This document shows positions 1 through 64,000 of a DNA stretch of 64,000 nucleotides, piece by piece. Origin of the DNA: Vitis vinifera. Its lineage: Eukaryota > Streptophyta > Magnoliopsida > Vitales > Vitaceae. Position 1 is the stretch's first letter, and each line of letters opens with the position of its first letter. The DNA is taken from contig NC_081818.1 of the NCBI RefSeq assembly GCF_030704535.1, forward strand, positions 9,413,501 to 9,477,500, read 5' to 3'. Below the pieces are notes generated by a model, which did no database searches, was not told where the DNA came from, and was given only the letters and a program-made list of their open reading frames with translations. The position numbers and the translations under genes are program-made.

Positions 1-51
1 TTGAACACAAACCCACTTCTTACTTATTTCAATTTTCAAAGAACATCCATG

Positions 52-160
52 TTAACTTCGCAGGTAACTCCACAAATCTCGGAAACTAAACCATTTGAAA
101 CATGCGAGCAGGTTCCCAAGGAAAAACTCAAACAATGATGAAATGGTTTCCCCAAACTAT
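52..160 (-). CDS. Possible last exon of the TSJT1-like gene
   Basis: One minus-strand frame ends in EICGVTCEVNMDVL and a stop. This resembles the family tail (E-I-W-G-A-T-F-K-V). The sequence before it does not match the usual GGLRSFENPKNK segment and no clean acceptor is visible. It may be a diverged or decayed terminal exon. If it is decayed, the whole gene is a pseudogene. Confidence 0.3.
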
Positions 161-190
161 GGATTCAATATGCAAAACATATAACAATAC

Positions 191-683
191 CTTTAGGAAA
201 TGGAGCAAAAGATTTCCCGCAGCCCTTCTTCACAGTCTCTTCATCATCAGAAAGAACAAGATGGCCTTCAGAATCTACTCCCCAGAAGAAGGGAACACTC
301 TCATCAGCATCCTGCATTACATGTGGGTAAAGTTACACCTGATGTAAGCTGCCTTCAAAGAAGGTGATCATAACAATCTGAGAGCAACAAGAGGGATACT
401 TGAAATTGGATAGCAAAATTACTAGCCAAAAGGTTTACTCACAGCAGCTAGAAATGCAGTTCTGTTAGAGCTGTCATAGAGAACAAATGCAAATTTCCCA
501 TGGAGATCTCTCACAACTTGATCTGCAGGATATGGACCTCTATCTCTCAGAGTCCTATAAGCTTCTATGACAATGATCACCTCATTTGTTGTTTTGTTTA
601 ACCCATACTGTTGCTTAAGAAGAGCAACATTCTCAATATGTCCTTGAAACAAGCAGAATATATCATCCACAACTGCAAACAAT
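191..683 (-). CDS. TSJT1-like / aluminium-induced protein (YGL and LRDR motifs), 3' exons
   Basis: Two exons are clear: 683-443 and 311-191. The first encodes the family signature: FAVVDDIFCLFQGHIENV, then QQYGL, then EAYRTLRDRGPYPADQVV and FAFVLYD. It starts after a ttttttgtcag acceptor and ends at a gtgagt donor. The second, after atgcag, encodes VPFFWGVDSEGHLVLSDD and CGKSFAPFPKG and ends at a gtattg donor. The family has a class-II glutamine amidotransferase-like fold (DUF3700) and is induced by stress, auxin or aluminium; the biochemical role is not settled. The expected N-terminal exon is not visible upstream to about 1.9 kb, so the start is unknown: a distant exon or a 5'-truncated copy. 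The gene runs toward the left edge of the window. Confidence 0.8.
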
Positions 684-2289
684 CTGACAAAAAAAGAGAA
701 GATAGATCACAATCAGCAACCGATATGCCAAGTGAAAAGAGGGATAAAGTCAAGTGGTAAGTTGGGAAGAAAGCAACAAGAAAGAAAGAAATTCAGATTT
801 AATCTCTTTCCCTTCTTGTTGTAAGATTCTGATGCTTTACAAATTCATTCAACATTACTTACAGGAAGATGCAATTGTTCAGGATTAGGCATGAATAGAA
901 CAAAATGAGAACAACTTATCAATGGAAATGAAATAATCCAATTTTTTGTTTTCCATGGCATTCAAACACACAAGTCACAGTAATAATGGTGGCATCATAA
1001 TGCAAAAAAATGTAGTTAATGGGGCATTGTGCTAATAATCCAATTTTTTGTTTGCCGAGGGAAGCCAGGCCAAAACCTCACCCTGATACCAAATGATGCA
1101 GGACCACATATACTACTAAAAGCTTAAGCTAATTGTGGGTAGAGGTAGCCCCACATATAAGGCCCAACCAACGTTAGTAATCAGCCGATGTAGGACATTG
1201 GATTTCCGTCCATACTACATCACATTAAAAATAGGTATTATCTATAAAAATAGATTTTTCCCTAAAATAAAAAAGATCAGACATTCAAAGAAATGAAAAA
1301 ATATCAAATTCTGTAAGAAAGCAAAATCAATATGATTTCAAATGCTATGCAAAGCATAGATGGAACATTTCATGGCACATCTAAAACAATGCCCCAAACA
1401 TAGAATCATATAAAATGACTGGATCTGTATTTTGTATTCATTAAAACCAACTGAATATAATATACCATCCACAACAGAACACAAAAGACCAAAAAAAGGG
1501 AAAAGAAAATAAAAGAAACGAGAAAATCTCTAGATTTGGATTATGTGCCTTGGTAAGTGAACCTCAAATATGCTTCACAAAACCGAGTCAAATGGAAAAA
1601 CTTAAGTAATTGAACAAAAGAGATGTTAATAGCTATGATAGAAAAATGACTGATCAAACAAGGAATCTGTGATCCATTTTTGTGGGGTTTGTAGAAAGAA
1701 ATCCCTTAAGGCTCCTTTTGGTTGCCGAGAAATATAAGGAGAATAAAGGAAAACATAGAATCTAACAACAGTCAATTCAACCTGCAAACCAGTAAATAAG
1801 ATTAAGATTTCCCAGCAGCCAAACATATATTAATATGAAAGGGAAATTATAAAAAAAACACTTAACAGGATCTATAAGACTCTTCAAGACTTGGGAATCT
1901 ATCTGGCTCATTGTTTTCAAAATCTGTAGATGGATGTGTAATGGAAATTTAAAGGCTCACAACAATGGAAATCAATGGCTCACAAGTGAGGATTAAAAAT
2001 TAAAAGTTAAAACAGTGCCCTTAATGGGGAAGTCAAAATTGATCCAATGCCATCGGCCTGTTACCAGCAATCTCATTTTCATTTATAGCACCATTCTAGA
2101 ATTGATATTTGAACTTCAAGCCTATGCAAAACACAATGGAGATACTTGTTTTCATAAGACATCCAAATGCACCTCAAATAAAAATGTATATAAAATAGTA
2201 AATAAAGAATGGGTTTAATAAGGAAACCAGAGGTCCAAACTCAATACGATAATTCATGCAAGCAGGCAAGCATAGCTCACCCCAATGTA
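684..2289. other. No gene seen apart from the TRIM-like LTR
   Basis: AT-rich sequence with only short random ORFs. The stretch could hold the first intron of the TSJT1-like gene, but no family-matching upstream exon was found. Confidence 0.4.
1078..1219 (-). mobile_element. TRIM-like LTR remnant with primer-binding site
   Basis: Read on the minus strand, a 126-bp unit (1219-1094) begins TGTAGTATGG and ends GCATCA, i.e. TG...CA. It is followed directly by TTTGGTATCAGGGTGAG, close to the initiator-Met tRNA primer-binding site of plant LTR elements. The LTR carries the CCTACATCGGCTG motif common in small plant LTRs. No second LTR or coding domain is seen, so this is an LTR plus a stub of internal sequence. 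LTR size and PBS fit a terminal-repeat retrotransposon in miniature. Confidence 0.5.
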
Positions 2290-2295
2290 GTTAGT

Positions 2296-2640
2296 AGAAA
2301 CCGGTCGACCGGTTGTATTCGACCGGTTTACCTGGGAACTCGACCGGTAGACACTGGTCTTTTTTTGGTGCGAGTCCCAAAATGGTCAGTGGCTACCGGT
2401 TGCAAACCAACATGCGACCGGTTGATGCTATTTCTCGACCGGTTGACACTGACAATTTTTATCCCCCCGAAACCAAAACCGGGACTTGCTACCGGTTTAT
2501 GCATTGCCTCAAACGGTTGAAACTGCCCAAGTTTTATGGGAAAAAAATATAGTAGGCTGACCATATTCGTAGAGATTATAGTAGATTAGACCAAGGGAGG
2601 AGAATACATACGTTTTACGAGGAACCAATACTCAATATAA
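2296..2640. repeat. ACCGGT-palindrome cluster 1
   Basis: About nine ACCGGT or GACCGGTTG cores occur in about 220 bp (for example accggtcgaccggttg at 2301). A short downstream tail (caaggga-gaga-ta...gaggaa-caa, about 2592-2632) is matched in the same orientation after cluster 2 (about 7490-7530). The two clusters are therefore homologous direct copies. This cluster is the most diverged of the three and lacks the regular 21- or 124-bp spacing. Confidence 0.6.
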
Positions 2641-3087
2641 CCTTCCTAACGCATGATTCTTCTATGCTTTTGATGGAAATAGTCATAACCTTCCTTCTGC
2701 CATCTTTAAACCAGGGATTTCCGACTCAATATTTAAAAGACAAAAATATTCATGGCACCCAAATGGGAACCTAAATTATGTGATGTCTACCAACAATTTA
2801 AAATATACAGAAGAAGGTTTAAAGAGATGAAAATAACCTATATATCAAGAGCTATAAACAAAATAAGATAGGTATAATATATACATGTAGAGGAAAATAC
2901 ATCATCCATATACCATCATTTGCATTGAGCGAATACATTTACGCCATTTATGTGAATGGCCGATGACAACATCCATAAGTAATACGAGAAGTCATAATAA
3001 CAAAAGGGCATTTATATTAGCCAAATGTCAAAAAACATAATGAAAGTTTAATAACTATAAAACTAGTACAAAATGTAGAAGGGGTCA
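2641..3087. other. 3' flank of the transposon ORF, nothing recognised
   Basis: AT-rich, no ORF or repeat of note. It probably includes the 3' untranslated region of the minus-strand ORF that ends at 3088. Confidence 0.4.
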
Positions 3088-4485
3088 TTAATGGTCTGGT
3101 CCATGAAGCGGGAAGTGGGATCGGAAGAAGACCATCATCTCATCATGTTGGCGTCGTATAACTTGCATACCCTCTTTCACTTCCTCGTGTAAACCATCAA
3201 TGCGATTCTCCAGAGATGTCAACCGTCGGTCATTGGCTAATACAATCTCCTCCAAGCGGGTACCAAGGGACTTAATCTGGGCATTGAGGTTATGTGATGC
3301 TTCAGAGTCATCCGGTCCAATTAGTGAAGGATGATTTGTTGACGCCCTAGCTCTTACACCACCTGTTGACGGTATTTGTGTGACATTTGCTTTTGCATGA
3401 GTTCTTCCCTCTACATCCTGATCTTCATATTCTTCATAGTCGGAGGGCCCATTGTCTGAAGAGACATCAACCTCTGAGGGGGGAACGGAAGACTTCCTTG
3501 CCCATGAACCATCTTTCTTCCGTACAAAATGCATGCGCCGAAGTGAAGCCCGATCATATGTATCAAATGATTTGAGTTTTTTCCCGTCTGTCTCATTGCG
3601 CAAATTGACATCGAAGTACTTGACAATCTTTGTGATAAACATGCCATAGGGGAGAACTGAATCTTCGCTGATTGAACATGCTTTCATATGTTGGAAAATT
3701 ATGTAACCAATATTAACCTTTTTTTCTGTGAGAATGCTGTCAACCAAAAAAGCCTCCAAGAAAGATACATCATCGCGGTGCCCTCCTTTAGGGATGAAAA
3801 TGTACGATATCATGTGATGTAGGATACGACTCAACATAGTCAACAAATGAGAAGTTGGTCTATCAGCTCTCGGGTAACCACATAGCCTTTGTAAAGCTTC
3901 TGCAGGTTTGAAACCTTCCACCATTGGCCACTTCTTAGCTTCATACAAACAAACCCCTTCGTTTGGAATCTCTAAAATCCGACAAAGTGCAGCAACATCA
4001 AAAACGATCTGTACACCGTTAATCGTGGTAGTAATGGGTCCTTCGTCTTTGAATGTCATATTGGAGTAGAAACATTTCACAAGCTTGGGATAAACGAACT
4101 CATTGACGGAGACAATCAGAAGCCAACCCATTCTCGCGAAAAGCACATCGAAATGGAAATAACTGAGCTTTGCAAAAGCAATGTTCCTACCCGGGATTAC
4201 GGTCCGATTCGCAAAGTGAAGATGAAATCGTTGGGCTAGGTCAGGGGTTGCGAACATAGATCGATCAAAGGTGGCCTTCTTACGAACCTCCGGACTTGCT
4301 TCCACGGCCGGACGTTTACCATTGTTGGGGGTGCGTTTTGCTCCATCGGAGGTGTTGTGGGTGCTTTCGCTTGGTTGTTGTCGGTCGGAGGTCTTTTTGT
4401 TGGTCCCGCGCATCCTTGATACCGCCGGCCTCTTCCCTTTCCGACCGGGTGAGGATGCTTCGACCAGTGCTCGTTTTGGGGGCAT
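3088..4485 (-). CDS. Putative plant transposon protein (Transposase_32-like), uninterrupted ORF
   Basis: A single open frame of 465 codons from ATG at 4485. Residues 1-95 are basic and low-complexity (KRALVEASSPGRKGKRP; likely nuclear targeting). Residues about 95-290 resemble the domain called 'putative plant transposon protein' (Pfam Transposase_32): FYSNMTF, then VFDVAALCRILEIPNEGV, then LYEAKKWPMVEGF and EALQRLCG. This is followed by an acidic linker (SDNGPSDYEEYEDQDVEG) and a C-terminal heptad-like helix (LGTRLEEIVLAN, LTSLENRIDGLHEEV). The domain's biochemical activity is not established. The ORF lies between ACCGGT clusters 1 and 2. The family call rests on remembered motif similarity. 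Confidence 0.6.
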   Translation of the reverse strand: MPPKRALVEASSPGRKGKRPAVSRMRGTNKKTSDRQQPSESTHNTSDGAKRTPNNGKRPAVEASPEVRKKATFDRSMFATPDLAQRFHLHFANRTVIPGRNIAFAKLSYFHFDVLFARMGWLLIVSVNEFVYPKLVKCFYSNMTFKDEGPITTTINGVQIVFDVAALCRILEIPNEGVCLYEAKKWPMVEGFKPAEALQRLCGYPRADRPTSHLLTMLSRILHHMISYIFIPKGGHRDDVSFLEAFLVDSILTEKKVNIGYIIFQHMKACSISEDSVLPYGMFITKIVKYFDVNLRNETDGKKLKSFDTYDRASLRRMHFVRKKDGSWARKSSVPPSEVDVSSDNGPSDYEEYEDQDVEGRTHAKANVTQIPSTGGVRARASTNHPSLIGPDDSEASHNLNAQIKSLGTRLEEIVLANDRRLTSLENRIDGLHEEVKEGMQVIRRQHDEMMVFFRSHFPLHGPDH

Positions 4486-4895
4486 GACTATTCAGATGGG
4501 CTTCAGCTATTGCGTGAGGATGAAGAAGACTGAAGTGGAAGACGGACGGGTTCAGGTCTCGCGCGAGGATGAAGAAGAATGGAGTAGAAGACAAAGGGGT
4601 TCAGGGGTAGAACTGGTTTGAACATCGGTCGACCTTCGTGGAAAGACATCCAGTTTATGAACTAATTAAATTTTAATTAACTTAATGTCTTACATTATAT
4701 TTGCTACACTTTTAATGTAAAAGTTTCCATATGAACTGATTAAACCTATAATGGATTAAATGAATAAATATTTTGATGTACCTTAAAGAAATTAATTGAA
4801 GTTAATTTCACAAAATTTATATTAAGAATAATAAAATATGAGAACTTAAGTTAATTAAATCATATAAATTAACTAATCTTTTTGATAGGTACGGT

Positions 4896-5811
4896 ATAGT
4901 GTAATGAACTCACTAAGATATAGTCACACCTAATAGATTAAAATTGTAATTAACTAACATATACTACCATAGGAGCATCAAAATTAATTATGGTTGTATG
5001 ACAAAATGTTCGAATAAGTACAATATACCATGGTGAGTTAAATAAATTAATGAATCTGAATTTATTTAAAATTTTCATAAGTAGAATATCATAACTTATC
5101 TCATTTTACGTAATTAAGTGTAATTAACCTACCTTTCTCATGTCAAGGATATATTATGAAGCATTAATTAAAAATTAATTACGTTAATTCATGGAAAAAT
5201 ATAGTGTAATGAACTCACTAAGATATACTCAGACCTATTAGATTAAAATTGTAATTAACTAACATATACTACCATAGGGGCATCAAAATTAATTATGGTT
5301 GTATGACAAAATGTTCGAATAAGTACGATATACCATGGTGAGTGAAATAAATTAATGAATCTGAATTTATTTAAAATTTCCATAAGTAGAATATCATAAC
5401 TTATCTCATTTTACGTAATTAAGTGTAATTAACCTACCTTTCTCATGTCAAGGATATATTATGAAGCATTAATTAAAAATTAATTATGTTAATTCATGGA
5501 AAAATATAGTGTAATGAACTCACTAAGATATACGCAGACCTATTAGATTAAAATTGTAATTAACTAACATATACTATCATAGGGCCATTAAAATTAATTA
5601 TGGTTGTATGACAAAATGTTCGAACAAGAACGATATACCATGGTGAGTGACATAAATTAATGAATCTGAATTTATTTAAAATTTCCATAAGTAGAATATC
5701 ATAACATATCTCATTTTACGTAATTAAGTCTACTTAACTAACCTTTCTCATATATAGGATATATTAGGAAGCATGATTTAAAAAAAAAATACCATTAATT
5801 GATGAAAAAAT
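4896..5811. repeat. 305-bp tandem repeat, three copies
   Basis: The anchor atagtgtaatgaactcacta begins at 4896, 5201 and 5506, and a degenerate fourth anchor lies at 5812. That gives three adjacent units of 305, 305 and 306 bp. Units are AT-rich and differ at only a few positions (for example ataggagcat, ataggggcat, atagggccat). They contain no ORF. They lie upstream of the minus-strand transposon ORF. Confidence 0.9.
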
Positions 5812-7017
5812 ATAGTAAGTAGGAAACGGTATCAAAACATAGTTACAATAAATTGGCTAAACAACAGTAACAAATGTCAATATTATCAATTAAGTCCATA
5901 TCTCCCCTTTATATTTTCTTAAGTTATACAATTATCCATTTGCAATGGGTGTAAAAAATAACCACATTAGGCTGACTTTCCCAACTGATATAAATGTTAT
6001 ATTTAATGGCACCTAAAAAACTGATGCAAATATCCAAACTATCAACCTCTAAGTGTACCATTGTGGTGGTAGGTTTTCAACATGTGGCAGCCTATTAAAA
6101 AATGTAATAACTCCAGCAACCAACCACATACATATCTTAGTATATATTTGGGGGAGTTTTAGTATTGTAAGAACCTTAGCATCTGAACGAGGGCTGCTAT
6201 TTGTTGGAGAACAGGTGACAAAAAACATCCAGAAGACAAATCTTCAGGTGAAGCTGCATCACACTTGGACCTTCCATTTTAACGGTATGATCTTTAACTC
6301 AATAAAGAATAGGTAAACAAATCCATAATACATTTTTTAAGCTTAATGCCTTCATCTTTGAAATGGATGGGGGAATATTTCGAAAACCTAATAGTGATTT
6401 TTAAATGGTATGTATTGATGTTAAAGAGTTTGGATTTTGATTGTCTAAAGCACATTGTTAGTAATATGCATCAGTGATCTGTTGAACAGTTGAGATTAAT
6501 TTAGTTAATATAAGTGAGTCATGTTGGCTGTAAAAATCACAACATCATCAAAATTATAGGGTAATACATATTCAAATGACTTAAAAAGAGATAATCAACC
6601 TTAAGAAATGTGTATTATTGACTCCCAATATGGGGTAAGTTTGGAATAAGTTTGGCGGTGTACCCAAAAGCTTCCGTGCTTTTAGATAGAATTATATAAA
6701 AGTCATTTTCCATGTTTTAACATATGTCACTGGCAACATTAAACATAAAGCAATTAGCCTAAATAGGGCAACCTCCTTAGGCTAATTGTTTCCGTGTTAT
6801 TTTAGCCTAAACCGATCCATGTTTCCGTGTTATTTTAAAGAAAGTGGATGAGAGGTATTAATTATTGTGACTGGCAAACTCCTTAAACATGGCAACTAAG
6901 ATTAATGTTGGAAATTTTGTTAACATAGTATGCCTAAATAGGGCAACATTATAACGTTCTGATAAGGAATGAAGGCCTTAATGAAATCAACAACGAAAAG
7001 AAACAATTAGCTAATCG
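5812..7017. other. AT-rich, no gene recognised
   Basis: Only an 87-codon plus-strand ORF (6053-6316) without recognisable motifs. Short direct repeats occur, such as cctaaatagggcaac near 6760 and 6930 and gtttccgtgttatttta twice at 6790-6840. Confidence 0.4.
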
Positions 7018-7400
7018 GTTTAAATATTAAAACAGTGAATACCGGATGAGGAATTTCTCAACCGGTTGAGAAAATTCCTCAACCGGTAGCAACTGGTTAA
7101 AAAAATACTCAACCAGTTGAGGAATTTCCTCAACCGGTTGAGCCATTTCCTCAACCGGTTGAGCCATTTCCTCAACCGGTTGAGCCATTTCCTCAACCGT
7201 TGAGCCATTTCCTCAACCGGTTGAGCCATTTCCTCAACCGGTTGAGCAACTTGTATGAACCGGTTGTTTTTTTTTTTACCAGTGCCTACCGATTGAGGAA
7301 TTTCCTCATCCGGTTGACGAAATTCCTCATCCGGTAGCTACTGGTTTAAAAAGTCCACATTCGGTCGACCGGCTTACTTCGACCGGTCGATAGATCTTCT
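7018..7400. repeat. AACCGGTT-palindrome cluster 2 with a 21-bp minisatellite
   Basis: From about 7108 to 7255 a 21-bp unit (TCAACCGGTTGAGCCATTTCC) repeats about six times; one copy has a 1-bp-shorter core (aaccgttg). Each unit holds the perfect 14-bp palindrome CTCAACCGGTTGAG. From 7278 to 7345 lies a 68-bp near-palindrome running from ACCAGTGCCTACCG to CCGGTAGCTACTGGT. The array creates a spurious minus-strand ORF of repeated WLNRLRK heptads, which I do not regard as a gene. Confidence 0.9.
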
Positions 7401-8139
7401 GAACGGGTAGAGAGTTAAAAATTTTGTGAACACCACCAAAATGCATCCGGTGAATTTGTAGGTAAACCACATTATAATAGCTTAGAGCAAGGGAAGAGAG
7501 TAGATTCGGGTTATGAGGAAACAAAAAATTGTAACGATTGTTTTTTTATGCTCATCAAGACCAACAACACCATCTGCTACCAAAAAAAAGTTGGAGAATC
7601 TGAAATATTGTTATTGCACAAGGACCTCCAAAAGCACTACAACCTTAGCCCTTAGTCCCAACAGCAGAACCATGTCTACGAAGTTGAACTTAACTATTAC
7701 TTCACTTGGTTGTCTAAGGACAATTTAAATTATGGTGCGTTTCTGTATAGATGTCAGACGTGGATCATTGTCGAATGCCATCTTTTGAGGGTATTGGTGT
7801 CGCACTTGCATTTGTCACATGTTATTTCCTCAACATAATGATTTGTAAGTGATATTTAATGATTTTAAAAAGTTTTGCTTATGATTGTGTATAGCAGAGT
7901 AGTATCAATTTTGCAACATATGACCTTTTGAATGGAAAATCATGGGGAAATTATCACGTCTGCAGTATACACCAGTTCTATAATTTATCAAATTCTTAAT
8001 TTTTTTCCCAAAAAATGAGAATCGATGACGTTGTCGAATTCGGTTTATCTTCAAGTATGCAATCAATTGATACAAAAGTGATACGATAATTTGTGAAAGT
8101 ATTATTGGGGAATTTTTTTACCTTATTTATGTAATGTAG
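7401..8139. other. 5' region of the FAR1-type transposase gene
   Basis: No ORF of note. A splice acceptor (tgtaatgtag) abuts the ATGATG at 8140, which suggests an intron in the 5' leader and an upstream non-coding exon in this stretch. Confidence 0.4.
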
Positions 8140-10949
8140 ATGATGCAATCGGTGAAGGAGAAAACAATCAAGCGGGAGTTTGAAGTGAAGGAGGAGGACG
8201 TCGTCAATGACGATGCATTTATCGGTGCCACTTACGACCTGGGTGGAAACGGTTTGAAACAGAAGGTGTTGAAGGGTATTTCAGATGAAGAAGTCTACAA
8301 ATTGCAATTCGATCGCATAGATGAGGCTGAAACATTTTACAACATGTTAGCTAGAGTAGCCGGATTTAGTATTCGAAAAGATGATTTGAAGCGAGACAAG
8401 AATGGAGATATAATATCTCGAAAGTGGGTGTGTTCTAGAGAAGGGCAGCGAGCGACAAAGTTTATTGAAAATGACAAGCGACAGCGTGAGCCACGATCAT
8501 TGACTAGGGTTGGATGTGAAGCTGCATTTCGTGTAGGCTTGAATAGGAAAGATGGAAAGTGGATTGTAAAGGAATTTATAGGAGATCATAATCATAATTT
8601 GGTCGATGCTATCAACACACAATTCCTTCGGTCTCATCGAACAATAAGTAATCCCGATAAGGCACAAGTTGATGTTTTGCGTAAAGTAGGTGTTAAAACC
8701 ACACAAATTATGGACTATATGGTAAAACAATCAGGGGGACATGAGCACGTCGGTTTCACACAAAAAGATATATACAATCACGTTGATGCAATGCGTAGAA
8801 GTGAAATTAAAGACGGTGATGCAGAAGCGGCATTGGCTTATTTGTGTGGAAAGGCAAAAATGGATTCTTCATTTTTTTATAAATTCAACATTGATGAAGA
8901 AAGTCGACTAGCAAATTTGTTTTGGGCTGATTCAACTGCTTGAATGGATTATGCGTGTTTTGGAGATGTCCTAGCATTTGACACAACCTATAGGACAAAT
9001 GCCTATAAAAAGCCTCTAGTAGTGTTGGTCGGTGTTAATCATCACCATCAAACTGTTGTATTTGGTTGTGCGTTATTGATAGATGAAAGTGTTGGGACAT
9101 ATGAATGGGTGTTGGAGACATTTCTTGAAGCCATGATGAATAAGAGACCCATATCTGTTGTAACCGATGGGGATAAAGCTATGCGTAAGGCAATTAAAAA
9201 AGTATTACCTGATACGTGTCATCGATTGTGTTCATGGCATTTGCAACGAAATGCATTCACGAATGTGCATATGAAGGACTTCTCAAGCATATTTGCAAGG
9301 TGCATGTTCATGCGTGGGAATGAAGAAGAATTCGAAAAGGTTTGGCATGAAATGGTTGCAAATTTGGGACTTAATGAGAATCGTTGGGTGACCGAGATAT
9401 ATGGGAAACGTAAAAGATGGGCAGAGGCGTATTTACGTGGAAATTTCTTTGGAGGGATGAGAACCACACAAAGGTGTGAGAGTATGAATGCATATCTAAA
9501 TAGATTCTTAAAAATTCGCTTGCGACTGTATGAGTTTGTACAACAATTTGATAGAGCCATACTGAGAATACGGCAAAACGAGGCAAAGGCAGAGTTCGAG
9601 TCGAACAATTCTTCACCCGTGCTTTCAACCAAACTAGCCATACTTGAAAATCATGCTGCGACGGTATACACAAAAGAATCTTTCCTTAAATTTCGTGAGG
9701 AGATGAAAAATGCTGAGTTATTCTTTGTGGTTGGTGTTGTAAGTGATCATTCAATGCGGGCATACACATTATCTAAGTTTAGACACCCGAACTTAAATTG
9801 GGAAGTACAATTTTGCCCGGATATTGTAACATTAAAATGCTCATGCATGATGTTTGAGTCAATTGGCATCCCATGTTGCCACATGGTGGTGGTTATGAAG
9901 GTGGAGCATTTGGAAGAGATTCCTCAGTCATGTATTATGAAGAGGTGGACAAAGTTAGCAAAGGTGTATACAAGATCAGTACCAGTGAATGAGACGGATA
10001 ACAACATGGATCGGTTTGTACGATATGGTTCATTGAGTTCGATGTGCAACAAGCTCTCCTACTTTGCGTCAGATACGTCATCTTCATTTATAGAGGCCAA
10101 AAATGAAATACAAAATTTGACGGCGAGAATGGAGGAACTCTATAACTATAATTTGAAAGGGAAGAAAATAACATCAGATGGAGCGACAGGTACTAACCAA
10201 GTTCGTGATCCAAATATTGTGAAGACTAAAGGGAATCCAGGCAAAGTGGCAATGAATGTTCAAAAGGGAAGACGATGCAGTCGTTGTAAAAGAGTGGGTC
10301 ACACAATTCGAAAGTGTCCAGAAGCTACAACCCTCAAAATGCTCAGCCGGGTTATATGGTATGTCATATTCAATACAAATTGCCCCTAAGATTAATTTTT
10401 GTAGGTGTACTAACATAAATGACTAACATAATTGTTTTGATGGCATTATGAATACGTAGGAGGAAACTAATTTGTCTTCCCAATGTGACATTCAAAGGGA
10501 AATGATGCCTTCAACAAATTTATCAGTTGACATTTTTGCAACCTTACATGTATGTACAATAGGCTTGTTATATAATTTCCAAACATTGATAACATATAAT
10601 TCAATAATAATTGACAACACTTAATTATTGAAACATGCAGGGAATGTTAGGGGAGCAGTTGCCGAATGACCCATCTGACATGTACATAGATTGGGGTGAA
10701 CTTAATAATGTAAGATCAGAATGAAGAAACACTTTTGACATGAATTTCAGATATGCATTATTTAATGATTAGGTTTAATTAATTGGAATGGAATTGGGTA
10801 GCTGAAAAAAACAATGAAATGTGCATGTGCAGATAGCAAGAGTTCAGCAACATGAACAAAGTATGTCAACACCATGTGAAGGTGGGGATCCAAACAAATA
10901 TCCAAATGAAAAGGATATGCAACCTTTTTTTTATTCCTTAGCGGAGTAA
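8140..10949 (+). pseudogene. FAR1/FRS-type Mutator-like (MULE) transposase, two probable breaks
   Basis: Exon 1 (8140-10358) encodes a FAR1 DNA-binding domain (AETFYNMLARVAGFSIRK, CEAAFRV, then DHNH), a MULE DDE domain (LAFDTTYRTN, VVTDGDKAMRKAI, TQRCESMNAYL) and a SWIM zinc finger (CSCMMFESIGIPCCHMVVVM). It ends in a CX2CX4HX4C knuckle (CSRCKRVGHTIRKC). Small 3' exons at about 10460-10549, 10641-10709 and 10833-10949 join in phase to a stop at 10947. A TGA at 8941-8943 interrupts the frame where FAR1 relatives usually have Arg (STA-stop-MDYACFGD). Near 10,320 the frame appears to slip: CPEATTLKML in one frame, NPQNAQPGYM in the next, and the latter joins exon 2 in phase. It therefore looks recently inactivated. 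It is convergent with the Ulp1 gene at 12.6-16.4 kb. Confidence 0.85.
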
Positions 10950-11459
10950 GGGATGGTAGGTATTAAATCAGTATTTATATTAGTTGACGTTATCACTTCC
11001 ACTAATGTGTACTTGTAACTTAACTATTTAATGAAAAGTTTGAATTTTGATCAAGAGTCAAGTTGATTGATAGAATGCAATATCCTCTACATTTATAATT
11101 TAATTGATAACAAGGGATAAAATGATTGGTAAATGGAGAAACCGATTCATTTATATCATGTCGAAAAAAACGGTTAATTATGCGGAATTAATTAAATTCA
11201 ATTGTGGTTAAAGTTTGACAATTAGGTGGTTATAAGTTAACTATAGGAAAGTAATCAATATGATGTAATTCACATGAAATAGGTAAATGTAGTGATTTTA
11301 CTCAAAATGGGTAAATCGTAGTTAGGTAAATTGTAATGCCAGTTTCCATCAATTTCAAACCTTATAATTGAACTTAATGGTACATTGTCGAATGTTTCCA
11401 TAGTGAAAAGTTATTGGTACAACTCATAGCATACCCTTTTTGTGCACAATAGCATTGCA
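10950..11459. other. 3' flank of the transposase gene
   Basis: AT-rich with no ORF or repeat. Probably 3' untranslated and intergenic sequence leading into the palindrome array. Confidence 0.4.
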
Positions 11460-12350
11460 GGAGGCAACCGGTTGAGGAAATTCCTCAACCGGTTGAGGCA
11501 TTTTTTACCAGTGGCTACCGGATGAGGATTTTCCTCAACCGGTTGAGAAAATTCCTCAACCGGTAGGTACTGGTTAAACAAATCCTCAACCGGTTGAGCA
11601 AATGGCCATCAACCGATTGAGGATTTTTGTGACCAGTGGCTACCGGTTGAGAAATTTTCTCAACCGGTCGAGGAAATTCCTCATCCGGTAGCCACTGGAA
11701 AAAATGCCTCAACCGGTTGATGGCCATTTGCTCAACCGATTGAGGATTTGTTTAACCAGTACCTACCGGATGAGGATTTTACTCAATCGATTGAGAAAAT
11801 TCCTCAACCGATAGGTACTGGTTAAACAAATCCTCAACCGGTTAAGCAAATGGCCATCAATCGGTTGAGGATTTTTGTGACCAGTGGCTACCGGTTGAGA
11901 AAATTTCTCAACCGGTCGAGGAAAATCCTCATCCGGTAGCCACTGGTAAAAAATGCCTCGACCGGGTGCTCAACCGGTTGTGCCAATCCGGTCGACCGGT
12001 CCTAGCCGTCCTCGACCGGTTTAAGTTGGCTAACAATATACGCAACCGGTTGAGCAAATTCCTCAACCAGTTGATGCCCATCTTCACCCGGTTGCCACTA
12101 GTTAAAAAAACATGAACCGATTGAGCAAATTCCTCAACCAATTTGCTATATTTGTCAAACAGTTCCCACTGGTCAAATCATTCGTCAACCGGTTGAGACA
12201 ATTTCTTCATTGATCAACCACTATCCACAACTGAAAATATGAGAAATGTTCTCAACCGGTACGAATAATGCGTATGCCTATGAAAAATGGACATAGATAA
12301 ATCGTTGGACTGGTTCTTATCGGTTGAACGGCATTCGTCAGCCAGTGTAG
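11460..12350. repeat. AACCGGTT cluster 3: array of four 68-bp near-palindromes at about 124-bp spacing
   Basis: Four hairpin-capable units lie at 11507-11574, 11632-11699, 11755-11822 and 11880-11947. Each starts ACCAGT(G/A)(G/C)CTACCGG and ends in its inverted complement, with a CTCAACCGGTTGAG-like palindrome at the centre. Spacers of about 57 bp themselves hold two inverted CTCAACCGGTTGAG-type elements around ATGGCCAT. Further palindromes continue, less regularly, to about 12350. The array lies between the 3' ends of the convergent transposase and protease genes. Confidence 0.9.
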
Positions 12351-12622
12351 TAATGTACTAACTATATATTGTTAGTATAGATAAATGAATATTTACAGAT
12401 CTGATTAGGTTAAAGATCGTACAAAATCACACATGTCGAACATGAATGATACCAATATATTACAATTTCATTTTGACGACCATATTGAAAGAAGAGTATT
12501 TGGATATTGAAATAAAATGGACTTAATCATTAATAATGTATGGTCATCGAAGCTCACAACTTCCCAATAAACATGACGATATGTGGATATGGAAATGATA
12601 AATATTTGAAAAATTAAAAATA
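12351..12622. other. 3' flank of the Ulp1-like gene
   Basis: AT-rich; no feature seen other than the fading end of the palindrome cluster. Confidence 0.3.
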
Positions 12623-15600
12623 TCATAATAATAATTTTTTCATTGCTCGTGTCGACGTCTTTGTACAAACAATAGCCACAATGGTTTGTTTTTCTCTATT
12701 TCCCTCGTGTAAAACTAAATCACATGCTATTTCTCGACGTATTTTCATAGAATTACAAAAGTCGGAGCTCGTCATCGGATCACCATTTTTGAATCTCTGC
12801 ATATGTCTAATGACATGCACTCCACAGTCCCACCTAAGAAAGAGAAAAGAAAAGCAAAACAACTTATTCAATGGTTGTCTAATTATACCTCAGGAAAAGA
12901 ATAGTAATGTGAGTTATGTATTCATACTAACCCATTCTCTTGGGTCGGAATCGAAGGAGCCCAATCAATGGAGAATTGGAAGACATCTTTCCCTATGTCA
13001 GATAGTTTGAAGAACGTTTGACAAAATTCAACCTAATTTATTATGAAAGTGTTAATAAATATGGAAGAGGAAAAAATAGAATAGAAGAAAAATATAAACA
13101 TGAAAGCATACCACTGTTTTGACACTCTGAAACCGGAACTTGTCTCGATTCTTCGATTGTAATGAGTCCAAAATTTGGGTATGAGAGTTTTTGAAGTCAA
13201 TGACGCACAGATACCAATGACCAGGGCATTCGTCATGCATTGGAATAAATAGCTGTAAAGTTAGAAAAACAATATATATGAGTTGGGGCAAAAAAAATCT
13301 ACTATATTATAGGTGAAAACAATATCTATTCTAAATTTCATATATGCAATTAAACATTAGAAATAATTACTAACCTTCTCGCAATCATCCAATTCACTAA
13401 TGTACTTACTAACGATGGATGTTTTTCTATCGAAAAAAGGATGAGGACTCCCGCACAAAATCATTTGCTAAAAAGAAAACATAATACGAACATTACTATA
13501 TTGTACTTAATATGTAAGTAAACAACAAGAGAAATATGAGCTTACTGAAAATGTCGTGGGAAGATAGCATCTTATACTTCGTATGCCTATGAATTGTCTT
13601 TCAAAATAATTTAGCTTTGAGGCTTCTAAATTTATTACCTGTTGTTGAACAATAACTTCAATAAATTTATTTAACTAATATAGGATGCATTTGATATAAA
13701 TGAAGTAGGTACTTACAACATCCATCAAATTTTGTCTAGGACGTAAGCATGCAAAATCTCCACGAACTCCATGTTCATGACCAAAGTCAACAAGAAGCTC
13801 ACTAAAATAATAATATGTTCAAACAAACTTCAGTAAATTGGAAGCATATGAAGGCAAAAATTGTAACAACACATCTATGAATGTTTTAGACGCGACAAAC
13901 CTTTTTGACAACGCTTTATTGAAAACATAATCAGCGACAAGAGATTGAAGTACATTGAATGATTGAGTATCCACCACGTCTTCACGAATGGACATGGGGA
14001 TTGACTAATTCGAAAACAAGACATAATTATTAACTACATATGTTAAGTATCAAAAAATAAGAACAATGATATTAAACTATTTGTATTATACCTCTGATGC
14101 TTCACGTTTTACCATCTTCCTTGATTTCTGTACAAACGGGGAGACCTTGAATTTACTTGGTTTCCTCTCCCTTGATGAACGTGTTTTCATGACATGATTA
14201 GGATAACCACATAGTGCTCGTAATGGTTCCTAATATGGAAAATATCAGTAATATACATCTATTTACTATGTAATGGTTAAGTAGTTGTAAAGAAAATAAT
14301 TTTTTCTTTTATATGATACATACCTTTCCATAATCTCTTCTACTCCTTTTTATTGGAGGTGGTAAGATATTTTCATTTTTGTCTGGAATGATATGCACTT
14401 CAATTGATGTAGCACATGCATCTTCATTCTTTTCATTAAAGTCCTCAGTGCATAACTTCTCATTTGACAAAGTGTGAAGATAATGTTCATTCACATTCAT
14501 ATTGTTCGTATCTTCCAAACTTCTCTCGCATGAGAGCATGTCATTCTTCGTTCCTTCCTCGTGCATTCTCAAAGGTTTTCCGCTTGACCTAAGGAAGAGA
14601 CCTTTCACTTGAGTATAATTCTCCTCAAATTTAGCCAAAATTTTATCACAACTACTACTACTTGCACCATAAGCCATATCAAGTAGATGTGTCTTTAATT
14701 GTTGAAAGGTTTTATCCATCTCCATTAACTTCCCACCATCAACCTAGTGATATATACGAACATGATTAATAACATCATAATACAAAGGTTCAATGCTAAT
14801 ATAGATAGTCACGATGAATATTGTAAAACACTTACTCGTTTAATAACATCTTTGTTTAGATTGGATACAAATTTCTCATCGTCCTCATTCTCACTTGCCA
14901 TTGTCGTTGCATTTCCATCAACGCAATCCCTTATCTCATTTTCTATCACCCATATTTTGAGCTACAATATATTCATCAAAATATAATACATATCAGATTT
15001 TAAATCACTAAAAACTTAAATCAATAGTAAACGACTTTCAAAACTATAACTTACATCCTCATTTGCATATCCACCAAGTTTTTTCAATCTTCGTTTCCTG
15101 TCCAATACTTCATCATCTCTCCAAGCAGTAATCCGAGGAGAAGGTCGAGTATATAGCGGTAGGAATTTCTCTTCAAAGGATATATGCTCGTGGTAGAATA
15201 ACTACGAGTATATTTGACATAGATATATAGTTAGTTCATAAATTATATTAAAACAAAATCGTATTTCACTATGATGTAAATTAATTACCATTAAAAACAA
15301 TAAGCAACCGCAAACCCCACTTTGTTGTTTCTTCTTAAACTCTTCAATCCCGTGCACAAGATAGGACAACACAAATTCTGCCCAATTCATCTTCTTTATT
15401 GAATCGATGTCTTCCACAATATGTAAGAAAGAGCGATTCACAAAAAGCTTCATTGTTGGGCACAATAATGCACCCAACACAAATAATACAAAACGAACTT
15501 TAAAATCGTTTCCACCCTCTTTATCCTCCCTAATTTGATTTTCTAACATCACTAATGGCAATCGCCCTTTTTTATCACAATATTTTTTACATAAATCATT

Positions 15601-16407
15601 CTTATGACCAACATCTTTGTTCATGCCAATCTTTAACCCTCTTGCCCTCAATCCCATAATAAATTCAACATCAATGGGGGATAATTTGATACAAGTATTA
15701 TACAACTGTAACATATAAGTGTTCGGATTAAAACTATTTATCAACCAAAGACATAACCCATGATCTATTTTCCTACATCGAAGTTGCAAGAGGCTACCAA
15801 ATCCTATTTCTTCTATGGCCGCCTTTTGCTTTGGTTCTAAATTTTCAATCACTCTAATAACTCGCTTGGGGGAGCATCGAGTCTGAAGATATAACTGAAA
15901 AGATACACAAACATCAAACATGTTTACATTAATATAATTTCCAACAAATACATAAGTAAAGAAATTAAATATTCATTACAAATAAAAATTACCTTCAGAA
16001 CCACACCCTTTTGAAGTGAATATTGTTTTGAACTTTCTTTGGACTTTGCCATGAAATTTTCTTTTTCTACTTTTGAAAGTGCATTCTACTTCTTGCCCAA
16101 TTTTTTCCTCAACTACAGTAATTGGTCACATAATTTAAATTCTAATGTTAAAATGTAATTATATTAGACGTAGCAAAATTACTCCTTACATCATCATTTA
16201 TCTTCACTCCTTTGTCCTTCTCTTTCATCATGGCTAATTGATCGTTACTACAAAACAATTTCAAACAAATTTAACAATAACAACCACAAAAAATAAATTA
16301 AAAAACATATTATTTTACACATTTCTATTTTCCCTTACTAGTAATGTATCCAAGCGCCGATAGGCCTCTTTGGATTTCTAATAACTTCAAGACCATCGCA
16401 TTCGCTC
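12623..16407 (-). CDS. Ulp1/SENP-type (C48) cysteine protease, transposon-associated ULP-like gene
   Basis: Exons inferred from splice sites: 16407-16339, 16247-16190, 16107-15993, 15894-15289, 15201-15055, 14961-14836, 14743-14324, 14229-14092, 14004-13901, 13801-13717, 13638-13546, 13467-13375, 13252-13112, 13032-12932 and 12833-12623. From 15894 to the stop every junction is in phase (754 residues). The big exon (IEEIGFGSLLQLRCRK, then LCLWLINSFNP) is the N-terminal region common in plant Ulp1-family transposon proteins. The protease part shows the triad His (CPGHWYLCVIDF), Asp (QILDSLQ) and Cys (WDCGVHVIRHM). Ulp1 enzymes process or remove SUMO; this subfamily is carried by Mutator-like elements such as Kaonashi. 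The first coding exon is not found, and the junction 15993/15894 does not fit in phase, so either another splice site or one break lies there. Confidence 0.85.
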
Positions 16408-16780
16408 CTAAAAATTAAATCAAAGCATTTAAGTCAATTTTTATAATATGATTTCAAATATAATAAATCAAACATACTTTCACCACCACATTATCTCAAC
16501 ATAAGTTTTTTTTCACATTTCAATAAATTTTATTTTTATATCTTACTACAACCAACCAAATGCCAATTAAAATACAAATACCATTACAACTACAACATCC
16601 TCCCTAAATATCTTTACATTTAAAATGATGACAAAATTAACATACAAATTTTTTTCAATGTTCAATAATCTAACCACACTCTTTTTCTATAATGTAATCA
16701 ATCCATAAATCTAACAAAAAACATGAAATATAATGGACACAATATTGTAAAACACATAATTACTACTCACATTTTTTTCC

Positions 16781-16790
16781 CTTTATATAG
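16781..16790 (-). promoter_or_regulatory. Candidate TATA box of the Ulp1-like gene
   Basis: The minus strand reads CTATATAAAG, a good plant TATA box, about 375 bp upstream of the first recognised exon and followed by a purine-rich leader. No other core promoter motif was found between it and the gene. Inferred from motif and position only. Confidence 0.35.
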
Positions 16791-17129
16791 AACTCGCCAA
16801 ATAATTAGGATACAAGCGCCTTTTGAGTAACAAACAATTGTGTCTTTCTCAGCTTTCTTTTCCTTAGTACTACACGTCCTCTTCTTCTTCTTCCAGCTAC
16901 GTCTTCAATTCGGGTTTTTAAACCATTAAATTTAGAACCTGAAAACACCCCCTTACACCTCTTAAACAAAATATAAAATATGAAGAAAACACAAGGGTTA
17001 TGAAGATTCCACTAAAATTCTCCATGTGAAAGAACAGAAATTCTCCTTGTGAAAAAATGCAGGGGTAGGGGGGAGAGAAAGCAAAAATTCAGAAAATTTA
17101 CATAAAATCTTCGAGAAGAATAATCTAGC

Positions 17130-17450
17130 AGAAAAAATAGCTGACCTGGACATCGGGAGAAATGAAGTCTAAGACTCGGATCTTGGCACCGACCTCGCCC
17201 ACAATCCTGAGCTCGCGGTCCTTGAGGGAGACTTCTTTGATGAGGTCAAGACGTTGACTTGGAGGAGGTTGGCCCGGTTCACGCCAATGGTGGTCTCCAC
17301 CCACCTGTGAAGACGTCTTTGATCCCGGCTGACGGCGAAGGTGGTCTCCACCTAGCTGTGGAGACGTCTTTGATAAGGTCTGCGACGTCGGCCTCGAAGA
17401 GGTTGGCTCGGTTGAAGCCGACCGTGGTCTTCACCCAGCTGTGGACAATC
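17130..17450 (-). pseudogene. GC-rich captured gene fragment with internal tandem duplication (unidentified)
   Basis: On the minus strand two segments are homologous: 17445-17361 (VKTTVGFNRANLFEADV) and 17310-17222 (VETTIGVNRANLLQVNV). A third partial copy lies between them. The lower copy continues in another frame as LKDRELRIVGEVGAKIRVLD and FISPDVQ, ending at a possible gtcagc donor near 17146. GC content is far above the surroundings, and a C-rich leader-like stretch (17750-17450 on the minus strand) precedes it. It looks like a piece of a host gene captured and partly duplicated, as in Pack-MULEs. I do not recognise the parent gene. Confidence 0.45.
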
Positions 17451-17489
17451 ACTGGAGAGAAAAATGGGAAAAGGGAGAGAAAACAAAGA

Positions 17490-17680
17490 TGACAGGGGGA
17501 AATGGGTGAGCTATGGAGGAAGTCGGCAAACAAAGATGAGGAAGTCGGCAAATGGGTGAGCTGAGGAAGTCGGCTATGGAGGATGCGCGAGACACCCAGC
17601 TATGGAGGGGCGGGAAACGGGTGAGCTGAGGAAGTTGGCTTATGGAGGATGCGTGAGATGGAGGGGAAGAGAGCAAGACA
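17490..17680. repeat. Short degenerate repeats (GAGGAAGTCGGC / GGGTGAGCT)
   Basis: The phrases gaggaagtcggcaaa, gggtgagct and atggaggatgcg(c/t)gaga recur several times in about 190 bp. They form an irregular minisatellite upstream of the captured gene fragment. Confidence 0.55.
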
Positions 17681-17929
17681 GCAAATTAGGGGGGAAAAAG
17701 GGGAAAATGATGCCGAATAGGGGAGAGAACGGGAGGGGAAGGTACCCGGGAGAATTTTTTTTGAAAATTTTTTTTTCTTTTTCATTTTGGATGGCTGAGA
17801 TTTAATCATTTTCATCCAATGGATGGAAAAAAATGGAGGCATGGTACCGAAGGAGGTATTGTAGACTTTTCCTATATTTGGATGACTGGAGTGATAATAA
17901 GAATGGAAAGAAAATCCATTAGGAGACAT

Positions 17930-18500
17930 TTTAATTTATTTGATGCAATTTATTTTTAAAAATATTTTTCAAAAAATAAAATTTTTTAATTTGATTTTAT
18001 AAAAAAAATTACAAATTTAATTTATATAATATAAACTAAATTTCATTGAAATATTATTAAAAATAATTTTTCAATTACTAATAAATTAAAAAAGTCAATC
18101 ATTTTTAATAAAATATGAATAGTAATACTATAATAAAATAGTAAATTATATATATTTTTTATAAATATTCTAAAAATATGAATATTAACATTTATCAATT
18201 TTGTTAAAAATGAATAATAATAAATTAAAAATAATTATTATTAATACTATTTTATTTGAAATGAAATTAAAAATAAATAAACTTTTTAAGATATAAATGA
18301 TTCAAGTTGTTTATTACTTGTACAAGTCTTGTAATTAATTCAGGATAAAGTGTTTGAACATTTTTATTTAGTCTATAATTAATTAATTAATTTTTTGAAT
18401 TCTAAATAATTCTTATTCCTAATTTAATTTAAGATTTATTTATCTAACTAGAAAACTCAAAAAATATAATTGTATGTATAAAAGAACAATAAAGTTGCAA

Positions 18501-18540
<40 letters not shown>

Positions 18541-20400
18541 TAGTTTTTATCTACTATTTTTTTAGAGAGTACATATATTTTTTAAGTTTTAAATTATTTT
18601 AAAATTTTATTAAACTCATTAATAAATTCAATATAAAGTGTCGCTAAATTTGAAATTCATTTATATAGGGAGAAGGTAAAAAAAAATGGTTCTTTATATA
18701 GAAGAAAAATAATAGAGTCATTTTATACTAATTTTTATTTATAAATTTCTAATATATTATTGTATCACTATTTGATTTTTAAATTATTTTTCAAAACTAC
18801 TAGATTTATTAGTAAATCCAAGGTTTCTTTTACTTAATTTGGAATATATTTAGTTAATAAAAATTATAATTATATATGAAGAAAAAATTAGTAAAATCAT
18901 TCAAAATGAATTTGGGTTTGTGAATTTTTAGTGTTAATTTAATTAATTTTGAGTTTTTTGATTTTCTAATACTAATTCAATCAGTTTTTGAGTTACGAAT
19001 AATTTTTAAAAATGAATCTTTTTTGAATTAAGAGTTGATTAATTTGGAGTTTATTTGTTTCATAAAAATTTTTAGAGAATTTAAAAGAAAATTCATAAAA
19101 ATGGATATAATTTAAAAGAAGATAGTATTTTAAGATTTTTTTTGTTTTGATATGGGGTGATAGAGAGGATGAAAAAAAAAAAAAACAAAGACATCATGTT
19201 TTACTCTTTCTAATTTTGTTGTTTTTATTTTTTTTCTTATTTCTTTGTATATTTCTTTTAAATTAATAAAAATAACTTTTACTTGTTTCCTTTTTTTTTT
19301 CTATTTCATTTTATTTTTAAAAATTATTACTAAAAGATAATAACCAAACCGTGTTATAAATTTTAAAAATAATTTGTTGTTTTTAAAAATAGAACATTGT
19401 TTTTAAATTACATCCTCAAATAAGATTTTATCATTTAGCAAAAAAGAAAAAAAACTCTCAAAAAAGATGTTTTTATAAAATGAAAATAAAAAATTATTTT
19501 AAAATATGTGTAATTTGAGAATTTTTTAAAAATGAAAATAAAAAATATTTTGAATCATATGTATGTATATTATTGTCAATTTATTTTTGTATTCTCATTT
19601 CCATTATTGCTAACATTAAAATTGAAACAAATAGTCATTCTAATATTATATTATTCATTGCATTTAAATACAAAAAATTAAAATCATCAAATTCATTTCT
19701 ATTTAAAAAGATATATGAATGAAAACAAAATGGAAATATCCATTTCCATATATAAAATATAATCGGTTTCCTCATTAGAGCTTGAAAAGGAACTCCCAAA
19801 AAAATGATCATTTTCACTCTCATATTAAAAATAATTGTTAAATATTTGATTATTTAAAAATAGATATTCTAATTAAATAATTTTACATTTGAAGATCTAT
19901 CCTTGACAAAAATATCTAAATGTACAATAAATATTTTCAAATTTTAAAATAATTTCATAATTAAAATTAATAATTTTTCTTTAATACAAGCTCCTCATAT
20001 TCACTTTTCAAGGGATTCCATTTCTCATCAAGTTTATAACGGATTTGATAATAATTTTAAGAAGTATTTTATATATAAAAAACAAAATTTTGAAGTGATT
20101 CCTAAAATCACAATCAAACTTACTCTTACGAAACTCATCTTATCGGTATCAAGATGATACTTTTATTTTAATGGTGATTCAGATTGCTATAACAACAATC
20201 CCAAAGGGCCTAAAGAGCAAGAGAAGAACGAAGAAGCCGAGGAATGAAAAATCAATGTTGTTTGATTTAATAAAGCCCTTGGGGTGGGAATGGCTGTGAA
20301 GTCCATCTGTACTGTTGGGTTATTAGCTGAACCAAAGCAAGTCTCGTAAGCCCATTATCAGTGTCAACTCCGATTTCCTCTGTGTTTTTTGACGGCAAGC
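17930..20400. other. AT-rich intergenic DNA with an (AT)n microsatellite
   Basis: Very AT-rich with only spurious short ORFs. An uninterrupted AT dinucleotide run of about 33 bp occupies about 18504-18536. No conserved coding or terminal-repeat signal seen. Confidence 0.6.
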
Positions 20401-20748
20401 TACCAACAAAGTCATGTATTAAAATACCGGATTAGCTTAGAAAATTGGTTCTCAATGTTGACCCCTCTTTCCTTCTCTTTTTCTTTACTAGCCCAAGTGA
20501 GATTGTGATTTGCATTTTCGTTTAGCTGGTGAGTCTCTCTGTATTCTGTCCTCATCTGCTTCCTGCAATCTTTCATGTCCTTGTTTTCATTTCTCACCTC
20601 CAATCCATTGGCTACCATTCTCTTCTTTATTTGTAGCTGCTGTTGCTACTGCTACTGTTGTTGTTGTTTTCTTTTGTTTTTTTAGTTTCTGCTTTTGGTT
20701 TGCATTTATTATCCCCACCAAAAAAAGAAAAAAAAAAACAAATTGGAA

Positions 20749-23040
20749 ATGGCAGAAATAGCTATTGCGATTGCAGCAAAAGTTGTTGAATATTTAGTTG
20801 CTCCAATTGGACGTCCATTTGGGTATCTGTTCAACTACTGTAGCAACATTGATAATCTCGTCCACCAAGTTGAGAAGCTGGGGGATGCCAGGGCTGGGCT
20901 GCAGCTTCCGTGGATGAAGGTATCAGGAACGGGGATGAAATCGAAGCTGATGTTGACAAGTGGCTTATAGGCGCAAATGGGTTCATGGAAGAGGCTGGGA
21001 ATTCCTTTTGGAGATGACCATAAGGGGTGTAAAATTGTGTTGACTTCTAGAAATAAACATGTATTGTCCAATGAGATGGGTACCCAGAAGGATATGCCTG
21101 TTTTACATTTACCAGAAAAAGAAGCATTAGTTTTATTTAAGAAGATAGTGGGTGATTCCATTGACAATGCGGATTTTCAGGCTATAGTAATCAATGTGGC
21201 AAAGGAATGTGCAGGTTTGCCAATTGCACTTGTAACAGTTTGCAAAGGCTCTTAAAAATAAGAGTGTGTCTATATGGAAGGATGCTTTACAACAGTTAAA
21301 AAGGTCTATGCCAACAAACATAAGAGGAATGGATGTGATGGTGTACTCAAGTCTGGAGTTGAGCTACAGACATTTACATGGTGATGAAGTTAAGTCATTA
21401 TTCTTGCTTTGTGGTTTAATGGATAATGATATTTTTATAGATGACTTGTTGAAATATGTTACGGGTCTACGATTGTTTCAAGGAACCGATACATTGGAAG
21501 AAACAAGAAACAGAATTGAGACATGGTTGACAACCTCAAAGCCTCAAATTTGTTACTAGAAACCGGTGACAATGCATTTGTGAGAATGCATGATGTTGTT
21601 TGTGATGTTGCCTTAGCAATTGCATCCAAGGATCATGTGTTTTCATTGAGAGAAGGTGTTGGATTGGAAGAATGGCCAAAGCTGGATGAACTCCAAAGCT
21701 GCAGCAAGATCTCTTTGGCCTACGATGATATCCGCAAACTTCCTGAAGGATTGGTATGTCCAGAGCTTGAACTTTTTGTGTTATATCACATCAGTGATCC
21801 CATTCTGAAAATCCCAAATACATTTTTTGAAGGGATGAAAAAGCTCAAAGTTTTAGATCTCACTAATATGCATTTTACGTCACTCCCTTCATCACTTTGC
21901 TGCCTTGCAAATCTTCGAACACTCAGTTTAGATTGGTGCATATTGGGAGATATAGCTATAATTGCAGAGCTAAAGAAATTAGAATCTCTTAGCCTTATAG
22001 GTTCTAATATTGAACAGTTGCCCAAAGAAATAGGGCAACTAATCCATCTAAGATTGTTGGATTTGAGTAATTGTTCCAAACTTCAAGTAATTCCACCAAA
22101 TATCATATCAAGCTTGTCTCAGTTAGAGTATTTGTGTATGGAAAATAGCTTTACAGGATGGGAGGTTGAAGGATCCAATGATAAAAAAACAAATGCTTGC
22201 CTTGCTGAGCTTAAATATTTGTCTCACTTGGTCACTTTAGATATAGAAGTACCAGATGCCAAGTTACTGCCAAAAGACATACTCTTTGAGAACTTGATAA
22301 GATTTAAAATACTTATCGGTGATGTCTGGAGTTGGTGTCAAAATTGTGAAACCACAGAAACACTGAAGCTCAATAAGCTCAACACAAGCCTCCATTCGAT
22401 GGATGGTATTAGTAAATTGTTGAAAAGAGTAAAAGATCTATACTTACGTGAGCTTAGTGGTGGTAATCATGTTCTTTCCGAATTAGATAGGGAAGGTTTT
22501 CCAGCATTAAAGCATTTTCATGTTGAAAGCAGTCCAGAAATTCAATATATCATGCGTTCAGTGGAACAGATTCCAGGAAATCCTGTCTTCCCTGCCTTGG
22601 AGTCATTGTATCTCACGAAGCTGATTAACTTGCACGAAGTGTGCCATGGACAACTTCCACCAGGGTCCTTTGGCTACTTAAGAATTGTAAAAGTTGATGA
22701 TTGTGATGGGATTAAGTGTCTCTTTTCAATATCTTTGGCTTGAAGCCTTCCACAACTCCAAGAAATAGAAATAAACAGATGCAGGGTTATGGATGAGATG
22801 GTTGAACAATATGGCAAAGAATTAAAATATGGGAATGATGTAGCTGATACAATTTTGTTCCCTCAATTACCATCCTTGACATTACAACATCTACCAAAGC
22901 TGCTAAACGTCTGTTCAGAAGTGAAGGTACTGCCTTCCATTTATGTAAGCATGAAAGAATTGAGGTCAACTCAAGTAAAGTCTGAGGGAATTTGTTTGGA
23001 GGGTGAACCGGGTACTCACATACTGCTTTCCAGCAAACAG
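20749..23040 (+). pseudogene. CC-NB-LRR (At4g27190/RPS5-like) pseudogene, exon 1
   Basis: Starts MAEIAIAIAAKVVEYLVAPI, the coiled-coil start of this class, and aligns along its length with the intact paralogue at 46908-44110. Breaks seen: a frameshift near 20,905, after which the frame reads SVDEGIRNGDEIEADVDKWL; a large deletion at about 20,990 that joins the end of the CC domain (GFMEEAG) to GIPFGDDHKGCKIVLTSRN, removing the P-loop and kinase-2; frameshifts near 21,245 (before ALKNKSVSIWKDAL) and 21,515 (before LVDNLKASNLLLETG); and TGA at 22741-22743. GLPIAL and MHD (VRMHDVV) motifs survive, as do many LRRs (FFEGMKKLKVLDL). The exon ends at a gtattt donor after AACAG. It cannot encode a nucleotide-binding receptor. 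Confidence 0.9.
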
Positions 23041-24239
23041 GTATTTTATGCTTAATAGTCCTTTCTATGGCATCTTATTTTCCCTTGTCAATTTAGGTAA
23101 TGTTTTTCTTCAAGTAGAAATTCTCAGGATGTGCTAGTCAAGCAATTGGGTCAACAAGTCCCCCTTCCGCTTCAACTCCTAAGTGCTATAATCTATAACC
23201 CTTATTCTTACAGCACTTTACCAGCAAATATATTCACCTTTGATAGGAATGATTGTCTCTTGTTCTAAATTTCAATCTTTTAATGGAAGGCAAGGAAAAT
23301 AATGCTTACCTAATAGGTATTTTATAAAATACAGAAGATAATACTATTATTTTAGTCTTTGAAGCTCTTCATCAAAGAGTTGTACCTTCATGAAACAAAC
23401 TTCAATAATATTGTATATTTCTCCTTTATATCATCATTCACCATTAGTATTGTATGCTTCATGCATTATACATGAAGGGCAGCGGGACAATATGGTGCAT
23501 ATGTTATGGATACATGCCTCTGGTTTGCTTAGTCTTTAGCTCAAATAGCAATTCGCTTACCATAACAAATGGCATTCGAAATGATTATAGGGAAAGATGC
23601 AGAAAATAATCTCAACTTATTTTTTATTTCCATTGTCCACTTACAAAGTACTTATAAAAAGTTGCTTAGTTCTAGCTCAATTCAATCTTTTTTCATTGAT
23701 GTTTAATGAGAAAACTGTTGCAATCCTCACAGAGCCTGTGTGGTTTTTGTTGGTGATTTATCCACATACCACTAGTTATGGAGAGGCTTGGTGTAAAATT
23801 CTCTTGCCAATTTATTCTGGCTTATCAATGCAATGTGAATGGGTTGACCCAACCCACTCAGGGCTTACTATAACACGAAGGCAATGTATGTTGGACATCC
23901 TGACCCAACTCCAACCTAACATATAACCATGTTAGAGCTAACATTGAATAATGCTATTCCTTCATACTATGATCCATGGAAATTAATTATATTTTATAAA
24001 ATTTAGCTGTCAATATTTTTTTTTAATTAAAAAATGCAAATGCCTAAAATTATGAGAAATCAGACCTTATATTCAACATTTTAGCAGTTATATAAATGCA
24101 TGACATGACACTAATTCCATTGAGATGTCAATTATCATTAATACATGTTAAATTATGATTATTGACTATACATATTTCTTGCAGTTCTGTTTCTTGTCCT
24201 TGTACGTTTGATATATGCAATTACTGCAATATATTACTG
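23041..24239. other. Intron 1 of the NLR pseudogene
   Basis: AT-rich, with no conserved coding signal. A 109-codon ORF at 23597-23926 has no recognisable motif. Confidence 0.6.
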
Positions 24240-24823
24240 TACTGATCCTGTCTAAAATTTCCATGTTGAAGGAGATATGGCATGGCCAAATTCCACCCAA
24301 GTCCTTCTGCAACCTCCACTCACTACATGTGGAGAATTGTGCATCACTATTGAAAGTCTTGCCATCCTATTTGCTACGCAGCTTACAAAATTTGGAAGTA
24401 GTAATTTTAAAAAACTGTGATATACTAGAAGAAGTATTTGATCTTGAAGGTCTAGATGTTAATAATGAACATGTTCGGCTGCTCTCTAAGTTGACAAAAT
24501 TAAGCTTAATTGGTCTTCCTAAGTTGAGGCATATATGCAACAAGGACCCTAGAGACAATTTGTGCTTCCAAAACCTGAAATGGCTGAATGTGGACAACTG
24601 TGGCAGCTTGAGAAACCTTTTCCCTTCTTCTATGGCCTCAGATCCTATGCCACTTGGAGGTGTAGAAGTGATGGCTACAGGCAGTATCATATTTCCTCAA
24701 TTAACCCACCTTTCATTGGAGTCTTTGCCCAACCTAACAAACGTCTATCCAGGATGTCATTCTCTACAACAGCTTGACCATGGAAACCTTGATATGCCCT
24801 TTGGAGTGCTTTTCAATGAAAAG
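24240..24823 (+). pseudogene. NLR pseudogene, LRR exon 2
   Basis: Encodes C-terminal leucine-rich repeats of the 'LxxLxVxxCxSLxxLFPxxL' type: SFCNLHSLHVENCASLLKVL, then LEEVFDLEGLDV, LPKLRHICNKDP and LRNLFPSSMAS. It ends AATGAAAAG before a gtcagt donor at 24824. Homologous to exon 2 (43798-43325) of the intact paralogue, but 24602-24670 retains a longer LRR segment. The acceptor is not clear, so the start is approximate. The exon itself has no internal stop. Confidence 0.8.
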
Positions 24824-25959
24824 GTCAGTTTGGCTCTTGAAATCCTTTTCTTTACCATTTCATAATATTTCTTTTTAACACTCTGTTTAGGGTAAAATGG
24901 TTTGAATTTTGCACATGGAACATTTTAGATATTATACAATTTTCTAATTTTAAGTCTTAAAATGATCACCCCCTGCCCCTCCAAATTCCATCATTTTTAG
25001 ATGGAATTTCATTAGAAATTCTATTGGTTTCAGGCAACATTATTTATTTATTTATTTAATTTAAGAAAATATTCTCCAAAATCTCCTCATTCTAAGTGAA
25101 TAGTCATTGTGGCACATATCTATTCTAGTTCTGGGGAATCTTTGGTGGGCATTGATTTAGGGAAATATTTAACCTGTTGCCTAATACTGAATAATGGTAA
25201 GGTAGGGCTCTAGTTTTTCAAGTTTTAAAGAGGGGATGTTGGAATTAGGTTTGTAGATGATTAACCATTGTTTAAGGTGCCTTGTGACCTGCTGATATTA
25301 AAAGAAGATTCCTGGAATTGCTTGACAGAAATGGAAATATGCCATTTTTTAGTCTGAGATTGCAACAACCAGGTGGAGGTTGTGGATGTTCTTTATATAA
25401 CTTCTACTAGCACAACTGCAACTTGGACTGGGTTTCCACTTTTGTTTTTACTAGATCATGCTATGTCCAAATGTAAAGAATCCAATTACAAATAGCACAT
25501 ATCTAATGTGGAATTTGGTAGGTAATTCCAAATTATTCCACATCTCTATAGTCTGTCCAAGCAATGAAGATGGTATTAAGGGTGTTCTAAAACACCACTC
25601 AGTTGTTACTTATAAGCCCTACTATTCTATGCACAAAGAGCTAAGTGAGAGATACTTATAATCATTTTGTAGAATCCAAAATAGGAATCCAGCCGCAAAA
25701 TTTTAGCTGCAAATGTAAATTCATTTGGTCAGCCAACAAACAAAATGAGGTGAATTTTGCAAGGAGAAAATATTTTCATTCCAGAAGCCTTTTTTATCTA
25801 ACTATTTGGTTCGATATAGACCAGATTCTTGTTTCTTGTCAGTGCCTTGGATTTGAATTGAAATGCATAGGGATATATTATATATGGTACATGTTCTTAA
25901 AAAAGAAAAAAATTGATATTTTCTTTCATAGGAAGGATGGGCTCCTCAAATCCATCAAT
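24824..25959. other. Intron 2 of the NLR pseudogene, left part
   Basis: No gene seen. It is interrupted at 25,960 by a Ty1/copia element; the intron resumes at 32,726 and ends at the ttctgcag acceptor at 32,939. Confidence 0.5.
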
Positions 25960-26400
25960 TGCTAGTTTAGAGAGAATTTTCTGTATAAGTTATTTCACAG
26001 CTTCTGCAATATATATATATATATATATATTTTGATAAGCAAATGCATAGAAAAATGACATATATAAAGAGAGAAAAGAGAAAAGGGCACTTGAAGGCCG
26101 ACCCATAGCATACAGGGGGTAGCTTCTGCAATATGTATAAGAAAAGAGAAAAACTATATAAGGAAGAATATAAAAAAAATCCTCAAAATCTATTCCTAAC
26201 TTGTAGAAATAATAATAATAATAATAATCAAATCCTTAAAATCAAGGAGCTAAATATGATAATTACAAATCTACTTCTTGCTTATAGAAATTAAAATAAT
26301 CAATTCCTAAAATAAAAGGTAAACTAGGATCAAATATGAAAGCTAAAATAGAAAGTGTAAGGATGGAAATCTTTGAATATACAATTAAAACTTGTCAACA
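25960..26400 (-). repeat. 3' LTR of the copia element, with a small retroposon insert
   Basis: Matches the right LTR over tgctagtttagagag, the aagaaaagagaaaaactat block and the terminal cttgtcaaca. A 108-bp insert (26013-26120) is flanked by a 14-bp direct repeat agcttctgcaatat (25999-26012 and 26121-26134). The insert begins with an AT run and tttgataagcaaatgcat, i.e. the 3' tail of a LINE or SINE on the minus strand. Confidence 0.75.
26013..26120 (-). mobile_element. 5'-truncated LINE/SINE scrap with 14-bp target duplication
   Basis: 108 bp bounded by the perfect direct repeat agcttctgcaatat. On the minus strand it ends atgcatttgcttatcaaaa followed by a TA-rich tail, typical of plant non-LTR retroposon 3' ends. 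No coding capacity. Inserted into the copia LTR, so it is younger than that element. Confidence 0.6.
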
Positions 26401-29400
26401 CTGCCCCTTAAGTTTGAGTGTAGATGTCTCAAATGCCCAATTTGTCAAATATTAATCTAAAAGTCTTGTTTGACACCTTTGTTAAAATATCTACAAGCTC
26501 ATTCTCTATCTTCAAAAAAGGAGTGCTAATCCTTTAGTTAACCTCTCCTTGATAAAGTATTTATCTACTTTAACATGTTTTGTAAGATCATGTTCAACTA
26601 GATAGTGGGTAATGCTAATGGCAACTTTGTTATCACGGTAAAGCTTCATTGGACCCCTAGAACCAAACCCCAACTCCTTTACAAAGGCCTTCAACCATAA
26701 CATCTCACATATATCATGAGCCATGGTTCTAAATTTGGCTTTAGTGCTTGATCTAGCTATAATAGATTGTTTCTTGCTATGCCATGTGATTGAATTCTCT
26801 CCCACAAACGTGTAATACCTTGAAGTTGATCTTCTATCTATCACATATTTGATCCAATCAGCATTCATATATCCTTCTACTTCTAAATGGTCATGTTTAG
26901 AAAAAATCAAACCTGTCCCAAGAGCAGATTTTAAATACTTGAGAATCCTTTGTAGAACCAACATATTTGTTTCACTAGGAGCATGCATGGATTGATTTAC
27001 CACACTCACCACAAAGGCTATATTAGGGTGAGTATGAGACATGTATATTAGCTTCCCAACTAATCTCTGATTTATCTTTCTGTCTATTGGTGTGTCATTT
27101 GGACCTTCACCTAATCTATGATTTTGTTTAATAGGAGTATCAACGGGGCTTACAAGCCAACATTCTGGTTTCATCAAGTAAGTCCACAATATATCTCTTT
27201 CGAGAAACAAGAATCCCTTCCTTTGACCTTGCAACTTCAATACCTAGTAAATATCGTAGAGTACCAAGGTCTTTTTTTTTTTTTGATCAGATAGAGTACC
27301 AAGGTCTTTGATCTCAATTCTGTTGCCAAATATGTTTTTAGTTTACTCAGCTTCTCACTATCATTACTTGTCACCAAAATGTCATCCATATACATGATCA
27401 AGGCGGCCCCTTTGAGTGAATATTTGAGTGAAAGAGTATGATTAGGCAAGTTTTGATGGTATCCATACTTCTTCATGGCCCGAGTAAATCTACCAAACCA
27501 AGCTCTAGGTGATTGCTTGAGTCCATACTTCTTTAATCTACATATCTTAGCCCTCTTTATTACATTAGCAAAGCTAGGGGGAAAATCCATGCATAGTTCT
27601 TCTAGATCTTAATAAAGGAATACCATTTTTACATGAAATTGTTCAAGGGGCATGTCTAGGTTTACAACCAAGGATAAGAGGACCTAGATGGTATTCGCCT
27701 TTGCCACTGGTGCAAAAGTTTCATGATAATCTACTCCATACTTTTGTATATAACCTTTTATCACCAATCTTGCTTCGAACCTCTTCACAAAACTATTTGC
27801 CTTGTGTTTCACTATGAATGCCCACTTACAACCAATTGTCTTCTTTCCTTTTGCTAGCTTAACTAGTTTCTATGTATCAATTTTTTTGTAATGCTTCCAT
27901 GTCTTCAATCATGACAACTTTTCACTTTGGGTTGTCAAGAGCTTCTTGTAACTTACTAGGAATAGAAATAGAGGACAACTGTTTTGCAAATATTTTACAT
28001 GAAAGAGATAAACAATGTGAAGACATATGATGAGAGATGGGGTAATTTACAATATGATTTGCAAAACTATAACAAAAAGGTGGTTTTTCTCTCTTTAGAA
28101 GGATAACGAGTTTGGTTCTTAAGAATTAATTAAGTTGACTCTTCAATAGAAGTACCAATAGAGAATAGAATTCAAGAGAAGGATTTACCTTAGGATTACC
28201 TATTGTTGGAGCATCTGATTGGTCATTGGGTTGATTAAGAGGTGGCTGAGTTGCTTGAGTCTTCTATCTTGTTAAATATATCAATCTATATGACTCAAGA
28301 AATCCTCTTGAAATTAGTGCAGAAGTTTCAGATGATGATACACTAGTAAAAGGTAGTGGTAACACAGCCCAAGACTGTTCTTCCCCTTTAGGAGAAGAAT
28401 CTAAATCTCCCCCTAAATAGTAAGCCTGATGTTTAACAAAAGTAACATCCTTATAAGCAAACATCTTCTCCAAAGGTGGGTGGTAACATTTACTTCCCTT
28501 TTTTGTAGTAGACTACCCCCCAAAAAAATTTCACTTGAGTGTCCTAGGATCAAGCTTACTCCTATTTTGTTTTGTGGATATGAATGTAACAAACACAACC
28601 AAAAACTCTGGGGGGGATATAAATGCAAGTTGGAATAGGATGTGTTTTAAACAATAATTGAAGAGGGGTTTGAAACTGAAGGACTTTGAAGGCATCCTAT
28701 TAATGAGATATGTTGCAATAAGAACTACATTACCTTAGAAGGATTTAGGAACATTCATATAAAAGAGTAGGATCTAACAACCTCTACGAGATGATGATTC
28801 TTATAGTCGACTATACCATTTTGTAGGGATATATTAACACATGAAGTTTGATGAATAACATGAGACTAAAAATAGACACTTTCACCCTTATTAAGGTCGT
28901 CTCCTCCGTTATCAAATCATAGAACTTGCATTTTATTGTTAAATTGGGTACAAACCATTTGATTAAGGACTTAAAGGTGAAAACAAATATCACTTTTTTA
29001 TTTCAACAAATAGATCCATGAAATATGAATGCAATCATCAATAAAAAAGAAACAAACAACTTAAAACTTGAATGATTAATAATAGGGGATGACTCCCATA
29101 CATCACTATGAATAATTGAGAAAGACAACAAAATTTTATTAAGACTTGAAGTAAAGGAGGTTTGATGATGTTTGACTAACATACAACTATCACAATGAAA
29201 ATTATATACATGACCTTCGGAAAATAAAGATGGGAACAACTTATGCAAATAGCTAAATAAGAGATGTCTATACCTTCTATATGATAGCCAAATTTGTTCT
29301 TTTGATGTTGGCCTGCCCATTACTTGATTTGCTTGTCTATGCAAATCTTGCCAATTTATGTTTTAGTGGGACAGACCACCTCTCTCTCTACCAAGACAAT

Positions 29401-31427
29401 CTTTGCTCCTATAAGATTATCTTGGAAGAAACAATAAATTTTAAAGAAAGTTATTATATACTTTAAAGCCTCAGTTATCTAGCTAATGGACAATAACTTA
29501 CTGGATAAATATGAAACATGTAAGACAGTAGAGACTGAAATTTATCCCTAACATGGTAGAAGAAGATCTATTTGTTGTTTTAAGAATTTTTATATTGGGA
29601 TGAAAAAGTGCAAAACGGAAGGGATGTTATGGGATCTTATTCATTTCTACTCCTCCTTTTCGGCTCCTTGTACTGTCACTTTCAAAGGAATTCCACTTAA
29701 TGTTATTCTACTTAGTTGGCTTTTTGTTTGTAATTCAAAAGAGGTGGATAACGTTTGAGAGAGTTTAATTTTGGTTTTTGAGATATTTTGTACATGTTTT
29801 TATTAGTACTTCTCCTTGTACAATGGAGGAGTATAGTCTTACTTTGATAAGGTTTTGTACTTTGTGGGAAGGACCTCTCATCCTTCTCTTTAACTTTACT
29901 ATTATCAATATATATTTTGTTTCTCATAAAAAAAAAAAACCAAAAAACAAAAAATACTAGGATGAATGTTATAGGAAGAAAAAAAACTAGATTCATGTGT
30001 CATATAATTTGTAGTACCTAAATATATTATCCAAAAAAAAATCATCACTAGATATGCTTAAGGCAAATCCAAATTTTCTTGTATTGGCTAAGTTACAAGA
30101 AGCATCTTTCAAGGATAACCTCTAAGCATTATCATTTATTTGATCTTCTTTTATGGTTGGACTGTGGAATATGACTGCGTATTAGATGATGTATGATGTG
30201 CTCTAGAATTTGAGTTAAAGCCCTTCTTATGAAACCTTTTTTAATACCCTTTTATCTTGAAATATGTCTCTCGAGCATGCCTTATCTTATTACAATGTGT
30301 ACAAATTAAAAACTTCTTGTTTCCAACTTTACTAGAGTTAGAGACAACTAGTGCAGTTGGAGCTTGAACAATACTAGATGTTGAACTCACCTGTGAGACA
30401 CTTGCAAGCATTGTAGCCTGATGAAGCTCCTCACACCGAACATAGGCAGATGCACCATGAAGATTAGGAAGAGGATATTGCCTCAAAATTTGTGTTATGA
30501 TTTCTTCAAAACTTGAGTCAAGACCAACTAGAAAATAATTGACCCTCATTCTTGATTTTCTTCTTTAGTTTTGTTGTATCTACAACACACTCCATATCGC
30601 ATGGCTTCTTTAGTTTTGTTGTATCTACAACACACTCCAAATCACATGGCTAGAGAAAACAAGGTCTTGCCAATTAGCATAAGGAGTAGAAACATCGCTG
30701 GTCAATGTCTTCCCCTGTTGTCTAGTCTCATGTGTCTTGTGACTAAGTTTGTAAATCTGGGAAGCATCACTGCCATCGAAATAAGTTTGAGCCATAGCAT
30801 CCTAAGTATCATCAGTTGTAGGAAGTCAAAGAAAAGTGTCACCAATATCTAAAGTTATTGAATTAAGAAGCCATGATGTCAACATTGCATTCTCCTCGGC
30901 CAAGTATAGACGAATGAATCAGAAAAAATGGGCTGTTTCTTCTCTCCATTCAAGTATCCCAACTTCCCCTTTCCTGCAGCTTCACAAACTAGGACCACTC
31001 AGAGTAATTCATACCATCAAGTTTGTTAGAAGTCATCTGTATGTACATATTATCATGTTGAACTGTCACAACAGAAGTAATAAGTGGTGGTGCTCCAGAA
31101 CCAGAAACTTTTGTCACCAATTCAAACATGATTCTTAGTGAGGGTGGTTGCAAAATCAAATAGCAAGGATAGGAGGCAAGGGGAATAGGCGAGCAGTAAA
31201 AGCATCAAACTAATAGAGATGTCTTTGGTACTATGCTGATTTAGAGAGAAAATTTTGTGTACATTTACTTCATAGCTTGTGCAATATATATAAGAAAAGA
31301 GAAAAACTATATACAAGGCTGAATCTAAAACAAATCCCTACAGTCTATTCCTAACTTGCAGCAATAATAATAATGAAATCCCTAAAATCAAGAAGCTAAA
31401 TATGACAGCTACAAATCTATTCTTTGA

Positions 31428-32609
31428 TAGAAGCTCAATATTTACTTATTTTATGCCCAAACTAAGGTATTTAAATTTAATATTGAGCTCTAATTACATT
31501 ACTTCTTCAGATTTCCTACTAAATCCCTAATTTTGGTACTAATATATTTATGTAGTGTGTCTCTTAATTTTTTGTCAGCATTATAACTAAAACTTGCCAG
31601 CAGCCCCGCACTTTATAATGTATCTAATTGTCTCTGCCACATATTCCAAATGTTTCTCCTACATCTTCCAGCTGCTATCAATGCTCAAAATAACCATTAC
31701 AACAACTGCTAGCTTTCTCTACAACTGTCAGCTATATCTCTTGTTGCTCATGCTTCTTTTTTGCTCTATTTAAGGGAGGTGAAGGCTGACCATTACGTAT
31801 GGAGAAATAGAGAGGGAGAAGTGTCAAATATAATCGTCCTCTTCAAGAGGAAGTAGATTGGTGTAGTTGTAAACCCTCATTTCCATTTATAAAATCTTCA
31901 ATTTCAGTTTCAGCTTTGATTTTTAGCTCTAATTTATTTTGTGTTGCCACCTGAGTGGCTAAATTTCCGAGCCAAGGTGAGGGAAAGCTTGGGTTACTCC
32001 ATTCTTATTGTTTCCGACATATATACTTGAGGTACCTGTAGGAGATACTCCATAATTTACCCTGTTCATCTCGTCTTAGGCATTAGCTCACTTAGGCAAG
32101 GTTTTATAGTGCACATTTCTTGCTGCTTCTGTAACCCTTAGGTTGCTTGGAATGCCTCAAATTTAAGGAGTTGATGTTGGAGTAAGAATTGGTACATTTG
32201 AACCTTATTGTAGTGTAGATCAGTTTGGAGTGGTGAAGGGAAGTAGAATTTGTTTGTGCATCTTTGGGTTGGAATTAGATGAAGGAATGTATCGAATGTT
32301 ATGGTGCCACACTTGTGGTGATGAGCCATGCATCACAATGATATTCCAAAGATAGCTTGTATGGAGGATACTTTAAGCTAACCCAAAACCTTGGTTGTTT
32401 TCTTAATCAAATGCCTTGTTTTTTTACTCTTCCATTTCAAAGATTAATAACAAAAATACAAAAACTGTCTTTCATTCTCTTCTTGCACTTGTTTCAGTCA
32501 TTTTTTTTTTTGGGTTTGACACCCAAATACTCATTGAGTACTATAAATTCAAAGTTCTTGCTCTTAGGGACTCGACACTAAGGAGAATACAAAACCCAGC
32601 TGCAACCAC
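31428..32609. mobile_element. 1.18-kb unclassified insert splitting the copia 5' LTR
   Basis: LTR sequence on both sides (tacaaatctat to 31421; cttatagaaattaaaat from 32616) matches the uninterrupted left LTR, so 31428-32609 is an insertion. It is flanked by tctttg on each side (31422-31427 and 32610-32615). No terminal inverted repeat, LTR or coding region is recognised in it, so the type of element is unknown. Confidence 0.55.
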
Positions 32610-32939
32610 TCTTTGCTTATAGAAATTAAAATAATCAATCCTAAAATAAAGGGTCAACTAGGATATGAAAGCTAATATAGAATAAGACTGGAAATCTCTA
32701 AATATATGGTTAACACTTGTCAACACCAATCACCTGGCATGTGGAATTCGAACGGAAAGATCACTCTGCTAGCAACTTCATAAACATAAAGCATTAATGT
32801 GTTTTTGTCCTTTCACCATTCTAGCTATTCACAAGCATGGTTATTTATCTCATATCAACCTTGTGTGGTTATATCATCTTTATGCCATTCATTTGGAATA
32901 TATAGATATCTTAACGGAATGGTGAAATGAATTCTGCAG

Positions 32940-33671
32940 GTAGCATTTCCTAGCTTGGAATTATTAAATATCTCAGGCCTGGATAATGTGAAAAAGATAT
33001 GGCAAAATCAACTTCTTGAAGATTCCTTTTCCCAACTAAAAGAGATTAGAGTAGCATCCTGTGGAAAAATGCTGAATATTTTTCCATCCAGTATGCTGAA
33101 CAGTTTACAGAGTCTACAGCTTCTGAGAGTAGTGGACTGTAGTTCATTAGAAGTGGTTTATGACATGGAGTGGATAAATGTTGAGGAAGTTGTATCAGCC
33201 ACTCAGTTGAGTAAACTGGTTTTATATTCTCTACCAAACCTTAAGCATATATGGAATAAGGATCCCTACGGAATTCTCACCTTTGAAAACTTAATATTAT
33301 TAGAAGTTGGTTATTGTCAGAGTCTAAAATACCTTTTTCCAGCCTCTTTAGTTAGAGACCTTGTGCAACTTCAGGACCTGCAGGTATCATCTTGTGGGGT
33401 AGAGGAACTTGTTGCAAAAGAAAATGGACCGGAGACAGCTCCTAGGTTTGTATTCCCTGTAATGACCTCTCTAAGACTGACGAATCTGCAACAATTCAAG
33501 AGTTTCTACCCTGGGACACATACTTCAGAATGGCCTTTATTGAAAAAGCTGGAGGTGCGTGACTGTGATAGAGTGAAGATATTTGCTTACAAATTTCCAA
33601 CATTCCAAGAAATACATATGGAGAGCAATGTTGACATCACAATTCAACAGCCACTTGCCTTATTCGAGACG
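32940..33671 (+). pseudogene. NLR pseudogene, LRR exon 3
   Basis: Clean exon of 732 bp (244 codons, no stop) between ttctgcag and a gtatga donor. It starts VAFPSLELLNISGLDNVKKI and runs through KMLNIFPSSMLNSL, LVLYSLPNLKHIWNKDP and SLKYLFPASLVRDL to FKSFYPGTHTSEWPLL and QPLALFET. The intact paralogue's exon 3 lacks about 80 residues present here (roughly from VVSATQLSKL to ETAPRF), so the dead copy preserves the longer LRR block. The antisense copia element lies in the preceding intron. Confidence 0.85.
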
Positions 33672-36282
33672 GTATGAATTCCAACATTTCTGGGTTTAAT
33701 TAGCCTCAAGTTCCATACTTGCCATGTTTCACTAAATTTTCCATTGGGTTTATGTCATGTCAATAATTAGTATACACAACATCAGTTACATCAATTTGAT
33801 TGTTTGATCTCTTTGAGAAAATTCATATCAAATCTTTGAATTGTCAAATACTGCAAAATTGTAAGGTTAGACTTGGTCATCTGATCAGATCATTCTTAAT
33901 TTTTTATTTTTACTTTTTACATTTTGGGTACTAAGCAAGACCCCCTAAAACAGTAAGGTTGAACCCTTTACTACAGAAATGGCGTAACTTTAATTGTAAA
34001 TCTTGAGCATTCTAGGGCTTGAGGCAACCCATTTCTTATTTTGAAGTCCAATCATTACACACACACCTTCATGAGACCCTGTTTGTTTAACTGTTCTAAA
34101 AAATAAAAACACCTTTTTTAGATGGAAAACAAGTTTGGCAGGAAGAAGATTGGAAAACAGTTTTTTGGAAACTCCTCCCAAAACATGGTGTTTTCAGAGA
34201 ACACCTTTTAAGTTGTTTTTTTCCTTGTTTTTGGTACTGTTCTACGAACAAAAAAACATGGAGAAAAAAGCACACACTAGAACCTCCAGTTCTTGTGAAG
34301 GTCTTCACATATCTCAATTACAGAAAAAAATACATGATCAAATTTGTTTTGTTGCCAAGAAAATGTGGGAAAGTTCTAAAATTTAGTGATTTGGGTCTTG
34401 GTTTTTGCTTTTCTTCTTTTCTCCTTTCTAATCCCACCCAGGAAATGGTTTCTGAGTTGAGCATCAAGAGGTGGGTCTCCATCAAAATGCATCATCAAAT
34501 CTGTTTGGTTTTCTAGAAAATGCATGAAAAATTATATATTTTTACTTCTGAAACTTTTTTTCTTTTTTTTTTGTGTTCTCTCTGTTTTTTCAAAGCACTT
34601 TCACTCCAAAAAAGATTGAATTAGAATCTCTTCACCTCCAAACCCAAACTCTCCTTTCCTAATCTTTTTTGTTCTCATCCTTCAACTCCAATTTTCTCGA
34701 AATCCCATTCTTTGTTTCTAAATTCTTTGAAGTATTTTTAGTTTTGTCTTTTGTCTTTGTTTTCTATTTTATTTTTAAAAAAAAAATCATGTAAAATTTT
34801 CAAATGTTGTCCCTCACTTTTACAGTTTACAGCCTTAGAACTCTTACCACTTCTGTCAAAATGCCTTACAGTTTTTGTTTTTCAAGACATGTTTTCATTT
34901 CTGTGATATCTTGATTTGTTATTGTTTGCTTCACTTGAGTTTTAGTGTTTGCTTGCTAAGAAAAGAAATGGGAGGAAAGGAAGTGTTCAATTTTATGATG
35001 TTGGTTTTGTTAGTTCCCAAGAAAAGTGAGACTATCATAAGCCTAAGGGTGGGTGTAGTCATTTCCTACCTTTTTCCCACCAGCAACTAGAGGTGGTGGT
35101 GTTGGTGGTGGTATTAAATTTGTGGGTGGAGGCTTTGATGTGATTTGAATTGGTGTTGATTGAAAATAGAAAGCAAATCAAGAAAGTTTGAATCATATCT
35201 GAACCATAGTTGCTGCTGAGTCTTGCTATTTTTCTTTATATATGTTTTGTTTTTGAGAAAATTCAGGGAAAGAAGCGAATAGAAATGCAGGCTATTGTAT
35301 GTGGGCCATTGTTTTCTTATGCTTATTTATTAATTGCAATGAATTATATATAGATATTTTACAGGTAAATTTCTTGTCAAATGGTATAAATGAAGCAAAA
35401 TGCGACTGAAATTTTGGTCAATTTATCTTTTGCATGCATGAATAAGAATATTGAAATTAAATGTAAATAGACATGTCTACACTATAATGATTTGTTTTGA
35501 AAAAAGATGAAATTATTTAAAAATGGATGCATGTAATTTTTATGTTTTAATTAAGCATATATTTGTCTAAAAATTTTAATTTTATAAATGTTCAAATTAT
35601 TTAATTTGATCATGTTAATCATCAAAAGAAAACACTCAATTTTTAAAAACTAACTTCCAAACAAGTTTTTTCTTTTATTTGGTTTGTAAAACTGTTTTTA
35701 CTAAGTTAACCAAACATGTTTATTCTTTTTTTTTTTTCTTTTGAGAATAGAAAATTGTCTTTTAGAATTTAGTTTCCAAACTTAATTTTGTTTTTGAAAA
35801 TAGCATAAAATTGTTTTCAAGAGTTGTTTTGAAAAACTATTTTTTCAGAACTATTTTAAAGAAGATTTTCCAAACTGGGCCTTATATTTATTTATTTTTA
35901 CCAAATTAACAAGGACAATTGAACCTAAAATATAAGGTATAATCAAGTTTCATGATGCCGTATTACTGTGGTAAGCATAAGGATTTCCTCAGTGGATTAT
36001 GCAGTCAATTAAGCAATCATAATTGAACTTATTTTGCAAAGTGATTTAACATTTCATCTCCTCCAATAGTCCTAGTGGAACTCCTCAATCTTTTAGACAT
36101 TGCTACCCGCCGTGCCCATCGTCACTTTTATATATAAACAACATCACATATTGTATTAGTTTTGCCATGCCTTTTTTTTGAATTAGAGAAATAAAAATGC
36201 ACTTCTTTATATATACAACACGTTATTTATATGATAGTTGTAATTTGACAGACTAAATTATTTTGTTTGAGGGATTTATCAG
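33672..36282. other. Intron 3 of the NLR pseudogene, with a possible DNA-transposon insert
   Basis: No gene recognised. Between about 34,072 and 35,882 the ends are weakly inverted (gaccctgtttg... against ...ccaaactgggcc), as in hAT-like non-autonomous elements. No target duplication could be confirmed, so the boundaries are uncertain. Confidence 0.3.
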
Positions 36283-37117
36283 GTTGCATTTCCTAATTTG
36301 GAGGAATTGACATTGGATAGTAACAGTGCCACAGAAATACAGCAAGAGCAATTTCCAGTGGAGTCCATTTGCAAACTTAGAGTTCTCAATGTACTGAGAT
36401 ATGGAGATAATTTGGTTGCAATTCCATCCTTTATGCTTCATACGCTACATAATCTGGAAAAACTCAATGTGAGAAGATGTGGTTCAGTCAAAGAGGTTGT
36501 ACAGCTTGAAGAACTTGTTGATGAGGAAAGTCATGCCATGGCACTTGCTAAGTTAAGAGAAGTGCAGCTGCATGACCTACCTGAGCTGGCGCATTTGTGC
36601 AAGGAAAACTTCAAACGAGGCCCTCGTTTTCAAAATCTTGAAACTCTTGAAGTATGGAACTGTGACCGTTTGATAAGTTTGGTACCAAGCTCAGTGACAT
36701 TCCAGAACCTAGCAACTTTAGATGTATGGTCTTGTGGCAGTCTGGTTAATTTGCTACCACCATCAACAGCTAAAAGTCTGGTGTAACTCAAAAACCTCAA
36801 AGTAGGTGGATCGGATATGATGAAAGAAGTAGTTTCCGGAGGAGGAGGCGAAGCAACAGATGAGATTGCTTTTTGCAAATTAGAACACATTGCACTTGTT
36901 TGTTTAGCAAACCTCACAAGCTTCTGTTCAGGAGGCTATACTTTCACATTCCCATCCTTGGACCATCTGGTAGTGGAAGAATGCCCGAAGATGGAAGTTT
37001 TCTCTCAAGGCTTCTCAACCACACCAAGGCTAGAGAGATTAGATGTGGCAGATAATGAATGCCATTGGGAAGGTGACCTCAATACCACCATTCAAAAGTT
37101 GTTTATACAGCTGCATG
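36283..37117 (+). pseudogene. NLR pseudogene, LRR exon 4
   Basis: Begins VAFPNLEELTLDSNSATEIQ after ttatcag and ends CTGCATG before gtatgt; 835 bp against 832 bp in the intact paralogue's exon 4. LRR motifs include FMLHTLHNLEKLNVRRC and FQNLETLEVWNC. A TAA at 36784-36786 interrupts the frame in KSLV-stop-LKNLKVGG, most simply a CAA-to-TAA change. The terminal short exon found in the paralogue (NVEAEIVELGAGSAL) is not seen downstream. Confidence 0.85.
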
Positions 37118-38990
37118 GTATGTACCAATTCACCAAATTTGATTTCCATGCACGTTTATAATGATCCTTTCCCTCATGTGTTTGCTAGTTAGGCACCAGG
37201 GGACTCTATCCCTTGCTATGCTTTTCCTAGCAGAAATATTTTTAATAGCTTAAAATGATTGTCATTGTAATATAAATGAATGCACTACAAAAATTATATC
37301 CTTGATGACTTAGGCTCCAATCTTGATCTTTAGGAAAGGGGATGAATTGTACAGTGGACCCAATCTTGGCCCTCTTTAATAAGCATAACCTTTGGTTTGG
37401 TCTAATATTGATGCTCTTAATAAGTGCCTAAGTATAAAAGGCCCATATCTGCTCTCAAACACCACAGCTTGATACTTCTTATTTTCATGGCCCCTTCTTT
37501 TCAAACCCTCTCAACGTCTCTCCTGCCATCGTCCTCAGCTGGTCCAGCTACATCCTTCACCACTAAATCCCATTTCTTTTGGTCCACAGATGTTAACCAA
37601 TTCGGACTTCAGTTCTATGACTATGTTTGGTTTCATCAAATCATAAACCAGCTCCTCCTTTCAAGGCCATCTTCAGTGGAAATTTATGTTTTCAGTAATT
37701 CTGATTGCTCCTTCCCTGCAACAGCTCTCTTCCTTCAAAACCGAGAGATATGGAGTTTGGGCTAGTGTTTTCTATTCTCTTTTGGAAATGGGTAGGTTTA
37801 GAGTTTTGATTTTTGAGATAGGCCATACAGAACTTGGATGCAATGTGATAGTCTGGGTTAAGGTTTTGGTTTCTTAGTATGTATGTGGCTATGTACATGT
37901 GGTTGTTGCTCCCTGAGGTTGTTTGGTAGTGATCCTGAAAAAGATTAGAAGATGGTAGAGTCTCACTTCCTCATGTTCAACATGTGTTTTGTGTAGGCTA
38001 TTAGCAGTATCAAAGAGAATTTGGGAGGGTTTTTTGGTGTGTGATGTGAGTTATGAGTGAGAGCAAACTCGAAACACAAGCTGAAACATATAAGCAGTGT
38101 GGTTTATTAAGTTTGTCTTGAGAAGTTAATCCCATTATTTTTCAGTTTTCCTTTCGAAAAATTACTCTAAAATCCAAATATGGTTAGAAGTTTTTCTCTC
38201 CTTTAATGGTCAATATAGGATGTAATATTATTTTATTAATATAGAAAAATCTTGCATCAGATTTTCAGATTTGAGAATGGAACAAGCAACATGGTGATAT
38301 GGCAATTAGACTTACAGCTAAAGAGGCATCTAAAGTAATTGAAAAGACCCAATCACACTGTTAATTGTAGAGAAATGGAACTCTACATAATTATAAAACA
38401 TAATAACTAAGATCAATCTCACATTTGGCTAGAAAAAATGGAGGGCTGTCAAGAAAAAATAAATAAATAAATAAAGCAAAATAAAGGGAACCTTACAAGA
38501 CTCTTCTAAATATGCAGGGTACTATGTATTCCATTCCCATTAATAGATCAAGCCAAAGCCTAATGGCATTTCATCCTTTTCATCTTATCTTTTAATTTAT
38601 TTTTTATTAGCCCCACTTCTTTGCTCGAGTTATGGAACTTATAAGGATAAAGGTGGGATATATGAGTAGAGGGGGACTGGATTCATATTGGACCTTGTTG
38701 TATTACATATTGGCTTTATCCTTGGCCATTACAACCCATCCATCTATAGATGAGTCACTTCAAGCAGAATTTGGCAAATTCCTGTGAATTGGTTAACCTT
38801 TTTGGTGAACGGAATGTTTTGGTACTCTGCAAATGGTTGAGTTCCATATGCTAATTTCTAAACATGCATTTCTAGGTCTCATTTGGTTGATGGATGCAAA
38901 ATATCAACTTTGAAGTTCTATATAATTTTGATCTTATGTTACATATTTTTATTATGCAACATGGGGATGGATTTTGTTCTAGGATGTAAA
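37118..38990. other. Spacer beyond the NLR pseudogene, nothing recognised
   Basis: Only short ORFs without motifs; the longest, 37424-37765 (113 codons), is Ser/Phe-rich and matches nothing I know. Confidence 0.4.
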
Positions 38991-38997
38991 GGAAAAG

Positions 38998-39590
38998 TAA
39001 ATTCATTGTGCAGGTTGAGGGAGAAGTTTCTTGGTTGGAATAGCTAAAAACAAGGAAAATGAAAGGGCTTGTTCTGAAGAAGAGTTCACAGCTAGAAGAG
39101 ATTTGTAGGAAGGCAAATGTGGTCCTAGAAGCAGATAGAGCAATGGAATATGTAATTGATGCTATGGAGTCTGCCATTAGACTTTTATGATATAGAAGTT
39201 TAATATTGCTGATATGTTTATGATTTATTGATTGCTTTTGTAACATCCCTTTTGTTGTAGGAGCTGTCCATGGTTTTTTGTCCTTGAATAAATTGAGCAT
39301 CAAGTTGCCTAGGTTAAAGAGGAAGGTTTTATCTGGAAATAAATACTTGAAACAGTTGAGAAACAGTTAGTAGCATGTGAGAAAGAGAGTTGGTTGGAGA
39401 AACAATGTTGGGTGTTTTCTCATATTTGTATTGATTCTTTGTTCTATTATATCCCTCATTATTTTTTGATGGCTGTTTAGGATGATAATTGATGCATTGG
39501 TGGAAGCATTACTCATCTTACTCCCAGTCATGCTGAGAAAGCTTGTTCTTTGGTTAATAAACTTTCAGGTACTATGGTATCATACTTTAT
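38998..39590 (+). pseudogene. MAP65 (microtubule-associated protein) gene fragment, unprocessed
   Basis: Translated pieces in order match plant MAP65: EVSWLE-LKTRKM, SSQLEEICRKANVV, EADRAMEYVIDAMES (38998-39180); then VLE-IEHQVA-VKEEG, ILETVEKQLVACEKESWLE (39283-39405); then DDN and HLTPSHAEKACSLVNKLSG (39481-39570). Segments are separated at intron-like positions: tttgttgtag before 39260 and gatggctgtttag before 39481. Introns are therefore retained, and this is a duplicated genomic piece, not a cDNA copy. In-frame stops and shifts make it non-coding. MAP65 proteins cross-link antiparallel microtubules; only a central part is present. Confidence 0.75.
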
Positions 39591-39599
39591 ACCGAGTAC

Positions 39600-40044
39600 T
39601 ATTTTAGTAATATTGGCAAACTTGGAATCATACCGGTGGTTTCTATGTTTGTTGAATTCAATTACATTGAAATAATATCTATTCTGCTAACTGATTTACC
39701 AGATCAATTGCAATTGTTCTCATTGATGAATGTTTCTATACCATTTTTTTTGCCTCAAGCCCAATTGCTTCGAGCCCAACCAACTATAAGCAATAATAAA
39801 TCCATAAATAGAGATTTATACTATGATTCAAGTGGAGATTCATTATGCGACTCAAATAGTGACCATCCATAATTATGAAGAAATTTCAATAATTATGAAC
39901 AATGTGGAAAACTTCATACAATCCAACAAATCTATATAAACCTAAAATACAACCAAATAGATTGAGATAGAGTGATACATATTGCATTAACATGGAATCA
40001 ATCCAGCCAAAGAGTAACATTCCCAAGAACAAAACATGATGTAA
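39600..40044. other. 3' spacer between the MAP65 fragment and the intact NLR
   Basis: AT-rich with no recognised gene; it probably includes the 3' untranslated region of the minus-strand NLR, whose stop is at 40045. Confidence 0.4.
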
Positions 40045-40094
40045 TCATAATGCTGAACCAGCTCCCAATTCCACAATCTCAGCCTCAACATTAC
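40045..40094 (-). CDS. Terminal 50-bp exon of the intact NLR
   Basis: Exon 4 reads through to a stop three codons after its gtatgt donor (AHGMY-stop) if unspliced. Splicing CACATG at 40370 to the ttttag acceptor at 40095 gives AHG-NVEAEIVELGAGSAL and a stop at 40045. This acidic tail resembles the C-terminus I recall in related grape receptors. Found by eye; RNA evidence is lacking. Confidence 0.65.
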
Positions 40095-43000
40095 CTAAAA
40101 AACGTAAATAAATCATTATGAGCATTTAATAAGGTTAAATAAAGAGATTAAAATTATTAGTGATTGCAAATGGTATATATATTTATTTATACCATTTGCA
40201 GTTTCAGAACCAAAACATTCTGCAATATCATTTCCTTTGATGATATGATAGATATTTCAGAAAATAGTTCAAAACATTTCATTTTAATGGTTCCTAATTG
40301 GTATAATAATAAATGTCTAAGTATGAAATGCGCATGAGAAATCTAAAAAAGTCTCACATCAGTACATACCATGTGCATTTATAAACGAATTATGGATGGC
40401 AGTATTCAGATCATCCTGCCAAGGCCACTCCTCATCTCCCACTTTTATTCTTTTTAGCCTTGGTGGAGTTACGAGGCTTGGAGAGAACATTTTCATCTTG
40501 GGGCATTCTTTCACCAGCATCTGCTCCAAGGATGGGAATGAGAATATATAACCACCTGAACTGAAGCTTGTGAGGTTTGGCAAATACAGAAGCTCCATGT
40601 GTTGTAATTTGTAGAAAGTAATCTCATCTGTTGCTTCCCCTCCTTCGTTGGCAACTACTTCTTCCATCATATCTGATCTACCTATTTTGAGTGTTTTGAG
40701 TTTTACCAGACTTTTAGCTACCGAGGGTGATATCAAACTTCTCAGACTACCACAAGACTGCACATCTAGAGTAGCTAGATTCTGGAAAGATACCGAGGAT
40801 GGTACCAAATTTATCAAACTGCCACAATTCCACACTTCAAGACTCTCTAGACTCTGCAAGTCAAGGCCTGGTTCGGAGTTTTCCTTCCACAAACGTGTCA
40901 GCCCAGGAAGATCATGCAACTCTATTTCTCTTAACCGTCCAAGCCTCTTGGCTTGATTTTCCTCATCAAGTCCTTCAAGTTGGAATACCTCTTTGACTGA
41001 ACTACAGCTTCCTACCTTAAGTACTTCCAGATTATGTAATCTTTGAAGCATAAAGGAAGGAATCACAACCAAAATATCTCTATAGTCATGTACATGCAGA
41101 ACTCTTAGTCTGGGAAAGGAATCCACTGGAAATTGCTCTGGCCATATTTCTGTATCTCTGTTGTCACCCAATCTTAATTCCTCCAAATTAGGGAATGCAA
41201 CCTGGGAAATGGTTGGAATAAAATAAATTTGTTCTGTCAGTTATAACCAGTATATAAATAAGATACGCACATCTACAAAGAAGTGTTGTTTTATTTCTCT
41301 ATTCCAAGTAAAGAACATGGCAAAATTAATATAATTTTTTATGCTGTTTACAGAAGATGCACTGGACATCCACGTCCAGATTTCTAATTTTATGCTGTCA
41401 TTTAGCATCTGAGAAGTATGATGATGCACAAGGTGTAAGTCACTTGAATAAAAATGGATTGGAAAGGTGGTTCACAATTGTTTACTGTAAGTTGGCTGGT
41501 TATAGATTAAATAATTTTTGGAAACCAATAAAATTTACAATAAATTGCAATATTGGTTTGAACCATATACAGGGAGGAAAAATGGAAATCAAGGATGCTC
41601 TCTAAAGGAAGTTGTGGATGAAGTAGGGGCCAATAATCAGTTTTGGGTTCTGCATCCACCTTTTCATGGGTCAAGTTATTTAATGTAAAATTTAAGAAAA
41701 CGTGATAACGTAAAATTAGGAAACTTACATGTGGGAGGAAGAAAAGGGGCATATCAAGATTTCCCTCACCATGTCTTTGTTGGAATGTTGGAGTTTCGAA
41801 TGCAAATACATCGAGTTTATAACACTCCGACACTCGCAGTTCTTCCAACAATGGCCACTGTGAAGTATGTGCCCCCGGGTAGAAACTCCTGAGTTGAGGT
41901 AGATTGCGGAGATCGAGACAAGTTATTTTAGGGAATACGTTTGTATTCCCTAATGAACTACAATCCACATTCACATTTGTCCCTTCCACATCAAAAACCG
42001 CTTCTAATGAACTACACTCCATTGCTCTCAGAAACTGTAGACTCTGTAACCTTTTCAGCATACAAGATGGAAAAATATTCAACAATTGTCCACATGATGC
42101 TACGACCACCTTTTCTAGTTTGGAGAAGGAATCTTGAGGAATTTGGTTGGGCCATATTTTTTTCACATTATCCAGGCTCCCGATGAATAAGAAATTCAAG
42201 CTAGGAAATGCAACCTGCAGAGTTCATCCCATCATTTTGTTATTTATATATTTTGACTAAATGAAAAAAGAAAATTATACATGTACATGCTTAAACAAAT
42301 TGAATTTCATTGTCTAAAACTATAAGAATTTGTAAGGAAAAAATCAGTCAAGAAATAGCAGAGTTCCTGTGGAATTCATTTTAATATAACTCTCATACAT
42401 TTGATTGATTCTTATCTAATTGTCTTAAAAAAAAAAATTAAACCACCCGTAATTTGGATGAGAATGAATTCATTATAAATTACAAAAACTTATCATAAAA
42501 AAAATACTACTTAAATACTTTTTATTTGTCTATAAAAAAATTCCTTTATCTAGATAATAAATTAATAAAAAATAAATCCATAAAATTCTATACATTTATC
42601 ACACAACAAAATAAAAATAAACTACCACTAATTCTAATATATATTTCTTAATTAAAAAAAACCCAAAACATAATTTACATTCATCTAAATATTCATTAGA
42701 GTAAATAAGTCCATGAATTTTGTAAATCAAAAAATAGAATTTGATATTCTTTCCCAAATTAAAAATATAAAAGTTAGTGAATTAATTTCAATAATCAAAC
42801 ATATACTTCAATTATAAAACCATTATACAAAGATATGTACACTGTATAGAAGTGTTAACTTAGAAAATTTTCTAGCATTTTTTTACTGATAAAGTATAAT
42901 TAGAAATCATTTTTATTATTCCAATACAAATTTTCATAATAATTATATAATTAATTATTATAAAAATTTTATAATATTAATAATTCAAATATTTTAGGAT

Positions 43001-46000
43001 ATTTGAATATTATTTTTTCAAATTAGAGTAAGAACAAATATCATAATTAATTTTACAAATATTTTAATATGTACAAACTACTTTCAACGTCCACCATTCA
43101 AACCTGAATAAAAACAAATAAATTAAATATTTAATTATATTAAACTCTATTATTAACCGTTAAGTTAAATTTAGGTGAAAAATGAAAATAAAAAAAGAGA
43201 AACAAGAACCAGCTCAATCTAAATTTTCTGTATTTTCCTCCAATAATTTGATTGATAACAATGTTAAAAGGAAAATTAAAATCATAAGAATTAAAAAGAG
43301 AAGGATTCTGAGAGATAAACTGACCCTTTCATCAAAGAGAACCGGGAAGGGGGTATCAAGGTCTGCATGGTGAAGCCTTTGGAGGGAATGATATCCAGGG
43401 GAGACGAAGCTTGTGAGGTTGGGCAAAAATCCCAGTGAAATATAGAATAATTTAGGGAATATGATATTGCCTACAGGAGCAGAAGCCATGGAAGAAGGGA
43501 AATGATTTCTGGAGCTGCCACAGTTGCATATATGCCTCAACTTTGGTAGATCAATCAACCTCAGTTTTCCTAATTTAGGGAGGAGCCCAACATGCCCATC
43601 ATCAACATTTAGCTCTTCAAGATCAAATACTTGTTCCAGTTTATCACAGTTTTCCACTGTGAGTTCTTGCAAATTCTGTAACAAACTGGGTGGGAATAAT
43701 TTCAACAGTGACATGCACTTCTTCAGGTTGAGAGACCGGAGGTTGCCGCCCAAGGAAAACAGAAGTTGGCCATCCCTAATCTCCTGTAACATGAGAACCT
43801 CTGAGAGCGTTGAATACAACATAGATGTATTACAGATATTAACATAGAGTGAAAATAAAAGCATGATGATAATATGTTTGTCAAATTAAAAAACCAGTCT
43901 ATTAATTGCATTCAGTCAATGCTCTGTTTTGATTGGTGACGTTTTATCTTTGCGGGTAAAGTCTCATCAGATGGGTTTTGGGATCGATTTAAATGAGGGG
44001 ATTCTTGCTGACTCAAATCAATTAACGAGGAGCTAGTCTCCAAGTATTTGAATTGAAGTGATTAAAAAAGCATTGACTAGATAGAAAGGATTATCAAGGT
44101 TTGACATACCGGTTGGTTGAGAGGTGGTGTACTAGGACCAACAATTGTGCTTGCAGGCTTGGAAAGCACTGGGTTCTCCTCAAAGCAGAAATTACTGAGC
44201 TTGGGTAAGTCCTCTAATGTCAAGGATCTCAATTCAGGGAACAGAGGCACATTAACAGCATCTTCTTTTATTTCTTTCCTTCCTTGGGAAACCATCTCAA
44301 CCATACTCTTGCATCTGGTTACTTTTGTTTCTTCAAGTCGGGAAAGGCCTCTAGCCACAGACAACGAGAAGAGAAATTTCAAGCCATCACAATCTTCCAC
44401 TTCCACTTTTCTCAAGCAACCAAAGGACCCTGCTGGAAATTGGCCACGACATACTTCTTGCAAGTTAATCAGCTGATTGAGAGACAATGTCTCCATAACA
44501 GGAAAGGCACCATGTGATGGAGTCAGATCCATCGAGTTCACAATATATTGAATCTCTGGACTGCTTTCGACATTGAGATGCTTTAATTTTAAAAAACCCT
44601 CCCCATCTAATTTGGAAAGAACATTAGTACCACCACACAATTCACGCAAGTGTAGATCTTCGGTTCTCTTCAACAACTTGATGATACCATCCACCAGATG
44701 GAGGCTTGTATCGAACTTGTTGAGCTGCAATGTTTTATTGGCTTCAGAAATTCCTCCCCAGCTCCAGACATCACCTACAAATATTCTATATCTCACCAAG
44801 GTATCAAAGACTATGTCTTTTGGCAGCAACTTGGCATCTGGTATTTGTATGTCCAAAGAGGTTAAGTGAGACAAATGTTTCAACTCAGCAAGGCAAGCAT
44901 TACTCTTTCCTTCCCCCTCCCATTGAGTGAAGCTATTTTCCATACACAAATCCTCTAATTGGGACAAGCTTGATATGACATCTGGTGGAATTACTTTTAG
45001 TTTGTAAGAACCCTTCAAATCGAACAGCCTCAGATGAGTCAACTGTGCTATTTCTCTGGGCAACTTTTCAATATCAGAATACGTAAGGCTAAGAATTTCT
45101 AATTTCTTTAGCTCTGCAATTATAACAATCTCTCCCAAGTTGCATCCATCCAAACATAATGTTCGAAGATTTGTACGGCAATGACATGATAAGGGCAGCG
45201 ATGGAAGTTGCATTCGAGATAAATCTAATACTTTGAGTTGCTTCATCTCTTCAAAAAAATTGTTTGGGATTTGCACTGCCGAATTGGTGTTTACATCATA
45301 ACATCCAAAAAGTTCAAGTTTTGGACATGCCAGCCCTTCTGGAAGTTCACGAATATCACAGTCATGCAGACTTACCCAGGTGACCTTCTGGAGTTCATCT
45401 ATCCTTGGCCATCCTTCCACTCTTACAGTAGTATTCTGGAGTGTAAACACATGATGTTGATCGGATGCAATTTTTCTGGCAGTACTCCGAACAAGATCAT
45501 GCATTCTAACAAATGCATTATGCCCAGTTTCTAGTAAAAAATTTGAGGATTTGAGGTTGTCAACCAATGCATCTATTCTATTTTTCGCCTCTTCCAATGT
45601 ATTAGTTCCTTGAAATAATCGCAGACCCACACCATATTTCAACAAGTCCCTAATACTGATATCATTTTGAGAAATTAAACCACAAAGCAAGAAAAATGAC
45701 TTCACTTCAACTCCCTTCAAGTGTTCGTAGCTCAACTTCAGACTTGAGTATACATTTGTTGTCAGTCCTGTTACGTTTGTCAAGGTTTGCGATTTCAGTT
45801 GTTGCAGGGCATCCTTCCAAATAGACACATTCTTGTTTTTCAATGCCTTTGCCACAGTTACTATTGCAAGTGGCAAACCCGCGCATTCTTTTGCTACATC
45901 AACAGCTATAGGTTGCAACTCTGGATTTTCAATGGAACCAGCTGTGTTCTTAAATAAAATCCATGTTTCATCTTCTTGCAAAGGTTGAACTCGAAAATCC

Positions 46001-46908
46001 TTTTGAGTATCCATCTCATTGGACAAGATGTGTTCATTTCTAGAAGTTAGCACTAATTTGCATCCTTTGTGGTGATCTGGAGAAGGAATTCCTATTTTCT
46101 CCAAGTCAAGTTTCGCCCAAATATCATCCAAGATGATGAGGATGGTCTTCTCCTCGTTCATCCTCTGATATAGTCGAGCTGCTCTTCCCTGTTCACTCTC
46201 CTCCTCAAATTTCATACCTAGAAGGTCTGCAAGTTCCCCTTGAATTTTTTTTAAGTCTGGAGTCTCTAACACAGCTGCCGTGACCACCTTGTCGAATAAC
46301 TTCTCTTGAGCAGCTTGTTCAGCCACTTGTTTCACCAGCGTGGTCTTCCCGACACCGCCCAACCCCCATACCCCGATCTTGTTGATCTTGGCATCCCTTA
46401 AGGCCACCATGACTTCATTCAAAGTCAACATTCTTGATTCTAAAGCTTCGGAAGGTGCAGATCTTATCTCTTGCAGAGGGGCACGATATGATACCCTCTC
46501 AAATTGGCCAGCTCCAAGGATTTCAACAGCAACCCCTGCCCTCTTCCTTGCTTCCCTGCTTAGCTGGTACCGGGACTTCAAATTAGGACACAACCTATTG
46601 AAACAACTCTTCCGCGCCTCCTTCTCATCTTCAAGGAATTTACAAGCATTTTGTATGAACCCATTTTGTATGAACCCGTCAGCACGTTTCATCCACTTGC
46701 AAACATCATCTTCGATTATATGTCCATTCCCAATAGCTTCATCCACAGAGTGCTGCTGCCTAGCCCTGGCATCCCTCAGATTGTCAACCTTCTGAGAGAG
46801 ATCCTCAATGTTGGTACGGTAGTTAAACAGATAATCCAGCTGACGTACAACTGGACCAACCAGGTACTCTGAAACTTTTGCTACAACCGAACCAATAATG
46901 TCTACCAT
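40045..46908 (-). CDS. CC-NB-LRR disease-resistance protein (At4g27190/RPS5-like), apparently intact
   Basis: Five exons: 46908-44110, 43798-43325, 42214-41729, 41201-40370 and 40094-40045, all in phase; predicted length 1546 residues. Residues 1-175: coiled-coil region starting MVDIIGSVVAKVSEYLVGPV. NB-ARC: P-loop GVWGLGGVGKTT (about 179-190), kinase-2 ILIILDDIW (about 256-264), KLVLTSRNEHIL, GLPLA (about 345-349) and MHD in VRMHDLV (about 469-471). LRRs from about residue 500 (FFEEMKQLKVLDL, LKKLEILSL) continue through exons 2-4, three of which carry repeated VAFP-type or coiled LRR modules. Such receptors act inside the cell, bind ADP/ATP and trigger immunity. A 15-bp tandem duplication near 46,655-46,685 gives GFIQNGFIQN in the CC domain. 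Start chosen at the only ATG before the CC motif. Confidence 0.92.
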
Positions 46909-48060
46909 TTTCTATTTGCTACTCCTTTCTTCTCTTTTGGAACACAGATCAGATCGATGACAGAAAACCAAAAGAACAGCAGCAGTAAACTAACAACAGG
47001 CTGATATCTACAGGAATCAGAATCGCAAAACCAGAAATCAAGGAAATTGAAAGGTTTAGCAAGCAAAGGAGCAGAGCGACATAGACATATGGGCAAAATG
47101 AGTAGTGGTGATCAGAATGAGTATGAGGGTGAAGAGAGTTGCAAACGATGTGACAAAGTTCTATGGAGGGGAATCGACAGAAAAAGCCTATGGATGTTAT
47201 TGGATTCAACTTGAAGAACAGAAGCAGAGCTGTTAAGGCTGATGATGTGAGAAAGGAAACAAGGAAATGAAAGATTTCAGCAATGAAATGTGAAGAAAGC
47301 TCTCACCAGCAAAATGAAAATGAAAATCCCTGGCGAGAATGAGGATGCAGGAGACAATGCTCAAACAAGGCCTCTCAATTATTCAAAATTGAAACTGAAA
47401 CCCAAGCCAGGTTATCAATTGTGTCTTCAAACCTGCCTTTAATTACTGATTCGCATCCTTGTTAACTTATTCGTATTATTTTGATATACAATTGCAGTTT
47501 CTAATAATAAATTGGTATCTTTAACCAAAGTATCATTGGTTTAAGGGTTTATTGCCATCATGAAAAAGTTGAAAAATAATATAAAACCAAAAGGTAAAAA
47601 TTATAAAATATATAAAAAAAAAAATGTTCTCATTACATGAAAAGTATAAAAGAAAATTATATAGAAGAAAGATTATATAAATATTTATACATTTTTAATC
47701 TTTTCATAGTTTGTCTAAAAAGAAGTAAGCAAAAACACAGTGAGATAAGGTCAAAATTGTTGTCTACCATTTTTCCTCTTCTACCATTTTTTTTTTTATA
47801 TTGTTGTCTTTTTCTCATAATTTATTTTAATATTTCAAGATCCATAATTAGTCAAAATTGTATTATTTAGTCTATCATCTAAGTATGGGAAAAAAATCAA
47901 ATAAAATAAAAATTAATTAAAAATTAAACATTTTCAAATTTTTATTATTTATAAATTAAATAAGAAAGAAAAATAAATCTTCAAATAAATATAACAAAAC
48001 CTTAATAGATAAATGCTCAATAAATTAATAATCTTATTTAAATAGGAAATTTTTTGATCC
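46909..48060. other. 5' flank of the intact NLR and AT-rich spacer
   Basis: 46909-47400 is moderately GC-rich and probably holds the 5' leader and promoter; no TATA box was assigned. The rest is AT-rich with no gene or repeat recognised. Confidence 0.4.
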
Positions 48061-48069
48061 AATTGGATT

Positions 48070-48490
48070 AGTTTATTAAATAAATAAAATGTTAAATAGA
48101 TAAGTTAATGAATTTTTTAAAAATTCTTAAGTGACAGTGTATAGGAAATCATGAAGACACCGTTTTATACTTGTCAAATTTTATTAAATTTTTTGAAGTT
48201 TATTAATTTTTAGGTTATTTTTTGTTGATGAAAAATTTAAAGGAAAAAATAAAGAGTAAAAGTAAAAAAAAATAAAAAATAAAAAATTATTAATAAATTA
48301 TTTGTATATATTAATCCACATCTATCTAACTGAAATTTAATTTTTTATATAAAAATTAAATAATTTTAAAATATATGAGTTTTAAATAAATTTTAATTAT
48401 ATTTAATTTTATATTATATTTTTATAGTAAAATTAAATATGGAAATAGTATTTTTTTTATTAGTATTTTTAAAACCGTATTAGTTTATGA
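48070..48490. repeat. Diverged direct duplicate, copy A left part
   Basis: Matches 57380-57780 in the same orientation across anchors such as aagtgacag/aagtgacac, gaggacacc/gaagacacc, tttttatataaaaattaaataatt and the end gtattag. About 9.3 kb separates the copies. Confidence 0.7.
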
Positions 48491-48610
48491 ATATTGAGGG
48501 AGGGAGAGAGTCCTATCCGATAGGCATTGTTGGAGAGAAAATGACATCATCCTGACATCATATATTGTTGGAGAGAAAAAATGCATCACTAGATTTTGAC
48601 TTAGAAACCG

Positions 48611-50019
48611 GAGTTTTAGGGCTAAATAGCCCTTTTATGTAAAAAAAAATTAAGTTTTAGCCCTTGACAAAACTTATGTTTAAACTAGCCCCTTACCACG
48701 TAGAAGTCATGTCATAATTTTTTTTTTAAAATTTAATTAAAAATATTAAATTGTACATTATTATTGAAATTAAAAATATATTTTTTAATAATAATAAATT
48801 ATATATTTAAACTTAAATATCTAGTATTACTTTAATAAAGATAAATTGATAAATATAATAATAAATAAATATTTTATTTATCAATAAATTAATAATATTA
48901 AAATAATAAAGTTATATGAAATCTAAATAAGATATGTCAATTGAGGCTTCAGTTATTTTATTTTTTACTTTAAAATTTAATTAAAAATATTAAATTTTAA
49001 ATTATTATTGAAATTAAAAAAATATATACTTTAATAATAAAAATTTATATATTTAAACTTAAAGATCTAATATTACTTCTAATTTGATAAATATAATAAA
49101 TAAATATTTTATTTATCAATTAATTAATAATCTTAAAATAAAATTACATGACATATAAATAAAATATAAAATTATATGATTTATTAATTTAAGTTATATT
49201 ACATGTAATATTAGGAAGGGCCATTTTTTTTCCATTATATAAATGTTTAATGGGTATTTTTTGTGACTTTGATGAAACTACTAAAAATTACATTTTGTAG
49301 TAGATTTTCTAATTAATTTCATTAACTAATTTCAAAATGTATCTTCAAGTCATATATACTGTGTTTACAAAATAATAGTCTTTTCTTACGTTAAACTATA
49401 AATATATGCTTTAAAATAATTAAAAAAATCTATATATAGAAACTTAAGAATATACTATTATTTTAATAAAAATAAAATTGTCAAAATACAAATAAATTAA
49501 TATCTTAAAAATACAATAAATTAAATATCTTAAATAATAAATTATATAATTTTATATCTTATTTAGATTTCATATAACTTTATTATTTTAAGATTATTAA
49601 TTTATTGATAAATAAAATATTTATTTATTATTATATTTATCAATTTATTTTTATTGAAGTAATATTAAATATTTAAGTTTAAATATATAAATTATTATTA
49701 TTAAAATATATATTTTAATTTTAATGATAATTTATAATTTAATATTTTTAATTAAATTTTAAAATAAAAAAAATAACTGAAACCTCAATTATCAATTGGG
49801 GTTTTAATTAAAAAATAAAGTTTTAATTGATAATTAATATTTCAGTTAAAAAATAAAGTCTCAGTGGTTAACCCAGGCTTCAATTTAAATTTTGATAAAA
49901 AAAAATTATAATATTGCTTATATGTGAAAGACTAATTTCAACATAAGTTTTATAAAAGGGGTAAAGGTTATATTTTTTTTTTACATAAAAGATAAAAGGC
50001 TATTTTGCCCCCAAAACTC
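48611..50019. mobile_element. Non-autonomous Mutator-like element (MULE-MITE), 1.4 kb
   Basis: Terminal inverted repeats: left GAGTTTTAGGGCTAAATAGCC; right, reversed, GAGTTTTGGGGGCAAAATAGCC. They continue through a TTTTATGTAAAAAAAAA block and an AAACTTATGTT block. Flanks are tagaaaccg (48602-48610) and tagaaactg (50020-50028), an 8/9 target duplication. No coding capacity. The interior is AT-rich with two forward monomers and an inverted one related to the 360-bp array of the element at 58.4-64.0 kb. The TIR resembles that element's TIR too, so it is probably a deletion derivative of the same family. Confidence 0.85.
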
Positions 50020-50089
50020 TAGAAACTGGGATGAAAGAGGTAACTTTGAAGGAACTTTACAATCGCATATATGTATAAAAAAATTTCAT

Positions 50090-50262
50090 GTCACTTTCAA
50101 ACTATCATGGTCCCACCCAGTGAAAGCCTGTCACCTTCTATTTTAAATTACTTTTCTTTTTCTATTTTTTATTTTACCTTTGGTCAATGACAAGGAAGCT
50201 TTATTGTTTCCAACCTGGTTGTATGCTAGAGTTTTATGTCTTGCTGGAATGACGCTTCAGTT
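50090..50262. repeat. Diverged direct duplicate, copy A right part (empty site)
   Basis: Matches 58280-58426 in order: aactatc-tgg/tgatcccaccca, agcctgtcac, tttctatttttt, gacaaggaa, ctttattgtttcca and ggttgtat. It then continues gttttatgtcttgctgga where copy B is interrupted by the 5.5-kb MULE and resumes ctttatgtctggctctgga at 63978. Confidence 0.7.
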
Positions 50263-50371
50263 TAATTAAAAAAAAAAAAAGTTTTCTTGTTTGCTTTTTG
50301 CCAGTGAAGTTTCTTAGACAAATTAAGCTAAGATATAATTATATACTTTATTTTGCTCTGAAAAATTATTA

Positions 50372-50455
50372 GGGAGAATTACCCTTAAGGGTAGGCTGGG
50401 GAAAAAAATGACCAATGAGGGTGGGTAAATTTGATAATTCTTCTGAAGGCCTTAT
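50372..50455. repeat. Left TIR of the 6.9-kb MULE
   Basis: Inverted match to 57315 downward: GGGAGAATTACCCTTAAGGG, then GTAGGCTGGGG, an A run, and GTGGGTAAATTTGATAATT. Directly preceded by the target duplication aaattatta. Confidence 0.9.
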
Positions 50456-50859
50456 ATTTTTATTAGACTAATTTACCCTCAATTTGACCATTGAACCAGC
50501 CATTGTCACCAGACGATTGTTCCAACTTTTGAAGGCACTACCCTTTCAATTTATTGCTCTGCCCATTAAGTTCTAATCTTAAAAATCAAGCAAATACTAA
50601 TATCTCTAATTAATTTGTCAATTTATTCACACGCACACACAAATTGATTGAAAGAAATCTGTACCAACTTTTGAATATCCTTGCTGAAGCTTATAATAGA
50701 ACCCATGCTGTTGTACTAAAGAGAAGAGATACTAGTGCCACCATAAATCTTTCTAAATAAATCTTCTAATAATAAGTTGGACGATCCAAAATACCCATTA
50801 CTCACTTGTTTTGATGAGTCTTTTAATTATCTTAGTAGAGGAAAAATAATTTAAGCTCA

Positions 50860-51530
50860 GTTTGGTTAATATTTTTTAAACTAATTTTTATTCTCTTGAA
50901 AATATATATATCTGAAATTAAGATAATAGAAAAAAAATTAAAAGGAAAAAATAAAGTATTTTTAAAAAATATTTTTTAATTAATTTTTACTTACTCTTCT
51001 CATAATTGTTTTAAAAAACTAATTATACAAATATAAAAAAAATCAAAAATAAAACATAACATATACAAATTATTTTTAAAATACATTCAAAAACAAAGAA
51101 ACAAACAAATATTTGTTTTATAAAATAATAGATAATAGTTTTCAAAAAATTATTATAAAAAATTGTTTTTAAAAATTATTTTCAAAAATAAATATCAAAT
51201 AAGGTCTTAAACTTTGTTTGATAACTATTTTAAAAAATAATTTTATGTTTTTTAAAAATAAATTTCAAATAACTAAAAAAAGGTTTTTTTTTTTTTGTTC
51301 TTAAAAAGAAAAAATATATATTCTTGAAAAATAATGGTATAAATATAAAGAATAATTAAAAGTAAATCATTATATATAAAAGTTATTTTTAAAATCCATT
51401 TAAAAATATAGAAAATAAGTTTAAAATATTTTAAGTTTCAAAGTGATTTTTATTTTATAAAACATAATGATTTTTCAAAAATTACTTTTAAAAACTGTTT
51501 TATAAAATCAAAACAAAATCTTATCCCTTT
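50860..51530. repeat. Possible nested hAT-like MITEs in the MULE
   Basis: Two adjacent AT-rich units (about 50863-51210 and 51207-51522) have weakly inverted ends (taagctcagtttggttaat... against ...aaataaggtctta; gtcttaaactttgtttgat... against ...caaaacaaaatctta). No target duplication was confirmed. Confidence 0.3.
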
Positions 51531-52121
51531 TTTCGGAGATCTCTATCTTTTCTTTCCCCAGCAGTCCCAAAATTATACCTATGCAGTTGCATTTTTATAC
51601 TATGCTTGTTCCCAAAAATCAAGCCCATAAATTAGTTCTAGCTATACCCATCAATGAACTGACAAATCAACAATAAAAATGGCTCCACGAGAGCTGGACA
51701 AAGTGGAGTTCACAGCAATACATTGATAACTGTAGGCATTGCACTGTCAACTCATCATTTCCCAAACTAATTTGAGGTTACAAAAAAAAAAAAAATTATT
51801 GAACCATTATATATAAGAAATTGGTAATCAACCCAAAAAATTGGACTTTATTTAGTCAAAAGATTGCATTGTTAGTTTATGTTGTAATTTATCATACAGT
51901 CAGTGTTTTTTTATCGTCATGTTAGTGAATTTATGTTGTAAATGTAATTAAAAATGTAGGCAAAACTGTGAACTATTATAATTAAAAATCTAATACAAGT
52001 CCACATAATGGAGATAAATAACCTATTACAAATAACTCCAAATACAAATACATCAAAGTACAATACAATTAAGCATTACATATATAATCCAAAACTTAAT
52101 AGACATGAAGTAAGTGTATGA

Positions 52122-52505
52122 TTAAGCAATTTTCAAACATAGAACAAAAAATAAAAGTAGTCCTACTACAATTACTTTCTGCATGAACTCAATTCTTGTT
52201 AAAATATGTTTAAAATCTTCATCCACGCTATACATTCTTCTTTGAACAACCTCTTCTGGTTCTTGGTAGGTGTTGCCATCACCATTTCCTTCCGGGAATG
52301 CCCATTTAAAGAAATGACAGTCATCTCTAGTATTTGCATATTGACAACAATAATATAACCTATTTGGGTTATCCTTTGATTCAGAGATTCTAACAGCCGC
52401 CCTCTGTCTGGGTAAACATTTACACATACAGTTATGATAAAGTAGATATTCACCATTTCTAGTATTACCTCTTATATTTCTAAATGAAGCACTTGAAGAT
52501 GCCAT
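52122..52505 (-). CDS. GRF-type zinc-finger protein with C-terminal membrane segment, in the MULE
   Basis: An open frame of 127 codons. Residues about 25-70 fit a GRF zinc finger: YHNCMCKCLPRQ, NPNRLYYCCQY, then DDCHFFKWAFPE (Cys pairs, aromatic Y-Y, and the FF-W end). Residues about 108-127 are hydrophobic (VIVVGLLLFFVLCLKIA), a likely membrane anchor. GRF fingers bind single-stranded nucleic acid in other proteins. It lies about 300 bp downstream of the transposase on the same strand and inside the TIRs, so it may be a second element gene or a captured host gene. No breaks seen. Confidence 0.8.
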   Translation of the reverse strand: MASSSASFRNIRGNTRNGEYLLYHNCMCKCLPRQRAAVRISESKDNPNRLYYCCQYANTRDDCHFFKWAFPEGNGDGNTYQEPEEVVQRRMYSVDEDFKHILTRIEFMQKVIVVGLLLFFVLCLKIA

Positions 52506-52802
52506 GATGTAACCTGTATTTCAATGGAAAACAAGTTAAACAAATGTAATGAACATGTACAAAGTCAATAATGATCTTCAAAATAACATTAAAAACATGG
52601 TTACAAACCACCTTAAATAATGATAAGATCATAAGTCTAAAATAGTGGCATATGTAATACAAACATCTTTGTCATGACAATCAAGTAAATAAGTAAGTTC
52701 CAAAACAAATTCTTACAGATTCTAATTTCATAAACCACACATATCATCACAATCAAAATAAAATAAAAAATAGCATGTCACCAAACAAGCATAACACTAG
52801 AA

Positions 52803-55139
52803 TCATGGAGCGGGTAATGGATTTTTGCATGAAGCTCGATTATGGCCTGCAACTTGACATCGTGAACAGAAGATAAGCCTTTTTGAACTAAATTGAGACT
52901 CTATTCGACGGTGTCGAGGCCTTCCAGGTGGTCGTTTTGAGCATGGAGGTTTAAGGGAAGGATATAAGCGACCTTGAGCATCACGAACACATCCATCAGC
53001 ATCAACTATAGGCATGTTGTAATTTGGAATTGAATTGAAGTGTCCAGAATATATCAACTCTTGCATTGGAAGCTTGAAATATGAGTCAACATATTCATAA
53101 ACATCTTGTTTCATCTGGCGTATTGCTGCACATGCATGCTCACAAGGTATTCCGGCCATTTGCCAAGCCTTACAAGTACATGTACGCTCTCTCAAATTCA
53201 CGTCTACATATACTTTCATATTGAATACCTTAAACACACCACCAACATAGGGATATACAGGCAATGACCCACTCTTTATAATGTTTTCCAACAACTTTTC
53301 CTCGGTCTTTGGGCCAATTGCAGCTTTCCAATTTTCTATAGAACCCATATGATCAAATGCTAGATGAGCAAACTTATCCATATGTGTCATTACTAAGTTG
53401 AAAATTGTGTAATGACGTTTCTCCTTCAGCCAAACATTGAATGATTCAGCAAGATTAGTTGTCATCTTATCCCATCGTTTTTTTGGCAAACTTTGACATT
53501 GCCCAATGTTGTGGACTGTTCTCTTCAACCCACTTCACTAGGTCACTGTTATATGTCTTTAATTTTTCCATGGCTACAACATAATCATCATCCAACCTAG
53601 CATACGCAACATTATCAAGTAGCAACAATGCATCCATTTTACATTTTTTTCCCTTCATACTATGTTTCGTCACATAGCTACTAAAATTCTCCTTCACATG
53701 ACGATAACAATATGCATGATTTTCTACTCCAAAAAGTTGAGAAACACTACGAAGGATTGCTTGATGCCTATCTGATATTATGACTACCTCTTTATCTTGA
53801 AGTATGCCCTTCAATTTCTGCAAAAACCATAGCCAATCCTCATAGTTTTCTGAACTTACAACACCAAATGCAATTGGGAACATGTCATCATCAGCATCGT
53901 AAGCTGTTGCAGAAAATAAAGAGCCCCTATACGGTCCACTCAAATGAGTTGAGTCAATTGCAATAATAGGTCGACAACCCATTAAAAACCGTTGAATTGA
54001 AAAAGAATGTGCAATGAACAATTGCCAAAAATGCCCATCTTGTCTGCTATATTCAGCAATCGTCCCTGGATTAATGTCTACCAATCTCTGACATAACCAT
54101 GGCAACAACATATATGAGTTTTCTGGAAGACCATATATTCTCTCTTTTGCCATTTCTTTGTATGTCCAAGCTTGCTTATAACTCAATGAAACACCATACC
54201 GACTCCTAAAGTCTTTGCAAATTTGACGAGGCAAATACTGAGGGGTTGCCCTTATTACTTGCTCTATGACACGAGCACCTCTCCTTCCCCGCATTGAAGG
54301 TTGGCTTGAACACTCAACATCTGCACAATGATTGTGTACATCAATGAAGATGTTAACCTTCAAAATTTTGGTTATGCCTATTGAATTAGCAGTTATTCTC
54401 TAAGGGCACCCATCCACTAAACAACACACAGATATTCGCTTTGGAGAGTTCTTTTTGAATTTGTATTGAAATCTACCAACTAATGACATCGTATATAATG
54501 CATTTCTAAATTCATCTGCATTAGGAAAACTATGCCCACTCCCAATAATAGGTTGAGGACAAAGACTTAAATCATGTGGCATAACTTCAATTTCTGCACA
54601 TCTGGACATGAAGCCTTGAGAAAGTCCTAAATTAGACTCGTTGTTTGCTTGACATGATGCAACTGAATTGTGTGTTTCCTCCGTACTATTGTGACTGCAT
54701 ATTATAGCACACTCAGTTAATTAATATTAAAAGCACTTTGCATCATGGAATTAATGACAACTAATACAAGATATATCACTTACCAATAATCATTTTGCAC
54801 ATTGACTATACCTCCTTCAACTTCTACTCTTCGAGTCCGTTTTAATACATAAATACGAGCATAATCATAACTATGGGATAACATCATATGCATGTCCTCA
54901 TCATCATCCAACTGTTGAAGTGCAGATGGATCAAACTCAAGGGTGTAATGAAATGTATATCCATTTGAATTAATATCCAACCGTTCACATGCCTTTGAAA
55001 CAAATTCAGCATATGACATCCTTTGTCCAATGTACATGCCTTTTTGTTGTCCACCCTTGTATTGTATTTGTTTATCCTCCTTAGGTACAATCTCCCCTCC
55101 TTCATGAAGGTAGCCATAAATGGAATTTTCCAAGTCCAT
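52803..55139 (-). pseudogene. MULE transposase (PB1, MULE DDE, SWIM, zinc knuckle), two defects
   Basis: Exon 1 (55139-54784) encodes a PB1-like N-terminus (QQKGMYIGQRMSYAEFVSKA, then YTLEFDPSALQQLDDDEDMHMML). A gtaagt donor joins in phase to exon 2 (54694-52803). Exon 2 has the MuDR DNA-binding region (FRNALYTMSLVGRFQYKFKK, VHNHCADVECSSQ), the MULE domain (Asp in IIAIDSTHLSGPYRG, Asp in VVIISDRHQAILRSV, Glu in TNLAESFNVWL), a SWIM finger (CTCKAWQMAGIPCEHACAAI) and a CX2CX4HX4C knuckle (CSRCQVAGHNRASC). Defects: TAG at 54400-54402 where relatives have Trp (GCP-stop-RITA), and a 1-base frame change in a run of seven A (plus-strand T run 53478-53484) between FAKK and RWDKMTTNLAESF. Otherwise complete. 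Confidence 0.9.
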
Positions 55140-55185
55140 TTACCAATTCAGAAGTACGTCTTCTTTCACCGACAATCAAATCAAT

Positions 55186-56148
55186 CTATTTCACAATATT
55201 ACAATCAATGAAAATTTTACAACGAATAAAAAATAAACAAATGAAAATTATAATCAATTGAGAGACATATTTTATATAATAAATAACAATATTTGTTGTA
55301 TATTATACATGTTAGGGATATGCCAAAGAACCCATAATTGCCCAGTTTCATAAGAAATTTGACGTTTTCAAAATTTTACCTTATTGTAATGTATCGTAAT
55401 GTTATTGTATTTGTATTGTATTTTTATTATACCTCTATATTTTTATATAAAAAAATTAATTTTATGTATTTTTTTTTATCCATCATTGGATAATCAACAA
55501 CTATTTCACAATATTACAATCAATGAAAATTTTACAACGAATACAAAATAAACAAATGAAAATTATAATCAATTGAGAGACATAATTTATATAATAAATA
55601 ACAATATTTGTTGTATATTATACATGTTAGGGATATGCCAAAGAACCCATAATTGCCCAGTTTCATAAGAAATTTGACATTTTCAAAATTTTACCTTATC
55701 GTAATGTATCGCAATGTTATTGTATTTGTACTGTATTTTTATTATACCTCTATATTTTTATATAAAAAAAATTAATTTTATAGATTTTTTTTATCCATCA
55801 TTGGATTATCATCAACAACTATTTCACAATATTACAATCAATGAAAATTTTACAACGAATACAAAATAAACAAATGAAAATTATAATCAATTGAGAGACA
55901 TAATTTATATAATAAATAACAATATTTGTTGTATATTATACATGTTAGGGATATGCCAAAGAACCCATAATTGCCCAGTTTCATAAGAAATTTGACATTT
56001 TCAAAATTTTACCTTATCGTAATGTATCGTAATGTTATTGTATTTGTATTGTAATTGTACTATATTTTTATTATACCTCTATATTTTTATATAAAAAAAA
56101 TTAATTTTATAGATTTTTTTTTATCCATCATTGGATTATCATCAACAA
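55186..56148. repeat. Tandem repeat of about 316 bp, three copies, upstream of the MULE transposase
   Basis: The anchor ctatttcacaatattacaat begins at 55186, 55501 and 55819, and the last unit ends near 56148 at atcaacaact. Spacing is 315 and 318 bp. Units are nearly identical and include ttagggatatgccaaagaac. The array starts about 45 bp upstream of the transposase ATG, so it occupies the 5' leader or promoter region. Confidence 0.9.
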
Positions 56149-57189
56149 CTTCATGTATTGAAATTACAATAGTGTATTTTTGTTGTTGTTTTTTTTTATA
56201 ATTTTGGCTTGCAAGGATGCTTTATGATAGGAATACAACATGATAGCCTAGAAATGCCAATTCAGTAAAAAATAATTCAATATTTTGTCATTTTGGTATA
56301 TTGTAATGTATCATAATGTTAATATTTTTTCATTGTAACTATATTGCATTTGTATTGTACTTATACTTTATAACTGAAATAATGGTTCTTTTACACAACC
56401 TTCAAACTACTAGGCATTCGACTCATCATACCAAAATAATACTTATACAAAAAGGTAACAAATTTATAACAAAAATATAGTGATCTTAACTCTTTAACAA
56501 ATTCATAATAAAAGACAAAGTGGTCTCGTACAAAGGGGATTTAAGTTTTCAATGACAATCCAAATATGTTTATAAACACACAAACAAAGTGGTCCCAAAC
56601 AAGCATGAAACAACTGAGAACATTTTTTCTTCAATCATGTCAAAAAGTCTTAACAACAAAACTAAAGTGCAAACCTTTTCAATGGAAATCAATAATAATC
56701 ATATCAAACAACCCACCCAGAAAATAAATTAAAAATAAAAACACATCTTCAATATGACCTAAATAATATAAAAAATTCAAAATAATAAATTTAAATAACA
56801 TTTAAAAAAAAATGTAATTTCTTTCTCAAAACCTCATTCAATATTTCAGATCTAATATCTTACAACTACATTGTTAAAATTATTAACTTTTCCTTCATTC
56901 AATCCGATTTTTAAATTATTTATTTATTTTTCCATAAACTGACGTTTTTTTTTGTATTAAAAAAAAAAACTGACCTTTAATGGATTTCTTGCTAGATTCA
57001 CAAAAAAAAAAAACAAGTTTTGTGTATCGGTTGCAGAGAATGACCTGAAGTGCACACCTTTTTCCTTTCCCCTTTTTCTTCTACAACTTGGCTCCAGGTA
57101 GGTTAAAGAAAGGGAGAATAAACTCTTTTTTATTTTCTGTTGCTTTTCACTTTACTTGCTTTTCACTTATTAAGGGTAGTATTGGCATT

Positions 57190-57315
57190 TAAACAAAATA
57201 AGGCCTTTAGAGGAATTATCATAATTTTACCCTATCCTTTACAATAATTATCAAATTTACCCACCCCTAATTGATCATTTTTTTTCCCCAGCCTACCCTT
57301 AAGGGTAATTCTCCC
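57190..57315. repeat. Right TIR of the 6.9-kb MULE
   Basis: Inverted copy of the left TIR. Between gataatt and the aaggcctta block it carries an extra stretch not found on the left, apparently a local duplication around a second gataatt. Followed by aaattatta. Confidence 0.88.
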
Positions 57316-57379
57316 AAATTATTATCTTATCATAAACATCGTAAATGTTTGTTGTACTTTTTGTAAGTAATTTTCATAT

Positions 57380-57780
57380 TAAATAAATAAACTACTAAAT
57401 AGATAAGTTAACAAATTTTTTTAGAAATCCTTAAGTGACACAATCTATAGAAAATTATGAGGACACCATTTCATACTTGTTACGTTTTATTAAATTTTTT
57501 AAAGTTTATTAAATTTTAGGTTTTTTCTATTCCTGAAATTTTAAAGGAAAGAAACAAAGAGTAAAAATAGGAATAAATAATAAATTATAAATTATTTTTA
57601 TATATTATTTCACACATGTGTAATTGAATTTTAACTTTTTATATAACAATTAAATAATTCTAAAATATATTAGTTTTTAATAAATTTTAATTGTATTTAT
57701 TTTTCTATTACATTTTTTTATGTTAAAATCAAATATTAAAAATAATTTTTATTGGTTTTCCAAAAGTGTATTAGAGTGTG
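57380..57780. repeat. Diverged direct duplicate, copy B left part
   Basis: Same-orientation match to 48070-48490 ending at gtattag. A TTTA microsatellite (about 57930-57964) and other AT-rich sequence follow that copy A lacks. Confidence 0.7.
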
Positions 57781-58279
57781 TTTGATAATATTTTAATTCG
57801 AAATGTTTTTATAGAAGTGTTTTTACAAGAAACACTTATTAAATATTTCTTTAAAAAATATTATAAGTGTTTTTTTTAATATTATAAATGATTTTTAAAA
57901 TTTTTTAAAAGTGTTTCCAAAATTTTGAAAAATATTTATTTATTTATTTATTTATTTATTTATTTCAAAAACACTTTTTATGCTAAGAAACATTTTTATG
58001 CTAAAATATAAAATATAATTTTTATTAATTTAAATTAATATATTTTTTCAAAAGTATTTTTTAAAATAGTTTTTAAATCACTAATATAATTTTTGTTTAT
58101 TTACAATTTAAAAATAAAAAATAATTCCAAATTTTCAATTATTTTTCAAAGAGTTTAAAAAATAATAAAAAATAATAATAAATAATTAAATAAGGGAGAA
58201 TTTTATAAAAGTGGCATACAAAAAGAGGGGTATAAAAACAAAAATGATGGGTAGAAGTTAAAGGGGTGTTTTTGTCTAT

Positions 58280-58426
58280 TCCAATCATACATTTTCAAAC
58301 TATCTTGATCCCACCCATTGACAGCCTGTCACTCGCCTACTTTCCTTTTTCTATTTTTTTATTTTGGCTTTGGTAAGGACAAGGAATCTTTACTGTTTCC
58401 AGTCCGGTTGTATACTTGCTCGCAGG
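58280..58426. repeat. Diverged direct duplicate, copy B right part, interrupted by a MULE
   Basis: Matches 50090-50262 up to ggttgtat(a/g)c; the match resumes at 63978 (ctttatgtctggctctgga) beyond the inserted element. Confidence 0.7.
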
Positions 58427-58565
58427 AGTTTTGGGTCAAAATGGCCCATTTTTGAAACTTAATGTTCAAAATGGGCACATTTTGAAACTATTGTTCAAAA
58501 TGGCCTCTTTGATGCCACGTAGGCGCCACATCATTAAAAAATATTTTTTTTTCGTCATTATAGTG

Positions 58566-58712
58566 AAAGCCGTAGTTGGGAAACGCGGCTTCATTTTTGC
58601 ACTAAAGCCGTAGTTGGCAAATGCGGCTTCATTTTTGCACTAAAGCCGCATTTGGCAAACGCGGCTTCATTTTTGCACTAAAGCCGCATTTGCCAAATGC
58701 GGCTTTAGTTAA
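58566..58712. repeat. 38-bp minisatellite with hairpin units (AAAGCCG...CGGCTT)
   Basis: The anchor aaagccg begins at 58566, 58604, 58642 and 58680, exactly 38 bp apart. Each unit pairs aaagccg with an inverted cggctt (for example gccgcatttgccaaatgcggc), so each can form a short stem. It follows the left TIR. Confidence 0.9.
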
Positions 58713-58739
58713 TTTTTATTTAAATTTAAAATTTAATTA

Positions 58740-60840
58740 AAAAATTATTAAATTACTTAATATACTTAAAAATAATAAATTATTTATATTTAAAAATATA
58801 CTTAAATAATAAATTATTTATATTTAAACTTAAAAATCTAGTATTATTTCAACAAACATAAATAGAAGATATTATAAATGAATATTTGATTTATTAATAA
58901 ATTAATAATCTTAAAATAATAAACTTATATAACATATAAATAATATATAAAATTGTATAATTTATTAATTTAATATATTTAATTTGTTAATTTTTAAGAT
59001 ATTAATTTATTTATATTATGATAAATTTATCTTTATCGAAATAATAATATAGTAGTTAATAACTGAGATTTCAATTATAATATTTTTTTTTTACTTTCCA
59101 ATTTAATTAAAAACTATTAATCACAATTTATGATTGAAATTTTAAAAATATACTTAAATAATAAATTATTTATATTTAAACTTAAAAATCTAGTATTATT
59201 TCAATAAACATAAATTGATAAATAGAAGATATTATAAATGAATATTTGATTTATTAATAAATTAATAATCTTAAAATAATAAACTTATATAATATATAAA
59301 TAATATATAAAATTGTATAAATTATTAATTTAATATATTTACTTTGTTAATTTTTAAGATATTAATTTATTTATATTATGATAAATTTATCTTTATCGAA
59401 ATAATAGTATAGTAGTTAATAACTAAGATTTCAATTATAATATTTTTTTTTTTACTTTCCAATTTAATTAAAAACTATTAATCACAATTTATGATTGAAA
59501 TTTTAAAAATATACTTAAATAATAAATTATTTATATTTAAACTTAAAAATCTAGTATTATTTCAACAAACATAAATAGAAGATATTATAAATGAATATTT
59601 GATTTATTAATAAATTAATAATCTTAAAATAATAAACTTATAGAACATATAAATAATATATAAAATTGTATAATTTATTAATTTAATATATTTAATTTGT
59701 TAATTTTTAAGATATTAATTTATTTATATTATGATAAATTTATCTTTATCGAAATAATAGTATAGTAGTTAATAACTGAGATTTCAATTATAATATTTTT
59801 TTTTTACTTTCCAATTTAATTAAAAACTATTAATCACAATTTATGATTGAAATTTTAAAAATATACTTAAATAATAAATTATTTATATTTAAACTTAAAA
59901 ATCTAATATTATTTCAATAAACATAAATTGATAAATAGAAGATATTATAAATGAATATTTGATTTATTAATAAATTAATAATCTTAAAATAATAAACTTA
60001 TATAACATATAAATAATATATAAAATTGTATAAATTATTAATTTAATATATTTAATTTGTTAATTTTTAAGATATTAATTTATTTATATTATGATAAATT
60101 TATCTTTATCGAAATAATAGTATAGTAGTTAATAACTGAGATTTCAATTATAATTTTTTTTTTACTTTCCAATTTAATTAAAAACTATTAAATCACAATT
60201 TATGATTGAAATTTTAAAAATATACTTAAATAATAAATTATTTATATTTAAACTTAAAAATCTAGTATTATTTCAACAAACATAAATTGATAAATAGAAG
60301 ATATTATAAATGAATATTTGATTTATTAATAAATTAATAATCTTAAAATAATAAACTTATATAACATATAAATAATATATAAAATTGTATAAATTATTAA
60401 TTTAATATATTTAATTTGTTAATTTTTAAGATATTAATTTATTTATATTATGATAAATTTATCTTTATCGAAATAATAGTATAGTAGTTAATAACTGAGA
60501 TTTCAATTATAATTTTTTTTTTTACTTTCCAATTTAATTAAAAACTATTAAATCACAATTTATGATTGAAATTTTAAAAATATACTTAAATAATAAATTA
60601 TTTATATTTAAACTTAAAAATCTAGTATTATTTCAACAAACATAAATTGATAAATAGAAGATATTATAAATGAATATTTGATTTATTAATAAATTAATAA
60701 TCTTAAAATAATAAATTTATATAACATATAAATAATATATAAAATTGTATAATTTATTAATTTAAGATATTTAATTTTTTAATTTTTAAGATATTAATTT
60801 ATTTATATTATGACAAATTTATCTTTAACAAAATAATAAC
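58740..60840. repeat. Satellite-like tandem array, about 360-bp unit, six copies
   Basis: The anchor aagatattaatttatttata begins at 58996, 59356, 59709, 60069, 60428 and 60788 (spacing 360, 353, 360, 359, 360). Units are very AT-rich and nearly identical; variants include tcaacaaa or tcaataaa and presence or absence of ttgataa. Related monomers, some inverted, occur in the MULE-MITE at 48.6-50.0 kb. Unlike most satellites it is confined between the TIRs of one element. Confidence 0.93.
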
Positions 60841-61006
60841 ATACTCTTAAGCCGTAGTTGTCATATATAGATTTTTTTACAAAATTAGTTAATGAAATTA
60901 ATTACAAAAAGTCTACTACAAAATGTAATTTTTAATAGTTTAATTAAAGTCACAAAAAATATCCACTAAACATTAATATAGTGGAAAATAAAAAACATAT
61001 ATAATC

Positions 61007-61237
61007 TCACATGCCTCCATAAGGAGAAAACCTATGTGTAACTGGTACTCTCTTCCTTTTTGGACGCCCCTCTCTAACTGTAGCAGGTACTGCATGTGAC
61101 ACATGAAGAACATCTGTCTGTGATGGGGCTAGAGCTGGAAATAGAGGTGGTGGAGGAGGTAGCAATCTAGGTCGACGTAAGCCCCGCCAACCCCTCGGAA
61201 TGACTGGCGGTAAATCTAGCTGAGTAGATGTGTCAAT
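61007..61237 (-). CDS. Possible last exon of an unidentified element gene, proline-rich
   Basis: An open frame of 77 codons follows an attagtgcag acceptor and ends in a stop: IDTSTQLDLPP, RLLPPPPPLFPAL, VREGRPKRKRVPVTHRF and SPYGGM. It is proline-rich, then basic. No upstream exon was identified between here and 63.8 kb on the minus strand, so this may be the remnant of a lost gene. Base composition (GC-rich) differs sharply from the flanking array. Confidence 0.35.
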   Translation of the reverse strand: MDTSTQLDLPPVIPRGWRGLRRPRLLPPPPPLFPALAPSQTDVLHVSHAVPATVREGRPKRKRVPVTHRFSPYGGM

Positions 61238-61259
61238 CTGCACTAATGGTGGATAAGAA

Positions 61260-63130
61260 ATAATACAAAGAAAGTGAAACAGTGACGTGGATGAATTGAC
61301 AATACCTGCTAAAGAAAGGAATTAAATGAAATCCTAAATTACTCTATAAAGTGCATTTAGGTAATTTTGCAGATTTGGCGTTTTTTAATGTTATTAGTAA
61401 AAAATTGGTACTTGAATTGTATTCATAATTTGAAAAGTTTTTTTATTGAAACTTTCTTCTTAAAAGAAGTGTCAATATTTCTAAACTTTCTATTTTATAA
61501 ATTAATCTCTTTTCTCTTAAGTTTCTAGTTTGAGTCTTCAGAATTTTGAAGTCTTTGTTATTAGAAATTTTATCCGAAGGTGTTTCTATAAAGTAGGATG
61601 TTAATTCTAAAAATGGAGTTTTTTTTTTTTTGATTTTATTTTTCAAAGATTTAGGAGTTCTCAAAAATGAACAATAGTCCTAACAAGTTGCTACATAGGT
61701 TAGGTTTGCTTTCCATAATTTTTTTTAGTTTTAAGGGTTCTAAAACTTTATAAATAAAGCTAATGGATGTAAAAGGGGATGATGATTGATGATCCAAAGA
61801 TTTTTATTTTTATTTTTTTATGGGTGCAAATTTTGCAATTTTCATGGTAGGACTTAATTATTTTACTTCTAAGTGAGACTCCTAGGGCCTATGTAAGTTT
61901 GTAAGATTGCTTCTTTATCTTTTTTTTTTCCTATTTTTTATTTTATTTTTTCCCTACTATTATAATTTTATCTTTCTTCTCCTTAAATCTCAAAAGACTA
62001 AAGTCCTAGTCCGCCTATTTGATTATAGAAAACCATCCTAGTGTTGTCAAATATCAAGCAATCAATTACACACAAAATGTAATCACATCATTCAAAAGAT
62101 CACCAACCAAATCACAAATAAAATTTAATGTCAATGAAAGTACGTATTTTCATCTTTTGAATGACTCATAATGATCATGATGATACAATAAGTTTCTTGA
62201 TGAACTTAACACTGTCAAAGAGTTCTAAGCAGGATGAAAAATAAATAAAAAGTGAAACCATGACTAGTTAGCAACTTAGCTTACCTCAAGTGAATCAAGA
62301 TGTTCCAAGGTTTCAATAGTTATATTATTATCATCCATTATTAAGTATTTACTTTGACTTTTACAATCAATATAAAAAACAAACAATAAAACAACTATTC
62401 CAATTCCAAAGTTTCAAATTTCAAACCAACCAACTACCCTTTTGATTTGAATAATTAACAATTACTAGGGTGGGTCCCCTTGTGTTATTCAAAAGCCAGC
62501 AATTATCTAATTGAATTTTTTTTTGATAAATAAAGAGAAATTTTTCTAATTGAAATTTGATAATTGATTAATGAACATCACGCATAACTGTGGTATTATG
62601 TTAACTTGTTATGAAATTAAATAATATTTTTTAACAAAAACAAGATATTAAGTAAATTAGCAATTGAAAATATGAAAATAAAAATAAATAACACTATATT
62701 TTATAAAATTTATTTAAAAGTGAAATATTTAAATATGATATATTTATAAAAATGACTCTACTACACCTTCAAACTTTAATTCTTATATTCATTTATTCAT
62801 TTAAATATTCAAATATATAAATATTTTATAAATTTAGTCATTTACTTAATATCAATAGGAAAATTTAGTAATATTAATATAAATTTAGTAAATTCAGTTA
62901 ATTCCATAGGAAAAGTGATAAGCTGATGTACTAATACCAGAGCAAACCCATAATAATAATTCCATAGGAAAATTTCATAATAATAATATGATAAAATTAT
63001 TTTTATTAATATCTTTTTTTATTTAATCTTTAATTTTATTAAAAAATATAATATATTCTATTAAGATGAGATAAAATTGTTCTCATGATTTGTTTTTTTT
63101 TTTTTAACTCTATTAAATCTAAAAATCAAA
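61260..63130. other. AT-rich interior of the 5.5-kb element
   Basis: No ORF with recognisable motifs. T-rich and A-rich runs only. Confidence 0.5.
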
Positions 63131-63639
63131 ATGCTACCCACTTCTTTCACTCGGGCATGAAGAACCCCTTTTCTGAAGTTGCCTTCCAGCCGCAGAATCC
63201 CTAAAAAAGCCCTTCTCTCACTCTGCCACTCTCAATCCTCGCAGGTACTAATCTAATCATGTTATTATTATTTTTTTTTGCAACCCCCCTTTGATTCCCA
63301 ATAAAATCCATGCCCCATTTGATTTTCGGGAAAATTCATCCTCGTTTGATTTCCGAGAAAATCCATGCAAAACCCCCAAGGAAAACCAAAAAAATTGCCT
63401 TTCTTTTGCTCTTTGTGTTTTCTGGATCCATTTTAGGGGTCTCTTTGCTGTTGTGCCATTGGATTTAAATTTCAAGAACCCTAAATCAAAACTGAGAAAC
63501 GGGAAAAATCAAGAATTTTTTTCTTTCTATTTTCATTCTCGTTTCCCACTTTTCTCAGCATCCAACGGGAAAAATAAAAATACTAACAACACATGATAAA
63601 AAAAACTCAGATCTGAAAAAAATTAACACTAACCTCAAC

Positions 63640-63835
63640 CTCCAACGTCAGTGGCCCACTAGTGGGGCTTGGATTTTTAAGGAAAAATGAGCACGGGCTG
63701 GGAATAGAGAGCAGATCGGATGGAGTTGTAGCTCCAATGTCTCCCTCAGTGGCCCACTGGTGGGCCTAGGGTTTTTAACAAAAAAAACCACACGCAGAGA
63801 ACAGGGGAAGAGAGCAGCTCGGGTGTTTGGGAAAG
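63640..63835. repeat. Two direct repeats near the right TIR
   Basis: cagtggcccactagtggggcttggatttttaa and cagtggcccactggtgggcctagggtttttaa (given here only as anchors cagtggcccact and tttttaa) recur about 100 bp apart. Each is followed by a purine-rich gaga-cagctcgg or gagcagatcgg block. A local duplication inside the element. Confidence 0.6.
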
Positions 63836-64000
63836 TAAAAAATAAAAAGAATAAAAAATTACTTTGTATGTTGACGTGGGCTGAAAAGGGCTATTTTGAA
63901 CATTTGTTTGAAAAGCAGGCCATTCTGAGCATTTTGTTTCAACGGAAGGCTATTTTGACCCATAAGTCTGCTCGCAGCTTTATGTCTGGCTCTGGAAGGA

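What the first reader, a model, noticed from the sequence alone, without database searches (positions are those of the whole stretch)
8140..16407. MuDR-like convergent pair: FAR1-type transposase facing a largely intact Ulp1 protease
The plus-strand FAR1/MULE transposase ends at 10,949 and the minus-strand Ulp1-like gene ends at 12,623, tail to tail. Maize MuDR has the same geometry (mudrA and mudrB convergent), and Kaonashi-type MULEs are known to carry ULP-like genes. Here the protease keeps His, Asp and Cys and 12 in-phase exons, while the transposase has a stop and a probable frameshift. Selection may have kept the protease after the transposase decayed, or the two may belong to one element whose ends I could not find.
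Basis: partly seen in the sequence, partly recalled or inferred. Interest (0 to 1): 0.7.

Follow-up and report, generated by a model that had tools for sequence, protein, structure and literature searches.

The report
Multigene jumping element carrying a protease
The two facing genes are parts of one large, many-copied plant transposon that carries its own transposase, a SUMO-protease-like gene and other genes; the kind is known from grapevine, but the protease's partner domain and a set of repeated DNA motifs suggest a testable role in escaping silencing.

Summary
Confirmed: a FAR1-type MULE transposase (8140-10949, +) faces a 13-exon gene (16052-12623, -) joining a plant mobile domain (PMD) to a Ulp1 protease with H/D/Q/C intact. 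The pair is one element: 29 of 37 listed protease copies have the transposase 1.0-2.7 kb away, convergent; 19 of 37 also have two upstream PF20167 modules; 14 of 14 rows of a diverged subfamily (57-64% aa transposase) keep the arrangement. The right end is 17872. The left end lies beyond the window and was not found; the window copy spans at least 22 kb and holds host-gene-like segments. The transposase's stop and frame change are individual decay: 5 of 20 long close-family matches have no stop, and three of those copies also keep an intact protease. So "protease kept after transposase decay" is not supported; "one element" is. ULP-carrying Jittery-like MULEs are reported in grapevine (PMC2528002), and PMD-protease fusions are mentioned in print (PMC7156037). 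Not seen in the passages read: this PMD-Ulp1 gene in a MULE, or noncoding arrays of a palindrome (core CAACCGGTTG) varying in number between copies, as VANC targets do in Arabidopsis VANDAL elements. I infer an accessory, possibly anti-silencing, factor. No expression, methylation or binding data.

The parts
1..1928 (-). fragment of a host-type gene (DUF3700, aluminium-induced protein), read as captured; continues left of the window
   Evidence: ORF 422-682 Pfam DUF3700 E 2.6e-45; 97-98% to C5:5995117-5998103, ending at 1928; the 10 other copies aligned have different sequence here, while four further copies carry 939-1805 of it
2286..2530 (.). left motif array, loose ACCGGT/GGTTGA repeats
   Evidence: 8 ACCGGT at 2300-2491, two palindromes within 2 mismatches
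3088..4485 (-). 465-aa ORF, PF20167 'putative plant transposon protein' (PPT1)
   Evidence: E 1.7e-22; this module lies upstream of 26 of 37 listed protease copies, within 25 kb
4895..5816 (.). 305-bp tandem repeat, about 3 units; number seems to vary between copies
   Evidence: variation judged from overlapping BLAST pieces
7041..7390 (.). array of palindrome CTCAACCGGTTGAG upstream of the transposase gene
   Evidence: 8 of 26 window matches; 1-9 in 16 of 18 copies examined, 0 in two
8140..10949 (+). FAR1-MULE-SWIM transposase gene, broken in this copy: TGA at 8941-8943, frame change near 10333; coding exons 8140-10358, 10460-10549, 10641-10709, 10833-10949
11463..12260 (.). palindrome array in the noncoding gap between the convergent genes
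   Evidence: 16 of 26 window matches; 3-19 in 29 of 30 copies (window included), 0 in L030, which lacks this part
12623..16052 (-). PMD-Ulp1 protease gene, 13 coding exons, 774 aa; PMD mainly exon 15894-15289; catalytic H, D in exon 13252-13112, Q in 13032-12932, C in 12833-12623
17872..17872 (.). right end of the element; read inward from the end GGAAAA(G/T)TCTACAATACC; flank TATATTTGG would be the 9-bp target duplication, left partner not found
   Evidence: 21 of 29 other copies show this terminus with different flanks

Best explanation
It is the right-hand part of one autonomous-type, FAR1/Jittery-class Mutator-like element that has multiplied in a plant genome (probably grapevine: 495.6 Mb, matches on C1-C19; the name is inferred). 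Shown: the element carries at least four genes, PF20167 twice, the FAR1-MULE transposase, and convergent to it a PMD-Ulp1 gene; this order is repeated in many copies, and the convergent pair also in a subfamily with about 60% transposase identity; host-gene-like segments sit between conserved modules on the left. Inferred: the transposase moves the element; the PMD-Ulp1 protein is a standing accessory gene and not debris, acting in the nucleus, where the Ulp1 half removes SUMO (or a related tag) from a host chromatin or silencing protein, or from the transposase. Inferred further and less sure: the protein, or a partner, is brought to the element by the CAACCGGTTG arrays in its noncoding DNA and lowers silencing there, the way VANC proteins act on short tandem motifs of VANDAL elements.
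For: One element: of 37 listed protease copies 29 have the transposase 1.0-2.7 kb away and convergent, 26 the PPT1 module (within 25 kb), 21 the PPT2 module (within 35 kb), 19 all four (the lists are capped, so absences are not proven); 37 of 41 transposase copies with a convergent PMD exon within 10 kb and 0 in any other arrangement; 14 of 14 diverged transposase rows (57-64%) convergent with a PMD exon 54-58% identical. Shared right terminus with different flanks in 21 of 29 other copies. Multiplication: the closest protease-region pairs differ by 0.34-0.8%. Coding: 13 exons, canonical splice sites, H/D/Q/C aligned to Ulp1. Longer-term constraint on PMD-Ulp1: 15 of 23 diverged PMD rows have no stop at 54-58% identity. 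Arrays: 26 motif matches in the element part of the window, 0 in 17873-64000, 0.06 expected; present in 29 of 30 between-gene loci, 0 in the protease gene and right end of the same 30; core positions 3-12 change least among 410 instances. Model for the mechanism: VANC binds short motifs that form tandem repeats in noncoding DNA (PMC5735166, PMC10398659, passages read); KIU are Ulp1-bearing VANC genes (review PMC13317346, passages).
Against: No expression, protein, binding or methylation data. The left end and a target-site duplication were not found, so mobility of whole units is inferred from copies. Within the close family the protease shows only weak constraint (NG86 dN/dS 0.56 over all pairs; omega 0.69 for singletons and 0.70 for variants in 3 or more copies), and 24 of 30 copies are broken. 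8 of 37 protease copies have no adjacent transposase in the lists. The arrays could serve the transposase or a PF20167 protein instead. Core CpG decay in the arrays (27 of 820, about 3.3%) is close to that of CpG in the protease region (210 of 5017, 4.2%; non-CpG 1.4%), so nothing shows that arrays are unmethylated.
Confidence: 0.6

Rival explanations
1. The protease is a passively carried, transduplicated host gene fragment with no role in the element; it persists because copies are young.
For: Weak constraint between close copies; 24 of 30 copies broken; the element carries other host-like segments; Benjak et al. discuss ULP in grapevine MULEs as transduplication (PMC2528002, sections 8 and 10 read).
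Against: The PMD-Ulp1 gene, in the same convergent place, is kept in a subfamily at about 60% transposase identity, with 15 of 23 PMD rows free of stops; 13 exons with splice sites and four catalytic residues intact in the window copy; the left-hand host-like pieces differ between groups of copies, this gene does not.
Confidence: 0.2
2. The protease has been taken over by the host (domesticated) and kept while the transposase decays.
For: In the window copy the protease is intact and the transposase is not.
Against: The state differs copy by copy: 5 of 20 long close-family transposase matches are free of stops, and three of those copies (protease loci L012, L021, L024) have an intact protease too; the six intact proteases among 30 are scattered repeats, not one conserved locus.
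Confidence: 0.04
3. The palindrome arrays are binding sites of the transposase (FAR1 domain) or of a PF20167 protein and have nothing to do with the protease.
For: Arrays also lie beside the PF20167 gene and the transposase gene; subterminal repeats serve transposases in other superfamilies (recalled).
Against: No binding data either way; the arrays seen are internal and vary strongly in number, which is the pattern reported for VANC targets (PMC5735166) rather than for transposase sites at the ends.
Confidence: 0.35

Closest known systems
Jitvine-1 and Jitvine-2, Jittery-like MULEs of grapevine (Benjak et al. 2008, PMC2528002)
   Same: Jittery-class transposase; the paper says some Jittery-like grapevine families carry ULP downstream of the transposase; no TIR listed; 16 and 35 copies with most of the transposase; 11.9 and 14.4 kb
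   Different: Sequence identity with them could not be tested; the sections and passages read do not describe PMD, PF20167 genes or motif arrays, and the window copy spans at least 22 kb
Kaonashi / KIU elements and VANDAL-VANC systems of Arabidopsis (PMC2528002, PMC13317346, PMC5735166; passages)
   Same: ULP gene in reverse orientation to the transposase; multi-gene MULE; short motifs in tandem in noncoding DNA
   Different: Transposase class differs (FAR1 here); N-terminal domain here is PMD; anti-silencing is tested there and only guessed here
PMD-bearing MULEs of grasses and Amborella (Ikeda et al. 2017, PMC5418596; passages)
   Same: A PMD carried by a MULE; the authors speculate on anti-silencing
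   Different: There the PMD is fused to the transposase; here it is fused to Ulp1 in a separate convergent gene
Genic PMD-protease fusions (mentioned in PMC7156037, passage)
   Same: A PMD fused to a protease domain
   Different: The passage speaks of genic PMDs and gives no example of Ulp1 in a MULE; whether those are such elements was not checked
Maize MuDR
   Same: Convergent two-gene geometry (recalled)
   Different: Second gene here is PMD-Ulp1; transposase is FAR1-type; no matching TIR found on the left

Membership tests
Mutator-like element (MULE) | MULE transposase domain | tested here: met
   PF10551 E 1.8e-27
Mutator-like element (MULE) | 9-bp target-site duplication | tested here: inconclusive
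   Right flank TATATTTGG known; left end not reached
Mutator-like element (MULE) | terminal inverted repeats (not present in all MULEs) | tested here: inconclusive
   Right terminus defined; among 74 hits within 2 mismatches none was seen by eye at the left side of the copies; the left end itself was not found
Jittery/FAR1-class MULE | FAR1 DNA-binding domain joined to MULE and SWIM | tested here: met
   assignment to Jittery rests on this and on recall, no tree was built
Jitvine-1/2 | sequence identity to the published representatives | not testable with these tools
   Repbase and the listed accessions were not available to me
MuDR | mudrB as second gene | tested here: inconclusive
   Second gene matches only PMD and Peptidase_C48 in Pfam; no direct comparison with mudrB was made
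Kaonashi (KI) MULE | Ulp1 domain gene opposite in direction to the transposase | tested here: met
Kaonashi (KI) MULE | mudrA/VANDAL-type transposase lineage | tested here: not met
   FAR1-type by domain content; no tree was built
VANC anti-silencing system | short motif in tandem arrays in noncoding DNA of the element | tested here: met
VANC anti-silencing system | protein binds the motif and removes methylation in trans | not testable with these tools
   needs experiments
Ulp1 (C48) protease | His, Asp, Gln, Cys catalytic residues in order | tested here: met

The most novel reading that the evidence does not exclude
A second, independently built anti-silencing system in a FAR1-class MULE: a PMD-Ulp1 protein that finds CAACCGGTTG arrays in its own element family and strips SUMO-dependent silencing there, with the arrays and the protein diverging together between subfamilies, using a domain (PMD) whose host versions silence transposons.
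Probability: 0.25. Interest if true: 0.78.

Novelty: new variant of a known kind. Interest (0 to 1): 0.45.

Why it matters
ULP-like genes recur in plant MULEs, and the precise role of the Ulp1 domain there is called unknown in a 2026 review (PMC13317346, passages). This family offers many young copies, three with both genes free of stops as far as tested, a second subfamily for comparison, and a short palindrome that can be tested directly as a target. Host PMD proteins (MAIN, MAIL1) act in transposon silencing (PMC5418596, PMC7156037, passages), so a PMD fused to a SUMO-type protease inside a transposon is a natural candidate for counter-silencing.

Tried and rejected
Left end. Three candidate ends were rejected. 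TATATTTGG at 6142 looked like the partner of the right flank, but other copies share sequence on both sides of it; further chance copies of this 9-mer lie in L068 and L070. Position 1924 is a boundary shared by many copies, but sequence left of it is shared within two groups of 6 and 4 copies, and copies meet again further left. L070:2067 is shared by many copies, but three of four left flanks fetched agree with each other beyond it. The left TIR was sought with GGAAAAKTCTACAATACCTC at up to 2 mismatches; by eye the 74 hits are right ends or other elements.

Empty site. C5:5995117 and C14:24326733 match the element's variable segments up to exact boundaries. They were considered as empty sites and not accepted, because a search with 17500-19500 did not list them (only 40 of 2066 candidates were scored there). 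Capture is the better reading but its direction was not tested.

Selection. NG86 alone (0.56) would have suggested purifying selection; a count against the intron mutation spectrum gave about 0.7 for both singletons and shared variants, so no strong claim is made. PMD-exon variants shared by 3 or more copies gave 0.25 on 6 N and 7 S only (p 0.014, one of several segments and classes tested). Mean dS (0.039) exceeds intron divergence (0.029), unexplained.

Rows dropped before counting. From, three pieces of copies already listed (40 rows to 37). From, five pieces (45 to 40) and one copy added (41). For PPT1 I used 34 rows and left out rows of other segments and second pieces. For PPT2 I used 28 rows and left out second pieces and the rows at 74-81% identity. 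The diverged set is the 14 transposase rows at 57-64%, a second piece of one (55%) left out; rows at 65-79% were not in it. Its PMD partners were sought among 23 rows picked by hand. In one search the PMD list was 70 other rows chosen by hand from the 151 matches (count), leaving out second pieces and weaker rows.
Full report
What is there. The transposase region holds a FAR1 domain, a MULE domain, a SWIM zinc finger and a weak zinc knuckle. In the window copy a TGA splits it at 8941-8943 without change of frame. Near 10333 the frame changes relative to most copies: 18 of 20 long close-family matches (at least 700 residues, 83% identity or more, window included) stop at residue 728-733 of 749, while C17:90997 and the shorter match C15:15990838 run on like the window, and the three 3' exons are open in a phase that the first exon does not reach.

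The facing gene has 13 coding exons from 16052 to 12623, all introns GT..AG, and a 774-aa product without a stop. Its N-terminal third is a plant mobile domain (PF10536, E 2e-11) and its C-terminal part a Ulp1 protease (PF02902, E 5.4e-15). Against yeast Ulp1 (1EUV, E 3e-8) the catalytic His, Asp, Gln and Cys align.

One element. Searches of the window's own genome gave 37 copies of the protease region and 41 of the transposase region (dropped pieces are listed under Tried and rejected; the tool scores only the best candidates, so counts are lower bounds). Of the 37, 29 have the transposase 1.0-2.7 kb away in convergent order, 26 have the PF20167 module seen at 3088-4485, 21 have a second PF20167 module that lies left of the window at L068:85-1671, and 19 have all four. 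Most PF20167 distances are alike (about 6-7 and 11-17 kb), but I allowed up to 25 and 35 kb, and a few lie outside (for example 20.6 and 26.3 kb in one copy, 34.1 kb in another). From the other side, 37 of 41 transposase copies have a convergent PMD exon within 10 kb and none has one in another arrangement. A diverged subfamily, 57-64% identical in the transposase and 54-58% in the PMD, shows the convergent pair in 14 of 14 rows.

Ends. At 17872 most copies stop together and run into different flanks; 21 of 29 other copies show the terminus. Six of the remaining eight (L015, L017, L018, L020, L021, L022) change sequence at 16489, which looks like another right-hand version. The left end was not found. 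Left of 1924 ten copies fall into two groups with sequence different from the window; copies meet again in the second PF20167 module and part again left of L070:2067. In the window copy the variable stretches are 97-98% identical to a DUF3700 gene region on C5, of which four other copies carry the part 939-1805, and 95% to a region at C14:24.33 Mb. I read these as captured host segments; direction was not tested. From L070:2067 to 17872 the window copy is 22,006 bases. That copies multiplied recently follows from 0.34-0.8% difference between the closest pairs.

Decay and selection. Of 20 long close-family transposase matches including the window, 5 have no stop. Of 30 protease copies including the window, 6 are intact by start, stops, frame and splice sites. 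Three copies are on both lists (protease loci L012, L021, L024). The catalytic Cys is changed in 3 of 30 and the Gln lost to a stop in 1 of 30. NG86 dN/dS is 0.56 over all pairs and 0.44 among the intact six; by segment 0.39 (PMD exon), 0.73 (linker), 0.52 (protease). Against the intron mutation spectrum omega is 0.69 for singletons (231 N, 97 S, p 0.003) and 0.70 for variants in three or more copies (58 N, 24 S, p 0.15); stops are 24 singletons, 4 in two copies, 1 in three or more. This is weak constraint, as expected when most copies die after insertion. The stronger sign of function is that 15 of 23 PMD rows of the other subfamily have no stop at 54-58% identity.

Motif arrays. The palindrome CTCAACCGGTTGAG occurs 26 times in the window at up to 2 mismatches, all between 2434 and 12197 and outside the genes described here; 0.06 are expected, and none lies in 17873-64000. 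Between the convergent genes 29 of 30 copies have 3 to 19; the one without, L030, lacks this part; the protease gene and right end of all 30 have none. Upstream of the transposase gene 16 of 18 copies have 1 to 9. Over 410 instances the outer positions 1 and 14 change most (105 and 137) and positions 3-12 little (8-32 each), so the core is about CAACCGGTTG (the 2-mismatch limit caps all positions alike).

Mechanism. Reported for Arabidopsis, from passages read: VANC proteins of VANDAL MULEs bind short motifs that form fast-changing tandem repeats in noncoding DNA and remove silencing marks (PMC5735166, PMC10398659). [quoted passage not shown] Host PMD proteins act in silencing, and PMD in MULEs was guessed to serve anti-silencing (PMC5418596, passages). 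The present element has a similar set of parts in another transposase class. My reading: transposase as mover (about 0.95), PMD-Ulp1 as a maintained accessory protein (about 0.6), anti-silencing through the arrays (about 0.25). Only the anatomy is shown.

Known or new. Benjak et al. 2008 (PMC2528002; sections 8 and 10 and passages read) report two multi-copy Jittery-like grapevine families, 11.9 and 14.4 kb, and ULP downstream of the transposase in some Jittery-like families. The window element probably belongs to one of them; this could not be tested. PMC7156037 (passages) mentions genic PMDs fused to a protease domain, so the domain pair as such is in print. Searches for PMD with Ulp1 and MULE, and for Jitvine, listed no paper that I recognised as describing this gene in a MULE, the two PF20167 genes or the arrays; most hits were seen as listings only, only CC-licensed papers are held, and van Leeuwen 2007 and Hoen 2006 were not read.

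Noticed in passing
window 44077-46908 (-), with LRR-like ORFs at 21523-22743, 24215-24865, 32955-33677, 40359-42199, 43214-43864: Cluster of NB-ARC-LRR (RPS2-like) plant disease-resistance-gene sequence right of the element; the 943-aa ORF has NB-ARC E 1.9e-43 (only 44077-46908 and 21523-22743 were scanned, the rest judged by eye).
   Followed up: partly
window 52803-54363 (-): A second, different MULE transposase, in two overlapping ORFs in different frames, MULE E 2e-18 and SWIM E 3e-9.
   Followed up: partly
window 4895-5816: 305-bp tandem repeat inside the element whose unit number seems to differ between copies.
   Followed up: partly
L068:85-1671 and L070:1-2069 (left of the window): Second PF20167 ORF of 528 aa (E 1.4e-24), and a gene-like segment 95% identical to C14:24326733-24328816.
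   Followed up: partly
window 16489-17500: Right-hand region that six of 29 other copies replace from 16489 on, GC-rich by eye at about 17150-17500; possibly another acquired piece.
   Followed up: no
window 26512-27240 (-): ORF that by eye looks like the end of a Copia polyprotein; Pfam gave nothing at 0.001.
   Followed up: no
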